Assembly (NCBI RefSeq): GCF_001715975.1
Contig: NZ_MARB01000028.1
Location: forward strand, 1 to 52,063
Direction of reading: 5' to 3'
DNA: 52,063 nt
Source of the DNA: Candidatus Thiodiazotropha endolucinida
GTDB lineage: Bacteria > Pseudomonadota > Gammaproteobacteria > Chromatiales > Chromatiaceae
Positions 1 through 52,063 of the stretch are shown piece after piece. A program made the translations under genes and the position numbers. Numbering within the stretch: position 1 is the first letter of the stretch; each line of letters starts with the position of its first letter. Below the pieces are notes generated by a model. It saw only the letters and a list, made by a program, of their open reading frames with translations, was not told where the DNA came from and made no database searches.

Positions 1-350
1 GTGTTGCCGTTGTCGTTGATCGTGACGTTGATCGTATCGGCGTCATTGCCTGCGGTATTGGTCGTACCGTGCAGATAGGTGATGTTGCTCGCGGTATTGA
101 AGTAGTTGTTCAGATCGCTCAGCGTGCCGGTCAACGTTCTGGCTGTGCTCGTCCCGCCGATCGTGATACCGGTCCCCGCGGCCGCACTCAGGTCGCCACC
201 GGTGCTGGTGGTCAGGGTGACCGTCAGTGTGCCTGAAGCGGCATCGACGTCAGCAAAGTCAATGGCCGACAGATCGATGTTGCTGGATACATCCTCGGTG
301 ACCGAGATATCGCTCGGCAACGAGCCGGCGTTGGTCGGGTTATCATTGAC
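1..350 (-). repeat. Cadherin-like module copy C (cut by window edge)
   Basis: This is the third copy in protein order of a module with DNPTNAGSLP, LNNYFNTASNITYLHG and INDNGN motifs. It is highly similar at the nucleotide level to 2278-2630 and 3168-3520. Confidence 0.75.
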
Positions 351-3300
351 CGCACCGACACTGATCGTCGCCGTCTCACCGATATCGCTGCTGGTATCAC
401 TGCCGCCGCCGTTGTCGGTCACCGTGTTCAAGGTGATGGTACGGGCCGTGGTCGAGGGATTATCCGCAGCCGGATCGATGCCGTAGGTAATACTCTCCAG
501 CACCAGTTCAGCAGCGGCGGCATTGGTGCCACCGGCAAAGGTGATCGTGACCACGCCGGTGGCCTGGGTGTAGCTGTAACTGTGCCCACCGCTGATGGCA
601 CCACTGCTGTCGCTGCCCAGGCCGCTGATCGCAGTCCCGTTGATGGTCAGGGTATCCGAGTTATCGATACCGCCGCCGAGGGCCAGCTGGGCCGAGGCGA
701 TGTCATCACCGGCCTCGATCGGATCGATTGTGACCGTGGCGAAGACCGCACCGGAGGTGGTGTCGGTATTCTCGGTCAGGGTGTCATTGGCGGCTGTGGC
801 AGCCAAGGTCGGGGTATCGTTGACCGCGGTGATTGTCACCGTCGTGCTGCCCACGGCCTGCAATGCGCCGCCGGATCCCTGGGCACCGGCATTACCGTCG
901 TTGAAGGTCCAATCGATTTGCACGCTGGCCGGCGGCACGTCGTTGCTGTTCGCGTAGGTGATCTGGCGCAGGATGTTGTTGACATCGGCCGAGGTGGGTG
1001 TCTGACCGTTGGCGTTGGTGAAGGTGATGACCAATTCGCCTGCCGTGGTCGTGGTGTCGAACGATGCAACGATCTGACTGCTCTTGATCAGATTGCTGCC
1101 CGATAGCGTGATGCCGTTGCCGTCGTTGAAACTGAAAACGTCTTCGCTGTTCGCGGCGCCGTTGCGCACTAAGGTCACACTCGCGCCGTCGTAGTCGCCG
1201 TTGCCGCCGTTCAAGGCATCGAGTTCCGGGTCGCTAATATCGACATCTGCATCCAATACGACGGCCGGTCCATCTTCGGTAAAGGCCGGAGTGCCGTCCA
1301 ATGTCGTGGTCGACACATTCTCGTACCAGGCAATCTCATCGGCGGAGTTTGCCGCGGACAGCACATCGAGGTCGCCATCGCTGGTCACGTCCGCCACGGC
1401 AACCGATGTGGCAAAGCCGGCGGTATTGGAAATGATGTGCTCGGAAAAGTTCTCGCTGCCGTCGTTCTCATACCAGGCGATCGTGGCATCCGTCGACGAC
1501 GCCGACAGTACGTCCAGATCGCCGTCCCCGTCCATGTCCCCCGCGGTTACCGATCGAGCACCGTTAGCCGATGTGGTGATTGTATGGGCGGTAAAGTTTT
1601 GGCTGCCGTCGTTTTCGTACCAGGCAATCTTGTCGTCGTTACCGGACGCCGACAGCACGTCCAGATCGCCGTCTCCATCGACATCGGCGGCGTCGACGGC
1701 GCGTGCACCGTCGGCGCTGGTGGTGACTGTCTGCTCAGTGAAGTTTCCGTTACCGTCATTCTCGTACCAGCCGATCGTATCCTCACCGAACGAGGCCGAC
1801 AGGATGTCGAAGTCCCCATCGCCGTCGACGTCTGCCGTGGTTACAGAACGATTTGTCGATGTCGTGTTCGCAATCGCATGGCGGGTGAAGTTCTGACTGC
1901 CGTCGTTCTCATACCAGGCTATCGTATTGTCATTGCTAGACGACGACAGTACGTCGAGATCGCCATCGCCGTCCACGTCTGCCGTTGTTACATCATTCGC
2001 GAAAATGGCCGTATTAGTAATTACGTGCTTGGTAAAATTTCCACTGCCGTCATTCTCATGCCAGGCGACGGTGTTGTCAGCTGACGAAGTCGACAGCACA
2101 TCGATATCGCCATCGCCATCCACATCGGCGGAATGCACCGTATTTGCGCCGTCCGCCGCGGCGTCGATGATCTGCTCGCCGAAGCTGGGAACACCGTCGA
2201 AACTCGGCGCCTCATTGACCGCGCTGATGTCCACATTCACAGTGCCAAGATCGATATCGGTGCCGCCACCGGCACCGGTGTTGCCGTTGTCGTTGATCGT
2301 GACGTAGATCGTGTCGGCGTCGTTGCCGGCTGTATGTGCCGTACCGTGCAGGTAGGTGATATTGCTGGCGGTATCAAAATAGTTGTTCAGATCCGTCAGC
2401 GTGCCGGTGAGGGTCAAGACCTTCGATGTGCCAGCGATCGTGATGCCGGTGCCGGCCGCCGCACTCAAGTTGCCGCCGATGCTGGTGGTCAGGGTGACCG
2501 TCAGCGTACCGCCGCCGGCGTCGACATCCGCGAAGTTGATGGCCGACAGATCGACGTTGCTCGAGACATCCTCGGTCACACTGATATCGCTCGGCAAGGA
2601 GCCGGCGTTGGTCGGATCGTCGTTGACCGTGCTCACAGTAACCGTGGTGTCGTAGTCGACACTGGTACCGCCATCGCCGTCAGTGAGTACAAAGCGTACG
2701 GTGCGTGCGCCCGTGGTCGGGTTTTCGGTGTCGGTGTTTTCGTAGGTGATGTTGCGAACGAGCGCGGTGACCGCAGTGGCATCGGCGTCGGCATCGAGCG
2801 TGATGACCAGATTGGTGCCGCCGCTGCCGCCGGTGAAGGTACCGATTTGGGTACCGCCGTAGCTGACGGCACTGCCCGATACCGTGATATTCGTTGGGCC
2901 GGCGCCCTGATCACGGATCGCGAGCACGTCTTCAGCATTGTCGCTGCCGGCCTGGAACGAAACGGTCAGCGTGCCGGTATCGAAATCGCTGCTGTCGACA
3001 TCGGCCACGATCGATGCGGTGCCTTGATCGATGACCTGGGCGCCGTCGTCTTCGTTGTAGGCCAGGCTGTCACCACCCAGATTAGCGATGGTCGGGACTT
3101 CGTTGTCCGGCGTGATATCGACATTGACCGTGCCGAGGTTGATGTTCGTACCGCCACCGGTGCCGGTGTTGCCGTTGTCGTTGATCGTGATGTTGATCGT
3201 GTCGGCATCGTCACCGTTGGTGTCTGGTGTACCGTGCAGGTAGGTGATATTGCTCGCGGTATTGAAGTAGTTGTTCAGGTCGGTCAGCGTGCCGGTCAGG

Positions 3301-6300
3301 GTCCGGGCAGTGCTCGTTCCACCGATCGTAATGCCGGTGCCGGCGGCGGCGCTCAGGTTGCCGCCGGTGCTGGTGGTCAGGGTCACGGTCAGGGTGCCGA
3401 CACCGGCATCGACATCACTGAAGTCAACCGCCGACAGATCGACATTGGAGGAAACATTCTCTGCGACGGTGATGTCGGTCGGCAAGGAGCCGGCGTTGGT
3501 CGGATCGTCGTTGACCGCGGTGATGGTGACGGTCGTGCTGCCCACTGCCTGTAACGCGCCACCGCTTCCTTGACTACCGGTATTGCCGTCATCAAAGGTC
3601 CAATCGATCTGCACACTGGCCGGCGGTGCGTCATTGCTGTTCGAATAGGTGATCTGGCGCAGGATATTGTCGACGTCGGCCGAGGTCGGTGTTTGACCGT
3701 TGGCATTGGTAAAGGTGATCACCAGTTCACCGGCCGTGCTAGTGGTGTCGAACGACGCGATGATCTGGCTGCTTTTGATCAGGTTGCTACCCGACAGCGT
3801 GATGCCGTTACCGTCGTTAAAACTGAAGACGTCGTCGCTGTTCGCGGCGCCATTACGTACCAGCGTTAGGCTTGCGCCGTTGTAGTCGCCCTGACCGCTG
3901 CTGAGCGCATCGAGCTCTGCGTCGCTCACATTGACATCGGCATCCAGCACCACCGCCGCGCCGTCTTCGACGAAGGTCGGCGCACCATCGAGCGTCGTTA
4001 CGCTCATCACGTTCTCGTACCATGTGACAGTGTCGGCGGCATCGTCGGTCGCCAGCACATCCACATCCCCATCGCCGTCCATATCGGCGACTGCAACCGA
4101 AAACGCCTCACCGGTCACACTGGCGATGGTATTGGCGGTGAAGTTCTCACTGCCGTCATTCTCGAACCAAACGACGTTGTCATCGGTGTACGATGCCGAT
4201 ATCACATCCAGATCGCCATCGCCGTCGATATCTGCTGCCGCAACCGCGCTGACGGGACCGGCAGCGGCAGTGATGGTATGCAGGGTGAAGTTTTCAAAAC
4301 CGTCGTTTTCGTACCAGGCGAGCTTATCGGAACTTCGCGATGCCGATAGCAGATCCAGATCGCCATCGCCATCCACGTCGACCGCGACGACCTGTCGAGC
4401 CTCGTTGGCCGAGGTTGTGACCGTGCGCGTGGTGAAGTTCTCATTACCGTCGTTCTCGTACCAGGCGACTCTGCCGTCGTATGCCGATGTCGAAAGTACG
4501 TCGAGGTCGCCGTCTTCATCCAGATCCACTGTGCCGACGAACGATGCGCCGGAGGCGCTGAACGTGATCGTACGGGTGGTGAAGTTCTCGTTGCCATCGT
4601 TCTCGTACCAGACGACGCGGTCGTCTCCCACCGACGCCGACAGCACGTCGATATCGCCGTCGCCGTCGACGTCGGCGGTCGTGACCGCGAATGCGGTGTT
4701 GGCCGACGTGGTGATGGTGTGGGCGGTGAAATTCTGGCTGCCGTCGTTTTCGTACCATGCGATCTTGTTGTCGTTTTGCGAAGCTGAGACAACATCGAGG
4801 TCGCCGTCACCGTCTATGTCCACCGTGGACACCCCCGCGGCGCCGTTGGCAGATGACGTAATCGTGTGGGCGGTGAACGACGGCGGCCCGGCGGCATCGA
4901 ATGTCGGTGCGGTGTTACTCAGGAGTTCCGCAATATCCGACGTGGACAGCGCACGATCATAGACGCGCACATCGTCCTGTAACCCGTTGAAGAAGGCGAT
5001 ATAACCCCCCGCGTCACGTACATTCCCGATCGCCATCGAGTCCAAGGAAGTTACAGAAGAGAAGAAACTCGATGTCGAACTGTTGCCATCTCGATAAAAG
5101 AGCCCGGCCAAGGAAACTTCTACACCGTCGATATAGATGCTGTTGCCGGAGCCATCGACTGTTACTGCAACATGATGCCAACTGCCGTCGGCGTAGCTGG
5201 CGTTTGTTTCAACGGAAAGGCTATAGAAGCTGTTGTTGACGACGTCGAAGAAGATCCGGCCATTGTCCATTCCGAACACAACGACACTGCTGGAGTCCGC
5301 GGTATCGGTGATCGAGAACATCGCTTGGGCGCCGCTATAAGAAGTGTTGATCCAGGCAGCAATCGTTCCCTCTGACAGGCCGCTAAAGGCACTCACATGA
5401 GTGTTGAGCTGGACGAAGTCGTTAAAGCCGTCAAGATTCAGGTTACCGTCGCCGATCGGATTGGACGATCCAGGATTGTCAATAGAGGCACCGTTCGTGA
5501 GTGTTCCATCATGGGAATTTCCCGAGCTGTCGGTCGCATCTGAATCGAGCGTCCAGTGACCGAGCAGGCCCGTGGTGATATCCAACCGGTTCAGCCATGC
5601 TTGCTGGCCGTCAATGCCGACAGCGACGTCAGTTTCAATTGAACCTTCAACGACCTCAAGATCCCAGTCGCCATCGAGTGTTTCATGACCTGTCACATCG
5701 TTGGAAGCGGCGACATCGGCGCCGGTCAGGGCGGCGAATTGCTCAATAAAACGTTCGCCGGTAGCGGTGGAGGCGATATCGCAGCCATAGATCAACCAGT
5801 CACCCCCGGGATTCAGGGCCTCACCCCAGGCACTGATCTGTTCTGCCGACTGCTGTAGTCCATCCTGGTTAAGCGTGGCATTACCCAGCCGTATCTCACC
5901 CTCTCCGCCGTGGCTGATCAGGTGGATAGCGTTAAGCCCCTGGTATTGCGCGAGAGTTTCGTTAAGCTGTTCGATGCCGTTAGCGGAACTGTCGAGCAGT
6001 ACGATCTCGAAGCTGCGCCCGTCTCCATCACGGCTGATCAAATCATCGACCAAGGACTGATAATCCGGTGTCGCGGGATCGATGATCACCAGTTCCCGGG
6101 TCGATATATCGGATTCGTCAGTCTGGTTTGACAGGACGGATTGTAACCCGGCTTCAATGGTCTGTAGCTCTGTTTCATCAACCTGCTGCTCGACATCGTT
6201 CGATGCCGGATCGACAGCAACTCCCACCAGGTCGGCGGAGAGCAGGATTCGGGGCTCCAGCTCTTCGCAGATCAGGGTATTGGACCGTTTTTTGGATCGC

Positions 6301-6311
6301 CTGCGTCTCAT
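1..6311 (-). CDS. Giant LEPR-XLL / DUF4347 repetitive surface or secreted protein (N-terminal 2,103 codons; 3' end outside window)
   Basis: The frame is open from ATG 6311 to the window edge, so the protein exceeds 2,100 residues and its C-terminus is not visible. Its ATG overlaps the stop of the upstream adaptor gene (ATGA), indicating translational coupling. Order of parts: a basic start (MRRRRSKKR); the LEPR-XLL motif LEPRILLSA at residues 18-26; a DUF4347 domain at about 72-240 with SHGGEGE (His134) and YGCDIA (Cys177); a LamG-like domain at about 250-458; six FG-GAP/VCBS units of 49 residues with DxDGDGDxD calcium loops (about 470-766); cadherin-like and VCBS-type modules; a second six-unit FG-GAP array; then more modules. 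No ordinary Sec signal peptide is visible. Proteins of this architecture are usually large exported adhesin-like proteins; function here is inferred. The neighbouring HlyD-type genes probably serve its export. Confidence 0.9.
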   Translation of the reverse strand, partial: MRRRRSKKRSNTLICEELEPRILLSADLVGVAVDPASNDVEQQVDETELQTIEAGLQSVLSNQTDESDISTRELVIIDPATPDYQSLVDDLISRDGDGRSFEIVLLDSSANGIEQLNETLAQYQGLNAIHLISHGGEGEIRLGNATLNQDGLQQSAEQISAWGEALNPGGDWLIYGCDIASTATGERFIEQFAALTGADVAASNDVTGHETLDGDWDLEVVEGSIETDVAVGIDGQQAWLNRLDITTGLLGHWTLDSDATDSSGNSHDGTLTNGASIDNPGSSNPIGDGNLNLDGFNDFVQLNTHVSAFSGLSEGTIAAWINTSYSGAQAMFSITDTADSSSVVVFGMDNGRIFFDVVNNSFYSLSVETNASYADGSWHHVAVTVDGSGNSIYIDGVEVSLAGLFYRDGNSSTSSFFSSVTSLDSMAIGNVRDAGGYIAFFNGLQDDVRVYDRALSTSDIAELLSNTAPTFDAAGPPSFTAHTITSSANGAAGVSTVDIDGDGDLDVVSASQNDNKIAWYENDGSQNFTAHTITTSANTAFAVTTADVDGDGDIDVLSASVGDDRVVWYENDGNENFTTRTITFSASGASFVGTVDLDEDGDLDVLSTSAYDGRVAWYENDGNENFTTRTVTTSANEARQVVAVDVDGDGDLDLLSASRSSDKLAWYENDGFENFTLHTITAAAGPVSAVAAADIDGDGDLDVISASYTDDNVVWFENDGSENFTANTIASVTGEAFSVAVADMDGDGDVDVLATDDAADTVTWYENVMSVTTLDGAPTFVEDGAAVVLDADVNVSDAELDALSSGQGDYNGASLTLVRNGAANSDDVFSFNDGNGITLSGSNLIKSSQIIASFDTTSTAGELVITFTNANGQTPTSADVDNILRQITYSNSNDAPPASVQIDWTFDDGNTGSQGSGGALQAVGSTTVTITAVNDDPTNAGSLPTDITVAENVSSNVDLSAVDFSDVDAGVGTLTVTLTTSTGGNLSAAAGTGITIGGTSTARTLTGTLTDLNNYFNTASNITYLHGTPDTNGDDADTINITINDNGNTGTGGGTNINLGTVNVDITPDNEVPTIANLGGDSLAYNEDDGAQVIDQGTASIVADVDSSDFDTGTLTVSFQAGSDNAEDVLAIRDQGAGPTNITVSGSAVSYGGTQIGTFTGGSGGTNLVITLDADADATAVTALVRNITYENTDTENPTTGARTVRFVLTDGDGGTSVDYDTTVTVSTVNDDPTNAGSLPSDISVTEDVSSNVDLSAINFADVDAGGGTLTVTLTTSIGGNLSAAAGTGITIAGTSKVLTLTGTLTDLNNYFDTASNITYLHGTAHTAGNDADTIYVTINDNGNTGAGGGTDIDLGTVNVDISAVNEAPSFDGVPSFGEQIIDAAADGANTVHSADVDGDGDIDVLSTSSADNTVAWHENDGSGNFTKHVITNTAIFANDVTTADVDGDGDLDVLSSSSNDNTIAWYENDGSQNFTRHAIANTTSTNRSVTTADVDGDGDFDILSASFGEDTIGWYENDGNGNFTEQTVTTSADGARAVDAADVDGDGDLDVLSASGNDDKIAWYENDGSQNFTAHTITTSANGARSVTAGDMDGDGDLDVLSASSTDATIAWYENDGSENFSEHIISNTAGFATSVAVADVTSDGDLDVLSAANSADEIAWYENVSTTTLDGTPAFTEDGPAVVLDADVDISDPELDALNGGNGDYDGASVTLVRNGAANSEDVFSFNDGNGITLSGSNLIKSSQIVASFDTTTTAGELVITFTNANGQTPTSADVNNILRQITYANSNDVPPASVQIDWTFNDGNAGAQGSGGALQAVGSTTVTITAVNDTPTLAATAANDTLTENTDTTSGAVFATVTIDPIEAGDDIASAQLALGGGIDNSDTLTINGTAISGLGSDSSGAISGGHSYSYTQATGVVTITFAGGTNAAAAELVLESITYGIDPAADNPSTTARTITLNTVTDNGGGSDTSSDIGETATISVGAVNDNPTNAGSLPSDISVTEDVSSNIDLSAIDFADVDAASGTLTVTLTTSTGGDLSAAAGTGITIGGTSTARTLTGTLSDLNNYFNTASNITYLHGTTNTAGNDADTINVTINDNGN
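836..1290 (-). repeat. FNDGNG-type module, copy 2 (partner at 3520-3990)
   Basis: This is the second copy of the module that follows the FG-GAP arrays. It shares FSFNDGNGITLSGSNL and VQIDWTFNDGN-type motifs with the first copy. Confidence 0.7.
1315..2190 (-). repeat. FG-GAP/VCBS array 2 (six units of about 147 bp)
   Basis: This is a second six-unit array of the same 49-residue motif, about 2.7 kb further into the gene. The final unit carries a degenerate loop (VTSDGDLD). The same type of block (ending in the FNDGNGITLSGSNL motif) follows both arrays, so array plus follow-on module appears to have been duplicated as one segment. Confidence 0.85.
2278..2630 (-). repeat. Cadherin-like module copy B
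   Basis: This is the middle copy of the module with SLPSDISV, TGTLTDLNNYF and YLHGTAHT. It begins with nearly the same 30 bases as the copies at 1 and 3168. The very recent look of the repeats suggests recombination or gene conversion between copies. Confidence 0.75.
3168..3520 (-). repeat. Cadherin-like module copy A
   Basis: This is the first copy in protein order of the module with SLPTDITV and LNNYFNTASNITYLHG. It lies next to the block at 3520-3990, which is itself repeated at 836-1290. Confidence 0.75.
3520..3990 (-). repeat. FNDGNG-type module, copy 1 (partner at 836-1290)
   Basis: The module carries LSGSNLIKSSQI, TNANGQTPTSADV and QIDWTF motifs. It is nearly the same in sequence as the block at 836-1290. 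In both cases it directly follows an FG-GAP array. Confidence 0.7.
4015..4900 (-). repeat. FG-GAP/VCBS array 1 (six units of about 147 bp)
   Basis: Within the giant gene, six consecutive units of about 49 codons each carry the pattern DxDGDGDxDVLSAS followed by WYENDG and NFT. One unit has DLDEDGD in place of the usual loop. The last unit lacks the NDG-NFT ending. These are putative calcium-binding beta-propeller blades. Confidence 0.85.
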
Positions 6312-7504
6312 CGCTCGACGATCCTGGTCTCGATTCCCAAGTCCGTGAGCTGCTGCCGATAATTATCGACCACCCTGCGGTTTTTGAAATATCCCAGGGA
6401 GATATGCCCTTTCAACGATCCCTTGGCGATGACCCAGGTATCCTCCACACCCTTTTGCCTGAGAGTCTCCGCCTTGCGCTTAGCCTTCTTCAGCGGCAGC
6501 AGTGAATCCTGGGTTACCAGCAGGTAGTGCGGCTTTCGTGCAGTTTTTTGACCAGCGCCATCGGTGGTGCTCACCGCTTCGGTCTTCGATCCGACTGTTG
6601 CTTTCTCGACAGGTTCTTCAAACTCTTTTGTGGGTTGGGCATGTGCGACCGCATCAGCCTGGTTCAACTTCACAGGCTTAGGCTGCCTGTCAGCCATCTT
6701 ATCGAGAAATCGCACCTGGCAACGCAACCCGCTGGTCAGGCGATAGTCGTCATTGGGGATCTCCAGACGGATGCGGAATGTGCCGCTGGCCGCGTCGAGT
6801 ATCGGATCGACGATCTTCACCACTGCCCGATGATTGCCGCCCACCGGCAACTCCGGCCTGACCATCGCCAACTGCCCGGTCTTGACCTTACCCAACATCG
6901 AGACCGGTGCGACGACTTCGACGCGCAACGGATTGATCTGGGCGATTTTTACGATGGGACGCTCCTCCACGGACTCGCCCGGATTGAGGTAGCGCTCAAC
7001 TACGATACCTCCGACAGGACTACGAATCGTATGGCGGTTATAGAGCGCTTCGGCCTGCTTCAGGTCGAGTTCCGCGAGAAACTTGTTCTCTTTCGCCTGG
7101 GCCAGTTTATAACGGGTCAGGCGGGTCTCGGTCTCGACCTTGTCGAAATCCTGAAAGGAGGAGAGGTTTTTTTCGTGCAGCTCCTTGACCCGGTTCAGCT
7201 GACGCCGACCGTAGGCGAGACTGACCTCCTGCAGACGCACGTCGCTGTTGATCGATGCCTTGGCGCGAGCATATTCCAGGGCTGCCTGTTCAACCTCGGA
7301 TTCAAGCTTGGCGATGACCTGGTTCCGGTCAATGCTGTCCCCCACGTCCACGGAGACGGCCTCGAGAATACCATCGATACGGGAGCTGAGCTCCACGGTC
7401 ATGAAGGGTTCAATTACACCGTCAAGTGATTCGGTTCCATCCGCAATAAGTGTTGATGAAAAGAGGCAGATCATGCCTCCTATCGTTAGATACCATTTGC
7501 TCAT
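6308..7504 (-). CDS. HlyD/RND-type periplasmic adaptor with C-terminal SPOR-like domain
   Basis: 398 residues. An N-terminal hydrophobic segment (residues 5-20) ends in SSTLIADG and reads as a signal peptide or anchor. Residues about 30-70 are the first half of a biotinyl-lipoyl domain (VELSSRIDGIL, VDVGDSIDRNQVIAKLES). A helical hairpin follows at about 70-165, then the second lipoyl half (IRSPVGGIVVERYLNPGESV) and a beta-barrel region. After a linker rich in charged residues, the last 80 residues (from HYLLVTQDSLLPLKKA to the GIETRIVER end) resemble a SPOR domain, which in known proteins binds denuded peptidoglycan. A SPOR domain on an adaptor is unusual. The stop codon overlaps the start of the giant LEPR-XLL gene by ATGA, tying the two products together. 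It probably bridges the inner membrane and envelope for export; no pump gene is nearby. Confidence 0.85.
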   Translation of the reverse strand: MSKWYLTIGGMICLFSSTLIADGTESLDGVIEPFMTVELSSRIDGILEAVSVDVGDSIDRNQVIAKLESEVEQAALEYARAKASINSDVRLQEVSLAYGRRQLNRVKELHEKNLSSFQDFDKVETETRLTRYKLAQAKENKFLAELDLKQAEALYNRHTIRSPVGGIVVERYLNPGESVEERPIVKIAQINPLRVEVVAPVSMLGKVKTGQLAMVRPELPVGGNHRAVVKIVDPILDAASGTFRIRLEIPNDDYRLTSGLRCQVRFLDKMADRQPKPVKLNQADAVAHAQPTKEFEEPVEKATVGSKTEAVSTTDGAGQKTARKPHYLLVTQDSLLPLKKAKRKAETLRQKGVEDTWVIAKGSLKGHISLGYFKNRRVVDNYRQQLTDLGIETRIVER

Positions 7505-7744
7505 GTCGTTTATTTACTTTTTTCACACGCTTGCCAACACAGGTTACAAAGACCGAGGATCCGTTATTGCAAATGATTCTTATTCCCTTTCGATATCAAG
7601 GCTTTGCATTCAACTAATCGGCTGAAAAGTTGCTACCTTGACCAACAGAACGTGACTTTTTAAACAAAATTAACACTTTATGACCCGAATTCCCAAAGCA
7701 CTCTACCTAATTATGGTTACTTCCCCATCGAAGCCTTTGGCGGT

Positions 7745-9865
7745 TCAAGCCCTAAACCGCTTGAGAAACATCTGCCTTATTGAACGGTACCATTGCCAGC
7801 CCAATGGCAGTGGACGGTGCTCGAAACGGACAATGATGCGCTCACCCAAACGGGTAATCCGCTGATCCAGCTGAAGTCGGATCTCAAACACGGCCTCCAG
7901 GGGCCGCGTGCCGTCCTCATCTTCGGGATGAAGCACGATCATACCGCCCCCCAGGCGACCCAACGCGGGGCTGGGAAGGCGCTGTCGTGATTCGGGGATA
8001 TGTCGCTGCAGGCTTACCGGCAGGTCGTCGGCAGGTCTGTCGGCGTAGACCGCTTTTATCTTGCGGGAAAACTGCCGCACCAGGCCGATATCCTGCTGTG
8101 ATACAACCACCCTGATCTCCGGCTGACGGTTATCCAGCACATAGCCGATCAACTCACCCTGGGTTAAAAACCGGCCGGGCAGATCACCGGGTTGCTGTAC
8201 TAGGAATGTGCCTTCTAGGGGACTGCGGAGGGTAAGCCGCGATGCCTGTTCCCGCTTTTGTGACACCTCTGTTTCAATCAGGCGGATCTCTTCCAGCACG
8301 ATTTCCGCTTTGACGGTTTCGTCTTCACTGACCAGGGTCTCATACTTCACTTGCAATGCGCTCAGCCGTCCGGCCAGGCGTTTCAACTCAGTCTGTAGAA
8401 AAGGGTCCTCCATCGCTACGAGGGGCTGGTTTCGCGTAACAGAGCTGTCAGATGTTGCCAACAGCTCGACAATCTCACCTTCGGCACCTGCACGCACTTC
8501 CGCACCGTCCGGCGGAAGAATCACGCCCTCGGCATGGGTTGCATGGGGAACGGGGATGACGAACAGGATCAACAGCAGTGACAGAGCGATCGAGGCAGTC
8601 ACCAGCAGGGCGCGCCTGCGCCGGTTGACGAGCTGCCGGCTGGTGAAGAGATAGTTCAACTGCTTGGCGAGGGGCAGTATCACCATCCCGATCAGGGCCC
8701 AGACTGCGATTGCCTTACCCACCAGCGGATAGCTTTCAGCCACGAACAGCATGATCGTAATGAGGATAAAGAACCGGTAAAAGAATGCGGCGATCCCGTA
8801 GAAGATGAACCAGCCCCGTTCCCAGTCGGTCTGGGCGGGTGAGTCTGCATGCTCCACACCGAACAAATAATGTTGCAGCAGATAGCCGAGGTAGCGGTTG
8901 GCGCGAATGGATAGGTTGGGTATGTCGATCAAATCGGCAAAGACATAGTAACCATCGAATTTCAGCAGCGGATTGCCATTCACCAACAGGGTCGAGAGCC
9001 CACCGATCAACATCATGTTGTAGGCCGCGGCGTTGACCCACCCGGGTCCGGTGGCCAGCCACAGCCAAAGTCCCAGGCTGGCAAGCAGCAGTTCCGCCAT
9101 GATGCCGGCCGCACCGACTACAATCCGCGCCCTCCGCTCGCTGAATCCGCTGGCGGCGGATGCATCCACGTAGGGCATGGGTATGAGGGCCAGCAGCAAT
9201 ACCCCGACCTGATGAATTTCACCCCCCCAATACTTGGTGGCGAATCCGTGTGCTGCCTCGTGGAATAGCTTCATCAGTAGGTAGACCGCACCTATCAGCA
9301 ACAGATTATCCGCCGACAGAAGCTGGCTGGTGACGTTACCCGTGATCTCCTGCCAGTGCAGCGCCGCCTGCAGCAACCCGCTCAGCACGATCAGCAGCCA
9401 CAATCCCATGCCGACTCGACCGAACAGCGGCTGTACCGCCGGCATCAATCTGTTCAGCACTCTATCCGGATCCCATAAAGGGAGGCGCAGTGAAAGTGGG
9501 TTGCGCAGCTGTCGCAGCCATTGAGGTGGCTGTTTGCGGCGCTCGAGAATCTTCAACACTTCGCTTTCCGGGCTATCCATGAGCGCCCCACCCCCTTTCA
9601 GCTGCATCAGCAGGCGTATAAAAGCCTCTTGATCCAGTGGATGACTCTGGGGTTGTTGCACCTCTTGCCAGATCATTTCAAGGGTGCGATTGCCGTCAAA
9701 ACGGCTGATCAGCTTATAGGCCCCAGCTGAAAGGCGAAAATGACGTTCGCTGATCGGGTCCTGAAGCAGATACCAGGTCTCTCCCTGATAGCGCTGCCGG
9801 CGGATCACAACCTGCGGATTGAGGCGGGGACGGGCGTCGGCGATCTGCTGCCAAATAGCGTCCAT
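7745..9865 (-). CDS. PqqD-like / M50 (site-2-protease-type) / lipoyl fusion membrane protein
   Basis: The chosen ATG at 9865 overlaps the upstream stop (TGATG) and follows a GGTGGGG ribosome site; an earlier in-frame start at 9928 would overlap the upstream gene by 64 bases. Product 706 residues. The N-terminal 100 residues (NPQVVIRRQRYQGETWYLL, then LSAGAYKLISRFDG) resemble PqqD-like domains, a fold that binds leader peptides in RiPP systems. A multi-spanning membrane section follows with the zinc protease motif HEAAH (residues 202-206) and a later NPLLKFDGYY whose Asp304 matches the third ligand of S2P enzymes. After the last membrane helix comes a lipoyl/HlyD-type region (EVRAGAEGEIVEL) with a coiled hairpin and RSPLEGTF. 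Likely an intramembrane protease tied to export of the giant protein. The substrate is inferred. Confidence 0.85.
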   Translation of the reverse strand: MDAIWQQIADARPRLNPQVVIRRQRYQGETWYLLQDPISERHFRLSAGAYKLISRFDGNRTLEMIWQEVQQPQSHPLDQEAFIRLLMQLKGGGALMDSPESEVLKILERRKQPPQWLRQLRNPLSLRLPLWDPDRVLNRLMPAVQPLFGRVGMGLWLLIVLSGLLQAALHWQEITGNVTSQLLSADNLLLIGAVYLLMKLFHEAAHGFATKYWGGEIHQVGVLLLALIPMPYVDASAASGFSERRARIVVGAAGIMAELLLASLGLWLWLATGPGWVNAAAYNMMLIGGLSTLLVNGNPLLKFDGYYVFADLIDIPNLSIRANRYLGYLLQHYLFGVEHADSPAQTDWERGWFIFYGIAAFFYRFFILITIMLFVAESYPLVGKAIAVWALIGMVILPLAKQLNYLFTSRQLVNRRRRALLVTASIALSLLLILFVIPVPHATHAEGVILPPDGAEVRAGAEGEIVELLATSDSSVTRNQPLVAMEDPFLQTELKRLAGRLSALQVKYETLVSEDETVKAEIVLEEIRLIETEVSQKREQASRLTLRSPLEGTFLVQQPGDLPGRFLTQGELIGYVLDNRQPEIRVVVSQQDIGLVRQFSRKIKAVYADRPADDLPVSLQRHIPESRQRLPSPALGRLGGGMIVLHPEDEDGTRPLEAVFEIRLQLDQRITRLGERIIVRFEHRPLPLGWQWYRSIRQMFLKRFRA

Positions 9866-11610
9866 CAACCCCACCAGCGCCAGAGCTGCAAACGCAGCCA
9901 GTCGATCAAACGGTGGCTGACGAGCCACAGCAGGCTGCGCTTGCCGGCATCGATCTTCGCCACGCCCTGCAACCCAGGTCTCAGATGTTCTTCCGCATCC
10001 TCCAGTTCCGCTTCCAGGGTAAACAGGTAGCTGCCTTCGCTGGCCGTGGACAGGGGTAGGATGCGCTTCACGCTGAAGCCATAGTCGAGATCGGGATACC
10101 CCGCCAGGCGCAAATGACCGAACTGTCCGATCTGCACATCGGCAATATCCAACTCATCCACCTGCAGCATGACACGGTAGCTATCGAGAGGGGCAATCTT
10201 GAACAGCTCTTCTCCCCGCTTCAGAGGGGCGCCAAGGGATTGAGTGAGATCCCCACTGACGATGACACCATCCAGGGGCGCCTTGATAAGACTCCTTACA
10301 AGTTTCATCTCCACCAGGTCGAGTTCCGCCTGCACCTGCCGGCGTTGCGCCTGCAGCACCGAGACCCGGCTGCGCTCATGGGTCGCCAGCGCCTCGCGCT
10401 GCTCCCGCTTCAACTTCGCCAGCTCGGTCCGCCATTTGGCCTGCTCGAGCTTCAGGTCCTTGTCATCCAGCTGACACAGCAAGACCCCCTCAGCCACGAT
10501 ATCGCCCGCTTTGGCGGACACCTCTTGCAGATAGCCATCAAACGGAGAGGTGATGACACGCTGGATTCGCCCCTCCAGATTGGCGCGGGCATCGATATGG
10601 TAGTCAACCTCGATCAACCCCGACACTACGAGGATCGAGATAAGAGCGAGCAGACTCAGCTTCACTCCCAAGCCTTGCGGACCCAGCCAGCTTTTAAATC
10701 GCTGTTGCAGGCGATCGTGGACCAAGCGATGGAGGGATTGCTCACTGCGCTGCCGGTGATGCAGCAACAGCCCGATCAAACCGGCCGCCTGCTGACACTC
10801 CGTCTGTTCTTGCGGCGTGAACGGCTGCAGTCGATGACGCTCCAACAGCAACGCCCCGACCGGTATGTCGCCCGTCTTCAACGGAATCGTACAGAGCGTC
10901 GCCTGCCCCACTACCCCGGCCAGGGCCTGTTGGCTGTTCAGCAGCAGATCGCTCTGTGATGTCGCGGGCGGATAGTGCAGCAATGCCTGTTGATCGATGG
11001 CCTCGAACATCGCTTCCTTGAAGGCGCGCACCAATCCGGTTTCCCGCTTGATCTCGACGGGGGGGTATGTGGCCGAGATCTCGAGACGGCGCGCATCCCC
11101 CAGCGCCAGGGTTACCCGGTCGCAATGGAACTGTTTGGCAAGGAGTTTGACAATCGCCGCCGACGAGAGCGGCCTCTCGGTCATGCGTTCTACCCAGTGG
11201 GCCCCTGTCGCTTGGCTTCTGTTCGCTTGTTTCAACAACAGCTTCAACCAGCGCAGGCTCCACTGCAGCGCCTGTATTGCCGCCTGCTGTTTCCGTACCG
11301 ACCGGGGACTCATACGGAGTGCAACAACCCACTTCGGCTGACCGCGGGAAACCAGCGGCACTGCCATGAAATCTGAACCCTGAACAGATCGGGAGGCGGG
11401 AACGATCAACTGCCTGCGGGTCTCAAAAGCCTTGAGCGCAACCTTCAGCAAGGCCTTTTCCGGTTGCTCGTCCTCCGGCCAGCGTACAACGCTGATCTCC
11501 CCACTCTCCGTGGAGCCTTTTTCAACGACAATAGCCGACTGAATGCCGCTGACCAAACGGCACAGCTGTTCCAGCCATTGCTGTATCACTACCTGGGAGG
11601 ATGAAGGCAT
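9865..11610 (-). CDS. GAF-like / HlyD-type adaptor fusion
   Basis: The ATG at 11610 is preferred to an in-frame TTG nine bases upstream; AGGAG lies 11 bases before it. Product 581 residues. The first 320 residues contain two GAF-like regions: an N-terminal one around SAIVVEKG and FMAVPLVSRG, and a second around FHCDRVTLAL through GDIPVGALLLERH. A transmembrane helix follows (LSLLALISILVVSGLIEV), then the lipoyl halves ITSPFDGYLQEVSAKAGDIV and LIKAPLDGVIVSGD around a coiled coil, and a barrel domain ending in LRPGLQGVAKIDAG. Topology would put the GAF regions in the cytoplasm and the adaptor in the periplasm. It is the first gene of the export cluster and is coupled to the M50 fusion by TGATG. 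The ligand of the GAF part is unknown. Confidence 0.85.
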   Translation of the reverse strand: MPSSSQVVIQQWLEQLCRLVSGIQSAIVVEKGSTESGEISVVRWPEDEQPEKALLKVALKAFETRRQLIVPASRSVQGSDFMAVPLVSRGQPKWVVALRMSPRSVRKQQAAIQALQWSLRWLKLLLKQANRSQATGAHWVERMTERPLSSAAIVKLLAKQFHCDRVTLALGDARRLEISATYPPVEIKRETGLVRAFKEAMFEAIDQQALLHYPPATSQSDLLLNSQQALAGVVGQATLCTIPLKTGDIPVGALLLERHRLQPFTPQEQTECQQAAGLIGLLLHHRQRSEQSLHRLVHDRLQQRFKSWLGPQGLGVKLSLLALISILVVSGLIEVDYHIDARANLEGRIQRVITSPFDGYLQEVSAKAGDIVAEGVLLCQLDDKDLKLEQAKWRTELAKLKREQREALATHERSRVSVLQAQRRQVQAELDLVEMKLVRSLIKAPLDGVIVSGDLTQSLGAPLKRGEELFKIAPLDSYRVMLQVDELDIADVQIGQFGHLRLAGYPDLDYGFSVKRILPLSTASEGSYLFTLEAELEDAEEHLRPGLQGVAKIDAGKRSLLWLVSHRLIDWLRLQLWRWWG

Positions 11611-11709
11611 GCTCCGCAAAACTCCTATGATTCCTAATCACTGTTTTCGGTAGTGAAAAGGATATCTTTACGTGCCGCCCTGTGAGTCAGTTTCGATCTG
11701 CTGCGCAGG

Positions 11710-12162
11710 TCAATTGATACTGCCTTGATAAATCTCACTAAAACCGGCTTCGGAAAAGCCGTTCAACCGGCGCTTGCCAATCAGAATGATCGGTACGCCC
11801 TTGCCCCCCATCCTTTTAAAATCGCGTTTGCCTTTCCGGCTGGTCTCGACATCGTACTCCACATAGGGAATCGCGTTGCGCTTAAAATATGCTCGTGCCT
11901 TTTTACAGTAACCGCACCTTTTGGTGCTGTACATGACCACCTTTTCACGTCTATACCCGGCACCGGCTTTTCCTTCGATCGGCGGCGCATGATAGACATT
12001 GGGTTTTACTGTGACAGGCGTTGACTCCCCTGACACAGGCGGTTTATCGCCAAAATGGATTTTTCCGTTCTCATCGCGCCACTTGTATATGGCATCTGCA
12101 TTGACAATACCGCCGGCAATAGCCACTAACAGGCATCCAAAAGCCAATTGAATCAGTCTCAT
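11710..12162 (-). CDS. Exported glutaredoxin-like protein with DUF4124 domain
   Basis: 150 residues with a good ribosome site (GGAAGGG). A signal peptide (MRLIQLAFGCLLVAIAGGIVNA) is followed by a DUF4124 segment (YKWRDENGKIHFGDKPP) and then a glutaredoxin-like fold at residues 73-150. The active site is CGYC (YSTKRCGYCKKARAYF), with GVPIILIG as the cis-proline loop. DUF4124 and glutaredoxin are often fused in gammaproteobacteria. The protein would act in the periplasm as a thiol-disulfide oxidoreductase. The partner is unknown. It lies 100 bases downstream of the GAF-adaptor start on the same strand, so it is not part of that operon (it is upstream of it). Confidence 0.9.
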   Translation of the reverse strand: MRLIQLAFGCLLVAIAGGIVNADAIYKWRDENGKIHFGDKPPVSGESTPVTVKPNVYHAPPIEGKAGAGYRREKVVMYSTKRCGYCKKARAYFKRNAIPYVEYDVETSRKGKRDFKRMGGKGVPIILIGKRRLNGFSEAGFSEIYQGSIN

Positions 12163-12243
12163 CGCCCTTCCGCTCTAAATTGACTACTCCGGTATTGAAT
12201 CTAATTTGTTTCGCACTCAGCATAGTTGAAAAACAAAGACTGT

Positions 12244-13281
12244 TCAGTGTTGTAACTCACGAAGTTTCTCTGCTACCTGTCCCGACTCAAACAGCTCCAT
12301 CGCCAATCGAATACCTTTTCCGATGTCATCAGTCTTGTTGCCGAGACAGATCCTGACTCCCGCATTGTAGAGAATGGCATCGAGATGTCTGTCGCTTTTT
12401 CCGGTCAGGGCCTCTTCTACGAGTCGCGCAGTCACATCCACGGATTCACAGGGGTGGTGGGTTTTGTGACTGAAACTGTAATCGGCGGGATCGAGGGTGT
12501 ACTTCGATAGAGTGCCGTTATTGAAATCGGCAACGGCCACCGGTTCCAGCGGCAACTCGTCACAACCATCCAACCCCTGCACTGCGATCACCCGCCGCTG
12601 TCCCCGTTCACCCGCAGCGGTGGCAAAACGCTCCAGGAAACTCTTGTGCGCAGCTCCAATCAATGAATAAACTGCACCTGCAGGATTGAGCATAACCTCG
12701 CAGGCGTGCAGAAACGAACGATAGAAGAGCGTCTGACGTATCGGCTTCAACCGCTCCACTCCATGCAGGTAACTTGCAGCATGCAGATGACCGAATCCCT
12801 TTTCTTCAATATCCCTCGACACCCGATCCGGTTCCCGATAGGCCGGAATACCCAATGCTTCAAGCAGACGAGCGGTTGTAACACCGTCTTTGGGCGGAAG
12901 CCCGGTACTCGAGTGCATCACCACCGGTACACCCGCCGCGGCGGTGACTATGGCTGCCGCGAGGCTTAGATGAAGTGCGTTTTTGCGTCCATCATAGGGT
13001 CCGTTGCAATTAAGCAGACCGTCAACCTTCGGGGCCATCAAGGCGGCACTCCCTTCCATGGCATCGAGAAATCCCTTCATCTCCTCTACCCGCGCACCCT
13101 TGAAGCGCATTGCGGTGAGGAATGCCCCGACCTGGGCAGGTTGCGCCTCGGCGGACATCAGGAATGTCAACGCCTCGCAGGCCTCTTCGCGGGACATATC
13201 CTTGGCTCCGCGGGGGCCCTTGGCAGTGGCGATCAGGCGCTTGCGAAATACCTCAGCCGCCTGGCTCTTCTGTTGTTGCAT
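12244..13281 (-). CDS. TrpD-like glycosyltransferase family 3 protein (YbiB/TrpD2 type)
   Basis: 345 residues with AGGAG seven bases before the ATG. The helical N-terminus (MSREEACEALTFLM, QVGAFLTAMRFKG) and the core match anthranilate phosphoribosyltransferase relatives. However, the glycine-rich PRPP loop of true TrpD (GTGGD) is replaced by GPYDGRKNALHLS, while VMHSSTGLPPKDGVTTARLLEALG is retained in part. That points to the TrpD2/YbiB group, members of which bind nucleic acids rather than make tryptophan. No tryptophan genes are nearby. It is separated from the preceding gene by a REP-like hairpin. Confidence 0.85.
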   Translation of the reverse strand: MQQQKSQAAEVFRKRLIATAKGPRGAKDMSREEACEALTFLMSAEAQPAQVGAFLTAMRFKGARVEEMKGFLDAMEGSAALMAPKVDGLLNCNGPYDGRKNALHLSLAAAIVTAAAGVPVVMHSSTGLPPKDGVTTARLLEALGIPAYREPDRVSRDIEEKGFGHLHAASYLHGVERLKPIRQTLFYRSFLHACEVMLNPAGAVYSLIGAAHKSFLERFATAAGERGQRRVIAVQGLDGCDELPLEPVAVADFNNGTLSKYTLDPADYSFSHKTHHPCESVDVTARLVEEALTGKSDRHLDAILYNAGVRICLGNKTDDIGKGIRLAMELFESGQVAEKLRELQH

Positions 13282-13321
13282 TGCTTACTCCTGATCGACA
13301 GACGATACATAGTTACGCCGT

Positions 13322-13351
13322 AGGGTGCGGCTTGCCGCACCGAATTTTTTT
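13322..13351. repeat. REP-like hairpin with T run
   Basis: The segment GGTGCGGC-TT-GCCGCACC is a perfect 8-bp inverted repeat, followed on the plus strand by GAATTTTTTT. Both flanking genes run on the minus strand, so a plus-strand terminator has no obvious transcript to stop. A dispersed REP element is more likely. Confidence 0.5.
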
Positions 13352-13368
13352 AGGAAGCGCTATTACGT

Positions 13369-14628
13369 TCAATTACAACTGGGGCCGTTAACGAACACAA
13401 AGGGAACACGCTGACAAGCCTTGAAATCAGCCGCATCCACCACGGTAGTGTTGGCCACGTCCTGACGTGCCGCAATCAGCGCCTTCTCAATGCGCCGATC
13501 GCTGATATGGTAGCGGGGATCGAGCCCAATGCCGTCTATGTCTTTGCAGGGTTCATGGAACAACAGCCGATAGAGATCACTCATCATGTTATAGCGGCTC
13601 GACATCAGTATATTGGTTGCCTGTTTGATCTGTTGCAGGGACTCCTTTTCATGACCGAACAGGCTGGTCGCCAACATTACCGAGATGGCATGCAGCACAT
13701 CGTATTGCACATGGGCGATGAAAACGATCAGATGGCGCTGAGTCAATACAACATTCTCACGCCAGGCCCATCGGATCATACCTCCCAGCAACAGGCTGAA
13801 AAATTCCGGGACACCCCATTCCATACCCAAACCCACCGATGCCAGGGATTCCACCAGACTGAACGTTGGATGACCGGCCAGCAGACGCTGGGTGAGGACA
13901 TTGTCCGCCACCCCGTGAAGCATCGGTACATCCTGCTCTTCAAATGGAATACCGAGACCATCAAAGAGTTGGCGGTACATGACGATATGGGTGGTTGAAT
14001 TAAGCAGGCCGGACAGATCCGGGTAACTGTCGATGCTATGTGTACCCACGCCATACTCGTCGGCCAACAGCTGCGCCAGAATGATCTGCGCCAGTTCAGA
14101 CACCCGCTCGTTGAGACTGCCATAGGGGAGGTCGATGAAACCTGAAAAGCGTCCCTGCGCCAGGGCTACACACTGGCGGGTGTTTTTGACCTGATTGAAA
14201 TAGTTGGTGGCAAATACACTCAGTTGCGCGGCATCGAATTCACCCTTGAAGATGCGTACGAAACAGGGGTGGCTCCAGACCGGGTGCGACATGACATGCT
14301 CATGGAGTTCGAGAAACATCTCCTGCAGTGCGCCGGGCCTGAACAGGTCCAGTTCACTGAACTTGTTGGCAGGATCTCGGTCAGCGATGATTCGCATATC
14401 CTCAAACAACCGGTGCAGTGGATTGTCTGCTGACGCCAGTTCGTCTATCACACGGGTAAAGTCTTCCAGCTGACTCTGCCTGAATTCAGCCAACACCTGT
14501 TCCGTATCCAGCGATAAAAGATTGGGGAGCGGATGCACGCCAGGCAGCAGTGTTGCGGTTCCATCACTATTCACCTGCAATAGATCAGAGAAACGCCATG
14601 GACTATCGCCGGGTATCGCGGTCGTCAT
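13369..14628 (-). CDS. Heme-oxygenase-like (HDO/TenA-type) iron-containing redox protein
   Basis: 419 residues from the ATG at 14628, which has AGGAG 10 bases upstream; another ATG at 14637 sits only one base from that site. The mostly helical core has conserved acidic/histidine patches typical of the heme-oxygenase-like diiron superfamily: FATNYFNQVKNTRQC, LLADEYGVG, VPMLHGVADNV and VAHVQYDVLHA-like helices. Such proteins oxidise or desaturate small substrates or scavenge metal; the substrate cannot be told from sequence. It is followed closely (43 bases) on the same strand after oxyR, so it may share the OxyR transcript. Confidence 0.75.
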   Translation of the reverse strand: MTTAIPGDSPWRFSDLLQVNSDGTATLLPGVHPLPNLLSLDTEQVLAEFRQSQLEDFTRVIDELASADNPLHRLFEDMRIIADRDPANKFSELDLFRPGALQEMFLELHEHVMSHPVWSHPCFVRIFKGEFDAAQLSVFATNYFNQVKNTRQCVALAQGRFSGFIDLPYGSLNERVSELAQIILAQLLADEYGVGTHSIDSYPDLSGLLNSTTHIVMYRQLFDGLGIPFEEQDVPMLHGVADNVLTQRLLAGHPTFSLVESLASVGLGMEWGVPEFFSLLLGGMIRWAWRENVVLTQRHLIVFIAHVQYDVLHAISVMLATSLFGHEKESLQQIKQATNILMSSRYNMMSDLYRLLFHEPCKDIDGIGLDPRYHISDRRIEKALIAARQDVANTTVVDAADFKACQRVPFVFVNGPSCN

Positions 14629-14670
14629 ATCAATCATACTCCTGGTGATACTACTCAGTCCTGACTGCTC

Positions 14671-15585
14671 TCAGAGTTTCCTGACTGTATTCGGTAACTG
14701 AGATCGGATAACGTCAGCCAAGACCTCGATCGCCTTTTTACGGGGAAAGGTCTTTCTGAAGACAAATTGCACCCGCCGATAGGCATCTTTAAGATGCAGT
14801 TTTCGAGCTATGATCCCGGAATCTGTAGTCCAGCTCCCCTGCACAGCCAAGGCGGGCACCAGTGTACAGCCAAATCCTGCACCCACCAGTTGCAGCAGGG
14901 TCTCCAGGCTAGCGGCCCGGAGATCGGCCATCTCATTATCGATGATACCCTCCTTGATCCGGCACACATCCATCACCTGATTGGTGAGGCAATGTCCATC
15001 CGCCAGCAACAGCAGATTGATACGACTCAGATCGCGACGGCTGATCTCGTCCTTGTTGTAAAGTTCATGATTTCTCGGATGGGCCAACCAGAAGGGCTCC
15101 TCAAACAGCGGCATCACCTCCAGCTCGGGCTCTTTCACTGCCGTAGCCAGGATCGCCACATCGATCTGGTGATCCAACAAACGCTGGGTCAGCATATCGG
15201 TGATCTCTTCAGAGAGTATCAGCCGCATCTGCGGATATTGCACCTTTAGCGGCATAAGAATCAGCGGTATCAGATAGGGGCTGACAGTTGGGATGGCGCC
15301 CACGCGTAACGCACCTGCCAAAGGATCACGCTGCGCTTGGGCCAGCTGCTTGATCACATCGGCCTGTTCCAGGATCAGTTTGGCATGTTTGACGATCTCC
15401 AACCCGATCGGTGTGGTGGAGACCGAACGATTGGTACGTTCGAAAATGGTAACGCCAAGCTCTTGTTCCAGTTTCTTGATTTGCCCACTGAGGGTGGGCT
15501 GACTGATATAGCACTGTGCAGCTGCATGGCCAAAATGCTCAGTCTCAGCAACGGCGGTAAGGTATTTCAAGTCTCGCAAATTCAT
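14671..15585 (-). CDS. oxyR: OxyR, hydrogen peroxide-sensing LysR regulator
   Basis: 305 codons including stop from ATG 15585. A longer TTG start at 15606 is not needed because MNLRDLKYL matches the usual OxyR N-terminus. The helix-turn-helix lies at residues 3-60 (HFGHAAAQCYISQPTLSGQIKKLE). The redox-sensing region reads LADGHCLTNQVMDVC, with cysteines at 199 and 208, the same numbering as the E. coli peroxide switch. The C-terminal part contains RAASLETLLQLVGAG and TLVPALAV as in OxyR. It is transcribed away from the CbiX-like gene; the 274-bp divergent region should hold its promoter. Downstream is the heme-oxygenase-like gene, a possible target. Confidence 0.95.
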   Translation of the reverse strand: MNLRDLKYLTAVAETEHFGHAAAQCYISQPTLSGQIKKLEQELGVTIFERTNRSVSTTPIGLEIVKHAKLILEQADVIKQLAQAQRDPLAGALRVGAIPTVSPYLIPLILMPLKVQYPQMRLILSEEITDMLTQRLLDHQIDVAILATAVKEPELEVMPLFEEPFWLAHPRNHELYNKDEISRRDLSRINLLLLADGHCLTNQVMDVCRIKEGIIDNEMADLRAASLETLLQLVGAGFGCTLVPALAVQGSWTTDSGIIARKLHLKDAYRRVQFVFRKTFPRKKAIEVLADVIRSQLPNTVRKL

Positions 15586-15859
15586 GGGAGCAATCGGTTC
15601 TATCAATCACAATCCCGATATTAACCTATTCTGTTCTATCGATGCCAATGACAGATCTCAACCCATACCGGGTTGCAGAAAGAGGATCGGAAAAAGTGAT
15701 TCTGACTTGGCTGAGATCGATACCAGGCAGCCTGAACAAAGCGCAAGGGTTTTTGACACTACCGAATAGTGAAAGCATACTCATACCCTTTTCAAGCCCC
15801 CAGTGGCGATGCCAGGCAGATGTCGATCCCCAATCAATATCAAACACCGCCCCTGAGCC

Positions 15860-16693
15860 ATGAAGAAACCATTAATACTGCTACTCGACAACGGCTCCAT
15901 ACAACCCCAGGCCACACGTAACCTGAGGAAGCTGGCTGCCGAGCTTAGCCGCCTTAGCCAATACAGGGTATACCCCGTCTCCCTGCAGCAGGCCGACAGA
16001 ATAGCGCCTGGTGAGCTCGACGGCATCCCGGCACAGCTGCTGGAATCTTTTCTCTCTGCTCAGCTTGAACGAGGTATCAGGGATTACCTGGCCATACCGC
16101 TTTTTTTCGGTGTCAGCAGAGCTCTTACCTCGTTCATCCCCAATCTTGTTGAATCCCTCCAATCAATACACGGCCCCTTTCGCTTGCACATTGCCGATGT
16201 GCTCTATCCCCTACCCAGAGGTGAACCCAGATTGATAAAGATCCTGAAAGATCAGATTGATCCACTCATTTCAGGATCCACTCAACCACGGGTCATTCTG
16301 GTTGACCATGGCTCGCCGCTACCGGAAGTGACAGAAGTACGGTTACGGATCGCAAGAGAGCTAAGCAGTCTCTTACCACCTGATGCTCAATTAAGTGAGG
16401 CCGTAATGGAACGCCGTAAAGGGAGTGAATATGATTTCAATGGTGAACGGCTTGATCAAGTGTTGCAGAGGGAGGCACAGAGAACTCTCCAAACACCGAT
16501 TGCACTCTCCCTTTTGTTTCTTTCCCCTGGCAGGCACGCCGGAGAGGGTGGTGATATTGCAACCATATGCGGTGATATTGAACGGCTGCACCCGGGGCTG
16601 GACATCCGCATTAGCCCCCTGGTTGGCGAACACCCTCACCTGATCGAGGTCCTGCTGGACAGATTACGATCAGGGCTGAGGGCATTGGATTGA
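15860..16693 (+). CDS. CbiX-like two-domain sirohydrochlorin chelatase-family protein
   Basis: 277 residues. Two CbiX-like halves are visible. The first begins LILLLDNGSIQPQATRNL, where the usual active-site HGS is DNGS, so the metal-binding histidine is missing. The second begins RVILVDHGSPLPEVTEVR, keeps HGS, and has the later SPGRHAGEGGDI segment that resembles the second metal site. Known relatives insert cobalt or iron into sirohydrochlorin. The loss of the histidine in the first half suggests only the C-terminal half is catalytic, or that the protein has a different role. It lies divergent from oxyR; no siroheme or cobalamin genes are in the window. Confidence 0.8.
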   Translation: MKKPLILLLDNGSIQPQATRNLRKLAAELSRLSQYRVYPVSLQQADRIAPGELDGIPAQLLESFLSAQLERGIRDYLAIPLFFGVSRALTSFIPNLVESLQSIHGPFRLHIADVLYPLPRGEPRLIKILKDQIDPLISGSTQPRVILVDHGSPLPEVTEVRLRIARELSSLLPPDAQLSEAVMERRKGSEYDFNGERLDQVLQREAQRTLQTPIALSLLFLSPGRHAGEGGDIATICGDIERLHPGLDIRISPLVGEHPHLIEVLLDRLRSGLRALD

Positions 16694-16762
16694 GTTTAAA
16701 CCTATACTCGGACTATGCACAAAGTGATAACGTATCAAATCCAGGGAAATTCCACATGACAA

Positions 16763-16790
16763 CCCAGGCCTGTCAACACTAATCCAATAC
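16763..16790 (+). repeat. Solo copy of the MITE terminal repeat
   Basis: AGGCCTGTCAACACTAATCC matches the end of the terminal inverted repeat of the element at 47915-48212 with one mismatch. It sits 20 bases upstream of the cyclase gene start, so it may lie in the leader or promoter of that gene. Confidence 0.65.
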
Positions 16791-16808
16791 AACTTTCGAA
16801 ACTGCACC

Positions 16809-17705
16809 ATGTCAACAGCGGCTCAAAAATCATATGCCATCGTCTTTGCCGATATAGTAGACAGCACCCGCATGTATGAAAATCTGGGTGACAACCGCGC
16901 CAAACAATTGATCACCGACCTTGAGGATATCATTGCAGAGGTCGTGGCGGAGACCGGTGGATATGTTGTAGAAGTAGTCGGCGATGAGGTGATGAGTCGC
17001 TATAGCCATGTCTCTGACGCCGCGACAGGAGCCTGCCTCATGCAGGAGCGTGTGGACGCCTATGCAAAACGGTCCGGTATGAAACTGTCGGCAAGAATCG
17101 GTCTCCATTTCGGTCCCGCCATTGTAGAAGGCGGCCGAATGTACGGCGATTCAATAAATATTGCAGCACGCATGGCAGCGATCGCTCAATCACAGCAGAT
17201 CATTACAACCGAGCAGGTCGTACAAAATCTATCCGATGAGCAAAAAAAAATCGTACGTCAATTCGATAAAGTCAAGGTAAAAGGCAAACAGGAGCGAATG
17301 GTTATTTATGATCTCCTATGGCGAAAGGATGATGTCACTTTCATACACACTTCTCCGCTGACACAAAGCACAGTAACAAGGATACTGACCCTCCAATATG
17401 GCAACCGGCGTTTCAACTTTCTACCGCAGCAGGGTAGCATGCATATCGGCCGCGACTCGAGCAATGAGCTCGTGGTTACGGCCGCCGCAGCCTCCAGAAC
17501 CCATGCTGTGCTCGAGTACAGCCGGGGCAAGTATGTTCTTTCGGATATCAGCACCAACGGCACATACCTGACAACTCAAAACCAGCAATCACTCTATCTA
17601 AGACGTGAGACCGTACCTCTGCTGGGCAGTGGGAAGATCGGGCTGGGAGAACCTGTATCGGATAAGAATCAACATGTTATCCGTTACTATTTTCAGGAAG
17701 TCTGA
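16809..17705 (+). CDS. Class III adenylate/guanylate cyclase with C-terminal FHA domain
   Basis: 298 residues, soluble. The catalytic domain at residues 8-170 keeps the metal aspartates (FADIVDST, Asp15; VVGDEV, Asp59) and the transition-state pair in MYGDSINIAARM (Asn117, Arg121), with a KGK lysine near 158, so it looks active. The FHA domain at about 205-295 has GRDSSNE, SRTH (Ser229, His232) and STNGTY, all intact for phosphothreonine binding. This suggests a cyclase recruited or controlled by a phosphorylated partner. No kinase lies next to it. The next gene on the same strand, 224 bp away, is the MscK-like channel. Confidence 0.9.
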   Translation: MSTAAQKSYAIVFADIVDSTRMYENLGDNRAKQLITDLEDIIAEVVAETGGYVVEVVGDEVMSRYSHVSDAATGACLMQERVDAYAKRSGMKLSARIGLHFGPAIVEGGRMYGDSINIAARMAAIAQSQQIITTEQVVQNLSDEQKKIVRQFDKVKVKGKQERMVIYDLLWRKDDVTFIHTSPLTQSTVTRILTLQYGNRRFNFLPQQGSMHIGRDSSNELVVTAAAASRTHAVLEYSRGKYVLSDISTNGTYLTTQNQQSLYLRRETVPLLGSGKIGLGEPVSDKNQHVIRYYFQEV

Positions 17706-17929
17706 AACAACGTCAGCCTGGCGGCAGAGAACTGTACTGGCCATCATGCGGACGAAATTGAGATAAAGTGTATTTGTTACATATATTGAAGCATATCACC
17801 CTGTTGAATAGCGAGATTGCACAAATATAAGCAACGATAAATGTGATCAGCCACAAGCTTTAGGACAGGTAAAGAAACCTTTTAACCATCTAACACACTA
17901 ATGCCACTTCGGATTACGAATACATTTCC

Positions 17930-20900
17930 ATGTCCTACTCTTTACCTATTCGCCGGCAACCGCTGACAGGGCTGTTAATAACACTCCTCTGCCTCTCCCA
18001 TACGCTGATTGCCTGGGCCGAGTCACCTTCCCTGCCGCTAGAACAGAGTCAGCCGCTCACCCGGCAACAGCTGGAGCTTGCCCGCACCAACATCGGTCAA
18101 GAGACCGCTTTGGATGCAACACAAAAGGCTAAGATTCATGAGTTCCTCGAGCAGGCAGACAACTGGTTAGGCCAGGCTGACATGGTAAGGGGCGAGATCT
18201 CACGCCTTCAAAAACAGATCCGGGATGCACCGCAAGTAATCCAGGACCTGCGAGCGAACCTGGATCATGACTCAGATGCTGACAAAGCCCTCGAGGATTT
18301 CATTCAATCTTCTGACCTTGCCGCATTGGAAATACGCATCAGCAAGGAGGAGCTGAACCTGGCCCAGACCCGTGATAACCAAAAGACGCAACTGGAAGAG
18401 CTTTCGACACTGCTGGCCGGCAGCAAACAGATCACTCGTGAAATTGCCATCCGAACGGATTCTCTGGCTCAGATCCAGTCCGATATTGAGGTGTTGCCGC
18501 AGAATGAACTGAAGCAGATCAGGCAGGCCAGATTGATGTCGCTGCAGGCAAGAAAAGCCATACGCGAAGCTGAGTTCGATTTGCTCACGCTACGCCTGGG
18601 AAATCTTAGCCTGCTGACCAATCTGAGCCAGGCCCAACGGGATGCGACAATTGCCCATGTCAGCCAGTTGCAGTCGAGTTTAAAACGCCTGAATCAAGCG
18701 GCTGCCGAGATAAGGGAAGACCAGGCCAAACAGGCCCGGCAGGCAGCCGAACTGTTGGAGCAGGAAACAACCAACCTGCCGCTGCCGCTTCAGAACATCG
18801 CCCAGGAAAACGCGAAAACCCGCTCAGAACTCGAGCAGTTGGTTTATTGGGAAAAGCGTGTCTTACAGCAGTTGACAACGGCAAAGGGGAATTTGGAGCA
18901 ACTACAATCAGATTTCGAACACAGTAAACAGCGCGTAGAGGTTGTGGGCCGAAGTGAGGCGATAGGAAAAATGTTATCCCGTCGCCACGCCGCACTGCCA
19001 TCACTGAGAAGCTACAGGCGTTCTTCCGCCAAGCGCAAGTATGAAATCAACAAGGCCACAGACCGCCAGATAGAGATCGAAGAGCTGCTCCTTGAACGCG
19101 GTAGCCTCTCTGACCACGTTGAAACGGTCACTCGGTCGATTCTGGAAGATCTATCAGGGCAAGAGAAACAACACCCGCAGAAGCAGGCATTTTCTCTGGC
19201 AGAGGCCAGGCGTGAGACGCTGAATGAACTGCAAAAAGCATATGGCCGCTATATCGGCCAACTCACATCCCTTGACCTGGCTGAACGACAGTTACTGAAT
19301 ATTTCAGAATCCTACATCGATTTTATCAATGACCAGTTGTTATGGGTCTCCAGCAGTAGTGTGAGCCAAGTCTTCAGCCCATCCCGACTGGCATCCGGCA
19401 TCGGCTGGCTTGTCTCGCCAGCGCATTGGCAGGAAGTGGGCGCCGATTTGATAACCACCAGCCGGCACAAAGTGCACTTTGCTTTCATGCTGCTTTTTAT
19501 CTTCTTGTTCGTAGTCTGGAAGCAACCCTTTGCACGACTGCAAATACCAAATCTTGCCAGAGCCACACGCAAGATCAGTACAGACTCTATCCGCCTCACA
19601 CTCAAGGCACTGTTTTATACACTGGTAAAGGTCATGGCTTTGCCGGTGGTGATGATAGGGACAGGCCTGCTATTGAGGTCACAGCCAACCGCTGCGCCAT
19701 TTACTTTGGCCATGGCCACATCCCTGATCACCGTCGGTATAACGCTGACTGCAGCCCTGATGCTTTACCAGTTGTGCCTGCCCGAGGGGGTCGGTACACG
19801 CCACCTGCGCTGGAACAACAAGGTCTGCAGATCATTGGCACAGGAGCTGCGCTGGGCCATTCCTGTCGGTGCGCCATTTCGGTTCCTGATTGCCCTTGGC
19901 GCGGGTGACAGCCTCCCTGTCGATGCCCTTGTCATCAGCAGTACGGCAACTATCGTGCTGATGATCGTATTCATCGTTTTTACCTACCGGCTGTTGCGCA
20001 AACAAGGATCACTGATGATCTCCTGGAACAGCATCAATCCGAACGCTTTGCTGCTGCAATTGCATTTTCTATGGTTTCCTTTTTTGATCCTTATCGGAGT
20101 CGGCCTGATTTTCTCCCCAGGGTTAGGTTACATGACCCTTACTCTGAGTCTACTCGATCATGTTGAATCGACAATCTGGTTTTTTATCGGGCTGTTCACC
20201 TTGAGAGAACTGCTATTGCGCTATCTTTATATCGCTGAGCGCAGATTACGCTATCAAAACGCACTGCAAAGACGAGATGAACTGCGCGCTCAAAGGGAGC
20301 AAGAACATCAGCAGATTGAAGATGAAAGCAGTGTCATAACAACCGAAATCCCCGAACTGAATTTCGATGCCTTGAGCGAACAGGCCAAACGGCTCGTGCG
20401 CTTCGGTTATCTACTCGGTTCGGTAATCGGTGCCTGGTTGATATGGTCGGATCTTCTCCCGGCACTGGATTTTCTTGATAACATTCAACTACCGATAAAT
20501 ACCAGTGAAATGGTTGACGGGATAGTAACGGAGACACCGCTGACATTAAGGGACATCATCATCGGTATAGTTATCCTGATCGTCACCTTTCTTGCTGCAA
20601 AGAATCTTCCCGGCGTACTTGAGATCACCCTGTTGCAGCGTCTCCCCCTCGAATCCGGTGCGCGCTATGCGTTGACTACACTGTTACAGTATTTCATCGC
20701 CGGTATCGGGCTGATCATAGCCTTCAGCCTGATTGGCTTTCAATGGTCGAATATTCAGTGGTTGGTAGCTGCGCTGGGCGTGGGACTCGGCTTCGGTTTA
20801 CAGGAGATCGTCGCCAACTTTGTCAGCGGCATCATACTGTTGTTTGAACGGCCCATACGTGTCGGTGATGTGGTAACACTCGACTCCACAACAGGCGTTG

Positions 20901-21358
20901 TCTCCCGCATCCGCATCCGCGCCACTACAATCACCAATTACGATAAACAGGAATTACTGATACCCAACAAGGAGTTCATTACCGGCAGGGTCATCAACTG
21001 GACCCTGACCGACAAGGTCAACCGAATCATCATCAACGTCGGAGTTGCCTACGGCACCGATGTGAATAAAGCTATGGAACTGATGATCGCGGCAGCGCAT
21101 GAGAACGATAACGTACTACAGGATCCGAAACCTGTCGCCACCTTTGAGGCGTTCGGTGACAGCGCTTTGACACTGCTGCTTCGTGCCTACCTCGGATCTA
21201 TGGATAACCGACTGGCGACGATAACCGCATTGCATACAGCAATCAACGACAAATTCTCCAAGGCCGGCATTGAAATTCCTTTTCCACAACGCGATCTTCA
21301 TGTGATCAACTCAAGTCCGCCTGACATCACAATCAATACTCCCACGGACCCCCGTTAG
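17930..21358 (+). CDS. MscK/KefA-like large mechanosensitive channel
   Basis: 1,142 residues, close to E. coli MscK. A signal peptide (residues 1-30, ending LIAWAESP) leads into a long periplasmic coiled-coil region (about 30-500) like the MscS-porin domain. Multiple membrane helices span about 520-960. The C-terminal MscS core has LGVGLGFGLQEIVANFVSG, a pore-lining glycine/alanine-rich helix, then FERPIRVGDVVTL and IPNKEFITGRVINWT. It should open under hypo-osmotic membrane tension. The reading frame is complete; the stop is 77 bases before the convergent stop of the CHASE-GGDEF-EAL gene. Confidence 0.92.
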   Translation: MSYSLPIRRQPLTGLLITLLCLSHTLIAWAESPSLPLEQSQPLTRQQLELARTNIGQETALDATQKAKIHEFLEQADNWLGQADMVRGEISRLQKQIRDAPQVIQDLRANLDHDSDADKALEDFIQSSDLAALEIRISKEELNLAQTRDNQKTQLEELSTLLAGSKQITREIAIRTDSLAQIQSDIEVLPQNELKQIRQARLMSLQARKAIREAEFDLLTLRLGNLSLLTNLSQAQRDATIAHVSQLQSSLKRLNQAAAEIREDQAKQARQAAELLEQETTNLPLPLQNIAQENAKTRSELEQLVYWEKRVLQQLTTAKGNLEQLQSDFEHSKQRVEVVGRSEAIGKMLSRRHAALPSLRSYRRSSAKRKYEINKATDRQIEIEELLLERGSLSDHVETVTRSILEDLSGQEKQHPQKQAFSLAEARRETLNELQKAYGRYIGQLTSLDLAERQLLNISESYIDFINDQLLWVSSSSVSQVFSPSRLASGIGWLVSPAHWQEVGADLITTSRHKVHFAFMLLFIFLFVVWKQPFARLQIPNLARATRKISTDSIRLTLKALFYTLVKVMALPVVMIGTGLLLRSQPTAAPFTLAMATSLITVGITLTAALMLYQLCLPEGVGTRHLRWNNKVCRSLAQELRWAIPVGAPFRFLIALGAGDSLPVDALVISSTATIVLMIVFIVFTYRLLRKQGSLMISWNSINPNALLLQLHFLWFPFLILIGVGLIFSPGLGYMTLTLSLLDHVESTIWFFIGLFTLRELLLRYLYIAERRLRYQNALQRRDELRAQREQEHQQIEDESSVITTEIPELNFDALSEQAKRLVRFGYLLGSVIGAWLIWSDLLPALDFLDNIQLPINTSEMVDGIVTETPLTLRDIIIGIVILIVTFLAAKNLPGVLEITLLQRLPLESGARYALTTLLQYFIAGIGLIIAFSLIGFQWSNIQWLVAALGVGLGFGLQEIVANFVSGIILLFERPIRVGDVVTLDSTTGVVSRIRIRATTITNYDKQELLIPNKEFITGRVINWTLTDKVNRIIINVGVAYGTDVNKAMELMIAAAHENDNVLQDPKPVATFEAFGDSALTLLLRAYLGSMDNRLATITALHTAINDKFSKAGIEIPFPQRDLHVINSSPPDITINTPTDPR

Positions 21359-21435
21359 CGTACTTCAATGGAATAGTCAGCTGATCGAATGAACGTTAGG
21401 TGGCAGGCAATTATACCGCAGCTCAGGCACGAAAA

Positions 21436-24255
21436 TCAGCGCTTACCGGTCAAGGTAACACCGACCCCATCACTGTCATCCTGATGCTGCAGCATACCGA
21501 CCAGTTGTTTCGCCGGCAACGGCTTACTGAAAAAGTAACCCTGAGCCATTTCACATCCCTGTTGCTGCAAAAACTGCAATTGACTTTCCGTTTCAACGCC
21601 TTCAGCGACCACACCAAGCCCCAGACTTTGCGCCAATGCAATTATTGCGGATGTGATCGTTACATCATCCTCATTATCCGGGATATCTTTGACAAAGGCC
21701 CGGTCGACCTTCAAGTTATCCAAAGGAAGCCGTTTGAGATAATTCAGTGACGAGTATCCGGTACCGAAATCATCTACAGAGATACTGATACCCATATCCT
21801 TGAAATCTTTCAAGGTAGTTATGGTTTCGTTCACATTACGCATGATTACACTTTCGGTTATCTCCAATTCCAGATATTTAGGATTTAACCGTGAATTTTT
21901 AAGCGCCTGAGCAACCTTCATACTCAAGTCACGCTGGATGAACTGCATACTGCTCAGATTTACTCCGATCCGAATTGGCTTGTAACCGGCATTCTGCCAT
22001 TCCTTGTTTTGTCTGCAGGCCTCATTCAACACCCACTCACCAAGTTCCATTATCATACCGGTCTCCTCGGCGATCGGTATGAACTCAACTGGAGAGACCA
22101 TCCCCAACTCCGGCTCGTGCCATCGAAGCAGCGCTTCTGCAAAGACTATTTCTCCACTGGCAAGATCGATTTGCGGTTGATAGAAGAGCTCCATCTCATT
22201 GCAGGCGAGAGCCTTACGCAACTTACCCTCTAACTTCAACCTGGTTGTCGCCAGTATATTCATCTGCTCCGAATAGAACTGGAAATTATTCTTGCCCACC
22301 GCCTTAGCATGGTACATTGCGGTATCCGCATTCTTCAGCAGCTCCTCAACGTCCCGACCATCCCTGGGAAATATTGCTATCCCGATACTGGGTGTAACGT
22401 ATACCTCATGCCCGTTCAGGTTATACGAGCGCGCAATCGCATCCTGCACCCGTTTTGCCACCAAGGCCGCCACTTCCGGTTTCTGAATATCCTCAAGCAG
22501 CACGGTGAATTCATCGCCGCCAAGCCTCGCGATATTGCAATTCTCTATCTCACATTCGCAGTTGCGCTCCACTAAATCCGTATCCCTGAGTTGCCCCTCC
22601 AGGCGGCTGGTTACATTTTTGAGCAGCATGTCTCCAATGTCATGACCCAATGTGTCATTGATACGCTTGAATTCATCAAGGTCAAGATATAATACTGCAC
22701 CGATACGCTGGTGCCGCCTGGCAACATTGATGGCGCGGGAGACCTGTTCCTTGAATGCCTGGCGGTTAGGCAGCTTGGTCAGTGAATCGCTATATGCCAG
22801 CATGCGGATCTTTTCATCCCACTGCTTACGCTCGGTAATATCCCTGGCAAACACGCTTAGTGTGAATACTTCCCCGATTCTTGAGCAGGAGATAGCGAGG
22901 TCGAGGGGGAATTTTCGGCTATTTCTGTCCCTACCTTCAACCTCCAATCTGACACCGGTTGGATGTTCCTCAGACCCCTTGAACATGGGTTTGAGAGCAT
23001 CCGTCGCTTCCACCAATGAATTATGGGTAAGGATGAGTTGAAGCAGATGCAAACCGAGCACATCCTCTTCATTATAGCCGAACACCTCAACCGCCTGCTG
23101 GTTCCAACTTAGAATCATACAGTTGGCGTCAGCCGTTATCACAGCATCAAATGCTGTATCTATTACATGAGAAAACCTCTCATCTTCCGCAGCGATCGCA
23201 GCATTTGCTTCATCTTCCTTGAGTTGAGCGATTCGCATGTTTCTATATACCGCTATAGCCAAAAAAAGAATCAATAGTGACAACAACCATATCGCCAGCA
23301 CATTCTTCCAATCAATTACGTCAGCCCTTATTCTTTGGTTCACCAGTAATTCAAAAACTACGCCGTAGACTTCGATCTTCTGCCGGTATTCGAAGGTACT
23401 CAGGTCCACCGCAATTTTGGCTATGTTTGACTTGCTGAAACCAGCCATTATTCCGCCATGTGTCATCTGATCCCCATCAGTAACCGGCAGCAACGATAGA
23501 TCGTATGGCATGCCTGCTTCTATGATCCCATCTACAAACCGTTCAAGTTCAATACAGAGAACAGCCATACCGTTGAACATATCCACCCGCTCCTGCATCT
23601 TTTCCGGTGGATAACGCCCAAGATAGACGGGCTTCAGAACAAAGTACTGGGATTTACCCGAACTGTTTATAACAACAGGTCCGAAGGAAACTATTTCACC
23701 GCCTTTTATGGATTGCTGCAGCGCATTAAATACACCCGGTTGTCGAGTCAGGTCGTAACCCAGTAAATTAGCGGAGCGTGGATCCATAGGCTCGATAAAA
23801 CTGACCGGCAGATAGTAACCGCCAGTTCCGATATGATCACCACCTAACTGACTATCATTCTTTAATCTGAAACTGACAAAACCCTGTTCCCGCATTTGCG
23901 CCTCGAATTCATCCCGTCTCTCATTGGGGATCCTCGTCATGTGCATGATTGCGCTGATAAACGGATAGGCCTTGAGCATCTCCTGGGAAAACGATGTCTG
24001 TTCTGCAATACCGAGGAAGTCGCTCGAGTGGTAGAGCCCCACCAGGGAGGTTAAGACTGTCTCCAGATTGGAGATCCGCTGACCGAGTGTTCGATGTATC
24101 TCCCCGGCGCGATCGTTAAACTCATTATCAACCGTGTGCAGTTCCACCCATACCGAAAATATAAGTGAAACCCACGAGAAGATCACAATCGACAGCCAGA
24201 GAACAACAGCCCGATAGCCTTTAAAGATCTTTTCCCTGGAGTTGAAATACATCAT
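21436..24255 (-). CDS. CHASE-PAS-GGDEF-EAL cyclic-di-GMP enzyme
   Basis: 939 residues. TM1 is at 16-37, a periplasmic CHASE domain at about 45-300, TM2 at about 319-337, PAS at about 355-475, GGDEF at about 483-660 with an intact GGDEF at 579-583, and EAL at about 675-930 (AEALLRW, NLSSMQF, LEITES, VDDFGTGYSSLNYL, GVVAEGVET all intact). Both catalytic halves therefore look competent. An insert between the RxxD (Arg557-Asp560) and GGDEF contains three cysteines (CECEIENC), absent from most family members. Its start overlaps the stop of the upstream binding protein by ATGA, suggesting the CHASE domain reads that protein or its ligand. Confidence 0.93.
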   Translation of the reverse strand: MMYFNSREKIFKGYRAVVLWLSIVIFSWVSLIFSVWVELHTVDNEFNDRAGEIHRTLGQRISNLETVLTSLVGLYHSSDFLGIAEQTSFSQEMLKAYPFISAIMHMTRIPNERRDEFEAQMREQGFVSFRLKNDSQLGGDHIGTGGYYLPVSFIEPMDPRSANLLGYDLTRQPGVFNALQQSIKGGEIVSFGPVVINSSGKSQYFVLKPVYLGRYPPEKMQERVDMFNGMAVLCIELERFVDGIIEAGMPYDLSLLPVTDGDQMTHGGIMAGFSKSNIAKIAVDLSTFEYRQKIEVYGVVFELLVNQRIRADVIDWKNVLAIWLLSLLILFLAIAVYRNMRIAQLKEDEANAAIAAEDERFSHVIDTAFDAVITADANCMILSWNQQAVEVFGYNEEDVLGLHLLQLILTHNSLVEATDALKPMFKGSEEHPTGVRLEVEGRDRNSRKFPLDLAISCSRIGEVFTLSVFARDITERKQWDEKIRMLAYSDSLTKLPNRQAFKEQVSRAINVARRHQRIGAVLYLDLDEFKRINDTLGHDIGDMLLKNVTSRLEGQLRDTDLVERNCECEIENCNIARLGGDEFTVLLEDIQKPEVAALVAKRVQDAIARSYNLNGHEVYVTPSIGIAIFPRDGRDVEELLKNADTAMYHAKAVGKNNFQFYSEQMNILATTRLKLEGKLRKALACNEMELFYQPQIDLASGEIVFAEALLRWHEPELGMVSPVEFIPIAEETGMIMELGEWVLNEACRQNKEWQNAGYKPIRIGVNLSSMQFIQRDLSMKVAQALKNSRLNPKYLELEITESVIMRNVNETITTLKDFKDMGISISVDDFGTGYSSLNYLKRLPLDNLKVDRAFVKDIPDNEDDVTITSAIIALAQSLGLGVVAEGVETESQLQFLQQQGCEMAQGYFFSKPLPAKQLVGMLQHQDDSDGVGVTLTGKR

Positions 24256-25223
24256 GAACTGACTTTTTTCGCCTTTCTCAGCAATGACTCCGGAAGTCTG
24301 ATCCCGCTCTGCTCCAGGATTGCGTGGTTAATCCAGATATCCCATTTGCGATTGGAGACAATAGGGATTTCACTGGGTTTTGTTCCATCAAGTATTGCCA
24401 ATGCCACCAATGCGGCCCACTCCCCATGCTCTTCAGGTATTTTTGTCAGGCCAAGCAGTGTATATGGCATCATCCAGCCATGATTGGTCAAGGTCAGGGT
24501 TTTCGTGGATTCAACAACAAATTCCGAAACAGATTTTGTGTTCCAGTCATTGATACCCGAATTACTGCCAATCACTACAAAATCGAATTCCTGTGCTTCC
24601 TTGTATGCACTCATCCACTCCTTGGTGGTGTTTACCAGATGATCCTCCAAAACGATGCCATGCTTGTCAGCCGCACGCTTGAATCGCTTCAGATTTTTCC
24701 TTTCAGTCAAAGTCGATGCACCGATATAGATTGCCCGGTGTGCACCTCCCTGTATATGTCTTGCGTTGTCGAACAGGACATCAATAGGCGCCACTTCTAC
24801 CATTCCCGTGGTGTTGCTGTAGGGAAATCCATACTCATCAACATTCCAGTTGATACCGCAAAACACAAATGGAACCTGGTGATCCTTAAAAAAGGGTTTA
24901 ATGACATACTTGGCGGCATTATCATCTGCGGTGATCACAACATCGGGTCTCCAACGCTCGATCAACTCCCTCGCTTTCCTTGCCGCCTCCTTTTTAGACA
25001 CTTCGTCCTTATGCCTTTTTGTATCCATATCAAACTGTTTTAATTCACATTTACCGCCTAAGGTTTCACGTAAACCGCTCTCTACCCCGTCTGACCAGGC
25101 ATATCCTGTATGGTAGGAGGAGATAAACAGACATTTACTGGCGACCGCCTGGCTGGATAGCAATGCTGAAAACAAAAGAACCAGAGCGATTAATATATTT
25201 TTATGTGTTGTTATTACCACCAT
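24252..25223 (-). CDS. Periplasmic ABC-type substrate-binding protein
   Basis: Product of 323 residues from ATG 25223 (an in-frame TTG two codons upstream is less likely). The signal peptide reads KNILIALVLLFSALLSSQAVA. The mature region has SSYHTGYAWSDGVESG, DVVITADDNAAKYV, FVFCGINW and IGASTLTERKN motifs of the ABC substrate-binding family PF04392 (amino acid or similar ligands). No permease or ATPase gene is adjacent. Instead its stop overlaps the start of the CHASE-GGDEF-EAL gene, so it probably presents a ligand to that sensor rather than to a transporter. The ligand is unknown. Confidence 0.88.
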   Translation of the reverse strand: MVVITTHKNILIALVLLFSALLSSQAVASKCLFISSYHTGYAWSDGVESGLRETLGGKCELKQFDMDTKRHKDEVSKKEAARKARELIERWRPDVVITADDNAAKYVIKPFFKDHQVPFVFCGINWNVDEYGFPYSNTTGMVEVAPIDVLFDNARHIQGGAHRAIYIGASTLTERKNLKRFKRAADKHGIVLEDHLVNTTKEWMSAYKEAQEFDFVVIGSNSGINDWNTKSVSEFVVESTKTLTLTNHGWMMPYTLLGLTKIPEEHGEWAALVALAILDGTKPSEIPIVSNRKWDIWINHAILEQSGIRLPESLLRKAKKVSS

Positions 25224-25229
25224 ATTCAA

Positions 25230-25920
25230 CTTGTTCCATGTCTAAATAGGAGGAATTAAATCGGACAGGACTTTCAAAATATATCGGCAGATAATTCAAA
25301 ACTTTACAAATCTGTCACTATTTGAGAATCCAAAGCATATCATTCCTGTTTTACTGTATCTTATTGTTTTACAGAAAAAACTCAGTCACAGAAGAGATTC
25401 TTCAGGCAAAAATCACCTATTCCCCGCCTCCCTTTTCAGAACTATATTCCTGATAAGGTTCGATGCATGCTCTAACTGCCTGACAGGTTTCCATAGCCGT
25501 TCAGGGCGTGTTTCATGGATGGCAAGCAGATCATCAGCAGTGACCCAGCTGAGGTCGCGTCGCTTATTGAATCTACCCACCGAATCATCCCGCCACTTAC
25601 GATTCAACAACTCGACATCCCGGCAAGGAAATTCCATACAGAAGAGACCTATGGTAAACCATAGTTCATGGCCTGAAATTTTGTATGATTTTCAGGTAAA
25701 GGAGCGGGCCCTAAGGTCGGCTGAAGATCTTCTTCAATCCTGATCAGACTCAGACATGAGATAATCTTTGGATCGAATCAAGCCTGTTATCAGACGACGC
25801 AGTCACCTGATAACGGATGGACAATGGAAAGGCTGAAAAGTGGTGAATATATCAGGGCAGAGACTTTAACCGGATCCCACTGCCCAAACGACACAGTCCA
25901 TGTAGTTAACCACCAAATGT
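25230..25920. other. Sparse region, no well-supported gene
   Basis: About 690 bases between the binding protein and the PEP-CTERM gene. It is AT-rich at 25250-25400 and contains only short frames on both strands, of which 25413-25637 (minus) is the best. No strong ribosome site or hairpin terminator was found. Confidence 0.5.
25413..25637 (-). CDS. Small hypothetical protein or gene remnant (74 residues)
   Basis: The frame from ATG 25637 encodes a 74-residue soluble, charged protein (RKWRDDSVGRFNKRRDLSW, VTADDLLAIHETRPERLWK). Its composition is protein-like, but I do not recognise a family. There is only a weak AGG upstream and no close neighbour. It could be a small gene or the tail of a decayed larger one. 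Confidence 0.3.
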   Translation of the reverse strand: MEFPCRDVELLNRKWRDDSVGRFNKRRDLSWVTADDLLAIHETRPERLWKPVRQLEHASNLIRNIVLKREAGNR

Positions 25921-26601
25921 TTAATGCTTTAACATAGACTTCCTGCGGCCCACAATTGCCAACAAGCCTGTCATCATCAGGAGTAATACACTTGGCTCAG
26001 GAACATTCACATTCGGTTGTTGTTCAGTTTCCGTCAGCACATCGCCATCTCTCACGGCCCAGATCCGCTGTTCATCCCAAATCGAATTGATTTCCTGAGA
26101 ACCAAAGTGAAAATGGAGATACCATGCCTGATCAGAAAAATCGCTCAGAGTGCCGGACCAATACCCACGGTAAGCCAGATTGATGAAAGGATTATTGTTG
26201 GAAGATTCAGGTACAGGGTCAAACCTGTTATGTGAATAGTTGGGTGCGTAACCAAGATTGATATAGTACATATAAGCCAGTTCACTGCTCAATCCCGCTG
26301 TATCATATCCGAGTGAAGCTGGATCATTGATTGTCGTCGGTAAACGCCAATCATCCCAGACAACACCGCGGACACTGTCTTCGTACTGCAAACCATCTAC
26401 CCAGCTGACAGCATCCAGCCAGCTCATTCTCGCATAAGGGGCTACACCGGAAGTCATTGCATAGGAAGCATCCTGCAGCCAGGTCACATCCAATACATCA
26501 TCGTAGATTAACCCAGCTCCTCTATCGATCAGGGTTGCATTGACGCTCCCGGAAAAGGGCAGAAGCAAGAGGAGCATACAGAGGATATTCGTTTTTTTCA
26601 T
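25921..26601 (-). CDS. PEP-CTERM sorted protein with Lcl/DUF1566-type domain
   Basis: 226 residues. A signal peptide (MKKTNILCMLLLLLPFSGSVNA) is followed by a domain with DVTWLQDASYA, VWDDWRLPTT, YWSGTLSD and RIWAVRDGD motifs, as in the DUF1566/Lcl domain. The C-terminus is a classic PEP-CTERM signal: VPEPSVLLLMMTGLLAIVG then RRKS. Such proteins are cut and sorted by exosortase and are often part of an extracellular matrix. No exosortase is in this window, so it should be elsewhere in the genome. It is monocistronic. Confidence 0.92.
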   Translation of the reverse strand: MKKTNILCMLLLLLPFSGSVNATLIDRGAGLIYDDVLDVTWLQDASYAMTSGVAPYARMSWLDAVSWVDGLQYEDSVRGVVWDDWRLPTTINDPASLGYDTAGLSSELAYMYYINLGYAPNYSHNRFDPVPESSNNNPFINLAYRGYWSGTLSDFSDQAWYLHFHFGSQEINSIWDEQRIWAVRDGDVLTETEQQPNVNVPEPSVLLLMMTGLLAIVGRRKSMLKH

Positions 26602-27023
26602 AGTCTGTGAAATCCGGCATTACCTAAAAATTCCATCTATATATACAAAATTTATGCCATTAATATATTGTCTTTCAATAACAATCACTTAAATATTTGT
26701 GAAATTGATTCCCGAGACAATTGTAAAGAAGCTCGACAGATAGATGCCGAGTTGCATCGCATGATCTTTGAGTATTTGGCGCCAACCCGCTTGCCCAGGT
26801 CTCTCATCTGCTGTCGTCGTTCAAAGCTATCCAATCCAACCCGGAACGACTGCAGCACCTGCTGATGTTCCTGCACTTTATTCATTGCCATCAAGTACCG
26901 CATCGGGCCGGAGTTGAATCGGGATTATCTTAACTTTGCCAATGAATTTAAAGTCGCTTTTTAACCAATAAGTCAACAACTGTTACTTGCCGAATTAACC
27001 GTCACTATCCAAACTCATCATAT
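26602..27023. other. Intergenic region, 420 bp
   Basis: Upstream leaders of two divergent genes. The stretch 26620-26700 is AT-rich and suits a promoter for the PEP-CTERM gene. A short minus-strand frame (26685-26903, 72 codons) lacks a ribosome site and recognisable motifs. I see no RNA gene or repeat. Confidence 0.4.
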
Positions 27024-27908
27024 ATGTACATTGAAACATACAGCCGCCGCCTACTCTCACCCTTTCACGGATTGCAACAGGTCATCACCGTGGAGGGCGG
27101 TATTGCCGAAAGCATGAATGGCTGGGACTGGAAACTCTATGTGGCCGATGAAAGCATTGTCAGCCATACGGGTCTTTCGGAAATCGTTTACGGCAGTTGG
27201 AATCCCGCCCGGGGACTCAGTCGCTCCCGGATCCGCGGCGCCATGCCATCCTGTCTGATCGAACAGATTGGCGATCAATTGCTTAATGCGGTCGAAGATC
27301 TTGCTGAAGAGATACCCTTCCCGAGCATGGATACTTATGAACTCTGGTTGCTTGACGAGCAGAGAGGTCAGCCTCTTGCCCTACTCGATAGCGCACTCGC
27401 CGACGATACCCGCACACCCTATGACAATCCCGCCTGGTACCCCGGAGGCCAGGCCGGAAGAAAATTCAATTCTGATTCAGGCGATGCTGAAGCACTCGCC
27501 TGCCTGATCAAAAATACAGCCGGTAAACAATCCACCGCCATATGGATCAAGCGAAAATGTGACGGCTCAGGCAAAGATCACATTGGCAACCACTATCCCG
27601 ACACACTCTTTCCCGCACTATTACTCCGTGATTACTGGGAAGACTCAAACCACCAACAACTGGTCTCTGATTTTCTGAAATGGCAGGCGCCACGGCTATT
27701 GCAACTGCCACTCTGTGCGGAGACTCGAACACAATTGGAGACAGCGGCCTGGGATCGCCCCCTGGAAACCAGTCGTGTCTATCGGCTTTTTCCTGAAATA
27801 ATCGATGAACAGGGCTTGACTACCACGCGCGTCAAAGCCCGTATTATGCGGGACAAGCCTGAGGCACAGGATCTCAACGAGCCGTTTTATCCGTTCGTCA
27901 ATGAATAG
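27024..27908 (+). CDS. Conserved-looking protein of unknown function (294 residues)
   Basis: A 294-residue soluble protein with no signal peptide, membrane helix or recognised motif. Regions that look conserved in style are VEGGIAESMNGWDWKLYV, YGSWNPARGLSRSRIRG, YELWLLDEQRGQPLALL and LFPALLLRDYWEDS. Tryptophan- and acid-rich composition fits a globular cytoplasmic protein. No clear Shine-Dalgarno precedes the ATG. A decayed MITE-like segment begins about 40 bases after its stop. I cannot assign a function. Confidence 0.75.
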   Translation: MYIETYSRRLLSPFHGLQQVITVEGGIAESMNGWDWKLYVADESIVSHTGLSEIVYGSWNPARGLSRSRIRGAMPSCLIEQIGDQLLNAVEDLAEEIPFPSMDTYELWLLDEQRGQPLALLDSALADDTRTPYDNPAWYPGGQAGRKFNSDSGDAEALACLIKNTAGKQSTAIWIKRKCDGSGKDHIGNHYPDTLFPALLLRDYWEDSNHQQLVSDFLKWQAPRLLQLPLCAETRTQLETAAWDRPLETSRVYRLFPEIIDEQGLTTTRVKARIMRDKPEAQDLNEPFYPFVNE

Positions 27909-27949
27909 AAACGACACCCAGGATTTGTCTTTCTTAAGTTAGATGACCC

Positions 27950-28110
27950 GGGGCCTGTTAACACCAATCCAATCGTCTCTGCCGGTACTGTTTTTCGTCC
28001 GTCAAGACAGTATGAGCGGAAGATAACACCGCAGACGAAAATTACCCCGCCATCCGCGTTGCGCCCCGAAGGAAGCGCCCTTGGGGTACGCCTGAACATG
28101 CGCCAAACAG
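27950..28110 (+). repeat. Degenerate copy of the MITE-like element
   Basis: Starts with GGGCCTGTTAACACCAATCC, matching the terminal repeat of the element at 47915-48212. It also shares internal parts with that element's complementary strand: GATAACACCG, TTGCGCCCCGAAGGAAG and the CTTGGGGTACGCCTGAA stretch. The far end lacks a matching inverted repeat, so it is a broken copy. It lies between convergent genes, ending just before the rssA stop. Confidence 0.7.
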
Positions 28111-28119
28111 CCCAATCAG

Positions 28120-29043
28120 TCAGTTGTTGAAAAGCTGTTCCAAAGCCGGACGCATACGCCGAATCTCTTTTAGGCCTTCATCAATAGCCATTTCGGCCTC
28201 ATCAAATTCCATCAGTCCCAATCTCGATAAACGAGGAGTGAGAATGACATCTGGTGGATCGCCTGCCATGCGACTTCGGGTTATTCTGTCCTGCATAATA
28301 TTGATTGAGCTTGCCAGCACTTCGTAAAGCCCGGGAACATTCCTGTTTTTACCCAATAGATGACTCATTAATTCCTGCTTCCGTGCATACAGGCTATTCA
28401 TCATCTGGCCTGTGATTCGTCCCCAAAGATCGTCCTCTCTGACTTCGGCCGGTTTATCGTCGTTCATGTCGTTTTGGCGCAGGTGTTTGCCGAGTATGTC
28501 ACCATTCAGATTGACAGCGATCACTATGTCCGCACCCATTGCCCGGCAGAGTGAAACAGGTACCGGATTCGCCAGTCCGCCATCCACCAACCAACGCCCC
28601 TCGTGCCGCAAGGGTGTAAACAGACCGGGCAGACTTATGGATGCCCTTACCGCCTCCATCACAGGGCCTTCACGAAACCAGATCTCACGACCTGTCTCAA
28701 GGTCCGTCGCAACTACCCCAAGCTGTCGTTTCAAGCTTTCGAACTCCAGATTCTTGACATACTCACTGATGAAGTCGGTCAGCCTGTCCCCTTGAATCAA
28801 CCCTCCGCCCAACAGGGTGGGATCGAGAAATCGAATGATCTCTTTCCAAGTCAACGAACAGGCCCAGGCCTGAAGAAGATCCACTTTATCTGCGGCATAG
28901 GCAGCCCCCACCAACGCGCCGATGGAGCTTCCACTAACAATATCGGGTTCTATACCCATTTCAGCGAGACCGTTGATGATCCCGATATGCGCCCAGCCGC
29001 GTGCCGCACCGCTACCAAGGACTAAACCGATTTTCATTTCCAT
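28120..29043 (-). CDS. rssA: Patatin-like phospholipase (RssA family)
   Basis: Start chosen at ATG 29043, with GGATGG upstream, rather than a GTG at 29061. About 307 residues. The oxyanion loop GSGAARGWAH (10-19), nucleophile GSSIG (Ser40) and DGG (Asp154) make the Ser-Asp dyad complete. ISLPGLFTP and VDGGLANPVPV are typical. Family members hydrolyse acyl chains of phospholipids; the physiological substrate of RssA is not firmly known. Its C-terminal end borders the decayed MITE copy. Confidence 0.9.
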   Translation of the reverse strand: MEMKIGLVLGSGAARGWAHIGIINGLAEMGIEPDIVSGSSIGALVGAAYAADKVDLLQAWACSLTWKEIIRFLDPTLLGGGLIQGDRLTDFISEYVKNLEFESLKRQLGVVATDLETGREIWFREGPVMEAVRASISLPGLFTPLRHEGRWLVDGGLANPVPVSLCRAMGADIVIAVNLNGDILGKHLRQNDMNDDKPAEVREDDLWGRITGQMMNSLYARKQELMSHLLGKNRNVPGLYEVLASSINIMQDRITRSRMAGDPPDVILTPRLSRLGLMEFDEAEMAIDEGLKEIRRMRPALEQLFNN

Positions 29044-29220
29044 TCGACAGCCATCCCGCACTATTTACGCACTACACCCCCTCGCACCACGATAAAACTG
29101 AGTATACAGCAGACCACGGAGTTTATAGTACGGTTACCCAATCAGCTCGCAATCCGTGACAGTGTGAGTATCCACGACACACCAGCCGCTGCACATATCC
29201 GAACAAACAACTAAGCAGAT

Positions 29221-29901
29221 TCAGGATAGATCCAAAGCATGTAGAATACGTTGCTTCAGTTCATGCGGCTGGCGCGATATCAATGCTGCTGGAACACCGA
29301 TTTTCTTTGTCAGACGTCGATAGCTTTCAAATCCGAAAGAGACCATAAAGGGGTGAATCCCGGTACCGACAGCAGCCATATAGTCGCACTTTTCATCGCC
29401 TGTGGCGTAAGCACGGGCAGGATTCACCTTCAAACTCTCACGAATGGTCTGGAAGGCTGTGAGTTTCTGCTTTCTCAATGGCAGGTGAATGAGAAAATCG
29501 AGACCCGAATCATCAATTCCATTACGCCGATAGAGCTTGCGCAGTGTCTTCTCTGGCTCATTGGTGATATTGCGGGTTATCATTCCCACCCTGAGATCAG
29601 GTTGCATGATTAACCTGTTGATCAACCACCCCATGCCGTCAAACAACCGAGCCTGTTCTCGATAGATTTCGGTAAGGGTATTGATCAATGCACTCCGCTG
29701 TTTTTCCTTCAGCTGTTTACGTAGATTTATCGGCATCTCCTTCAGACCACCGATATACTTAAAAATCTTGCGGCGATCCTGAAAGCGCTCGATGTCACCA
29801 ATATTCATATTGTGTACTTTAAACGCCATATTGATCGCCTTAAAGGCATCAACCGTGGTGCCATCCGCATCGAGTATAATGAGCCGGTGGGAATCAAACA
29901 T
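29221..29901 (-). CDS. HAD-superfamily hydrolase
   Basis: 226 residues. HAD motif I is LDADGTTVD (Asp10, Asp12), followed by motif II near VGMITRNIT, motif III lysine around LPLRKQKL and motif IV YATGDEKCDYMAA. All four motifs are visible, so a phosphatase or phosphoglycolate-type activity is likely. The helical cap lies between residues 18 and 90. No ribosome site is clear. Substrate not predictable; no operon partner. Confidence 0.82.
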   Translation of the reverse strand: MFDSHRLIILDADGTTVDAFKAINMAFKVHNMNIGDIERFQDRRKIFKYIGGLKEMPINLRKQLKEKQRSALINTLTEIYREQARLFDGMGWLINRLIMQPDLRVGMITRNITNEPEKTLRKLYRRNGIDDSGLDFLIHLPLRKQKLTAFQTIRESLKVNPARAYATGDEKCDYMAAVGTGIHPFMVSFGFESYRRLTKKIGVPAALISRQPHELKQRILHALDLS

Positions 29902-29995
29902 GAGTGGGTTGAGTCACTGCTTTTAACTGACAGATGTGAATTTGGAGCACCTATTTAACCCTCCAATGTGACCGATTTATGACATCGGCTCAGAC

Positions 29996-30652
29996 TTAGC
30001 AGAAAACCACCTCTGCATGCGTCCCTAAACGACCGATCCGGTTTGCCTTCAGGCAACGACACTCTGTCCAAGCATCGATGATATTCCTCTCCGCTCTTCG
30101 GTGGGTATCATCCATGAGAATGACACAGTCCTCGGAGAGGTGTTCCAGCATCGTCGGAAGCAGGCCGTAACGCCCACCGGGATTGCTGCTCGGCGGTCCG
30201 TCACAAATCACCAAGGAAATCTGATCCGTCACCAGGTTATGCGGAATCCGATACCAACGGTATCCCTCATAATCGACCAACGGCGCATGGAGCAGCGTAA
30301 CATGGGAAAACTCGAGATGATCGAGGATCTTGCGCAGGTAGTCATACCAGGTTTTATTGTGCTCCAAGACGATAAACTGGCGTTCGGCCTTTCCGGTCAG
30401 CGCACCTATCAGTAAAGTTGTGGCACCGGAACCGCACTCGAGAATGACCCCCTCGGATCGAACGGCATATCCCCCTACATGCCGCAAATAAGATAATCCT
30501 GCGGCATATCCGAGGTTTCCCCATGACAGTACGAGTAGCAGGACATCGAAGACACATGGTGGCTTATTTAGTGGTTTATCGCGAAACCTGTTACAGACCT
30601 TTGACAGCAGTGCGCCCCTAATGGGCAGTAATCTCTCTCTCAACCAGTTCAT
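29996..30652 (-). CDS. Class I SAM-dependent methyltransferase-like protein
   Basis: 218 residues. The SAM-binding motif I appears as VILECGSGATTLLIGAL, then the acidic residue in FIVLEHNKTW and motif IV as LVICDGPPSSNPGGRYG. The pattern resembles the FkbM/TylF-like O-methyltransferase folds. A hydrophobic N-terminal stretch (CVFDVLLLVLSWGNLGY) may associate it with membrane. Substrate unknown. It is separated by 94 bases from the HAD gene on the same strand; a shared transcript is possible. Confidence 0.75.
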   Translation of the reverse strand: MNWLRERLLPIRGALLSKVCNRFRDKPLNKPPCVFDVLLLVLSWGNLGYAAGLSYLRHVGGYAVRSEGVILECGSGATTLLIGALTGKAERQFIVLEHNKTWYDYLRKILDHLEFSHVTLLHAPLVDYEGYRWYRIPHNLVTDQISLVICDGPPSSNPGGRYGLLPTMLEHLSEDCVILMDDTHRRAERNIIDAWTECRCLKANRIGRLGTHAEVVFC

Positions 30653-30799
30653 TTTATTGAAATAACCACAAAACTTATTCTGTAAAAAGATCTTAACCGA
30701 ATGTTGTTACATTAATATTGCATAAATGCACCTTAGGATTGCCCACCGATGCTTGCTCGAACCTGATAACGGGCCCTAATCCAACGATGCGACACCCAT

Positions 30800-30810
30800 G
30801 AGGAAGGAGA
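30800..30810 (+). promoter_or_regulatory. Strong ribosome binding site of the 59-residue ORF
   Basis: AGGAAGGAGA lies four bases before ATG 30815, one of the best Shine-Dalgarno matches in the window. Confidence 0.6.
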
Positions 30811-30814
30811 CAAC

Positions 30815-30994
30815 ATGATCGATTGGGAACATCTAGACAGGCAAGAACAGCTCAAGCTCCGCGAGGCCTTCGGCCATCACCTTGATACACTGCCTCCCAG
30901 CTGCTCACTTGATATGAAGATTGCCAGATTTCAGGAGTGGTTGAGCCTGAAGGACATACAATACAAAGATCATGAAAAAGATATTAACCGCTGA
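30815..30994 (+). CDS. Small acidic/basic protein of 59 residues, unknown function
   Basis: ATG 30815 to TGA 30994 encodes 59 residues beginning MIDWEHLDRQEQLKLREAFG and ending KDHEKDINR. It has a very strong ribosome site (AGGAAGGAG) and is rich in helix-forming charged residues (HLDTLPPSCSLDMKIARF in the middle). No signal peptide or membrane helix. Codon choice looks like that of neighbours. It stands alone between a methyltransferase and gspB; I do not recognise a family. Confidence 0.6.
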   Translation: MIDWEHLDRQEQLKLREAFGHHLDTLPPSCSLDMKIARFQEWLSLKDIQYKDHEKDINR

Positions 30995-31044
30995 TGACGC
31001 CAATTGACGCATCGATATGGCTAGGGAACGTCAGTGACTAGGGC

Positions 31045-31929
31045 CTAGTACTTCTCTCGCAGCAGCCGAACCAGGCCGTTTCCATAGTCGACAACGATAC
31101 CGTCTCTGTCGATCGTGTGCAGTCGATAGCCTTTAGCATCAAGGGTATCGCCCTCACCGTAGCGTCGCATGTTTATGATGACAAAACGTTCCGACGGTAT
31201 CTCATGGTAGACATGAATCGTAGTCCTGAGCTGCTCCAACTCTTCCCGTAAACCCTGATCCAATTCCCAAATCAATGGGATCTGTTGTTGATCAGTCTGC
31301 GCAGCATCCGCTGCATCGTTTACTGTCGATTCAACCGAAGCGATTCGACCCTCATCCACCTCAGGCATTGTTGCAACCTGTTCCGACTGTTCAGCATAAG
31401 TAACTTCTTCGGCTATGGGCGCAGGTAGAGGGGCAGGTATTTTTCGCTCGACGACAGGCGGGATCGGCAATTGTCCGGACGCCTGTTCCTCTGGCACAGA
31501 TTCAGACATCTTCGGTATCATCCGCTGCTGCTTTTCGCTCACAATTGCCTCAGAAATCAAGGGTCGCTGATTCGGTCGGCTGCTGCTGCGGATCCGCTCG
31601 GCCGTCAGTTCATCCTTCGGCACTGTCGGCTTGTTTTGTCTCGCTGTTTCTGTACCACCATCGCGCTCTGCTGGAGGGGTTGCTTGGGGTCGTATCACCG
31701 GGTTTGTCATCGGTTCGGCATTGGCAGGCGTCTCAGGTTTGCTCGCTCCGTCATCAAACAGAAACCAGAATGCGGCAAAGATCGATATCAGCAATACAAC
31801 CAGCAACAGCAACCTGCGGAAAAAGGTTTTATTCTCATCGAAAACCGGCATCGACTCCGGCAGGATGTCGGTTTTGCCCGGCATCCTCTCCTGCGAAGCC
31901 CTTTCCAATGCATCAAGAATGGAAGACAT
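31045..31929 (-). CDS. gspB: GspB-like type II secretion assembly protein
   Basis: Start at ATG 31929 (MSSILDALERASQERMP), one base after the stop of gspA (TGACATG); a longer in-frame start at 31971 is unlikely. 294 residues. A cytoplasmic N-terminus is followed by a membrane helix (about residues 38-55, LLLLVVLLISIFAAFWFLF), a proline-rich linker and the C-terminal GspB domain (IPLIWELDQGLREELEQL, YGEGDTLDAKGYRLHTID). GspA-GspB (ExeA-ExeB) pairs help insert the secretin of type II secretion. No other gsp genes are in the window. Confidence 0.88.
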   Translation of the reverse strand: MSSILDALERASQERMPGKTDILPESMPVFDENKTFFRRLLLLVVLLISIFAAFWFLFDDGASKPETPANAEPMTNPVIRPQATPPAERDGGTETARQNKPTVPKDELTAERIRSSSRPNQRPLISEAIVSEKQQRMIPKMSESVPEEQASGQLPIPPVVERKIPAPLPAPIAEEVTYAEQSEQVATMPEVDEGRIASVESTVNDAADAAQTDQQQIPLIWELDQGLREELEQLRTTIHVYHEIPSERFVIINMRRYGEGDTLDAKGYRLHTIDRDGIVVDYGNGLVRLLREKY

Positions 31930-31930
31930 G

Positions 31931-33751
31931 TCAGCCCCCCGTCCGGCGCAACACAGGCTTGGTGGAATCAACCACGCTACCGTTCAATTGAATCAATGTC
32001 TGCTTACCGACAATACCGTCCGCCAATAACCCCTGGGAGCGCTGAAAACGCATCACCCGCTGCTGTGTCTGCAAGTCGAACTTGGCATTCAATGGATCAA
32101 AACCGGTCTCGATCCCCTCGATACGGTCAAGCATGGATTTCAACCACGCCACATCCTTACCGATATGTCCAATAGTCAAGCTCTCGCTACTGAGTTTGGG
32201 TGGCCGCCATAAAATAATGTAGCTGCCGGTCCAGAGCTGATCGATCTCTTCGCGTGAGAAATTGAAACGGCGGCCGTTGAGATCGAGGGTAACATCGTCA
32301 TCCGTCAGTGCGGTAGCAACCACATTGTAACGTTGCCCGTCTGCCATGATCAGCTCCAGCACCGCAGGCCGATTGTAGTAGGCCAGATTCTCCCACGAGC
32401 CACGACCATAGATACAGCTCAACCCAACCTCTTGCGCCTTGTCGCAGGATGAGCGCGACTCACCCTCAGTGGGATAGACGCTCTGCCAATAACCAAACAG
32501 CGTGACAAAAGCGCTGTTTTCATTGCCCAACATAGCACCCAATCCAGTCTGATCATCATCCACCCTCGCCACTTCCTTATCGGCGACTCCCGTCGAAGCC
32601 ACCTCTTCCAGCGAGCCTGAAGCAGCATTTGTATCGGTCAGAACCACATACGGCTGGGGCGCTTTCGCCGTTTCCGATGGTGAGGCCGTATCCAAAGAAG
32701 TCAGCGTGGGGCTTTCGGCCGCCACCGCTGAATTAACCGGCTGCTGCTGAGCGGTCGTCATAGCTGGCTGCTCGGGCAGGTTTCTCTCCACCGGCGGGTT
32801 GCCGGTCTGAGCCTCGGTTGACGAGAGGGATGGGATTAGGCGAGACAGTTGCTCATCATTCCACACAAGCAGCACTGCCAGGGTAAATCCAAGCAACGCA
32901 ACTAAACCCCAGGACCAAGCGAGCTGGCGACGCGAACTCTCGCCCTGGCCGCTTAATTCCTGGTACACCCGTTTTATCATCCCCCCCGTCACCTGCTTGG
33001 CATGATTGCCATAGGCCATCAACATACCCCGATGACAGAGGATATTGATAACCCTGGGAACACCCCCGCTATAGCGATAGATGTATCGCAATGCGCCGGC
33101 GTTGAACAGGGGATGCTGTGCACCAGCCACCTTGAGGCGATGCAGGACATAGGCACCGGTCTCGGATTTGGAGAGTGGTGTGAGGTGATAACGTGCCGTC
33201 ACCCGTTGAGCCAGCTGACGCAGCCTCTCCTGTTGCAACAAGCTCCTCAGTTCGGGCTGACCCACAAGAATGATCTGCAGCAGTTTATGCTTCTGCGTCT
33301 CGAGATTGGTAAGCAACCGAATCTGCTCGAGGGACTCGTAGCTGAGGTTCTGCGCCTCATCGATGATAACCACCGTCCTACGGCCTTGACTGTGACTCTC
33401 CAGCAGAAATGCATTCAGAAAATCGACGATCTCCTTGATGCTGTTACAGCCGATGGGGTAGAGGATATGAAGCTCATCGCAGATTGCCGCCACCAGTTCC
33501 AGCGGTGTCAGGCGAGGATTGAAGATAAACGCCACATCGACCGCACGGGGCAGTTCAGCCAACAGTTTGCGGCAGAGCAGGGTCTTTCCTGTACCGACGC
33601 CGCCGGTAAGTTGCAGAAAACCGCCACCCTCGGTAACGCCGTACAATAGATGGGCGAAACCATTGCGATGCCTCTCGCTCAGAAAGAGATACTTCGGATC
33701 CGGGGTAATGGAAAAGGGATCCTCAGTTAGTCCGAAATAGTTCTGATACAT
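31931..33751 (-). CDS. gspA: GspA/ExeA-like AAA ATPase with peptidoglycan-binding domain
   Basis: 606 residues. N-terminal AAA domain with Walker A GGVGTGKT (50-57) and Walker B VVIIDEAQN (near 127-135), plus LVGQPELRSLL and sensor regions. A transmembrane helix sits at about 277-297 (LVALLGFTLAVLLVW). The periplasmic part has a long Thr/Pro/Ser linker, a globular section with a WENLAYYNRPAVLELI motif, and a C-terminal PG_binding_1 domain (FDLQTQQRVMRFQRSQGLLADGIVGKQT). ExeA-type proteins bind peptidoglycan and, with ExeB, drive secretin assembly. It is the first gene of a two-gene operon with gspB. Confidence 0.92.
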   Translation of the reverse strand: MYQNYFGLTEDPFSITPDPKYLFLSERHRNGFAHLLYGVTEGGGFLQLTGGVGTGKTLLCRKLLAELPRAVDVAFIFNPRLTPLELVAAICDELHILYPIGCNSIKEIVDFLNAFLLESHSQGRRTVVIIDEAQNLSYESLEQIRLLTNLETQKHKLLQIILVGQPELRSLLQQERLRQLAQRVTARYHLTPLSKSETGAYVLHRLKVAGAQHPLFNAGALRYIYRYSGGVPRVINILCHRGMLMAYGNHAKQVTGGMIKRVYQELSGQGESSRRQLAWSWGLVALLGFTLAVLLVWNDEQLSRLIPSLSSTEAQTGNPPVERNLPEQPAMTTAQQQPVNSAVAAESPTLTSLDTASPSETAKAPQPYVVLTDTNAASGSLEEVASTGVADKEVARVDDDQTGLGAMLGNENSAFVTLFGYWQSVYPTEGESRSSCDKAQEVGLSCIYGRGSWENLAYYNRPAVLELIMADGQRYNVVATALTDDDVTLDLNGRRFNFSREEIDQLWTGSYIILWRPPKLSSESLTIGHIGKDVAWLKSMLDRIEGIETGFDPLNAKFDLQTQQRVMRFQRSQGLLADGIVGKQTLIQLNGSVVDSTKPVLRRTGG

Positions 33752-34244
33752 AATGGCAGGTAGATTCTCTTGCTACTTCCCTGGAGTTTAGTCACACCCA
33801 ATCAACCTTGCATGCCCCGGATGGCGGCGGATATCCAGCGTTCATCGGAGCTATACCTAAACACTTCCATAGGGTTTTCGGCAAGCGAAATGAGAGTTGA
33901 ATCTCAATTTGAGAAATTAGTGATTATTTTTTCCATTTTTGTAGAAAGAAGATAAAGAAAAATCAATTAACGGCTGTCAGTAAGAATAAATAATCTCAGG
34001 AAATTGCCGACTAAATATTTGAGTTGAAAGGTTTACTGCACATTTTTAGATATCCGCCCTGATACCGTTCGAGGCGTGCATATGAGGCATGAAAATCTAC
34101 CTTCGGGAGCAAAATAGTTAATTTATCACAAATAATATAGGTAATTTATCACACATTTTAACTAATTATCTTCAAGATTGACTTGTAATATATTGATATT
34201 TTGCTAATTTCTTTATGTACAAATGACCCATTGAGTTTACGACC
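33752..34244. other. AT-rich intergenic region with direct repeats
   Basis: 490 bases with no gene. TAATTTATCACA occurs at about 34119-34130 and again at about 34142-34153, spaced 23 bases start to start, i.e. two helical turns, like a regulator binding site. The stretch 33950-34220 is much richer in A and T than its surroundings. Confidence 0.45.
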
Positions 34245-34445
34245 ATGACCGGCTTATACAAGACTCGCACCTGCAGAGAATGCCCCCATCAAATCATCAA
34301 CGGGATCGCCTGCGATTGGCAACCCCATGAATGTCCGATCCAGATTGAGAAGAGACAGAATAGAAAGGCCTCCAAGACCAAGGCCTTCTTCTTGACCAAT
34401 CTGCTGATCGCGGATGATTTTGACGCGGTCCGTAGCAGCAACTAG
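34245..34445 (+). CDS. Small cysteine-bearing protein (66 residues), possible metal binder
   Basis: 66 residues. Four cysteines (CRECPH at 10-15, CDWQPHECP at 23-31) with nearby histidines resemble a zinc-ribbon-like arrangement. The C-terminal half is basic then hydrophobic (KTKAFFLTNLLIADDF). There is no strong ribosome site. A 133-codon frame on the opposite strand covers it but looks like an artefact. Family not recognised. The AT-rich upstream with direct repeats may be its control region. Confidence 0.45.
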   Translation: MTGLYKTRTCRECPHQIINGIACDWQPHECPIQIEKRQNRKASKTKAFFLTNLLIADDFDAVRSSN

Positions 34446-34648
34446 GCCATATAGCGGTTGAACATCAAACGGGTCATCGCTGCCCGATACGGATTCAGTG
34501 CAAACAAAAAAGGGATGTCGTGGCGCGCCTCCTGTTGCGTGGCCGCATGGAACCTGCCATATAAAATCACTGTTGAGCCGGGAATAACAGGGCCTGGCAA
34601 CACTTATCCGTTTGCCACTGTTGTGACTGGTGTCCGGCAAAACCGACC

Positions 34649-37600
34649 TCAACGATCGAAGGTATAGAAAAAATCACCCGACTGGGTACGACCTGTTTCC
34701 GCTTCCAGCTGCCAGCGGTCCGTCAGATCATAACGCATACGAACCTTTGTCTCGCCAGTCGCCAATTCGTTGACATACTGCACATAGAGTCGAGGCGACA
34801 GATAGGTGCCTGCCACCAGGGCGGCCTCCTCCAGGGAGCTACCCGTCTCCACGCGCAACTCTTCCAGGCCCAATTGCCGTCCCAATTCCGAGGCGATATT
34901 ACTGGCGCCGCTTGCCTGCATCATCGCAAGCATACCTGCGGTCTTACCCGATGACTCGCCGGCCGGCCGACCGGTGACGATGTAGGAAAGGATGTCGGTT
35001 TCCGACATGGAGGGGGTTGAGTAGAGCTTGAGATGGGGCTTTTTCAAGGTACCGGTAATGCGCATCCCCGCTGTGATCTCATCGACCTCCCTGGCGGCAC
35101 GCACGTCGAGACCGGGATTATCCACAGGGGAATCGGCAAACAGGGCGTATCCCCGCTCGATATTCAAATCCTGTCCGTAGGCTTGGTAGACACCCTCGGA
35201 AATACCCAGGCGCCCGCGGCCGATCACCGGACGTCCCGGCTCATCGATGATCATCAGGCCGCCGGTAAGCTTGCCCCGAAGCCCGAGCCCGTCGAAACTG
35301 ACCCGCTTACCAAGACTCAGCCGCACCTTTGCGTGCAACGGGGTATCCGGTTGCGCCTGTTGCGCCTCGTCACCACCGACAACCACCAGGTCGGAACTTT
35401 CGGAGACCGCCGTCTCCGGCAGTGCACGCGGTCTGATCCTGGCGTAGGGCAGGTGGACCTTGCCTTCCAGTACACTTTTTTGGGCATTGTGCTCAAAGCT
35501 TAGATTGGGTGATAGCCTGACTTCAGCCTCAGGGATATTCACCACCAACCAATCCTTTCCTTCAATCTTGTATTTCGAGGGATAACCGTTGTCGGCATCC
35601 ATTCGCGTGGAGCCTTCAAGCGCTAAACGCCCCTTGCCCGAACGTACACTGCCCGCCAGGGAGATTGTCTCCAGGTCGGGTGTCTGCATACTCATCTCCA
35701 TATCACGCAACTCAATGCCCAACACGGGAATATCGATAGCGCCCTGGGTCAGCTTTGCATCGCCGTCTATCCGAGGTTCGCTCAAACTGCCACCCAATGT
35801 CATATCGACCGATAACTCACCTCGACTGTTTTGCAACTGGGGTGAGAAGGCAGTGAGCATGGCCAGATTCTGGACGCCACCTTTGATCCTGCCTTGCAGG
35901 GATTGTTGATCCGGTTTCAGGTCGGTCAGATCTATCCCCGGCAACTGCAGACTCATGGCAAACCCACCCAATTGCTGCAGCGGCAGATTGATGTCGGCGT
36001 CAAGCCCCTTCCGGTCAATGACCGCCTTTGCCCCACTATCGGAAAAATCCACCTCCTCCCGGGTGGCGCCGAGGGCGAAATCAAGCTTGCCCGCGGGAAT
36101 TTGCAGCTCGGCCGCTCCGGTCATACGCCCACTTGCTTCGGTGCTGAGTTCTGCCTGCAGGGCAGCCTTCCCCACTATCCGTGTCTCAACCGGCAAAAGG
36201 GGTTGCAGCAGTCTCAAAGGTAGTTGTTTGGCCTGCAGCTTTGTCTTCCAGCCGCCGGCTTGTTGATTGAAGCTGGCACAAAGCCTCGCTTCGCCTGACA
36301 CCAGGCAGAAGGGTTCCACATCCTGCTCGGAGGCCGCCAGTCGATAGGCCAAGGCCGATTCCAGTTCCCACTCACCCACTTCAGGCGATGACAGTCGGAG
36401 CCTTTGCAGGCTACCCTGCAATCTCTGCTCCTCATGCAATCCTGACACGCCCTCAAGCGACAGCTGAGGCACCTGCTCACCTACCAGGTCGATCTGCAGA
36501 CGATGTTTCGGAATATGCCCTTGCAGAGCGATATCGAGTGATTTCCACTGTCTGCCGAACGCACTCAATTCTTGCGAATGCAGTGATAAGGCCACACGCT
36601 GTTCACCCGCCATCTCAAGCGCCACTTCACCATTCATTTGCCCGACCCGGTATGCCTCCAGGCTTAGCTCACCAGCCTCGATATCTGCCTTCAAACTGGG
36701 TGCCTGCAGGGTACCGCCCAGATCACCCTTCGCCCGCAGCGCACCTGACAGCCCGGGCCAAAGGGAGGCCAACTCCGGGGCGTCCACCGACCAATTCAGG
36801 GCAAGCCGGTCTGCCAGGCTACCGTCGACAGCTATCCGATTGCTGCCCGAGAGCAACTCCAGCGCATGTACTGTCAGAGCATCCTGCTTGAGTGTCAGGC
36901 GCCCCTTCCCATTCAAGGAATAATCCCGCAGTAACCCCGAGAGGCTGTTGAGATTTAATTCCGCATCGGCTCCGCCCTCCTCCATCGACCCTTGGGTATC
37001 GAGATCGAACGCCAGATTACCGGGAAACATGGGGTGGACCAGTGCGGGGTCGACACCGTCTCCCGTCAGACCCAACTGCCAGGAAAGCGTGGGACTCCAG
37101 ATCAGCTTGCCGCTACCTTCGATCTTACCTTGCTGCAATTCAATCGACAGCTTGTCGAGATCAACCTGTTCCAGCGTCCCGCTCCCGATCGCATCGAACT
37201 GCAGCGTTCCCACCTCCGGCCTGGATGCCTGCATCGCCAATTGATACACATAGGCATCGAGCCCCCCCTGTAGTTGCAGAGTGCCGCTATCGCTGCCGAT
37301 ATCCACCTTCTCCCCAATCAGGGGCCAGCGCAACCCCCGCCACTGCAGATCGGCAGAGAGTTCGCCACCCTGCGGATGGTATTCCCCCTTTGCCGTGAGA
37401 TCCAAACCTTGCCCATTGCTGATGCGCAGATCCCCGATACGGATGGCACCCTGATTGTAATCCGCATGGAGTTCAGTAACGATCTCTCCGATCCGGGATT
37501 CCACAAGCTCCAGATCGGCATCGAGATCGATCGCTTCGAAACTCCCCTGGGCGCTCAACTGCCCTTTTAATGACGCCGGAAAGTCCGGGATAAACCCACC

Positions 37601-38410
37601 CAGTTCACCCTGTTTCAATTTCAACACGGCGTTCCACTCGGGCCTACCCTGCAGATCCGACAGCAGTGCCTGCAACTCTCCTTCAAAGGGTGGCGCCAGT
37701 CGCTGTGTGATTTCGATCCGCTGCAGATCCCCGCTCACCCGCCCTTCGCCAGCCAACCTGGGACCCTCTTCCAGGGTATGGGCCCATGAGAGGTCGATGG
37801 TCATCGGCAGCGGTGCATCCAATCCCAGGGATCCCTGCAGCGAGAGCCGGGATGAAAATGCCTCGGCATCGAATTGAGTGATTGCCAGGCGATCTGCTTC
37901 TGTGGCAGCGGAGAGGTTGAGTTTATCGATCCGGACGGGATCGCCACGCTCTCCCTGAACAAGTTCGAATCCTTCGGACGAGAAACGGGAGAGTGTTACG
38001 GCAAGGGGCAGCTTCACACCTTGAAAGGATCCGTCACCGGCTTTATCGTCAGGCTTTTCACTTGCGGGAAGCCGCAGACGGGTTTCCACCAAAGACAACT
38101 CGGAAACCTCCAGCCGCAAACCCAGTAGCTGTGAGGGGCGCCAATCCAGGTAGAGCCGTTCACACCGAAACGCCAAACCGTCCGCCTGCTGATAGCTCAA
38201 GCCGGTCAACTCCAGGGGCCCTGCCAGACGACCGTGCAAGATATCGACCTGGAGATCGCCCGGTACCAGCCGCTGGGCCAGATAGAAGCTGCGCCTGCTC
38301 CCGTCATGGGTGAATACGAAATAATAGACAATCGCCGATAACAGCAACAGGATCAGCAGAATGGAGAGGGTGACGTAGGTGGCAACCCGTTTCATCGTCT
38401 CACCGGTCAT
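34649..38410 (-). CDS. tamB: TamB, inner-membrane translocation and assembly module subunit
   Basis: 1,253 residues from ATG 38410, which overlaps the tamA stop by ATGA; an internal ATG at 38395 is an alternative. One N-terminal transmembrane helix (YVTLSILLILLLLSAIVYYFV) anchors a very long beta-rich periplasmic body, as in TamB. The conserved C-terminal DUF490 end carries LYSTPSMSETDILSYIVTGR and YVQYVNELATGETKVRMRYDL. With TamA it forms a lipid-bridge or outer-membrane protein assembly complex. The order tamA-tamB in one operon is the usual one. Confidence 0.95.
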   Translation of the reverse strand: MTGETMKRVATYVTLSILLILLLLSAIVYYFVFTHDGSRRSFYLAQRLVPGDLQVDILHGRLAGPLELTGLSYQQADGLAFRCERLYLDWRPSQLLGLRLEVSELSLVETRLRLPASEKPDDKAGDGSFQGVKLPLAVTLSRFSSEGFELVQGERGDPVRIDKLNLSAATEADRLAITQFDAEAFSSRLSLQGSLGLDAPLPMTIDLSWAHTLEEGPRLAGEGRVSGDLQRIEITQRLAPPFEGELQALLSDLQGRPEWNAVLKLKQGELGGFIPDFPASLKGQLSAQGSFEAIDLDADLELVESRIGEIVTELHADYNQGAIRIGDLRISNGQGLDLTAKGEYHPQGGELSADLQWRGLRWPLIGEKVDIGSDSGTLQLQGGLDAYVYQLAMQASRPEVGTLQFDAIGSGTLEQVDLDKLSIELQQGKIEGSGKLIWSPTLSWQLGLTGDGVDPALVHPMFPGNLAFDLDTQGSMEEGGADAELNLNSLSGLLRDYSLNGKGRLTLKQDALTVHALELLSGSNRIAVDGSLADRLALNWSVDAPELASLWPGLSGALRAKGDLGGTLQAPSLKADIEAGELSLEAYRVGQMNGEVALEMAGEQRVALSLHSQELSAFGRQWKSLDIALQGHIPKHRLQIDLVGEQVPQLSLEGVSGLHEEQRLQGSLQRLRLSSPEVGEWELESALAYRLAASEQDVEPFCLVSGEARLCASFNQQAGGWKTKLQAKQLPLRLLQPLLPVETRIVGKAALQAELSTEASGRMTGAAELQIPAGKLDFALGATREEVDFSDSGAKAVIDRKGLDADINLPLQQLGGFAMSLQLPGIDLTDLKPDQQSLQGRIKGGVQNLAMLTAFSPQLQNSRGELSVDMTLGGSLSEPRIDGDAKLTQGAIDIPVLGIELRDMEMSMQTPDLETISLAGSVRSGKGRLALEGSTRMDADNGYPSKYKIEGKDWLVVNIPEAEVRLSPNLSFEHNAQKSVLEGKVHLPYARIRPRALPETAVSESSDLVVVGGDEAQQAQPDTPLHAKVRLSLGKRVSFDGLGLRGKLTGGLMIIDEPGRPVIGRGRLGISEGVYQAYGQDLNIERGYALFADSPVDNPGLDVRAAREVDEITAGMRITGTLKKPHLKLYSTPSMSETDILSYIVTGRPAGESSGKTAGMLAMMQASGASNIASELGRQLGLEELRVETGSSLEEAALVAGTYLSPRLYVQYVNELATGETKVRMRYDLTDRWQLEAETGRTQSGDFFYTFDR

Positions 38411-40131
38411 AGCTCCGGCCCCACGACGATATGCAGGCGCCATTGCCGATCATCATCGACCCTGCCGTGGGCGATGTCGATCCTGACCGGGCCGACCGGC
38501 GAGTGCCAGCGGGCACCGAAGCCGAGGCCATAGGCCGCATCCGAATCATAATCGGGATCAAAGGCGTTTCCCGCATCCAAAAACAGCGCCCCGCTCCACT
38601 TGCCGCTGATGCGACGCTCCAGCTCGACACTGCCGACGGCAAAGTAGCGCCCACCGATAACCTCATCATTCTGATCCCTCGGTCCCAGGTCCTGATAACC
38701 GAATCCGCGTACTGTATTATCGCCCCCGGCGAAGAAGCGCTTACTGGGCGGCAGCTCCGTCAGCTCATCGGCCCAGGTCGCCCCCAGCTCCAGTCGATTC
38801 AGCACCCGCCAGTCACCCTCACCGAAACCACGGATAAACTTCACCGCGCTATAGAGCTGAAAAAAATCGGTGGTTGAAAGTAGCGATTCCGACGCCCCTT
38901 CAAGACGAAACTCCAATCTGTTGCCGCGTTGGATATAAGCCTTGCCGTCGCTCTTTATTCGCAGCCAGGTGATGCTGGGCACCAATAGACGCGAGCTGTC
39001 TTCCTGCTCGCCCACCTCGAAATCCTCGTAGCTGTACTCCAATCCCAGACTGCGACGCCAGCCCCGGCCCAGGCTCACCGAATGAACGGCACTGAGCAGC
39101 GCCCGGTTGCCACTATTGGTATCCGAATCGAAGTGCTCCAGAGAGGCGCCGAAGCTGATAAAATCCACCGTCGGACGCTGCAGCGGCACGATATATTCTG
39201 TGCTGATTGTGCTGAGCGGTTTCGAGATCTGCAGTTCACTCCGCATCCGATGGCCGTTGCGTCCCCGTCGGCGATTCTTCCAGTCCAGGGTCAACCGCGG
39301 CCCCATATCGGTGGAATAGCCCAAACCGATACGGTAACGGTTACGTTTGTTGGGTTTCAGATTGATATCGATCGGAACCCTGTCGCCTTCTCGCTGATCA
39401 CGCCGGGTCACCACCTCAACCTGCTTGAAATACTCGCTATCGATAAGGTCGCTCTGCAGCTTCAGCAGCGTCTCCTGACTGAAGGGATCCCCTGCATTGA
39501 AAGGGACAAAGCGGGCGAGGTAATCGGGATTCAAGATATCCTGGTGCATCCTCACATCCCCAAATCGCAGCCGCTTCCCACTATCCAGATGGAGTTGTAT
39601 CGATGCGCTATAACTCTGCAGATCCACTTGCAGCTGATGTTGTATGTAGCGCGCATCCAGGTAACCGCTCTCGATGATCTCGGCCAACATCCGCTGCTTG
39701 GACTGCTCGTAACGAGTTTGATCCAACACCTCGCCAACCGACATGGGAAAGGTCTTCGTCAATTGAGGATCATCAGCACCATCACCGATTAATTGAAAAT
39801 TCACATCGCCCAATTTGACCGGTGGCCCCGGCTCTACATGATATGACAACGTGAATCCCTGTTCGTCGCCAACCATGGATGCTGTAACAGTCGGTTTAAA
39901 GTAACCGAAAGGGCGTAATGCAGCCTCTATCTCCGCCTCGGCCTTGTCATGCAGCAGACGTAACCGCGCAGCGTTCAGGGATTCACGCTGTCGCTCCCGT
40001 TCCACGGAGAGATAAGCGAGCACATTCTCCTTCAGTTTTGTCTCCAATCCATCGACTTTGATCGCCACGTCAAGGGCGTAGAGAGGTATTGGGCACAACA
40101 CCCAGACTAAAATGATAATTAACTGCCGCAT
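38407..40131 (-). CDS. tamA: TamA, outer-membrane BamA-family protein
   Basis: 574 residues. A signal peptide (MRQLIIILVWVLCPIPLYA) is followed by POTRA domains (about 20-260) and a 16-stranded Omp85-type beta-barrel. The lid-lock motif region reads FFAGGDNTVRGFGYQDLG and the strand close to the end DAGNAFD through WHSPVGPVRIDIAHG. Length matches TamA (577 in E. coli). First gene of the tamAB operon. Confidence 0.95.
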   Translation of the reverse strand: MRQLIIILVWVLCPIPLYALDVAIKVDGLETKLKENVLAYLSVERERQRESLNAARLRLLHDKAEAEIEAALRPFGYFKPTVTASMVGDEQGFTLSYHVEPGPPVKLGDVNFQLIGDGADDPQLTKTFPMSVGEVLDQTRYEQSKQRMLAEIIESGYLDARYIQHQLQVDLQSYSASIQLHLDSGKRLRFGDVRMHQDILNPDYLARFVPFNAGDPFSQETLLKLQSDLIDSEYFKQVEVVTRRDQREGDRVPIDINLKPNKRNRYRIGLGYSTDMGPRLTLDWKNRRRGRNGHRMRSELQISKPLSTISTEYIVPLQRPTVDFISFGASLEHFDSDTNSGNRALLSAVHSVSLGRGWRRSLGLEYSYEDFEVGEQEDSSRLLVPSITWLRIKSDGKAYIQRGNRLEFRLEGASESLLSTTDFFQLYSAVKFIRGFGEGDWRVLNRLELGATWADELTELPPSKRFFAGGDNTVRGFGYQDLGPRDQNDEVIGGRYFAVGSVELERRISGKWSGALFLDAGNAFDPDYDSDAAYGLGFGARWHSPVGPVRIDIAHGRVDDDRQWRLHIVVGPEL

Positions 40132-40464
40132 ATAACCGCTGACACATGTCCTGTGGATCGCCCGATCGAAGCCATTGGGGTAAAAGCCTGTGTAAATAGA
40201 TTATTCCGGATCGCAATCATTCCTTTTATACAATACACGACCCGCTTGCGAATACTGCCAAGACTCTTGTTAGAAACCAATCAGATTCAGAAAGTTACTA
40301 TAGAATCAAAACATTTGTGACTGTTTTTCGACAAAAGTTACCCACCCTGCCGATAGCCGCAACCGCGGAAACGGGGTATGGAGGATCACTCACTGCTCAA
40401 GATTCGAGATGGTTGCAGTAGGCTGGGATGCAGGGGCAAGCGATCATCCGCGCGATCAGGTTCA
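40132..40464. other. Intergenic region, 330 bp, presumed tamAB promoter
   Basis: Lies upstream of tamA and downstream of the NMT1-GGDEF-EAL gene. The 40195-40330 part is AT-rich, suited to a promoter. I see no clear hairpin terminator, repeat or RNA gene. Confidence 0.4.
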
Positions 40465-43400
40465 TTACCCAACCTGCTCAACCGGTAATTGCCGGGATGT
40501 CATGAGCAGGTAGGTCATCTTATCCACAGTCAGCGGGTGACAAAAGTAGTAGCCTTGCGCTTCACTGCATCCCTCGCCAATGAGAAACCTCTTCTGTTCC
40601 TCACTCTCGACCCCCTCTGCCAGAACCTGAAGATTGAGGCTGTTACCCAGGGCTATGATTGCGCGGGTGATGGCGACATCCTCCTGATCATGCGGTACAT
40701 CCCTGATAAATGACTGATCGATTTTCAATCGCGTCAGAGGAAAACGTTTCAGGTAGGTCAATGACGAGTAGCCGGTGCCGAAATCATCGATTGCGAGTTC
40801 GATCCCCAAATCCCTGACCTGCTGCAGGATTGAGACCGCCTTCTCCGGGTCTTTCATCAGAAATCCCTCAGTCACCTCAAACTCCAGCCACTCGGGTCGA
40901 CAACCTGTCTCGGCAAGTATGGATTGCAACGATGTCAGCAGTTCCCTGCTACTCACCTGTTTTCCCGATAGATTGATCGCTATTCGTCCCGGGCGAATCC
41001 CCTGCCGATCCCACTCCGCCATCTGCTTGCAGGCAATTCGCATCACCTGCTCACCCAGGGGTATGATCAGGCCCGTATCCTCGGCCAAAGAAATAAAACG
41101 GGAGGGTAGAACAGTGCCCATCTCCGGATGCAGCCAGCGCACCAGCACCTCGACACCGATAATATTCCCGCTCCGGGTATCGACCTGGGGTTGATAGCAG
41201 ACGGCCAATTCGTTCTGACCCAGGGCACGACGCAGACTGGCTTCGAGAAAGATCCGCTCGAAGGCCTGTTCCGTCATATCTTCGGTATAGTACTGGAAGG
41301 TATTCTTGCCCTCGTCCTTGGCCTTGTACATAGCGGCATCCGCATTTCTCAGCATGGTTTCGGCACTTTTGCCATCCTGCGGATAGACGCTGATACCGAT
41401 ACTCGTGGTGAGATACAGCTGATGATGATCCACCTCGATCGGCAACTCGAGTGAATGAATGATCTGCTGTGCCATCTTTGCCGCATGTTGCGGCCTGTTC
41501 AATCCCTCGAGGATGAAAGTAAACTCGTCCCCGCCGAGACGGGCAATGGTATCGTCTTCACGCACGCTCTGTTTGAAACGCTCGGATACGAGTTTCAGCA
41601 CCCTATCGCCAAACGCATGCCCAAGACTGTCATTGATCTCCTTGAATCTGTCCAGATCGACAAACAGTACAGCCATCTGCAGCCCTGTACGCTTCGCTTT
41701 ACTGATCGCCTGTTTGAGGCGCAACAGAAATAGTGACCGATTGGGCAGGTTGGTGAGGGAATCGTGATGAGCGATATGCTGCAGATCGTCCTTTTGTTGT
41801 TTGACCTCTTCAAGCAGATCCAGGTGTTCGGTGATATCCCTGGCCACTTCAATGACGGCACGCAGACTGCCGTCGGGGTTTAGCAGGGGTGATGCGACCA
41901 CTTCGACCTTACTGACGGACGCCGGATCCATCGATTGAGGCCGTGTCAAGATCGCTGTAGCCTGCTTGCCCGTCTGTAACACCTGGTGGACGGGACAATC
42001 CTGTATCAGGTTACCCTCCGATGGCGCCGATACAAAGGGAAGGTCGAAATAGTGGGTCATCTTGCCGGGATCAGCTTGAAACTCCTTGAGATGCGATTTC
42101 ACACTCTGATTCATCAACTGAATCCGCAACTCCCGGTCGATCACCATAACCGAGTCACCGATATTATCGATGACCCTCTGCAGGAATTCCCGCTCCTCCA
42201 TGATCTGTTGCTCCATCTGCAGACGATCGGTCACGTCATGCGTCAATCCCAGATGCTCAACCACTTTTCCATCCGCATCCGTTATCGGGACAGCATGGGT
42301 TTCCAACCACGCCTTGCGGCCCTTGAGCCCTGTAATACTGAATGTCAGGACACCCCTTTGGCCACTGAATACCTGACTGTTCAACCTTTTGAACGCCTCA
42401 CGATAGGGTGCGTCCACCACCTCATTGAGCGTCGCCTCGGAAAGCTGTGACAAACCCTCGGCCTCGAGCATCTCCAACCCTGCCGGATTGATACTGAGCA
42501 ATTCGGCACGCTTATCGAGGGTACTGACGCAGGCCGGCTCCGCATCGATGAGACGACGAAGGTTCTGCTCACTGCTACGCAATTCCGCCTCCATGCGCTT
42601 TCGCTCGGTTATATCTTCCACGAAGGCGATCGCGGCCTTCACAGTGCCGTCCTTGCCCCGCAGGGTCACTGCACTGAAATGGGTCGGAATGTTATGCCCG
42701 TCCTTGTGCCGCAGCTCTATGTCATAGCTGCGGCGCTCGGTGGTACCGATCTTGGATGTCTGCTCGATAAAGACTTCTCTATTCATCGCATCGACGAACT
42801 CAAGTGGCGTCTTACCCAACATCTCATTCTTGCTATACCCCAACAGGGCCATCAGACGCTTGTTGACATCCACGGTTTTACGCGAGGGGTCGATCAGCCA
42901 CATCCCCTCCGGCGCGGCATCGAAAACCGTCCGGTAGTGATGAGAGCTCTCGATCAACGCACCGGTTCTGATCCGAACCAATCGCCGCATATGCGCTATT
43001 ACCGCCAACAGGGACAACACCATGACACCGATCACACAGAACAGGAGCAGCATGAAGTGCCTGTTCAGCCACACCAGCCAACCGGGCAGGCGTCGATAAT
43101 CCTCATACAGCATGCCGTCGATCTGGCTATTGGGTCCAATAAACCCCAGTCCCACAAAGATCGACTTGATGTGCTCCCATCGTTCCGGATTCATATAGCC
43201 GAGTTCCACAAACAATGGTTGAATCAGCTCTTGTGACATCGTTGCTTCAAAAAGCAGATGCTCTCGGGTCATCTTCTGGGTGTTGTACTTCCGCAGTATC
43301 AGATCAACCATCTCCTCAACATGATTCAGGGCATAAGACCATCCCTTCAGCGTGGCAAGCCGGAACGCCTCGACGTGATCAGGCCAGGCTTCCAGCTCCG

Positions 43401-44097
43401 ACTCAGTGGTCACCAGAACATCACCGTAAAAATCGATGCCGTAGTCCTTCGGCATGATGTAGTGAGGCTCGACACCCGCCTGTCGCAACAGAAAGCCCTG
43501 GTCAGTCACGTAGGCGTTGAAGGCGTCCGTCTCACCCCGTATAAGAGACTTGGCATCGAAGTTGGTGTCGAGTCGATAAAACTCAGTTGCCTCCAGGCCA
43601 CCCTGCTCCAGCATCGCATGCAAGGCGGCATCCTGCACACCCTCACCCAGCATGATGCGTTTACCCTCAAGCTCGGAGACACTATTTATACCGGAGTCGG
43701 CCCTCACCAAGAGAGCATAGGGGCTATGTTGATAGATCGCCGCCAGGGCGACGATGGGATATCCCTGGGCACGCTTGATCAACGCATTCGCACTGGACAC
43801 GACAAACTGGGCGTCACCCTCCAGCATGACATCGATGGGTGAACGGTCGCCGCTGTGCTCGCGTATCTGGACATCGAGTCCCGCCTCTCGATAGAAGCCC
43901 TTTTCGAGGGCCGCATAGTAACCGGCAAATTGGAACTGGTGCTTCCATTTCAGCTGCAATACCACCGGCTCTAGTTGTTCACTGACTTTTATTCCTTCCG
44001 CGCCAGCGCCCGTATTAAGCAACAGGAGCACAAGGGGCAGCACCCAGCAACAGATCCTCAACCTTGCCTCAATCACACTGACAGATGATTTGCACAT
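40465..44097 (-). CDS. NMT1/THI5-like sensor with PAS, GGDEF and EAL domains
   Basis: Start taken at ATG 44097 in preference to a GTG nine bases upstream; 1,210 residues. A signal anchor is followed by an NMT1/SsuA-type periplasmic binding domain (KWKHQFQFAGYYAALEKGF, VLVTTESELEAWPDHVEAF) covering about 40-340, a membrane helix (LLFCVIGVMVLSLLAVIA), three PAS-like regions, then GGDEF (RLGGDEFTFIL) and EAL with EVLVRW, INLSGKQVS, FEVTEGF, IDDFGTGYSSLTYL and LAEGVES. The EAL signature is EVL, a common variant. The catalytic residues of both halves appear intact. The ligand may be a pyrimidine- or aromatic-like compound by family precedent only. It is monocistronic. Confidence 0.92.
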   Translation of the reverse strand: MCKSSVSVIEARLRICCWVLPLVLLLLNTGAGAEGIKVSEQLEPVVLQLKWKHQFQFAGYYAALEKGFYREAGLDVQIREHSGDRSPIDVMLEGDAQFVVSSANALIKRAQGYPIVALAAIYQHSPYALLVRADSGINSVSELEGKRIMLGEGVQDAALHAMLEQGGLEATEFYRLDTNFDAKSLIRGETDAFNAYVTDQGFLLRQAGVEPHYIMPKDYGIDFYGDVLVTTESELEAWPDHVEAFRLATLKGWSYALNHVEEMVDLILRKYNTQKMTREHLLFEATMSQELIQPLFVELGYMNPERWEHIKSIFVGLGFIGPNSQIDGMLYEDYRRLPGWLVWLNRHFMLLLFCVIGVMVLSLLAVIAHMRRLVRIRTGALIESSHHYRTVFDAAPEGMWLIDPSRKTVDVNKRLMALLGYSKNEMLGKTPLEFVDAMNREVFIEQTSKIGTTERRSYDIELRHKDGHNIPTHFSAVTLRGKDGTVKAAIAFVEDITERKRMEAELRSSEQNLRRLIDAEPACVSTLDKRAELLSINPAGLEMLEAEGLSQLSEATLNEVVDAPYREAFKRLNSQVFSGQRGVLTFSITGLKGRKAWLETHAVPITDADGKVVEHLGLTHDVTDRLQMEQQIMEEREFLQRVIDNIGDSVMVIDRELRIQLMNQSVKSHLKEFQADPGKMTHYFDLPFVSAPSEGNLIQDCPVHQVLQTGKQATAILTRPQSMDPASVSKVEVVASPLLNPDGSLRAVIEVARDITEHLDLLEEVKQQKDDLQHIAHHDSLTNLPNRSLFLLRLKQAISKAKRTGLQMAVLFVDLDRFKEINDSLGHAFGDRVLKLVSERFKQSVREDDTIARLGGDEFTFILEGLNRPQHAAKMAQQIIHSLELPIEVDHHQLYLTTSIGISVYPQDGKSAETMLRNADAAMYKAKDEGKNTFQYYTEDMTEQAFERIFLEASLRRALGQNELAVCYQPQVDTRSGNIIGVEVLVRWLHPEMGTVLPSRFISLAEDTGLIIPLGEQVMRIACKQMAEWDRQGIRPGRIAINLSGKQVSSRELLTSLQSILAETGCRPEWLEFEVTEGFLMKDPEKAVSILQQVRDLGIELAIDDFGTGYSSLTYLKRFPLTRLKIDQSFIRDVPHDQEDVAITRAIIALGNSLNLQVLAEGVESEEQKRFLIGEGCSEAQGYYFCHPLTVDKMTYLLMTSRQLPVEQVG

Positions 44098-44282
44098 AGA
44101 CCACACAACAAACAGACGACCCTTCCCGCAGCCTTAACAACAGCCAATCAAGCACTATCTAAATGTAACTGGCAGCTAATTTAATGGAGCTGAAAATCAG
44201 GACAACTCGAATTGACATGTACAATGCGATATCGGCAGATAACCAACGGGCTTTAACAAACAAACGTCAGTGAACAGACCAC

Positions 44283-44303
44283 CAGGGCCTGTCAACACTC
44301 ACC
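44283..44303 (+). repeat. Short fragment of the MITE terminal repeat
   Basis: AGGGCCTGTCAACACT matches the outer 16 bases of the terminal repeat of the element at 47915-48212 with one mismatch. It lies beside the 3' end of the damaged hipA, between that gene and the NMT1 sensor. Confidence 0.5.
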
Positions 44304-44336
44304 CTGTCGTCACTGCTCCGCATGACTGCCCACCCA

Positions 44337-45642
44337 TCAAGACAGATCCAATCGCAGGGCGTTTTGAATCTGTCTGCGCATCGGCACCGGAACACCCGCC
44401 TGTTCGGCGAATCGGCTCCAGTTTGAAACGGTACTGAGCACTTCCGCGACAATCGCCTCCGCACGGCCCCGCTTCATCGAGGCCGATTTGGCACAGGCCC
44501 TGAAATCATCCAACACAAAACTGTCCCGCTTGCCATTTAGGGTCATCTGATGAGTCGCTGTCCATAGTCCGTCAGGATTGAAACTGTAGGTCATGTCGAA
44601 GGCCGGCGATAGCGTCCAGCCACCCGATTTATCCATCAAAAAGGCGATGTTCTTCACATGGTCGTCCTGATTGCGGCCGATGATATTGAAGGCCATGCGG
44701 CGAAACTGCTCTTCCACCGCCTGCATCGGCAGGCCCAGCTGGCGTATCACCATCAATGCCTGTTCATAAACTGTAGGCGCCGGCGGTATTGAAATCGTAA
44801 TGGGCGATGGCGCACAACGACTGCATGTGCAGTTTTTCGCCCCCATCCAGGCGGTCAAACCGCTTGGTCATGAAGTGGCGTCGCCCCCCCTCTTCAAACA
44901 GCCTGGATTCGTTGATATCGATACCGCACGCCCCTGCCATCAAGTAGTAGGCATACTCGACGGCACCGTAGCCTTGGGGATCCTCCAGCTCCTTATCCCG
45001 GTTGCCGCTGACACCGTCGAATTTCAATAACCAGTATTCGAATCCCTCACCGGCAGTCACCTGACCGGAGCGGACCTCATTCGTCTCCCGATTCCAGGCG
45101 ATCACCGCCTTTGCCCGCGCCCCACCGGCAGAGGTGCCGACACGCAGGATATCGCTGAGAGCCTCCTGTTTGTCGGCATCCGCAAGCGAGTGTTGCAACG
45201 CCTGCCGCTGGCCGAGTACCAGCGACGCCAACTCAACCAATCTGTCAATCTCTATTTGGCTGGCATGGCGGGCCCCGGGACCGATCGCCGGTACATACTC
45301 AAGCGCCCCCATGCCGCGTCGGCCGGTGTAACAGAGACGCTCCACCGCATTGAAGCTGTGGCTTGGCCTGCCCTGGGAGACCAGCCAGGCGTCGATCAGC
45401 AGATTGCCGAACCTGTCCGGCAGTGAATCCGCCAGCAGACCCGGCAGGCCGTGAAATGTCTCCCGGGGGAGTTGCGGAAAGCTGTAGAGACGCTTGGACA
45501 AAGGCATCATCATCGGCGCGACTTCGATGCCGCTGCGGGCGAAGGCCGGATCGTATTCAAACAGCGCTGTCGACTCGCCATCCGCCAACGAAACCGCGCC
45601 TATGGTACGTCCCCATAGGCGAACCTCGGCAACCGTGGCCAT
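44337..45642 (-). pseudogene. hipA: HipA-like kinase toxin, frameshifted by one extra base
   Basis: The gene starts at ATG 45642 in a TGATG overlap with hipB. The first frame runs to about 44766 (HYDFNTAGAYSL then stop). The second frame continues with YEQALMVIRQLGLP and the kinase part (NQDDHVKNIAFL, LSPAFDMTYS) to TGA 44337. Deleting one T in the TTT at 44768-44770 joins GAYS to YEQAL, exactly the expected HipA reading. So a single extra T breaks the gene. The catalytic loop and metal aspartates lie after the break; the truncated product would be inactive unless ribosomal slippage occurs or the base is a sequencing error. Confidence 0.85.
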
Positions 45643-45998
45643 CACTCATCACCCCAACGCCAAGGCTTCTCCTTGTCGGCCTTTTCGCGGGGGGTGGAAG
45701 CCCGTCTGCGTACCTTGCCCTTTCGCTTCAGGAGATCCATCGGCCGCTGCGCCTGCTCCGGAAACAGCAGCTCCAGCCCGGGCAGCAACCCCAATACCCG
45801 CAACAGGCTGATCATGCTCGACATCTGCGCCGAGGCGCCCGCCTCAATCCGCTCCACGGTCCGCTTGGCGACACCCGCCTGCTCGGCCAGTACCGCCTGG
45901 GTCATCTGCAACGCGAGACGGCGTTGCAGGATACGCTGACCTATCTCTGTCAGGATCGCCTCATCTGATACTAAATCTGATATCTTCATATTCGCCAT
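45642..45998 (-). CDS. hipB: HipB-like antitoxin, XRE-family HTH regulator
   Basis: 118 residues. The helix-turn-helix is at residues 17-72 (IGQRILQRRLALQMTQAVLAEQAGVAKRTVERIEAG). A C-terminal basic tail (KRKGKVRRRASTPREKADKEKPWRW) is unusually long for HipB. The stop overlaps the hipA start by TGATG, as in classic toxin-antitoxin operons. It should repress its own promoter with HipA. It is intact while its toxin partner is frameshifted. Confidence 0.87.
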   Translation of the reverse strand: MANMKISDLVSDEAILTEIGQRILQRRLALQMTQAVLAEQAGVAKRTVERIEAGASAQMSSMISLLRVLGLLPGLELLFPEQAQRPMDLLKRKGKVRRRASTPREKADKEKPWRWGDE

Positions 45999-46132
45999 TA
46001 ATTACGAAATAAATGATCAATAGTCATATATATCGTAAATTATAGCGATAACCCAACCTTTTTATTGACTCTTGATCTGCAAATATGGCGAATTATTGTA
46101 AATAATTAATTTAATTCGCAATATATGGCGAT
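45990..46132. promoter_or_regulatory. Putative HipB operator cluster (three ATGGCGA sites)
   Basis: ATTCGCCAT (45990-45998), ATGGCGAAT (46085-46093) and ATGGCGATT (46125-46133) occur in the AT-rich region upstream of hipB; the first is inverted and overlaps the start. HipB-type regulators bind repeated operators, so these are good candidates. Inference only. Confidence 0.4.
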
Positions 46133-46256
46133 TTATGACTCCAATATATTACCTTGTACTGAAATCCATTGACTGAACTCCGGCCCGGGACCTTTGAACA
46201 ATCCGCTCAGCCAACGAAACCTCGTCAATAACTGACTCGCAGGGTAGGCTTGAGTA

Positions 46257-47252
46257 ATGCGAACGATCGATATACACACCCATCTGCTCAACCCGGAGGT
46301 TGCCTTCGATCGGCCTTTCGACAGAGTCGCCGTACATCTCTTTGCCCGCAGACTGGGCGTCGAGCCACGCGCCTTGAAACAGCAACCCTACCAGACCTAT
46401 ATCGAAGCCATGGCCAAGGCGGTCGGTGAATCCGACTCCGTGGAAAAGACCTGTCTGTTTGGTGTCGACGCCCGGTTCGATGAAAAGGGCAGAGAGGTCG
46501 ATCGGGACAAAACCGTGTGCGCCATGAGCGAGGATGTGTTGGCCGTTGCCGCTGAATATCCGGACTGCTTCATCCCTTTTCTGTCGGTCAACCCAATGCG
46601 GCCGGGCGCCCTCGATCTGCTCGACGAATATGCGGAGAAAGGCTGCCGCGGCGCCAAGTTTCTGCAGAACTACTGGGGTATCGATCTGAACAGTGAACGC
46701 CTGATCCCCTACTACGAAAAACTGAAGCAGCATAAACTGCCGTTGATCGTCCATATCGGCAGCGAATACACCATCCAATCCCACCCAGGCTATGAACGCA
46801 TCGAGATGCTTGATCTCCCGCTGGCTTGCGGAGTGACCGTGATCGCCGCCCATATGGGGTTGGGCCGAGTCGAACACAGAGTTTGCGCCTGGCGTAACCT
46901 GAGCAAAGCGCCACGTCACTTCGACCGCGACTATTTCAAACTGTTGGCGATGCTGACCCAGTATCAGAATCTCTACGCCGATATCTCCGCAATCCTGGTT
47001 CCACTCCGCGCCAGGGCCTTGCGTCACCTCTCCGAACAGAAACAGGTGCATGAAAAGATTCTGTTCGGTACCGATTATCCGGTCCCGTTTACCGTACGGC
47101 ACAACAGTTTTGACCTGGATGGCCCAACCCGCCGGCGGATTGCACAGATTGCGAACCCCTTCGACCGCTACGCCGCCGTAATCCTCGAATACTTCCCGGA
47201 CGGGAGCCCCATCTACCGTAACCATCAAAAGCTATTGCCTGCAGAACAATGA
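46257..47252 (+). CDS. Amidohydrolase-family (TIM-barrel) metal-dependent hydrolase
   Basis: 331 residues. The metal motif DIHTHLL is at residues 4-10, LIVHIGSEY and VIAAHMGLG follow at about 163 and 200, and the last metal aspartate appears in ILFGTDYPVPF. This is the PF04909 amidohydrolase group. The substrate is unknown. It is divergent from hipB. A 359-codon frame on the opposite strand has no such motifs and is rejected. Confidence 0.9.
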   Translation: MRTIDIHTHLLNPEVAFDRPFDRVAVHLFARRLGVEPRALKQQPYQTYIEAMAKAVGESDSVEKTCLFGVDARFDEKGREVDRDKTVCAMSEDVLAVAAEYPDCFIPFLSVNPMRPGALDLLDEYAEKGCRGAKFLQNYWGIDLNSERLIPYYEKLKQHKLPLIVHIGSEYTIQSHPGYERIEMLDLPLACGVTVIAAHMGLGRVEHRVCAWRNLSKAPRHFDRDYFKLLAMLTQYQNLYADISAILVPLRARALRHLSEQKQVHEKILFGTDYPVPFTVRHNSFDLDGPTRRRIAQIANPFDRYAAVILEYFPDGSPIYRNHQKLLPAEQ

Positions 47253-47292
47253 GCGGACCGGCCTACTGAACACGATAGCCCAGTGAGTAAGC

Positions 47293-47892
47293 CTAGAGTG
47301 TTGCAACAAAGTCTCTGATACCGTCCAGCAACATCTGGGTGGCGAGAATAACCAGGATCATCCCCATCAATCGCTCCAGGGCCAATGAACCGCGGGTACC
47401 GATGACATCCAGCAACTTTGACGAGCCAAGCAACAGTATCGTCGTGCCCAGCCAGGCCAGGAAGAGCGCGACGACCCACTCCAGGATACGGCCGGGTTGA
47501 CTCGAACTGAGCAGCAACAGCACTGCGATCGTCGAGGGACCGGCGATCAACGGTACCGCGAGAGGTACGATGAACGGCTCCTCATCCATTGCCTCGTCGC
47601 CATGATCCGGCCTGCTCGGAAAGATCATCCGTAGCGAAATGATAAACAACAAAACGCCACCCGCGATATGGAGCGATGGCTGTGTAAGCCCCAGGAACGC
47701 CAGCAGGATATCACCGACAAACAGGGTACCGAGCAGCACGAAAAAAGCGATGATCAACTCACGTGCCACCACTTTTGTGCGGCGTGACCGGTCGAGTTTG
47801 GATAGCACCGCATTGAAGACGGGTACGTTACCCAGCGGATCCATAATCAGGAACAGGGTGACTGCCACAGATGCTATGTCGTACCAGTTCAT
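47293..47892 (-). CDS. MarC-family integral membrane protein (YhgN/MarC type)
   Basis: 199 residues, six membrane helices, typical length. Signature segments are FLIMDPLGNVPVF near the start, ALLFIIS-like third helix (GGVLLFIISLRMIF) and AVPLIAGPSTIAVLL. The function of the family is unclear despite the old antibiotic-resistance name. The MITE-like element begins only 22 bases upstream of its ATG, so its leader and possibly promoter now lie within the element. Confidence 0.92.
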   Translation of the reverse strand: MNWYDIASVAVTLFLIMDPLGNVPVFNAVLSKLDRSRRTKVVARELIIAFFVLLGTLFVGDILLAFLGLTQPSLHIAGGVLLFIISLRMIFPSRPDHGDEAMDEEPFIVPLAVPLIAGPSTIAVLLLLSSSQPGRILEWVVALFLAWLGTTILLLGSSKLLDVIGTRGSLALERLMGMILVILATQMLLDGIRDFVATL

Positions 47893-47914
47893 TCCTAGCC
47901 TAGCTGTTGACTAC

Positions 47915-48212
47915 TTAGGGCCTGTTAACACTAATCCAATCGGCTCTGTTGCGTCTGAAAAAGCGCCAATCAAGGCGCGAGGAGAGAGGTTTGGTTGTTC
48001 CAAATGAACGACGAGTAACGCCGAGTGGCGCTTTTTCAGGCGCACCCCAAGGACACTTCCTTCGGGGCGCAACCCGAAGGGCTGGGACTGTTTTTCCGCC
48101 CAGCGGTGTTATCATTCGCTCATTTAGCACGGCTAAACCTCGCTCATTCTGCCTTGCTGGGCAAAAAAACAGCCCCAGCAGAGCCGATTGGATTAGTGTT
48201 AACAGGCCCTAA
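47915..48212. mobile_element. MITE-like non-autonomous element, 298 bp, 34-bp perfect terminal inverted repeats
   Basis: The left end 47915-47948 reads TTAGGGCCTGTTAACACTAA and continues to CGGCTCTG. The right end 48179-48212 is its exact reverse complement over 34 bases. Inside are further inverted pieces (GAAAAAGCGCC and GGCGCTTTTTC) and a CCCCGAAGGAAG-like palindromic stretch. No transposase fits. Related copies or ends occur at 16763, 27950 and 44283. I see no clear target duplication, apart from the TTAA-like TTAG/CTAA ends. Confidence 0.85.
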
Positions 48213-48536
48213 TTGTTTCTTACTACCCACATTACTTGATCAGTGAATCAGCTTCCATGATAGGCAGTTGCACAGTTTTATCTACAGTCTCATCGATAGA
48301 TAAGCGCCATGCCCGGCAAACACATCTCCACAAGTCATGCGGACCTTTATTACGGAAAATAACCGAATCGTATTACCGGAATCTCTTTCGCAATGACAAA
48401 CAATCAAAATTCTGGGCTCGCCGCAAATAACCGGCAGGTTGAGGAGCGCAGCGATGAAATCCGCTCGAGTTAATTTGCCTTAATACGCGCCGATCTACCC
48501 TTGACCACTCTCTGCATGACAGTAGAGCAATCTCCC
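48213..48536. other. Intergenic region, about 320 bp
   Basis: Between the MITE and the DUF4437 gene end. Only short frames on both strands; no repeat, hairpin or RNA gene is clear. It marks the left border of the cassette-like region. Confidence 0.4.
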
Positions 48537-49364
48537 TTAATTTGGCGTGACGTCGTACTTGCCATTCGTGCGTATGTAAATGACGCTCTCCTCTCCGACG
48601 TTAGACGAGACTTGATGGGTCGACGTTCCCTTCGAACTAAAATAACTGCCCGGCTCCAAGGCCTTAACTTCTGTTTCACTCACTTGGTACCGTGGTTGAC
48701 CTTTGATTACTACAGCACGGAAGGTTGAGCCGTCGCTTTCTATTATTCCAACAAATCCAGCCGGCAGCCTGAGAAAGGTTCCGTTAGACTCACCTTCCTG
48801 ACGGTTACCCCAAAGATAGGCTACCTTTGGTCCGTTGTAAGCGGCCGGCATTCCGGGAGGATCGACCCAAACAATATTCGATGCGTCCACGTTGATCGGT
48901 CTTTCTCCACTATCAAACGCCTTCTCTGTAGGCAGGACGAGATAGGGTCCTTTATCAATTTCGACGAGCGCCACATTGGTACTACCCTTGGCTGCGGTAA
49001 TGTGCACTTCTCCTTTCGGCTGGGTCCAAAAAGATCCGGCGGGCATCCACATCGCAGATGCAGTAGGGTCATCGTTGTGAATACCGCCACTTATGACGAC
49101 TGCGCGGTAAGTGATATTGTGAATATGAGGTGGGGACGAGAAGCCATCCACAAACTTGACGAGGAAGCCTGTCGGCACAGCGCTTTTGCGATCGCCCCAA
49201 AGCGTACCAGCCTTCGGGCTCTTGTCGCCGCGAGCGGGGTTTAACTGCTCCCACTTGACTTCGGACGCCAAGATAACCTCGTTGACTGGTTCGGCTGCGA
49301 CCTGCATGCTAGAGCAGACAGCGATTACGGTACATGCAAGTGTGAGTGATGGAAACGTTCTCAT
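48537..49364 (-). CDS. DUF4437 cupin-like exported protein
   Basis: Start set at ATG 49364, with AGGAG 10 bases upstream and a clean signal peptide ([23 protein letters not shown]); longer starts at 49382 and 49433 remain possible. 275 residues. Two cupin-like halves are seen: GTLWGDRKS through [16 protein letters not shown], and YLWGNRQEG through [10 protein letters not shown]. Only the first keeps the HIHN metal-type motif. Likely a periplasmic small-molecule binder or enzyme. The in-frame ATG at 49433 lies in the GTTATG of an attC-like site, so the gene may be the last cassette of the array. Confidence 0.85.
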
Positions 49365-49429
49365 ACTCCTTATACTCCTCATCTTTACTCTCTGATTATT
49401 TGTAACCGCTACAGAGTTAAACTTTAAAA

Positions 49430-49508
49430 ACATAACGTCGTGAAAAATTGGAAAACAATAGAGGTCAGCCTTTTGTGGGTCCGATTTGAATAACCTTGTT
49501 TCACGATG
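49430..49508 (-). repeat. attC-like recombination site 1 (degenerate)
   Basis: On the minus strand it runs from GTGAAACAAGG to CGTTATG, as in Vibrio-type attC (AACAAGG ... CGTTATG). A perfect inverted pair, TCGTGAAA (49438-49445) and TTTCACGA (49499-49506), forms the hairpin arms. The R'' core is imperfect (AAAC instead of TAAC). Confidence 0.5.
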
Positions 49509-49523
49509 ATTACTGGAGTCAAA

Positions 49524-49991
49524 TCACTCGAATGGTGAATAGGATAGTTCGATATTTTTGATCCATACCTTTCCACGACCCTCTACTGCAAGATTGAGCT
49601 TAATGAGATCAGGCTGTTGCCCGCGCTTTAGATAGAAAGAGACTTCGTATGATGCCCAATCGTTCGTCCCTTTCAGTGCTTTCTGTAATCCTTTAGAAAA
49701 GAATTCTCCCCTGCCCGGTATTCGACACCACATCTCCAGGAAGCTTTGACCGTGAACTTCTTTCGATTTCAAGTCTGCTCGATAAGTCAACATACAATTT
49801 TCAATATCTGAAATCTCTATTTCAAACAGGCTAATCGATTGAGATTCGCCGACATCGACCAACCATCCTCCTTCGCTTGAAACAACCACCTCCTGTGTAA
49901 TGGTCTTTTCTGACCCATCAAAGCGTTTGATAACCTTGGGCGGTCCGGCGGGTTTGGGTGAACTTAATATGTTCTTTATCCACTTTAACAT
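49524..49991 (-). CDS. Hypothetical cassette protein, beta-rich
   Basis: 155 residues from ATG 49991, which has AAGGAG nine bases upstream. Mostly beta-strand-like sequence (EVVVSSEGGWLVDVG, SFYLKRGQQPDLIKLNL, GKVWIKNIELSYSPFE), resembling a carbohydrate-binding-like sandwich; not assignable. A short basic N-terminus (KWIKNILSSPKP) has no cleavable signal. It sits between two attC-like sites, in array orientation. Confidence 0.7.
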   Translation of the reverse strand: MLKWIKNILSSPKPAGPPKVIKRFDGSEKTITQEVVVSSEGGWLVDVGESQSISLFEIEISDIENCMLTYRADLKSKEVHGQSFLEMWCRIPGRGEFFSKGLQKALKGTNDWASYEVSFYLKRGQQPDLIKLNLAVEGRGKVWIKNIELSYSPFE

Positions 49992-50071
49992 TTGACTGTT
50001 CTCCTTTTTCGTATAAACAATCAATTTTTGGTCAGGTTGAAGCCAAGGCCCCAGTCCCGAAGTGGCGAAAA

Positions 50072-50091
50072 TAACGCCTTATTATGCGTTA
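50072..50091 (-). repeat. attC-like site 2 (short or remnant)
   Basis: TAACGC (50072) pairs with GCGTTA (50086) across an 8-base loop. Nearby TTCGCC and AAGGCC-rich sequence looks like the inner part of attC sites, but the arms are too short for a full site. Confidence 0.35.
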
Positions 50092-50184
50092 AAGATACTA
50101 TTTCTTGTAATCACCAAAAAACCACATCAACGCTTCCAATACACCAGATATAGATGCTGCTACAAATACAAATGTACTGAAATA

Positions 50185-50325
50185 TTAAGGAGGCGCGTGA
50201 AATAACACCATCCAAAAACCCCAAAGCAATCCAGCTACTAAACCAACAGATACTGCTAAAAATATACCGTAAGCAATTCTATTTAGAAGAGTCGCTCTAT
50301 CTTGATTTGAACGCTGCTTATGCAT
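50185..50325 (-). CDS. Small membrane protein (46 residues), cassette
   Basis: ATG 50325 lies inside the GTTATGC end of attC site 3, as is common for cassettes. The product has a short basic start (HKQRSNQDRATLLNR) and one membrane helix (GIFLAVSVGLVAGLLWGFWMVLF). It ends at TAA 50185. It is not related to a known family that I recognise. Confidence 0.5.
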   Translation of the reverse strand: MHKQRSNQDRATLLNRIAYGIFLAVSVGLVAGLLWGFWMVLFHAPP

Positions 50326-50408
50326 AACGTTGCGAGAACGGGCTGCCGGAGCGTAACTTAGGCTGTCCCAGTGAACGATAGCGAACGAGATTGACCGCCT
50401 TGTTATAC
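50322..50408 (-). repeat. attC-like recombination site 3
   Basis: On the minus strand it starts GTATAACAAGGCG and ends GCAACGTTATGC. Cores at the two ends are GTATAAC and GTTATGC. Length 87 bp, typical of an attC (57-141 bp). It separates the small membrane gene from the ParDE cassette. Confidence 0.75.
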
Positions 50409-50417
50409 CCAACTATA

Positions 50418-50434
50418 GTACCAAATATTGGTAC
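50418..50434 (+). promoter_or_regulatory. Palindromic operator upstream of parD
   Basis: GTACCAA-ATA-TTGGTAC is a perfect 7-bp inverted repeat about 20 bases before the parD start. ParD-type antitoxins autoregulate through such palindromes. A ribosome site (GGAG) lies between it and the ATG. Confidence 0.6.
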
Positions 50435-50452
50435 CTGCTTGGAGCTAGGCAC

Positions 50453-50692
50453 ATGAGCAAGAATACTAGTATTACTCTCGGCGAGCATTTTGATACTTTT
50501 ATTACTAACCAATTGAATTCAGGACGCTTTTCTTCTGCAAGTGAAGTGGTACGCGCTGGATTGCGCTTGCTTGAGGAAGAGGAAACAAAGCTCGTAACAC
50601 TGCGCAATATGCTGCATGAAGGGGAATCGAGTGAATTTGTAAAATACTCCCTTGAAGGTTTGATATCTGAAATTGATAACGAATCTCGTTGA
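50453..50692 (+). CDS. parD: ParD-family antitoxin
   Basis: 79 residues. A ribbon-helix-helix start (SITLGEHFDTFITNQLNSGRF) and SASEVVRAGLRLLEEEE are typical of ParD. The C-terminal tail is acidic and flexible and would wrap the toxin. Stop and parE start overlap (TGATG). It runs on the plus strand, opposite to the surrounding cassettes. GGAG precedes the ATG by eight bases. Confidence 0.93.
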   Translation: MSKNTSITLGEHFDTFITNQLNSGRFSSASEVVRAGLRLLEEEETKLVTLRNMLHEGESSEFVKYSLEGLISEIDNESR

Positions 50693-50994
50693 TGTCCACC
50701 TTCAAATTTAAGGCTAAAGCCAAGGATGATTTGAAGGCTATTGCTATTTTTACCCAAAAGCGCTGGGGAAGAGACCAACGCAATAAGTACCTGAAGCAAT
50801 TTGATGATTCTTTTACTCAACTTGCCGATAACCCTCAACTTGGGCAAGCTTGCGAATATATTCGACCAGGATATAGGAAGTTTCCGATAATTAGCCACGT
50901 AATCTATTACCGAATCACCAATAAAGATTGTATTGAGGTAATTCGCATTCTTCATAAACACATGGATGTGTCAGTAGATCATTTAAAGGCATAA
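50692..50994 (+). CDS. parE: ParE-family toxin
   Basis: 100 residues from ATG 50692 in the TGATG overlap with parD. The RelE/ParE fold pattern is visible: ARAKDDLKAIAIFTQ-like helix pair, YLKQFDDSFTQLADNPQLGQAC, then YRKFPIISHVIYYRI and VIRILHKHMDV at the C-terminus. ParE toxins poison DNA gyrase. Its stop TAA sits inside the end of attC site 4. The pair is a common integron cassette and probably stabilises the array. Confidence 0.92.
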   Translation: MSTFKFKAKAKDDLKAIAIFTQKRWGRDQRNKYLKQFDDSFTQLADNPQLGQACEYIRPGYRKFPIISHVIYYRITNKDCIEVIRILHKHMDVSVDHLKA

Positions 50995-51069
50995 CGACCG
51001 AGTTTTGGGGCGGTCGGCGTTAGCCGGACGTCCGAGCCCCGAAGGGGTGAAAAAAACGATTTGTTAAAC
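50989..51069 (-). repeat. attC-like recombination site 4
   Basis: On the minus strand: GTTTAACAAATCG to CGGTCGTTATGCC. It is 81 bp, with cores GTTTAAC and GTTATGC. The stop codons of genes on both sides lie in its ends: TAA of the 51064 gene and TAA of parE. Confidence 0.75.
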
Positions 51070-51468
51070 ATGGACTCTCCTTGACATAAAATAACTAGAT
51101 TCAGAATGATGCCATTCATAAAATGCAGTATGTGTTTTCCAACAATATCCGAGTGTGTCGTAACAAGCAGCTAAGCATTCGTCTAGGATATAAGACATTT
51201 GAAATTTCTGCTCATCCCAATCAGGATTTTCTGACATAACATAAACACGGCCACCCATTCCGAGTTTTTTGTACTGCTTTACCAAATTTTCAGCTGTTCT
51301 TTCACCACCACTGAACTCAGCAATAAATCGTTCATCAAATATGCCAGGATCATTGATGGCATCAATTACTTTGCTTCGTTTTCCTGACTCTATGAACCCA
51401 ATCAGCCTTTTTCTTTTTGCTTTATTTACGAAGAGATTGATTATCTCGAGTTCTATTTCTTTAGTCAT
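51064..51468 (-). CDS. Hypothetical cassette protein, 134 residues
   Basis: ATG 51468 to TAA 51064; the stop overlaps attC site 4. A soluble protein with helical N-terminus (IELEIINLFVNKAKRKRLIGFIESGKR), a middle segment GGRVYVMSENPDWDEQKF and a His/Trp-rich end (TAFYEWHHSESSYF). No known family recognised. The low GC and AT-leaning codons differ from the genes left of 48 kb, as expected for a captured cassette. Confidence 0.65.
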   Translation of the reverse strand: MTKEIELEIINLFVNKAKRKRLIGFIESGKRSKVIDAINDPGIFDERFIAEFSGGERTAENLVKQYKKLGMGGRVYVMSENPDWDEQKFQMSYILDECLAACYDTLGYCWKTHTAFYEWHHSESSYFMSRRVHV

Positions 51469-51481
51469 AATCTATTTTAAT

Positions 51482-51569
51482 GCTTAACGCCAAGCATATG
51501 GGGCGACTCGCCGCACAGCGGTGAGACGTCCCAGTAAGCTGAAGACGAACGACATGATGCTTGTTAGGC
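51482..51569 (-). repeat. attC-like recombination site 5 (best match)
   Basis: On the minus strand it starts GCCTAACAAGCATCATG and ends CATATGCTTGGCGTTAAGC. Both cores fit the consensus exactly (R'' GCCTAAC, R' GTTAAGC). The arms AAGCAT and ATGCTT pair. 88 bp. Confidence 0.82.
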
Positions 51570-51938
51570 ATTCAGCCACTCCGCTTGTGACGACTCGAAC
51601 TGTTCTGCCATTTCCCCAAGATACTTTGCTACTTTTTTTGAATCATTTGGCTGAAATTTTTGATTTACTTGTAGTTTTGTGAACAATCTAGCTCTTTGAA
51701 TATTGTTTTTCACAGCCCACGGGACCGGCGTATAGTCAGTTCCTTCGACTGGGATGAATACTTCGACTAATGGCGCAGAGCCTACTTCAAAAGATATTGA
51801 AACCGTATCTGCGTTCCTTTCGTACTCAAAAAACACCTCTCTGCCGTAGTCCTTTCGTACTGGCTTTCCAAAGCCATACTTCGTCTCAAGGAAACCAAAA
51901 GCCTTTTCGATGTTCCGTGCCAACTCTTCGCGTTCCAT
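51564..51938 (-). CDS. Hypothetical cassette protein, 124 residues
   Basis: ATG 51938 to TAA 51564, its stop in attC site 5 and its start 13 bases after the R' end of site 6. Mixed helix/strand sequence (NIEKAFGFLETKYGFGKP, VFFEYERNADTVSISFEVG, WAVKNNIQRARLFTKL), like small cassette proteins of unknown role. No signal peptide or membrane helix. No catalytic motif seen. Confidence 0.65.
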   Translation of the reverse strand: MEREELARNIEKAFGFLETKYGFGKPVRKDYGREVFFEYERNADTVSISFEVGSAPLVEVFIPVEGTDYTPVPWAVKNNIQRARLFTKLQVNQKFQPNDSKKVAKYLGEMAEQFESSQAEWLNA

Positions 51939-51944
51939 TTCTGT

Positions 51945-51986
51945 GCCTAACGCCCCGGCTCACAGGAGAGCGAGCGAATGGACTTC
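51945..51986 (-). repeat. Half attC-like site 6, cut by the IS3 element
   Basis: The R' end GTTAGGC fits the consensus (minus strand, ...GAGCCGGGGCGTTAGGC). The other half is missing; an IS end begins at about 51987 in its place. Confidence 0.55.
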
Positions 51987-52063
51987 TGGACTTCCCCCGA
52001 AATAATGGATACCACATTTTTCAAGCCTGCATAGCCTCGAATTCAACAGGCGACCTATATCCT
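51987..52063 (-). mobile_element. IS3-family insertion sequence, terminal part
   Basis: The presumed terminal inverted repeat TGGACTTCCCCCGAAATAAT begins at about 51987, followed by the transposase end. The rest of the element lies beyond the window. Confidence 0.65.
52021..52063 (-). CDS. IS3-family transposase OrfB, C-terminal end only
   Basis: The minus-strand frame ends GYRSPVEFEAMQA then TGA at 52021-52023, the typical end of IS3-type OrfB integrase-like transposases (usually ...LGYLSPxEFE). Only 14 codons are in the window, so the rest of the gene must be to the right. Confidence 0.7.
   Translation of the reverse strand, partial: GYRSPVEFEAMQA

Follow-up and report, generated by a model that had tools for sequence, protein, structure and literature searches.

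The four-gene cluster described here is probably a SecA-less branch of a widespread system that processes LEPR-XLL giant proteins and carries them across the cell envelope. The window analyzed is a complete contig of 52,063 bases (G000:C28) from Candidatus Thiodiazotropha endolucinida, whose genus comprises clam symbionts. Judged from comparative sequence evidence, a functional link between the giant protein and the protease and adaptors encoded beside it appears almost certain, and export through the envelope, or display at the surface, is the likely fate of the giant. The locus offers one conserved, testable candidate gene set for export of LEPR-XLL giants; a search of the PMC literature, which leaves preprints and most subscription journals outside its scope, found neither a published exit route for these proteins nor an account of the locus.

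Organization of the locus and its proteins

All four genes lie on the minus strand, in the order GAF-HlyD, PqqD-like/M50/adaptor, HlyD-SPOR-like and giant. The layout given in an earlier sequence-only reading, with TGATG and ATGA overlaps, a 240-bp gap and a giant of >2,100 residues, is exactly what the sequence contains, as follows:

9865..11610, minus strand: GAF-HlyD gene (ATG at 11610, stop 9867-9865, 581 aa) with a GAF-like region, one membrane helix (by eye) and an HlyD adaptor
9863..9867, minus strand: TGATG overlap through which the GAF-HlyD stop and the M50 start are coupled
7745..9865, minus strand: fusion of PqqD-like domain, M50 site-2-type metalloprotease and periplasmic adaptor (ATG 9865, 706 aa)
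9572..9832, minus strand: PqqD-like domain from profile, Pfam and model, about residues 12-98 (profile positions 17-102; approximate limits)
9248..9262, minus strand: HExxH zinc motif (H202, E203, H206), from the family alignment
7811..8551, minus strand: adaptor domain, residues 439-685, predicted MacA/AcrA/MexA/EmrA-type fold
7505..7744, minus strand: 240-bp gap between the M50 gene and the third HlyD gene, site of a SecA paralogue in most of 80 named relatives
6308..7504, minus strand: third HlyD adaptor gene, 398 aa, signal-peptide-like start (by eye)
about 6344-6490, minus strand: SPOR-like tail of the third HlyD
3..6311, minus strand: giant protein gene, incomplete (ATG 6311, 2,103 codons stop-free to base 3), its ATG overlapping the third-HlyD stop as ATGA (6311-6308)
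6204..6266, minus strand: LEPR-XLL motif (NF012209), residues 16-36
5595..6092, minus strand: DUF4347 (Pfam search and alignment), residues 74-239, with His134 and Cys177

As the window is the entire contig, the giant gene breaks off where the contig stops, so that the next (fifth) gene was invisible to the sequence-only reading. In relatives whose giant gene is covered to its stop, it is followed by a fifth gene, encoding PAS-GGDEF-GGDEF-EAL in G004 and, in the subtype to which the window belongs, a PAS-GGDEF-type or PAS-histidine-kinase-type protein. Complete genomes of the genus, as well as further families and further phyla, show the same gene order, which places the arrangement beyond chance. 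The locus is present in records named alpha-, beta-, gamma- and deltaproteobacteria and Nitrospira; in Desulfofustis (L058), a single row contains GAF-HlyD, M50, SecA, HlyD and a LEPR giant, as well as the beginning of a sensor-like gene.

In the protease, H202, E203, H206 and a distal D304 are invariant in all 69 family members, so that the family carries the HExxH plus distal Asp of M50 metalloproteases. Pfam M50 is matched by 63 of the 69 at E<=0.01; the window protein alone scores below the cut-off (20.1 vs 27.2). The N-terminal domain is PqqD-like as judged from family-level sequence comparison, as in RiPP-type recognition domains: Pfam PqqD is matched at E<=0.01 by 43/69 alignment members (the window protein itself gives no match at this threshold), the family profile matches the solved PqqD structure 3g2b (E=0.0039), and the structure model has three strands followed by three helices. 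The C-terminal part is predicted to fold as a periplasmic adaptor. HlyD_D23 matches are found in both GAF-HlyD and the third HlyD (HlyD_D23/HlyD_3 in two window proteins), so the HlyD-type adaptor expected of type I secretion is represented by two HlyD proteins and by the adaptor fold of a third protein. GAF-HlyD matches PF01590 marginally (22.5 vs cut-off 22.4), with GAF_2 and GAF_3 below their cut-offs; the sole family match of the third-HlyD tail is SPOR, below cut-off (16.0 vs 21).

The giant has an N-terminal LEPR-XLL motif above the NF012209 cut-off (25.4 bits vs 17; 31.1 bits in the genome search), followed by DUF4347 (172.6 bits); it also contains a laminin-G-like domain and 10 FG-GAP_3 stretches. 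His134 and Cys177 of DUF4347 are invariant in 11/11 aligned sequences; in a check against clan CD (caspase/C80-like), one of the 11 members touches C80 weakly (E 0.21). A conserved hydrophobic C-terminal module is present in all ten window-subtype giants examined; we know of no type I secretion signal of this kind. LEPR frames in the searched genomes reach 19,427 aa.

Co-occurrence of giant, protease and adaptors

Co-occurrence was tallied for LEPR, protease and SecA paralogue, and by neighbourhood for the two adaptors. Among 276 genomes of the class, the M50 protease (E<=1e-40) is found in 38, LEPR in 28 and both in 24 (Fisher p 7e-21), and among 299 genomes of the phylum the numbers are 71, 43 and 42 (p 8e-31), p-values that overstate independence because the genomes are related. 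Within the genus (22 genomes including the window's own), LEPR occurs in 9/14 genomes with the protease and 0/8 without it; in the five that have the protease and no LEPR, the protease gene is at a contig end (two) or the giant sequence is unreadable (N; three). Both LEPR matches and adaptors thus keep company with the protease, and the absence of co-occurrence that the sequence-only reading named as one refutation is not what is found: a GAF-HlyD relative adjoins the M50 gene at 74/80 named-relative loci, the M50 gene standing at a contig start in the remaining six, and a third HlyD is present at 55/80, in 49 of these <=4.5 kb downstream.

Exceptions occur in both directions. The protease lacks a LEPR partner in 14/38 class genomes and 29/71 phylum genomes, common enough that it may have other substrates or that the 24-position LEPR model misses cases. 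Conversely, a LEPR frame of 7,373 aa in class genome G224 is not accompanied by a protease match at 1e-40 in that genome; other LEPR frames of the class without a protease match are shorter (G102 726 aa, G139 99 aa, G245 168 aa), and the one in phylum genome G549 is only 64 aa. Class and phylum together give 96 distinct LEPR matches, 65 rows of which were computed and 31 compared by eye. A listed M50 match lies on the contig of 48 of the 96 (of none of the 31 compared by eye), and in 46 cases it is within about 20 kb; the two distant pairs are in G127 (610 kb) and G392 (36 kb). A regular expression places the LEPR motif in the flank of 17/80 named-relative loci (L110 dropped as a chance match), and of 27 other named-relative genomes with the locus that were searched for LEPR, 24 have matches and three have none. 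Two culturable relatives, Thioclava pacifica DSM 10166 (L072) and Neptuniibacter caesariensis MED92 (L106), combine GAF-HlyD, M50 and a SecA paralogue with genomic LEPR frames.

Candidate motor, possible conduit and competing routes

The observation that no ABC or RND gene accompanies the giant is borne out by domain search: neither an ABC exporter nor any pump domain is found in the four cluster genes, nor in the fifth gene of G004. A SecA paralogue is encoded with the protease in 70/80 named relatives, usually directly behind the protease gene, and is a candidate for the missing pump in these organisms. Measured against a 931-aa SecA, the paralogues stop near position 660, and the one tested scores under the cut-offs of the listed SecA/SecA2 models. 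Of 18 class genomes (among 276) that pass the SecA threshold, two look like housekeeping SecA (899- and 907-aa frames); the remaining 16 all carry the protease at E<=1e-150, and 15/17 paralogue matches in them lie <=300 bp from the protease match (coordinates compared by eye). A search of the window's genome found no paralogue, its sole SecA frame being 943 aa, and no convincing SecA remnant is found in the 240-bp gap (best E 0.009, inside the M50 coding part); the proposed SecA motor therefore cannot drive this copy. TolC-like genes cluster at 6/80 named-relative loci, PF02321 being confirmed in all four tested.

The mechanism that we favor is as follows. The giant, in which a strong N-terminal membrane helix is lacking, would be bound at its N-terminal LEPR-XLL stretch by the PqqD-like domain that the protease exposes to the cytosol, a docking step that we regard as tentative. 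A motor would thread the giant into the envelope, namely the truncated SecA paralogue where it is encoded and, in Thiodiazotropha, either the housekeeping Sec machinery or some other engine. The two membrane-anchored adaptors and the periplasmic HlyD could line up as a channel leading to TolC, by analogy with the adaptors of ABC, RND and MFS tripartite machines; the chances of a TolC conduit are about even. M50 may possibly cut the giant, in which case the cut would most likely fall near the N-terminal leader, since this is the part that giants share. The hydrophobic C-terminus conserved in the subtype of the window would hold the giant in the envelope, and the adjoining sensor would tune its retention, perhaps via c-di-GMP. 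The putative export and processing complex proposed from sequence alone receives partial support from the LEPR-protease co-occurrence and the adjoining adaptors; the sequence-only reading had missed the fifth gene, the SecA paralogue and the invariant DUF4347 His/Cys.

Because many relatives add a shortened SecA instead of a normal pump, the system may represent a type of protein export machinery not described before. In its boldest form, which we consider rather unlikely, this would be a new secretion machine type for giants, in which a SecA motor lacking most of scaffold, wing, finger and tail, together with PqqD-M50-adaptor and GAF-HlyD, replaces the ABC/RND/MFS pump and feeds an adaptor-TolC conduit, Thiodiazotropha dispensing with the motor and using the PqqD-M50-adaptor protein as gate. 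Such a shortened SecA would separate the motor-core role of SecA from that of scaffold and finger.

It is improbable that the giant instead crosses the inner membrane by SecYEG and housekeeping SecA, with adaptors and protease serving as a periplasmic retention and release device with a sensor, Lap-like with other parts. In Thiodiazotropha, G031 and G489 the row comprises GAF-HlyD, M50, HlyD, giant and sensor but no SecA paralogue, which is consistent with this route, as are the hydrophobic C-terminus and the pointers to peptidoglycan in the SPOR-like HlyD tail and in its counterpart in L107, which is LysM_OapA. However, 8/10 sequences examined have no strong N-terminal hydrophobic helix (best 19-residue mean hydropathy <=1.04; the higher means are 1.46 in L107 and 1.47 in a partial G308 sequence whose start is not the real N-terminus), and the SecA paralogue of 70/80 relatives would be left unexplained.

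That the giant leaves through the ordinary Lap-type type I system encoded in the genome, with the cluster limited to processing, anchoring or sensing it, is still harder to credit. The genome does encode, elsewhere, an LssB/LapB-type exporter (1041.8 vs cut-off 693.1 bits) and two TolC matches above cut-off, but the exporter is on another contig, beside one TolC, an HlyD-like protein and a 2,608-aa protein that we take to be LapA-like, including a LapA-like start. The giant, by contrast, begins with LEPR-XLL and DUF4347 and has no Lap-type N-terminal retention module, the giants of its subtype end in the hydrophobic module, which is not known as a type I signal, and ABC-type ATPases are near the M50 gene at only 4/80 loci (by motif within 10 kb, flanks often being shorter). 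A reading in which the adaptors serve small-molecule efflux unrelated to the giant, which would stand beside them by chance, might be suggested by the match of the third HlyD to RND-type adaptor model TIGR01730 (116.2 vs 94.9 bits). It is very improbable and largely contradicted already: the genes co-occur and adjoin one another across many families and several phyla, they are coupled by ATGA/TGATG, and the cluster lacks a pump gene.

Comparison with known systems

The system favored here, a protease-adaptor route for LEPR-XLL giants, resembles type I giant adhesins (LapA/LapBCE, SiiE) in its giant repetitive protein, HlyD adaptor and, in the window's subtype, GGDEF/EAL-type neighbor. Unlike these, the cluster has no ABC exporter and has three adaptor proteins, one GAF-fused and one PqqD-M50-fused, and its giant starts with LEPR-XLL and DUF4347 instead of a retention module. 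RND, MFS and ABC tripartite efflux systems differ in that the operon here contains no pump gene. With the LEPR-XLL (NF012209) and Planctomycete extracellular (PF07595) models the giant has its N-terminal motif in common; PF07595 touches 2/11 members weakly (best E 0.058), and the description lines of both models name no export route. In the passages of PMC11171427 considered, adhesin-like proteins of Ca. Thiodiazotropha are described with FhaB domains and with a nearby type I permease/ATPase; these too are large proteins with HlyD/AcrA-like neighbors in the same genus, whereas LEPR occurs 0 times.

RiPP-type M50 proteases (daptide NF041824, YydH/LiaK NF058609) likewise combine a PqqD-like region with M50, and NF041824 scores 164.4 bits, under its cut-off of 300, over residues 34-418 of the 727-aa frame; here, in contrast, an adaptor domain is added, and a giant protein, instead of a short precursor peptide, is encoded alongside. 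Accessory Sec (SecA2) is similar in that many relatives encode an additional SecA close to a very large protein, but the paralogues of the present system are shortened, stand beside HlyD adaptors and an M50 protease, and are absent from the window's genome.

The locus in the window and in the genus

The window spans contig C28 of a 4.49-Mb genome (G000) entirely, and its sequence bears out the gene order, overlaps and spacing given in the sequence-only reading. Four minus-strand genes encode, in order of transcription, a GAF-HlyD protein, a 706-aa PqqD-like/M50/periplasmic-adaptor fusion (hereafter the protease), a third HlyD protein with a SPOR-like tail and the LEPR-XLL/DUF4347 giant, and are coupled by TGATG and ATGA overlaps into two pairs 240 bp apart. 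The giant gene is incomplete, as its coding frame leaves the contig at its end. Within the genus sample (22 genomes, including that of the window) the M50 proteins are 94-62% identical. In four genomes the giant gene is followed, with a 4-bp overlap or a gap within 12 bp, by a gene of ~1,000 aa; the giants concerned are:

G004, 3,495 aa
G003, 4,285 aa
G005, 2,230 aa
G015, 2,058 aa

The fifth-gene product of G004 combines PAS and EAL domains with two GGDEF stretches, and in G031, a family member, PAS-histidine-kinase-like and REC-GGDEF-EAL-like proteins (domains judged by eye) take the fifth-gene place; the unit of this subtype is therefore GAF-HlyD, M50, HlyD, giant and sensor. Other genes of the window are:

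13369-14637, a 422-aa protein that also adjoins the locus in other genus members, with no Pfam match at 1e-5
21439-25229, an ABC_sub_bind protein, then a CHASE-PAS-GGDEF-EAL protein, the genes overlapping
31934-33751, an AAA ATPase with GspA C39-like and peptidoglycan-binding domains
34652-40131, a TamB gene adjoining a TamA-type (POTRA-Omp85) gene

Co-occurrence of giants and protease

The sequence-only reading had joined these genes into an export and processing complex for the giant, and the distribution of giant and protease agrees with that pairing: both are present in 24 of 28 LEPR genomes of the class sample (276 genomes, 38 with the protease at E<=1e-40, LEPR motif scored above cut-off; Fisher 7e-21) and in 42 of 43 of the phylum sample (299 genomes, 71 with the protease; Fisher 8e-31), p-values that overstate independence because the samples share some genomes and the genomes are related. 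The sole exception in the phylum is G549, with a LEPR frame of 64 aa. The counter-case in the class is G224, where a LEPR frame of 7,373 aa occurs with no protease match (E<=1e-40); G102, G139 and G245 also have LEPR only. Conversely, no LEPR match was found in 14 of 38 protease genomes of the class and 29 of 71 of the phylum. In the genus, LEPR occurs in 9 of 14 genomes with the protease and 0 of 8 without it, the remaining five reflecting contig ends (two) or unreadable sequence (three). Among 96 distinct LEPR matches (the largest open frame, 19,427 aa, is on contig C115 of G389), 48 are on a contig that also carries a listed protease match, 46 of them at a distance of no more than about 20 kb; distances were computed for 65 rows, the other 31, none on a shared contig, being judged by eye.

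The SecA paralogue and rows without it

A scan of named genomes confirmed at least 516 relatives among 588 candidate stretches, and the best 80 loci of these were kept. GAF-HlyD adjoins the protease gene in 74 of them, the M50 gene standing at the contig start in the other 6, and a SecA paralogue was found in 70, its start overlapping the protease stop in many. In an alignment with seven housekeeping SecAs from other genomes, the paralogues are cut short at about position 660 of 931: occupancy is 0.29 over 661-680 and zero from 681 onward. Beyond this point a full-length SecA has its wing, two-helix finger and zinc tail and the greater part of its helical scaffold. GEGKT is kept in 61 and DEAD in 59 of 65 paralogues with both ends, and one paralogue run against Pfam has DEAD, preprotein-binding and P-loop domains. 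Among the ten kept loci without a full paralogue, four reach a contig edge (L059, where a 114-aa end piece falls in the SecA cluster, L087, L105 and L112); L070 (Parabeggiatoa) has near its protease, at 12342-13877, a degenerate 511-aa copy (SecA_DEAD 24.0 bits against a cut-off of 24.6), a possible step towards loss; and none was found in the stretches examined of L051, L064, L085, L107 and L130.

Each of the 22 genus genomes has its SecA matches in a single long frame (942-980 aa), split in G012 between two contig-end pieces, and the contigs of G000 gave no match at the SecA-paralogue threshold. The genus protease groups (SH-aLRT 99) with that of Thiogranum L052, whose row continues with SecA, a 346-aa ORF and a LEPR giant; the simplest reading of this grouping with a SecA-bearing locus is loss of the paralogue in the Thiodiazotropha line. 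HlyD also lies directly between protease and giant, with no SecA, in G031, G489, G200, L107 and G219 (counted once with L064, their HlyD and giant starts being identical). In G308 the paralogue is just past the sensor genes on the opposite strand, and in G106 on a different contig.

Upstream of GAF-HlyD, some 2-3 kb ahead of M50, an ORF of ~105 aa occurs in 21 of the 80 loci (L063, L065, L070, L124 and 17 others); it is DUF3467 in both cases tested, and its product is a candidate small partner. A glutaredoxin-DUF4124 gene takes its place in the window. Pfam confirms SapC in L127 and, in L117, genes for a Trp-halogenase and a radical SAM protein; related clusters, some with antisense frames, occur in 5-10 of the 80 loci and could point to modification of the giant in RiPP fashion, or belong to an adjacent cluster that has nothing to do with it.

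Proposed route and comparison with known systems

The locus is reasonably likely to be a dedicated export-and-processing system for LEPR-XLL giants. Co-occurrence, gene order, domains and invariant residues are seen directly; from these we infer the remaining mechanism, in which the PqqD-like domain would recognize LEPR-XLL, an ATP motor (the SecA paralogue where encoded; housekeeping Sec or another engine in the window's variant) would drive the giant through a conduit of adaptors to TolC, and M50 would cleave it. In LEPR-XLL, E19, R21, L23, A26 and D27 are invariant in 11 of 11 aligned members, as are H130, H134 and C177 in DUF4347, whose HxxSHG...YGC pattern we take to resemble caspase/C80-type peptidases; the C80 family match is weak and found in one of 11 members, and 9qpe, a DUF4347 protein of solved structure, is matched at E 0.013. 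All ten C-termini examined in the sensor-gene subtype, including those of the SecA-bearing L058 and L078, carry W...DP..(V/I)L behind a hydrophobic stretch, a module from which the C-termini of giants at other loci differ; in the window this part lies beyond the contig end. In this subtype the C-terminus may retain the giant under sensor control.

Pointing to a possible outer-membrane exit, TolC-like genes occur in 6 of the 80 loci, and that of L071, its product above the TIGR01844 cut-off, lies directly behind the third HlyD. The third-HlyD tail is SPOR-like but sub-threshold in four of five pieces (no match in the fifth), and that of L107 has LysM_OapA above cut-off; both tails are, as judged from sequence, of peptidoglycan type. 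Contig C26 of G000 (L148, 4890-19105) encodes a 2,608-aa protein that by eye resembles LapA, together with TolC, a LapB-type exporter and an HlyD-like protein.

No description of the locus was found in the PMC papers searched; preprints and most subscription journals lie outside that search and may hold one. Passages of single sources place LEPR-XLL in a ~8,000-aa Vibrio protein (PMC10868602), term DUF4347 uncharacterised in PA0256 (PMC8262886), list a DUF4347 protein in tabulated proteome data (PMC12322963) and give Thiodiazotropha adhesin-like giants HlyD/AcrA-like neighbours (PMC11171427). Type I system, tripartite pump and accessory Sec system were each considered as labels, and the locus is filed under none of them, because in each case a defining part was looked for and not found.
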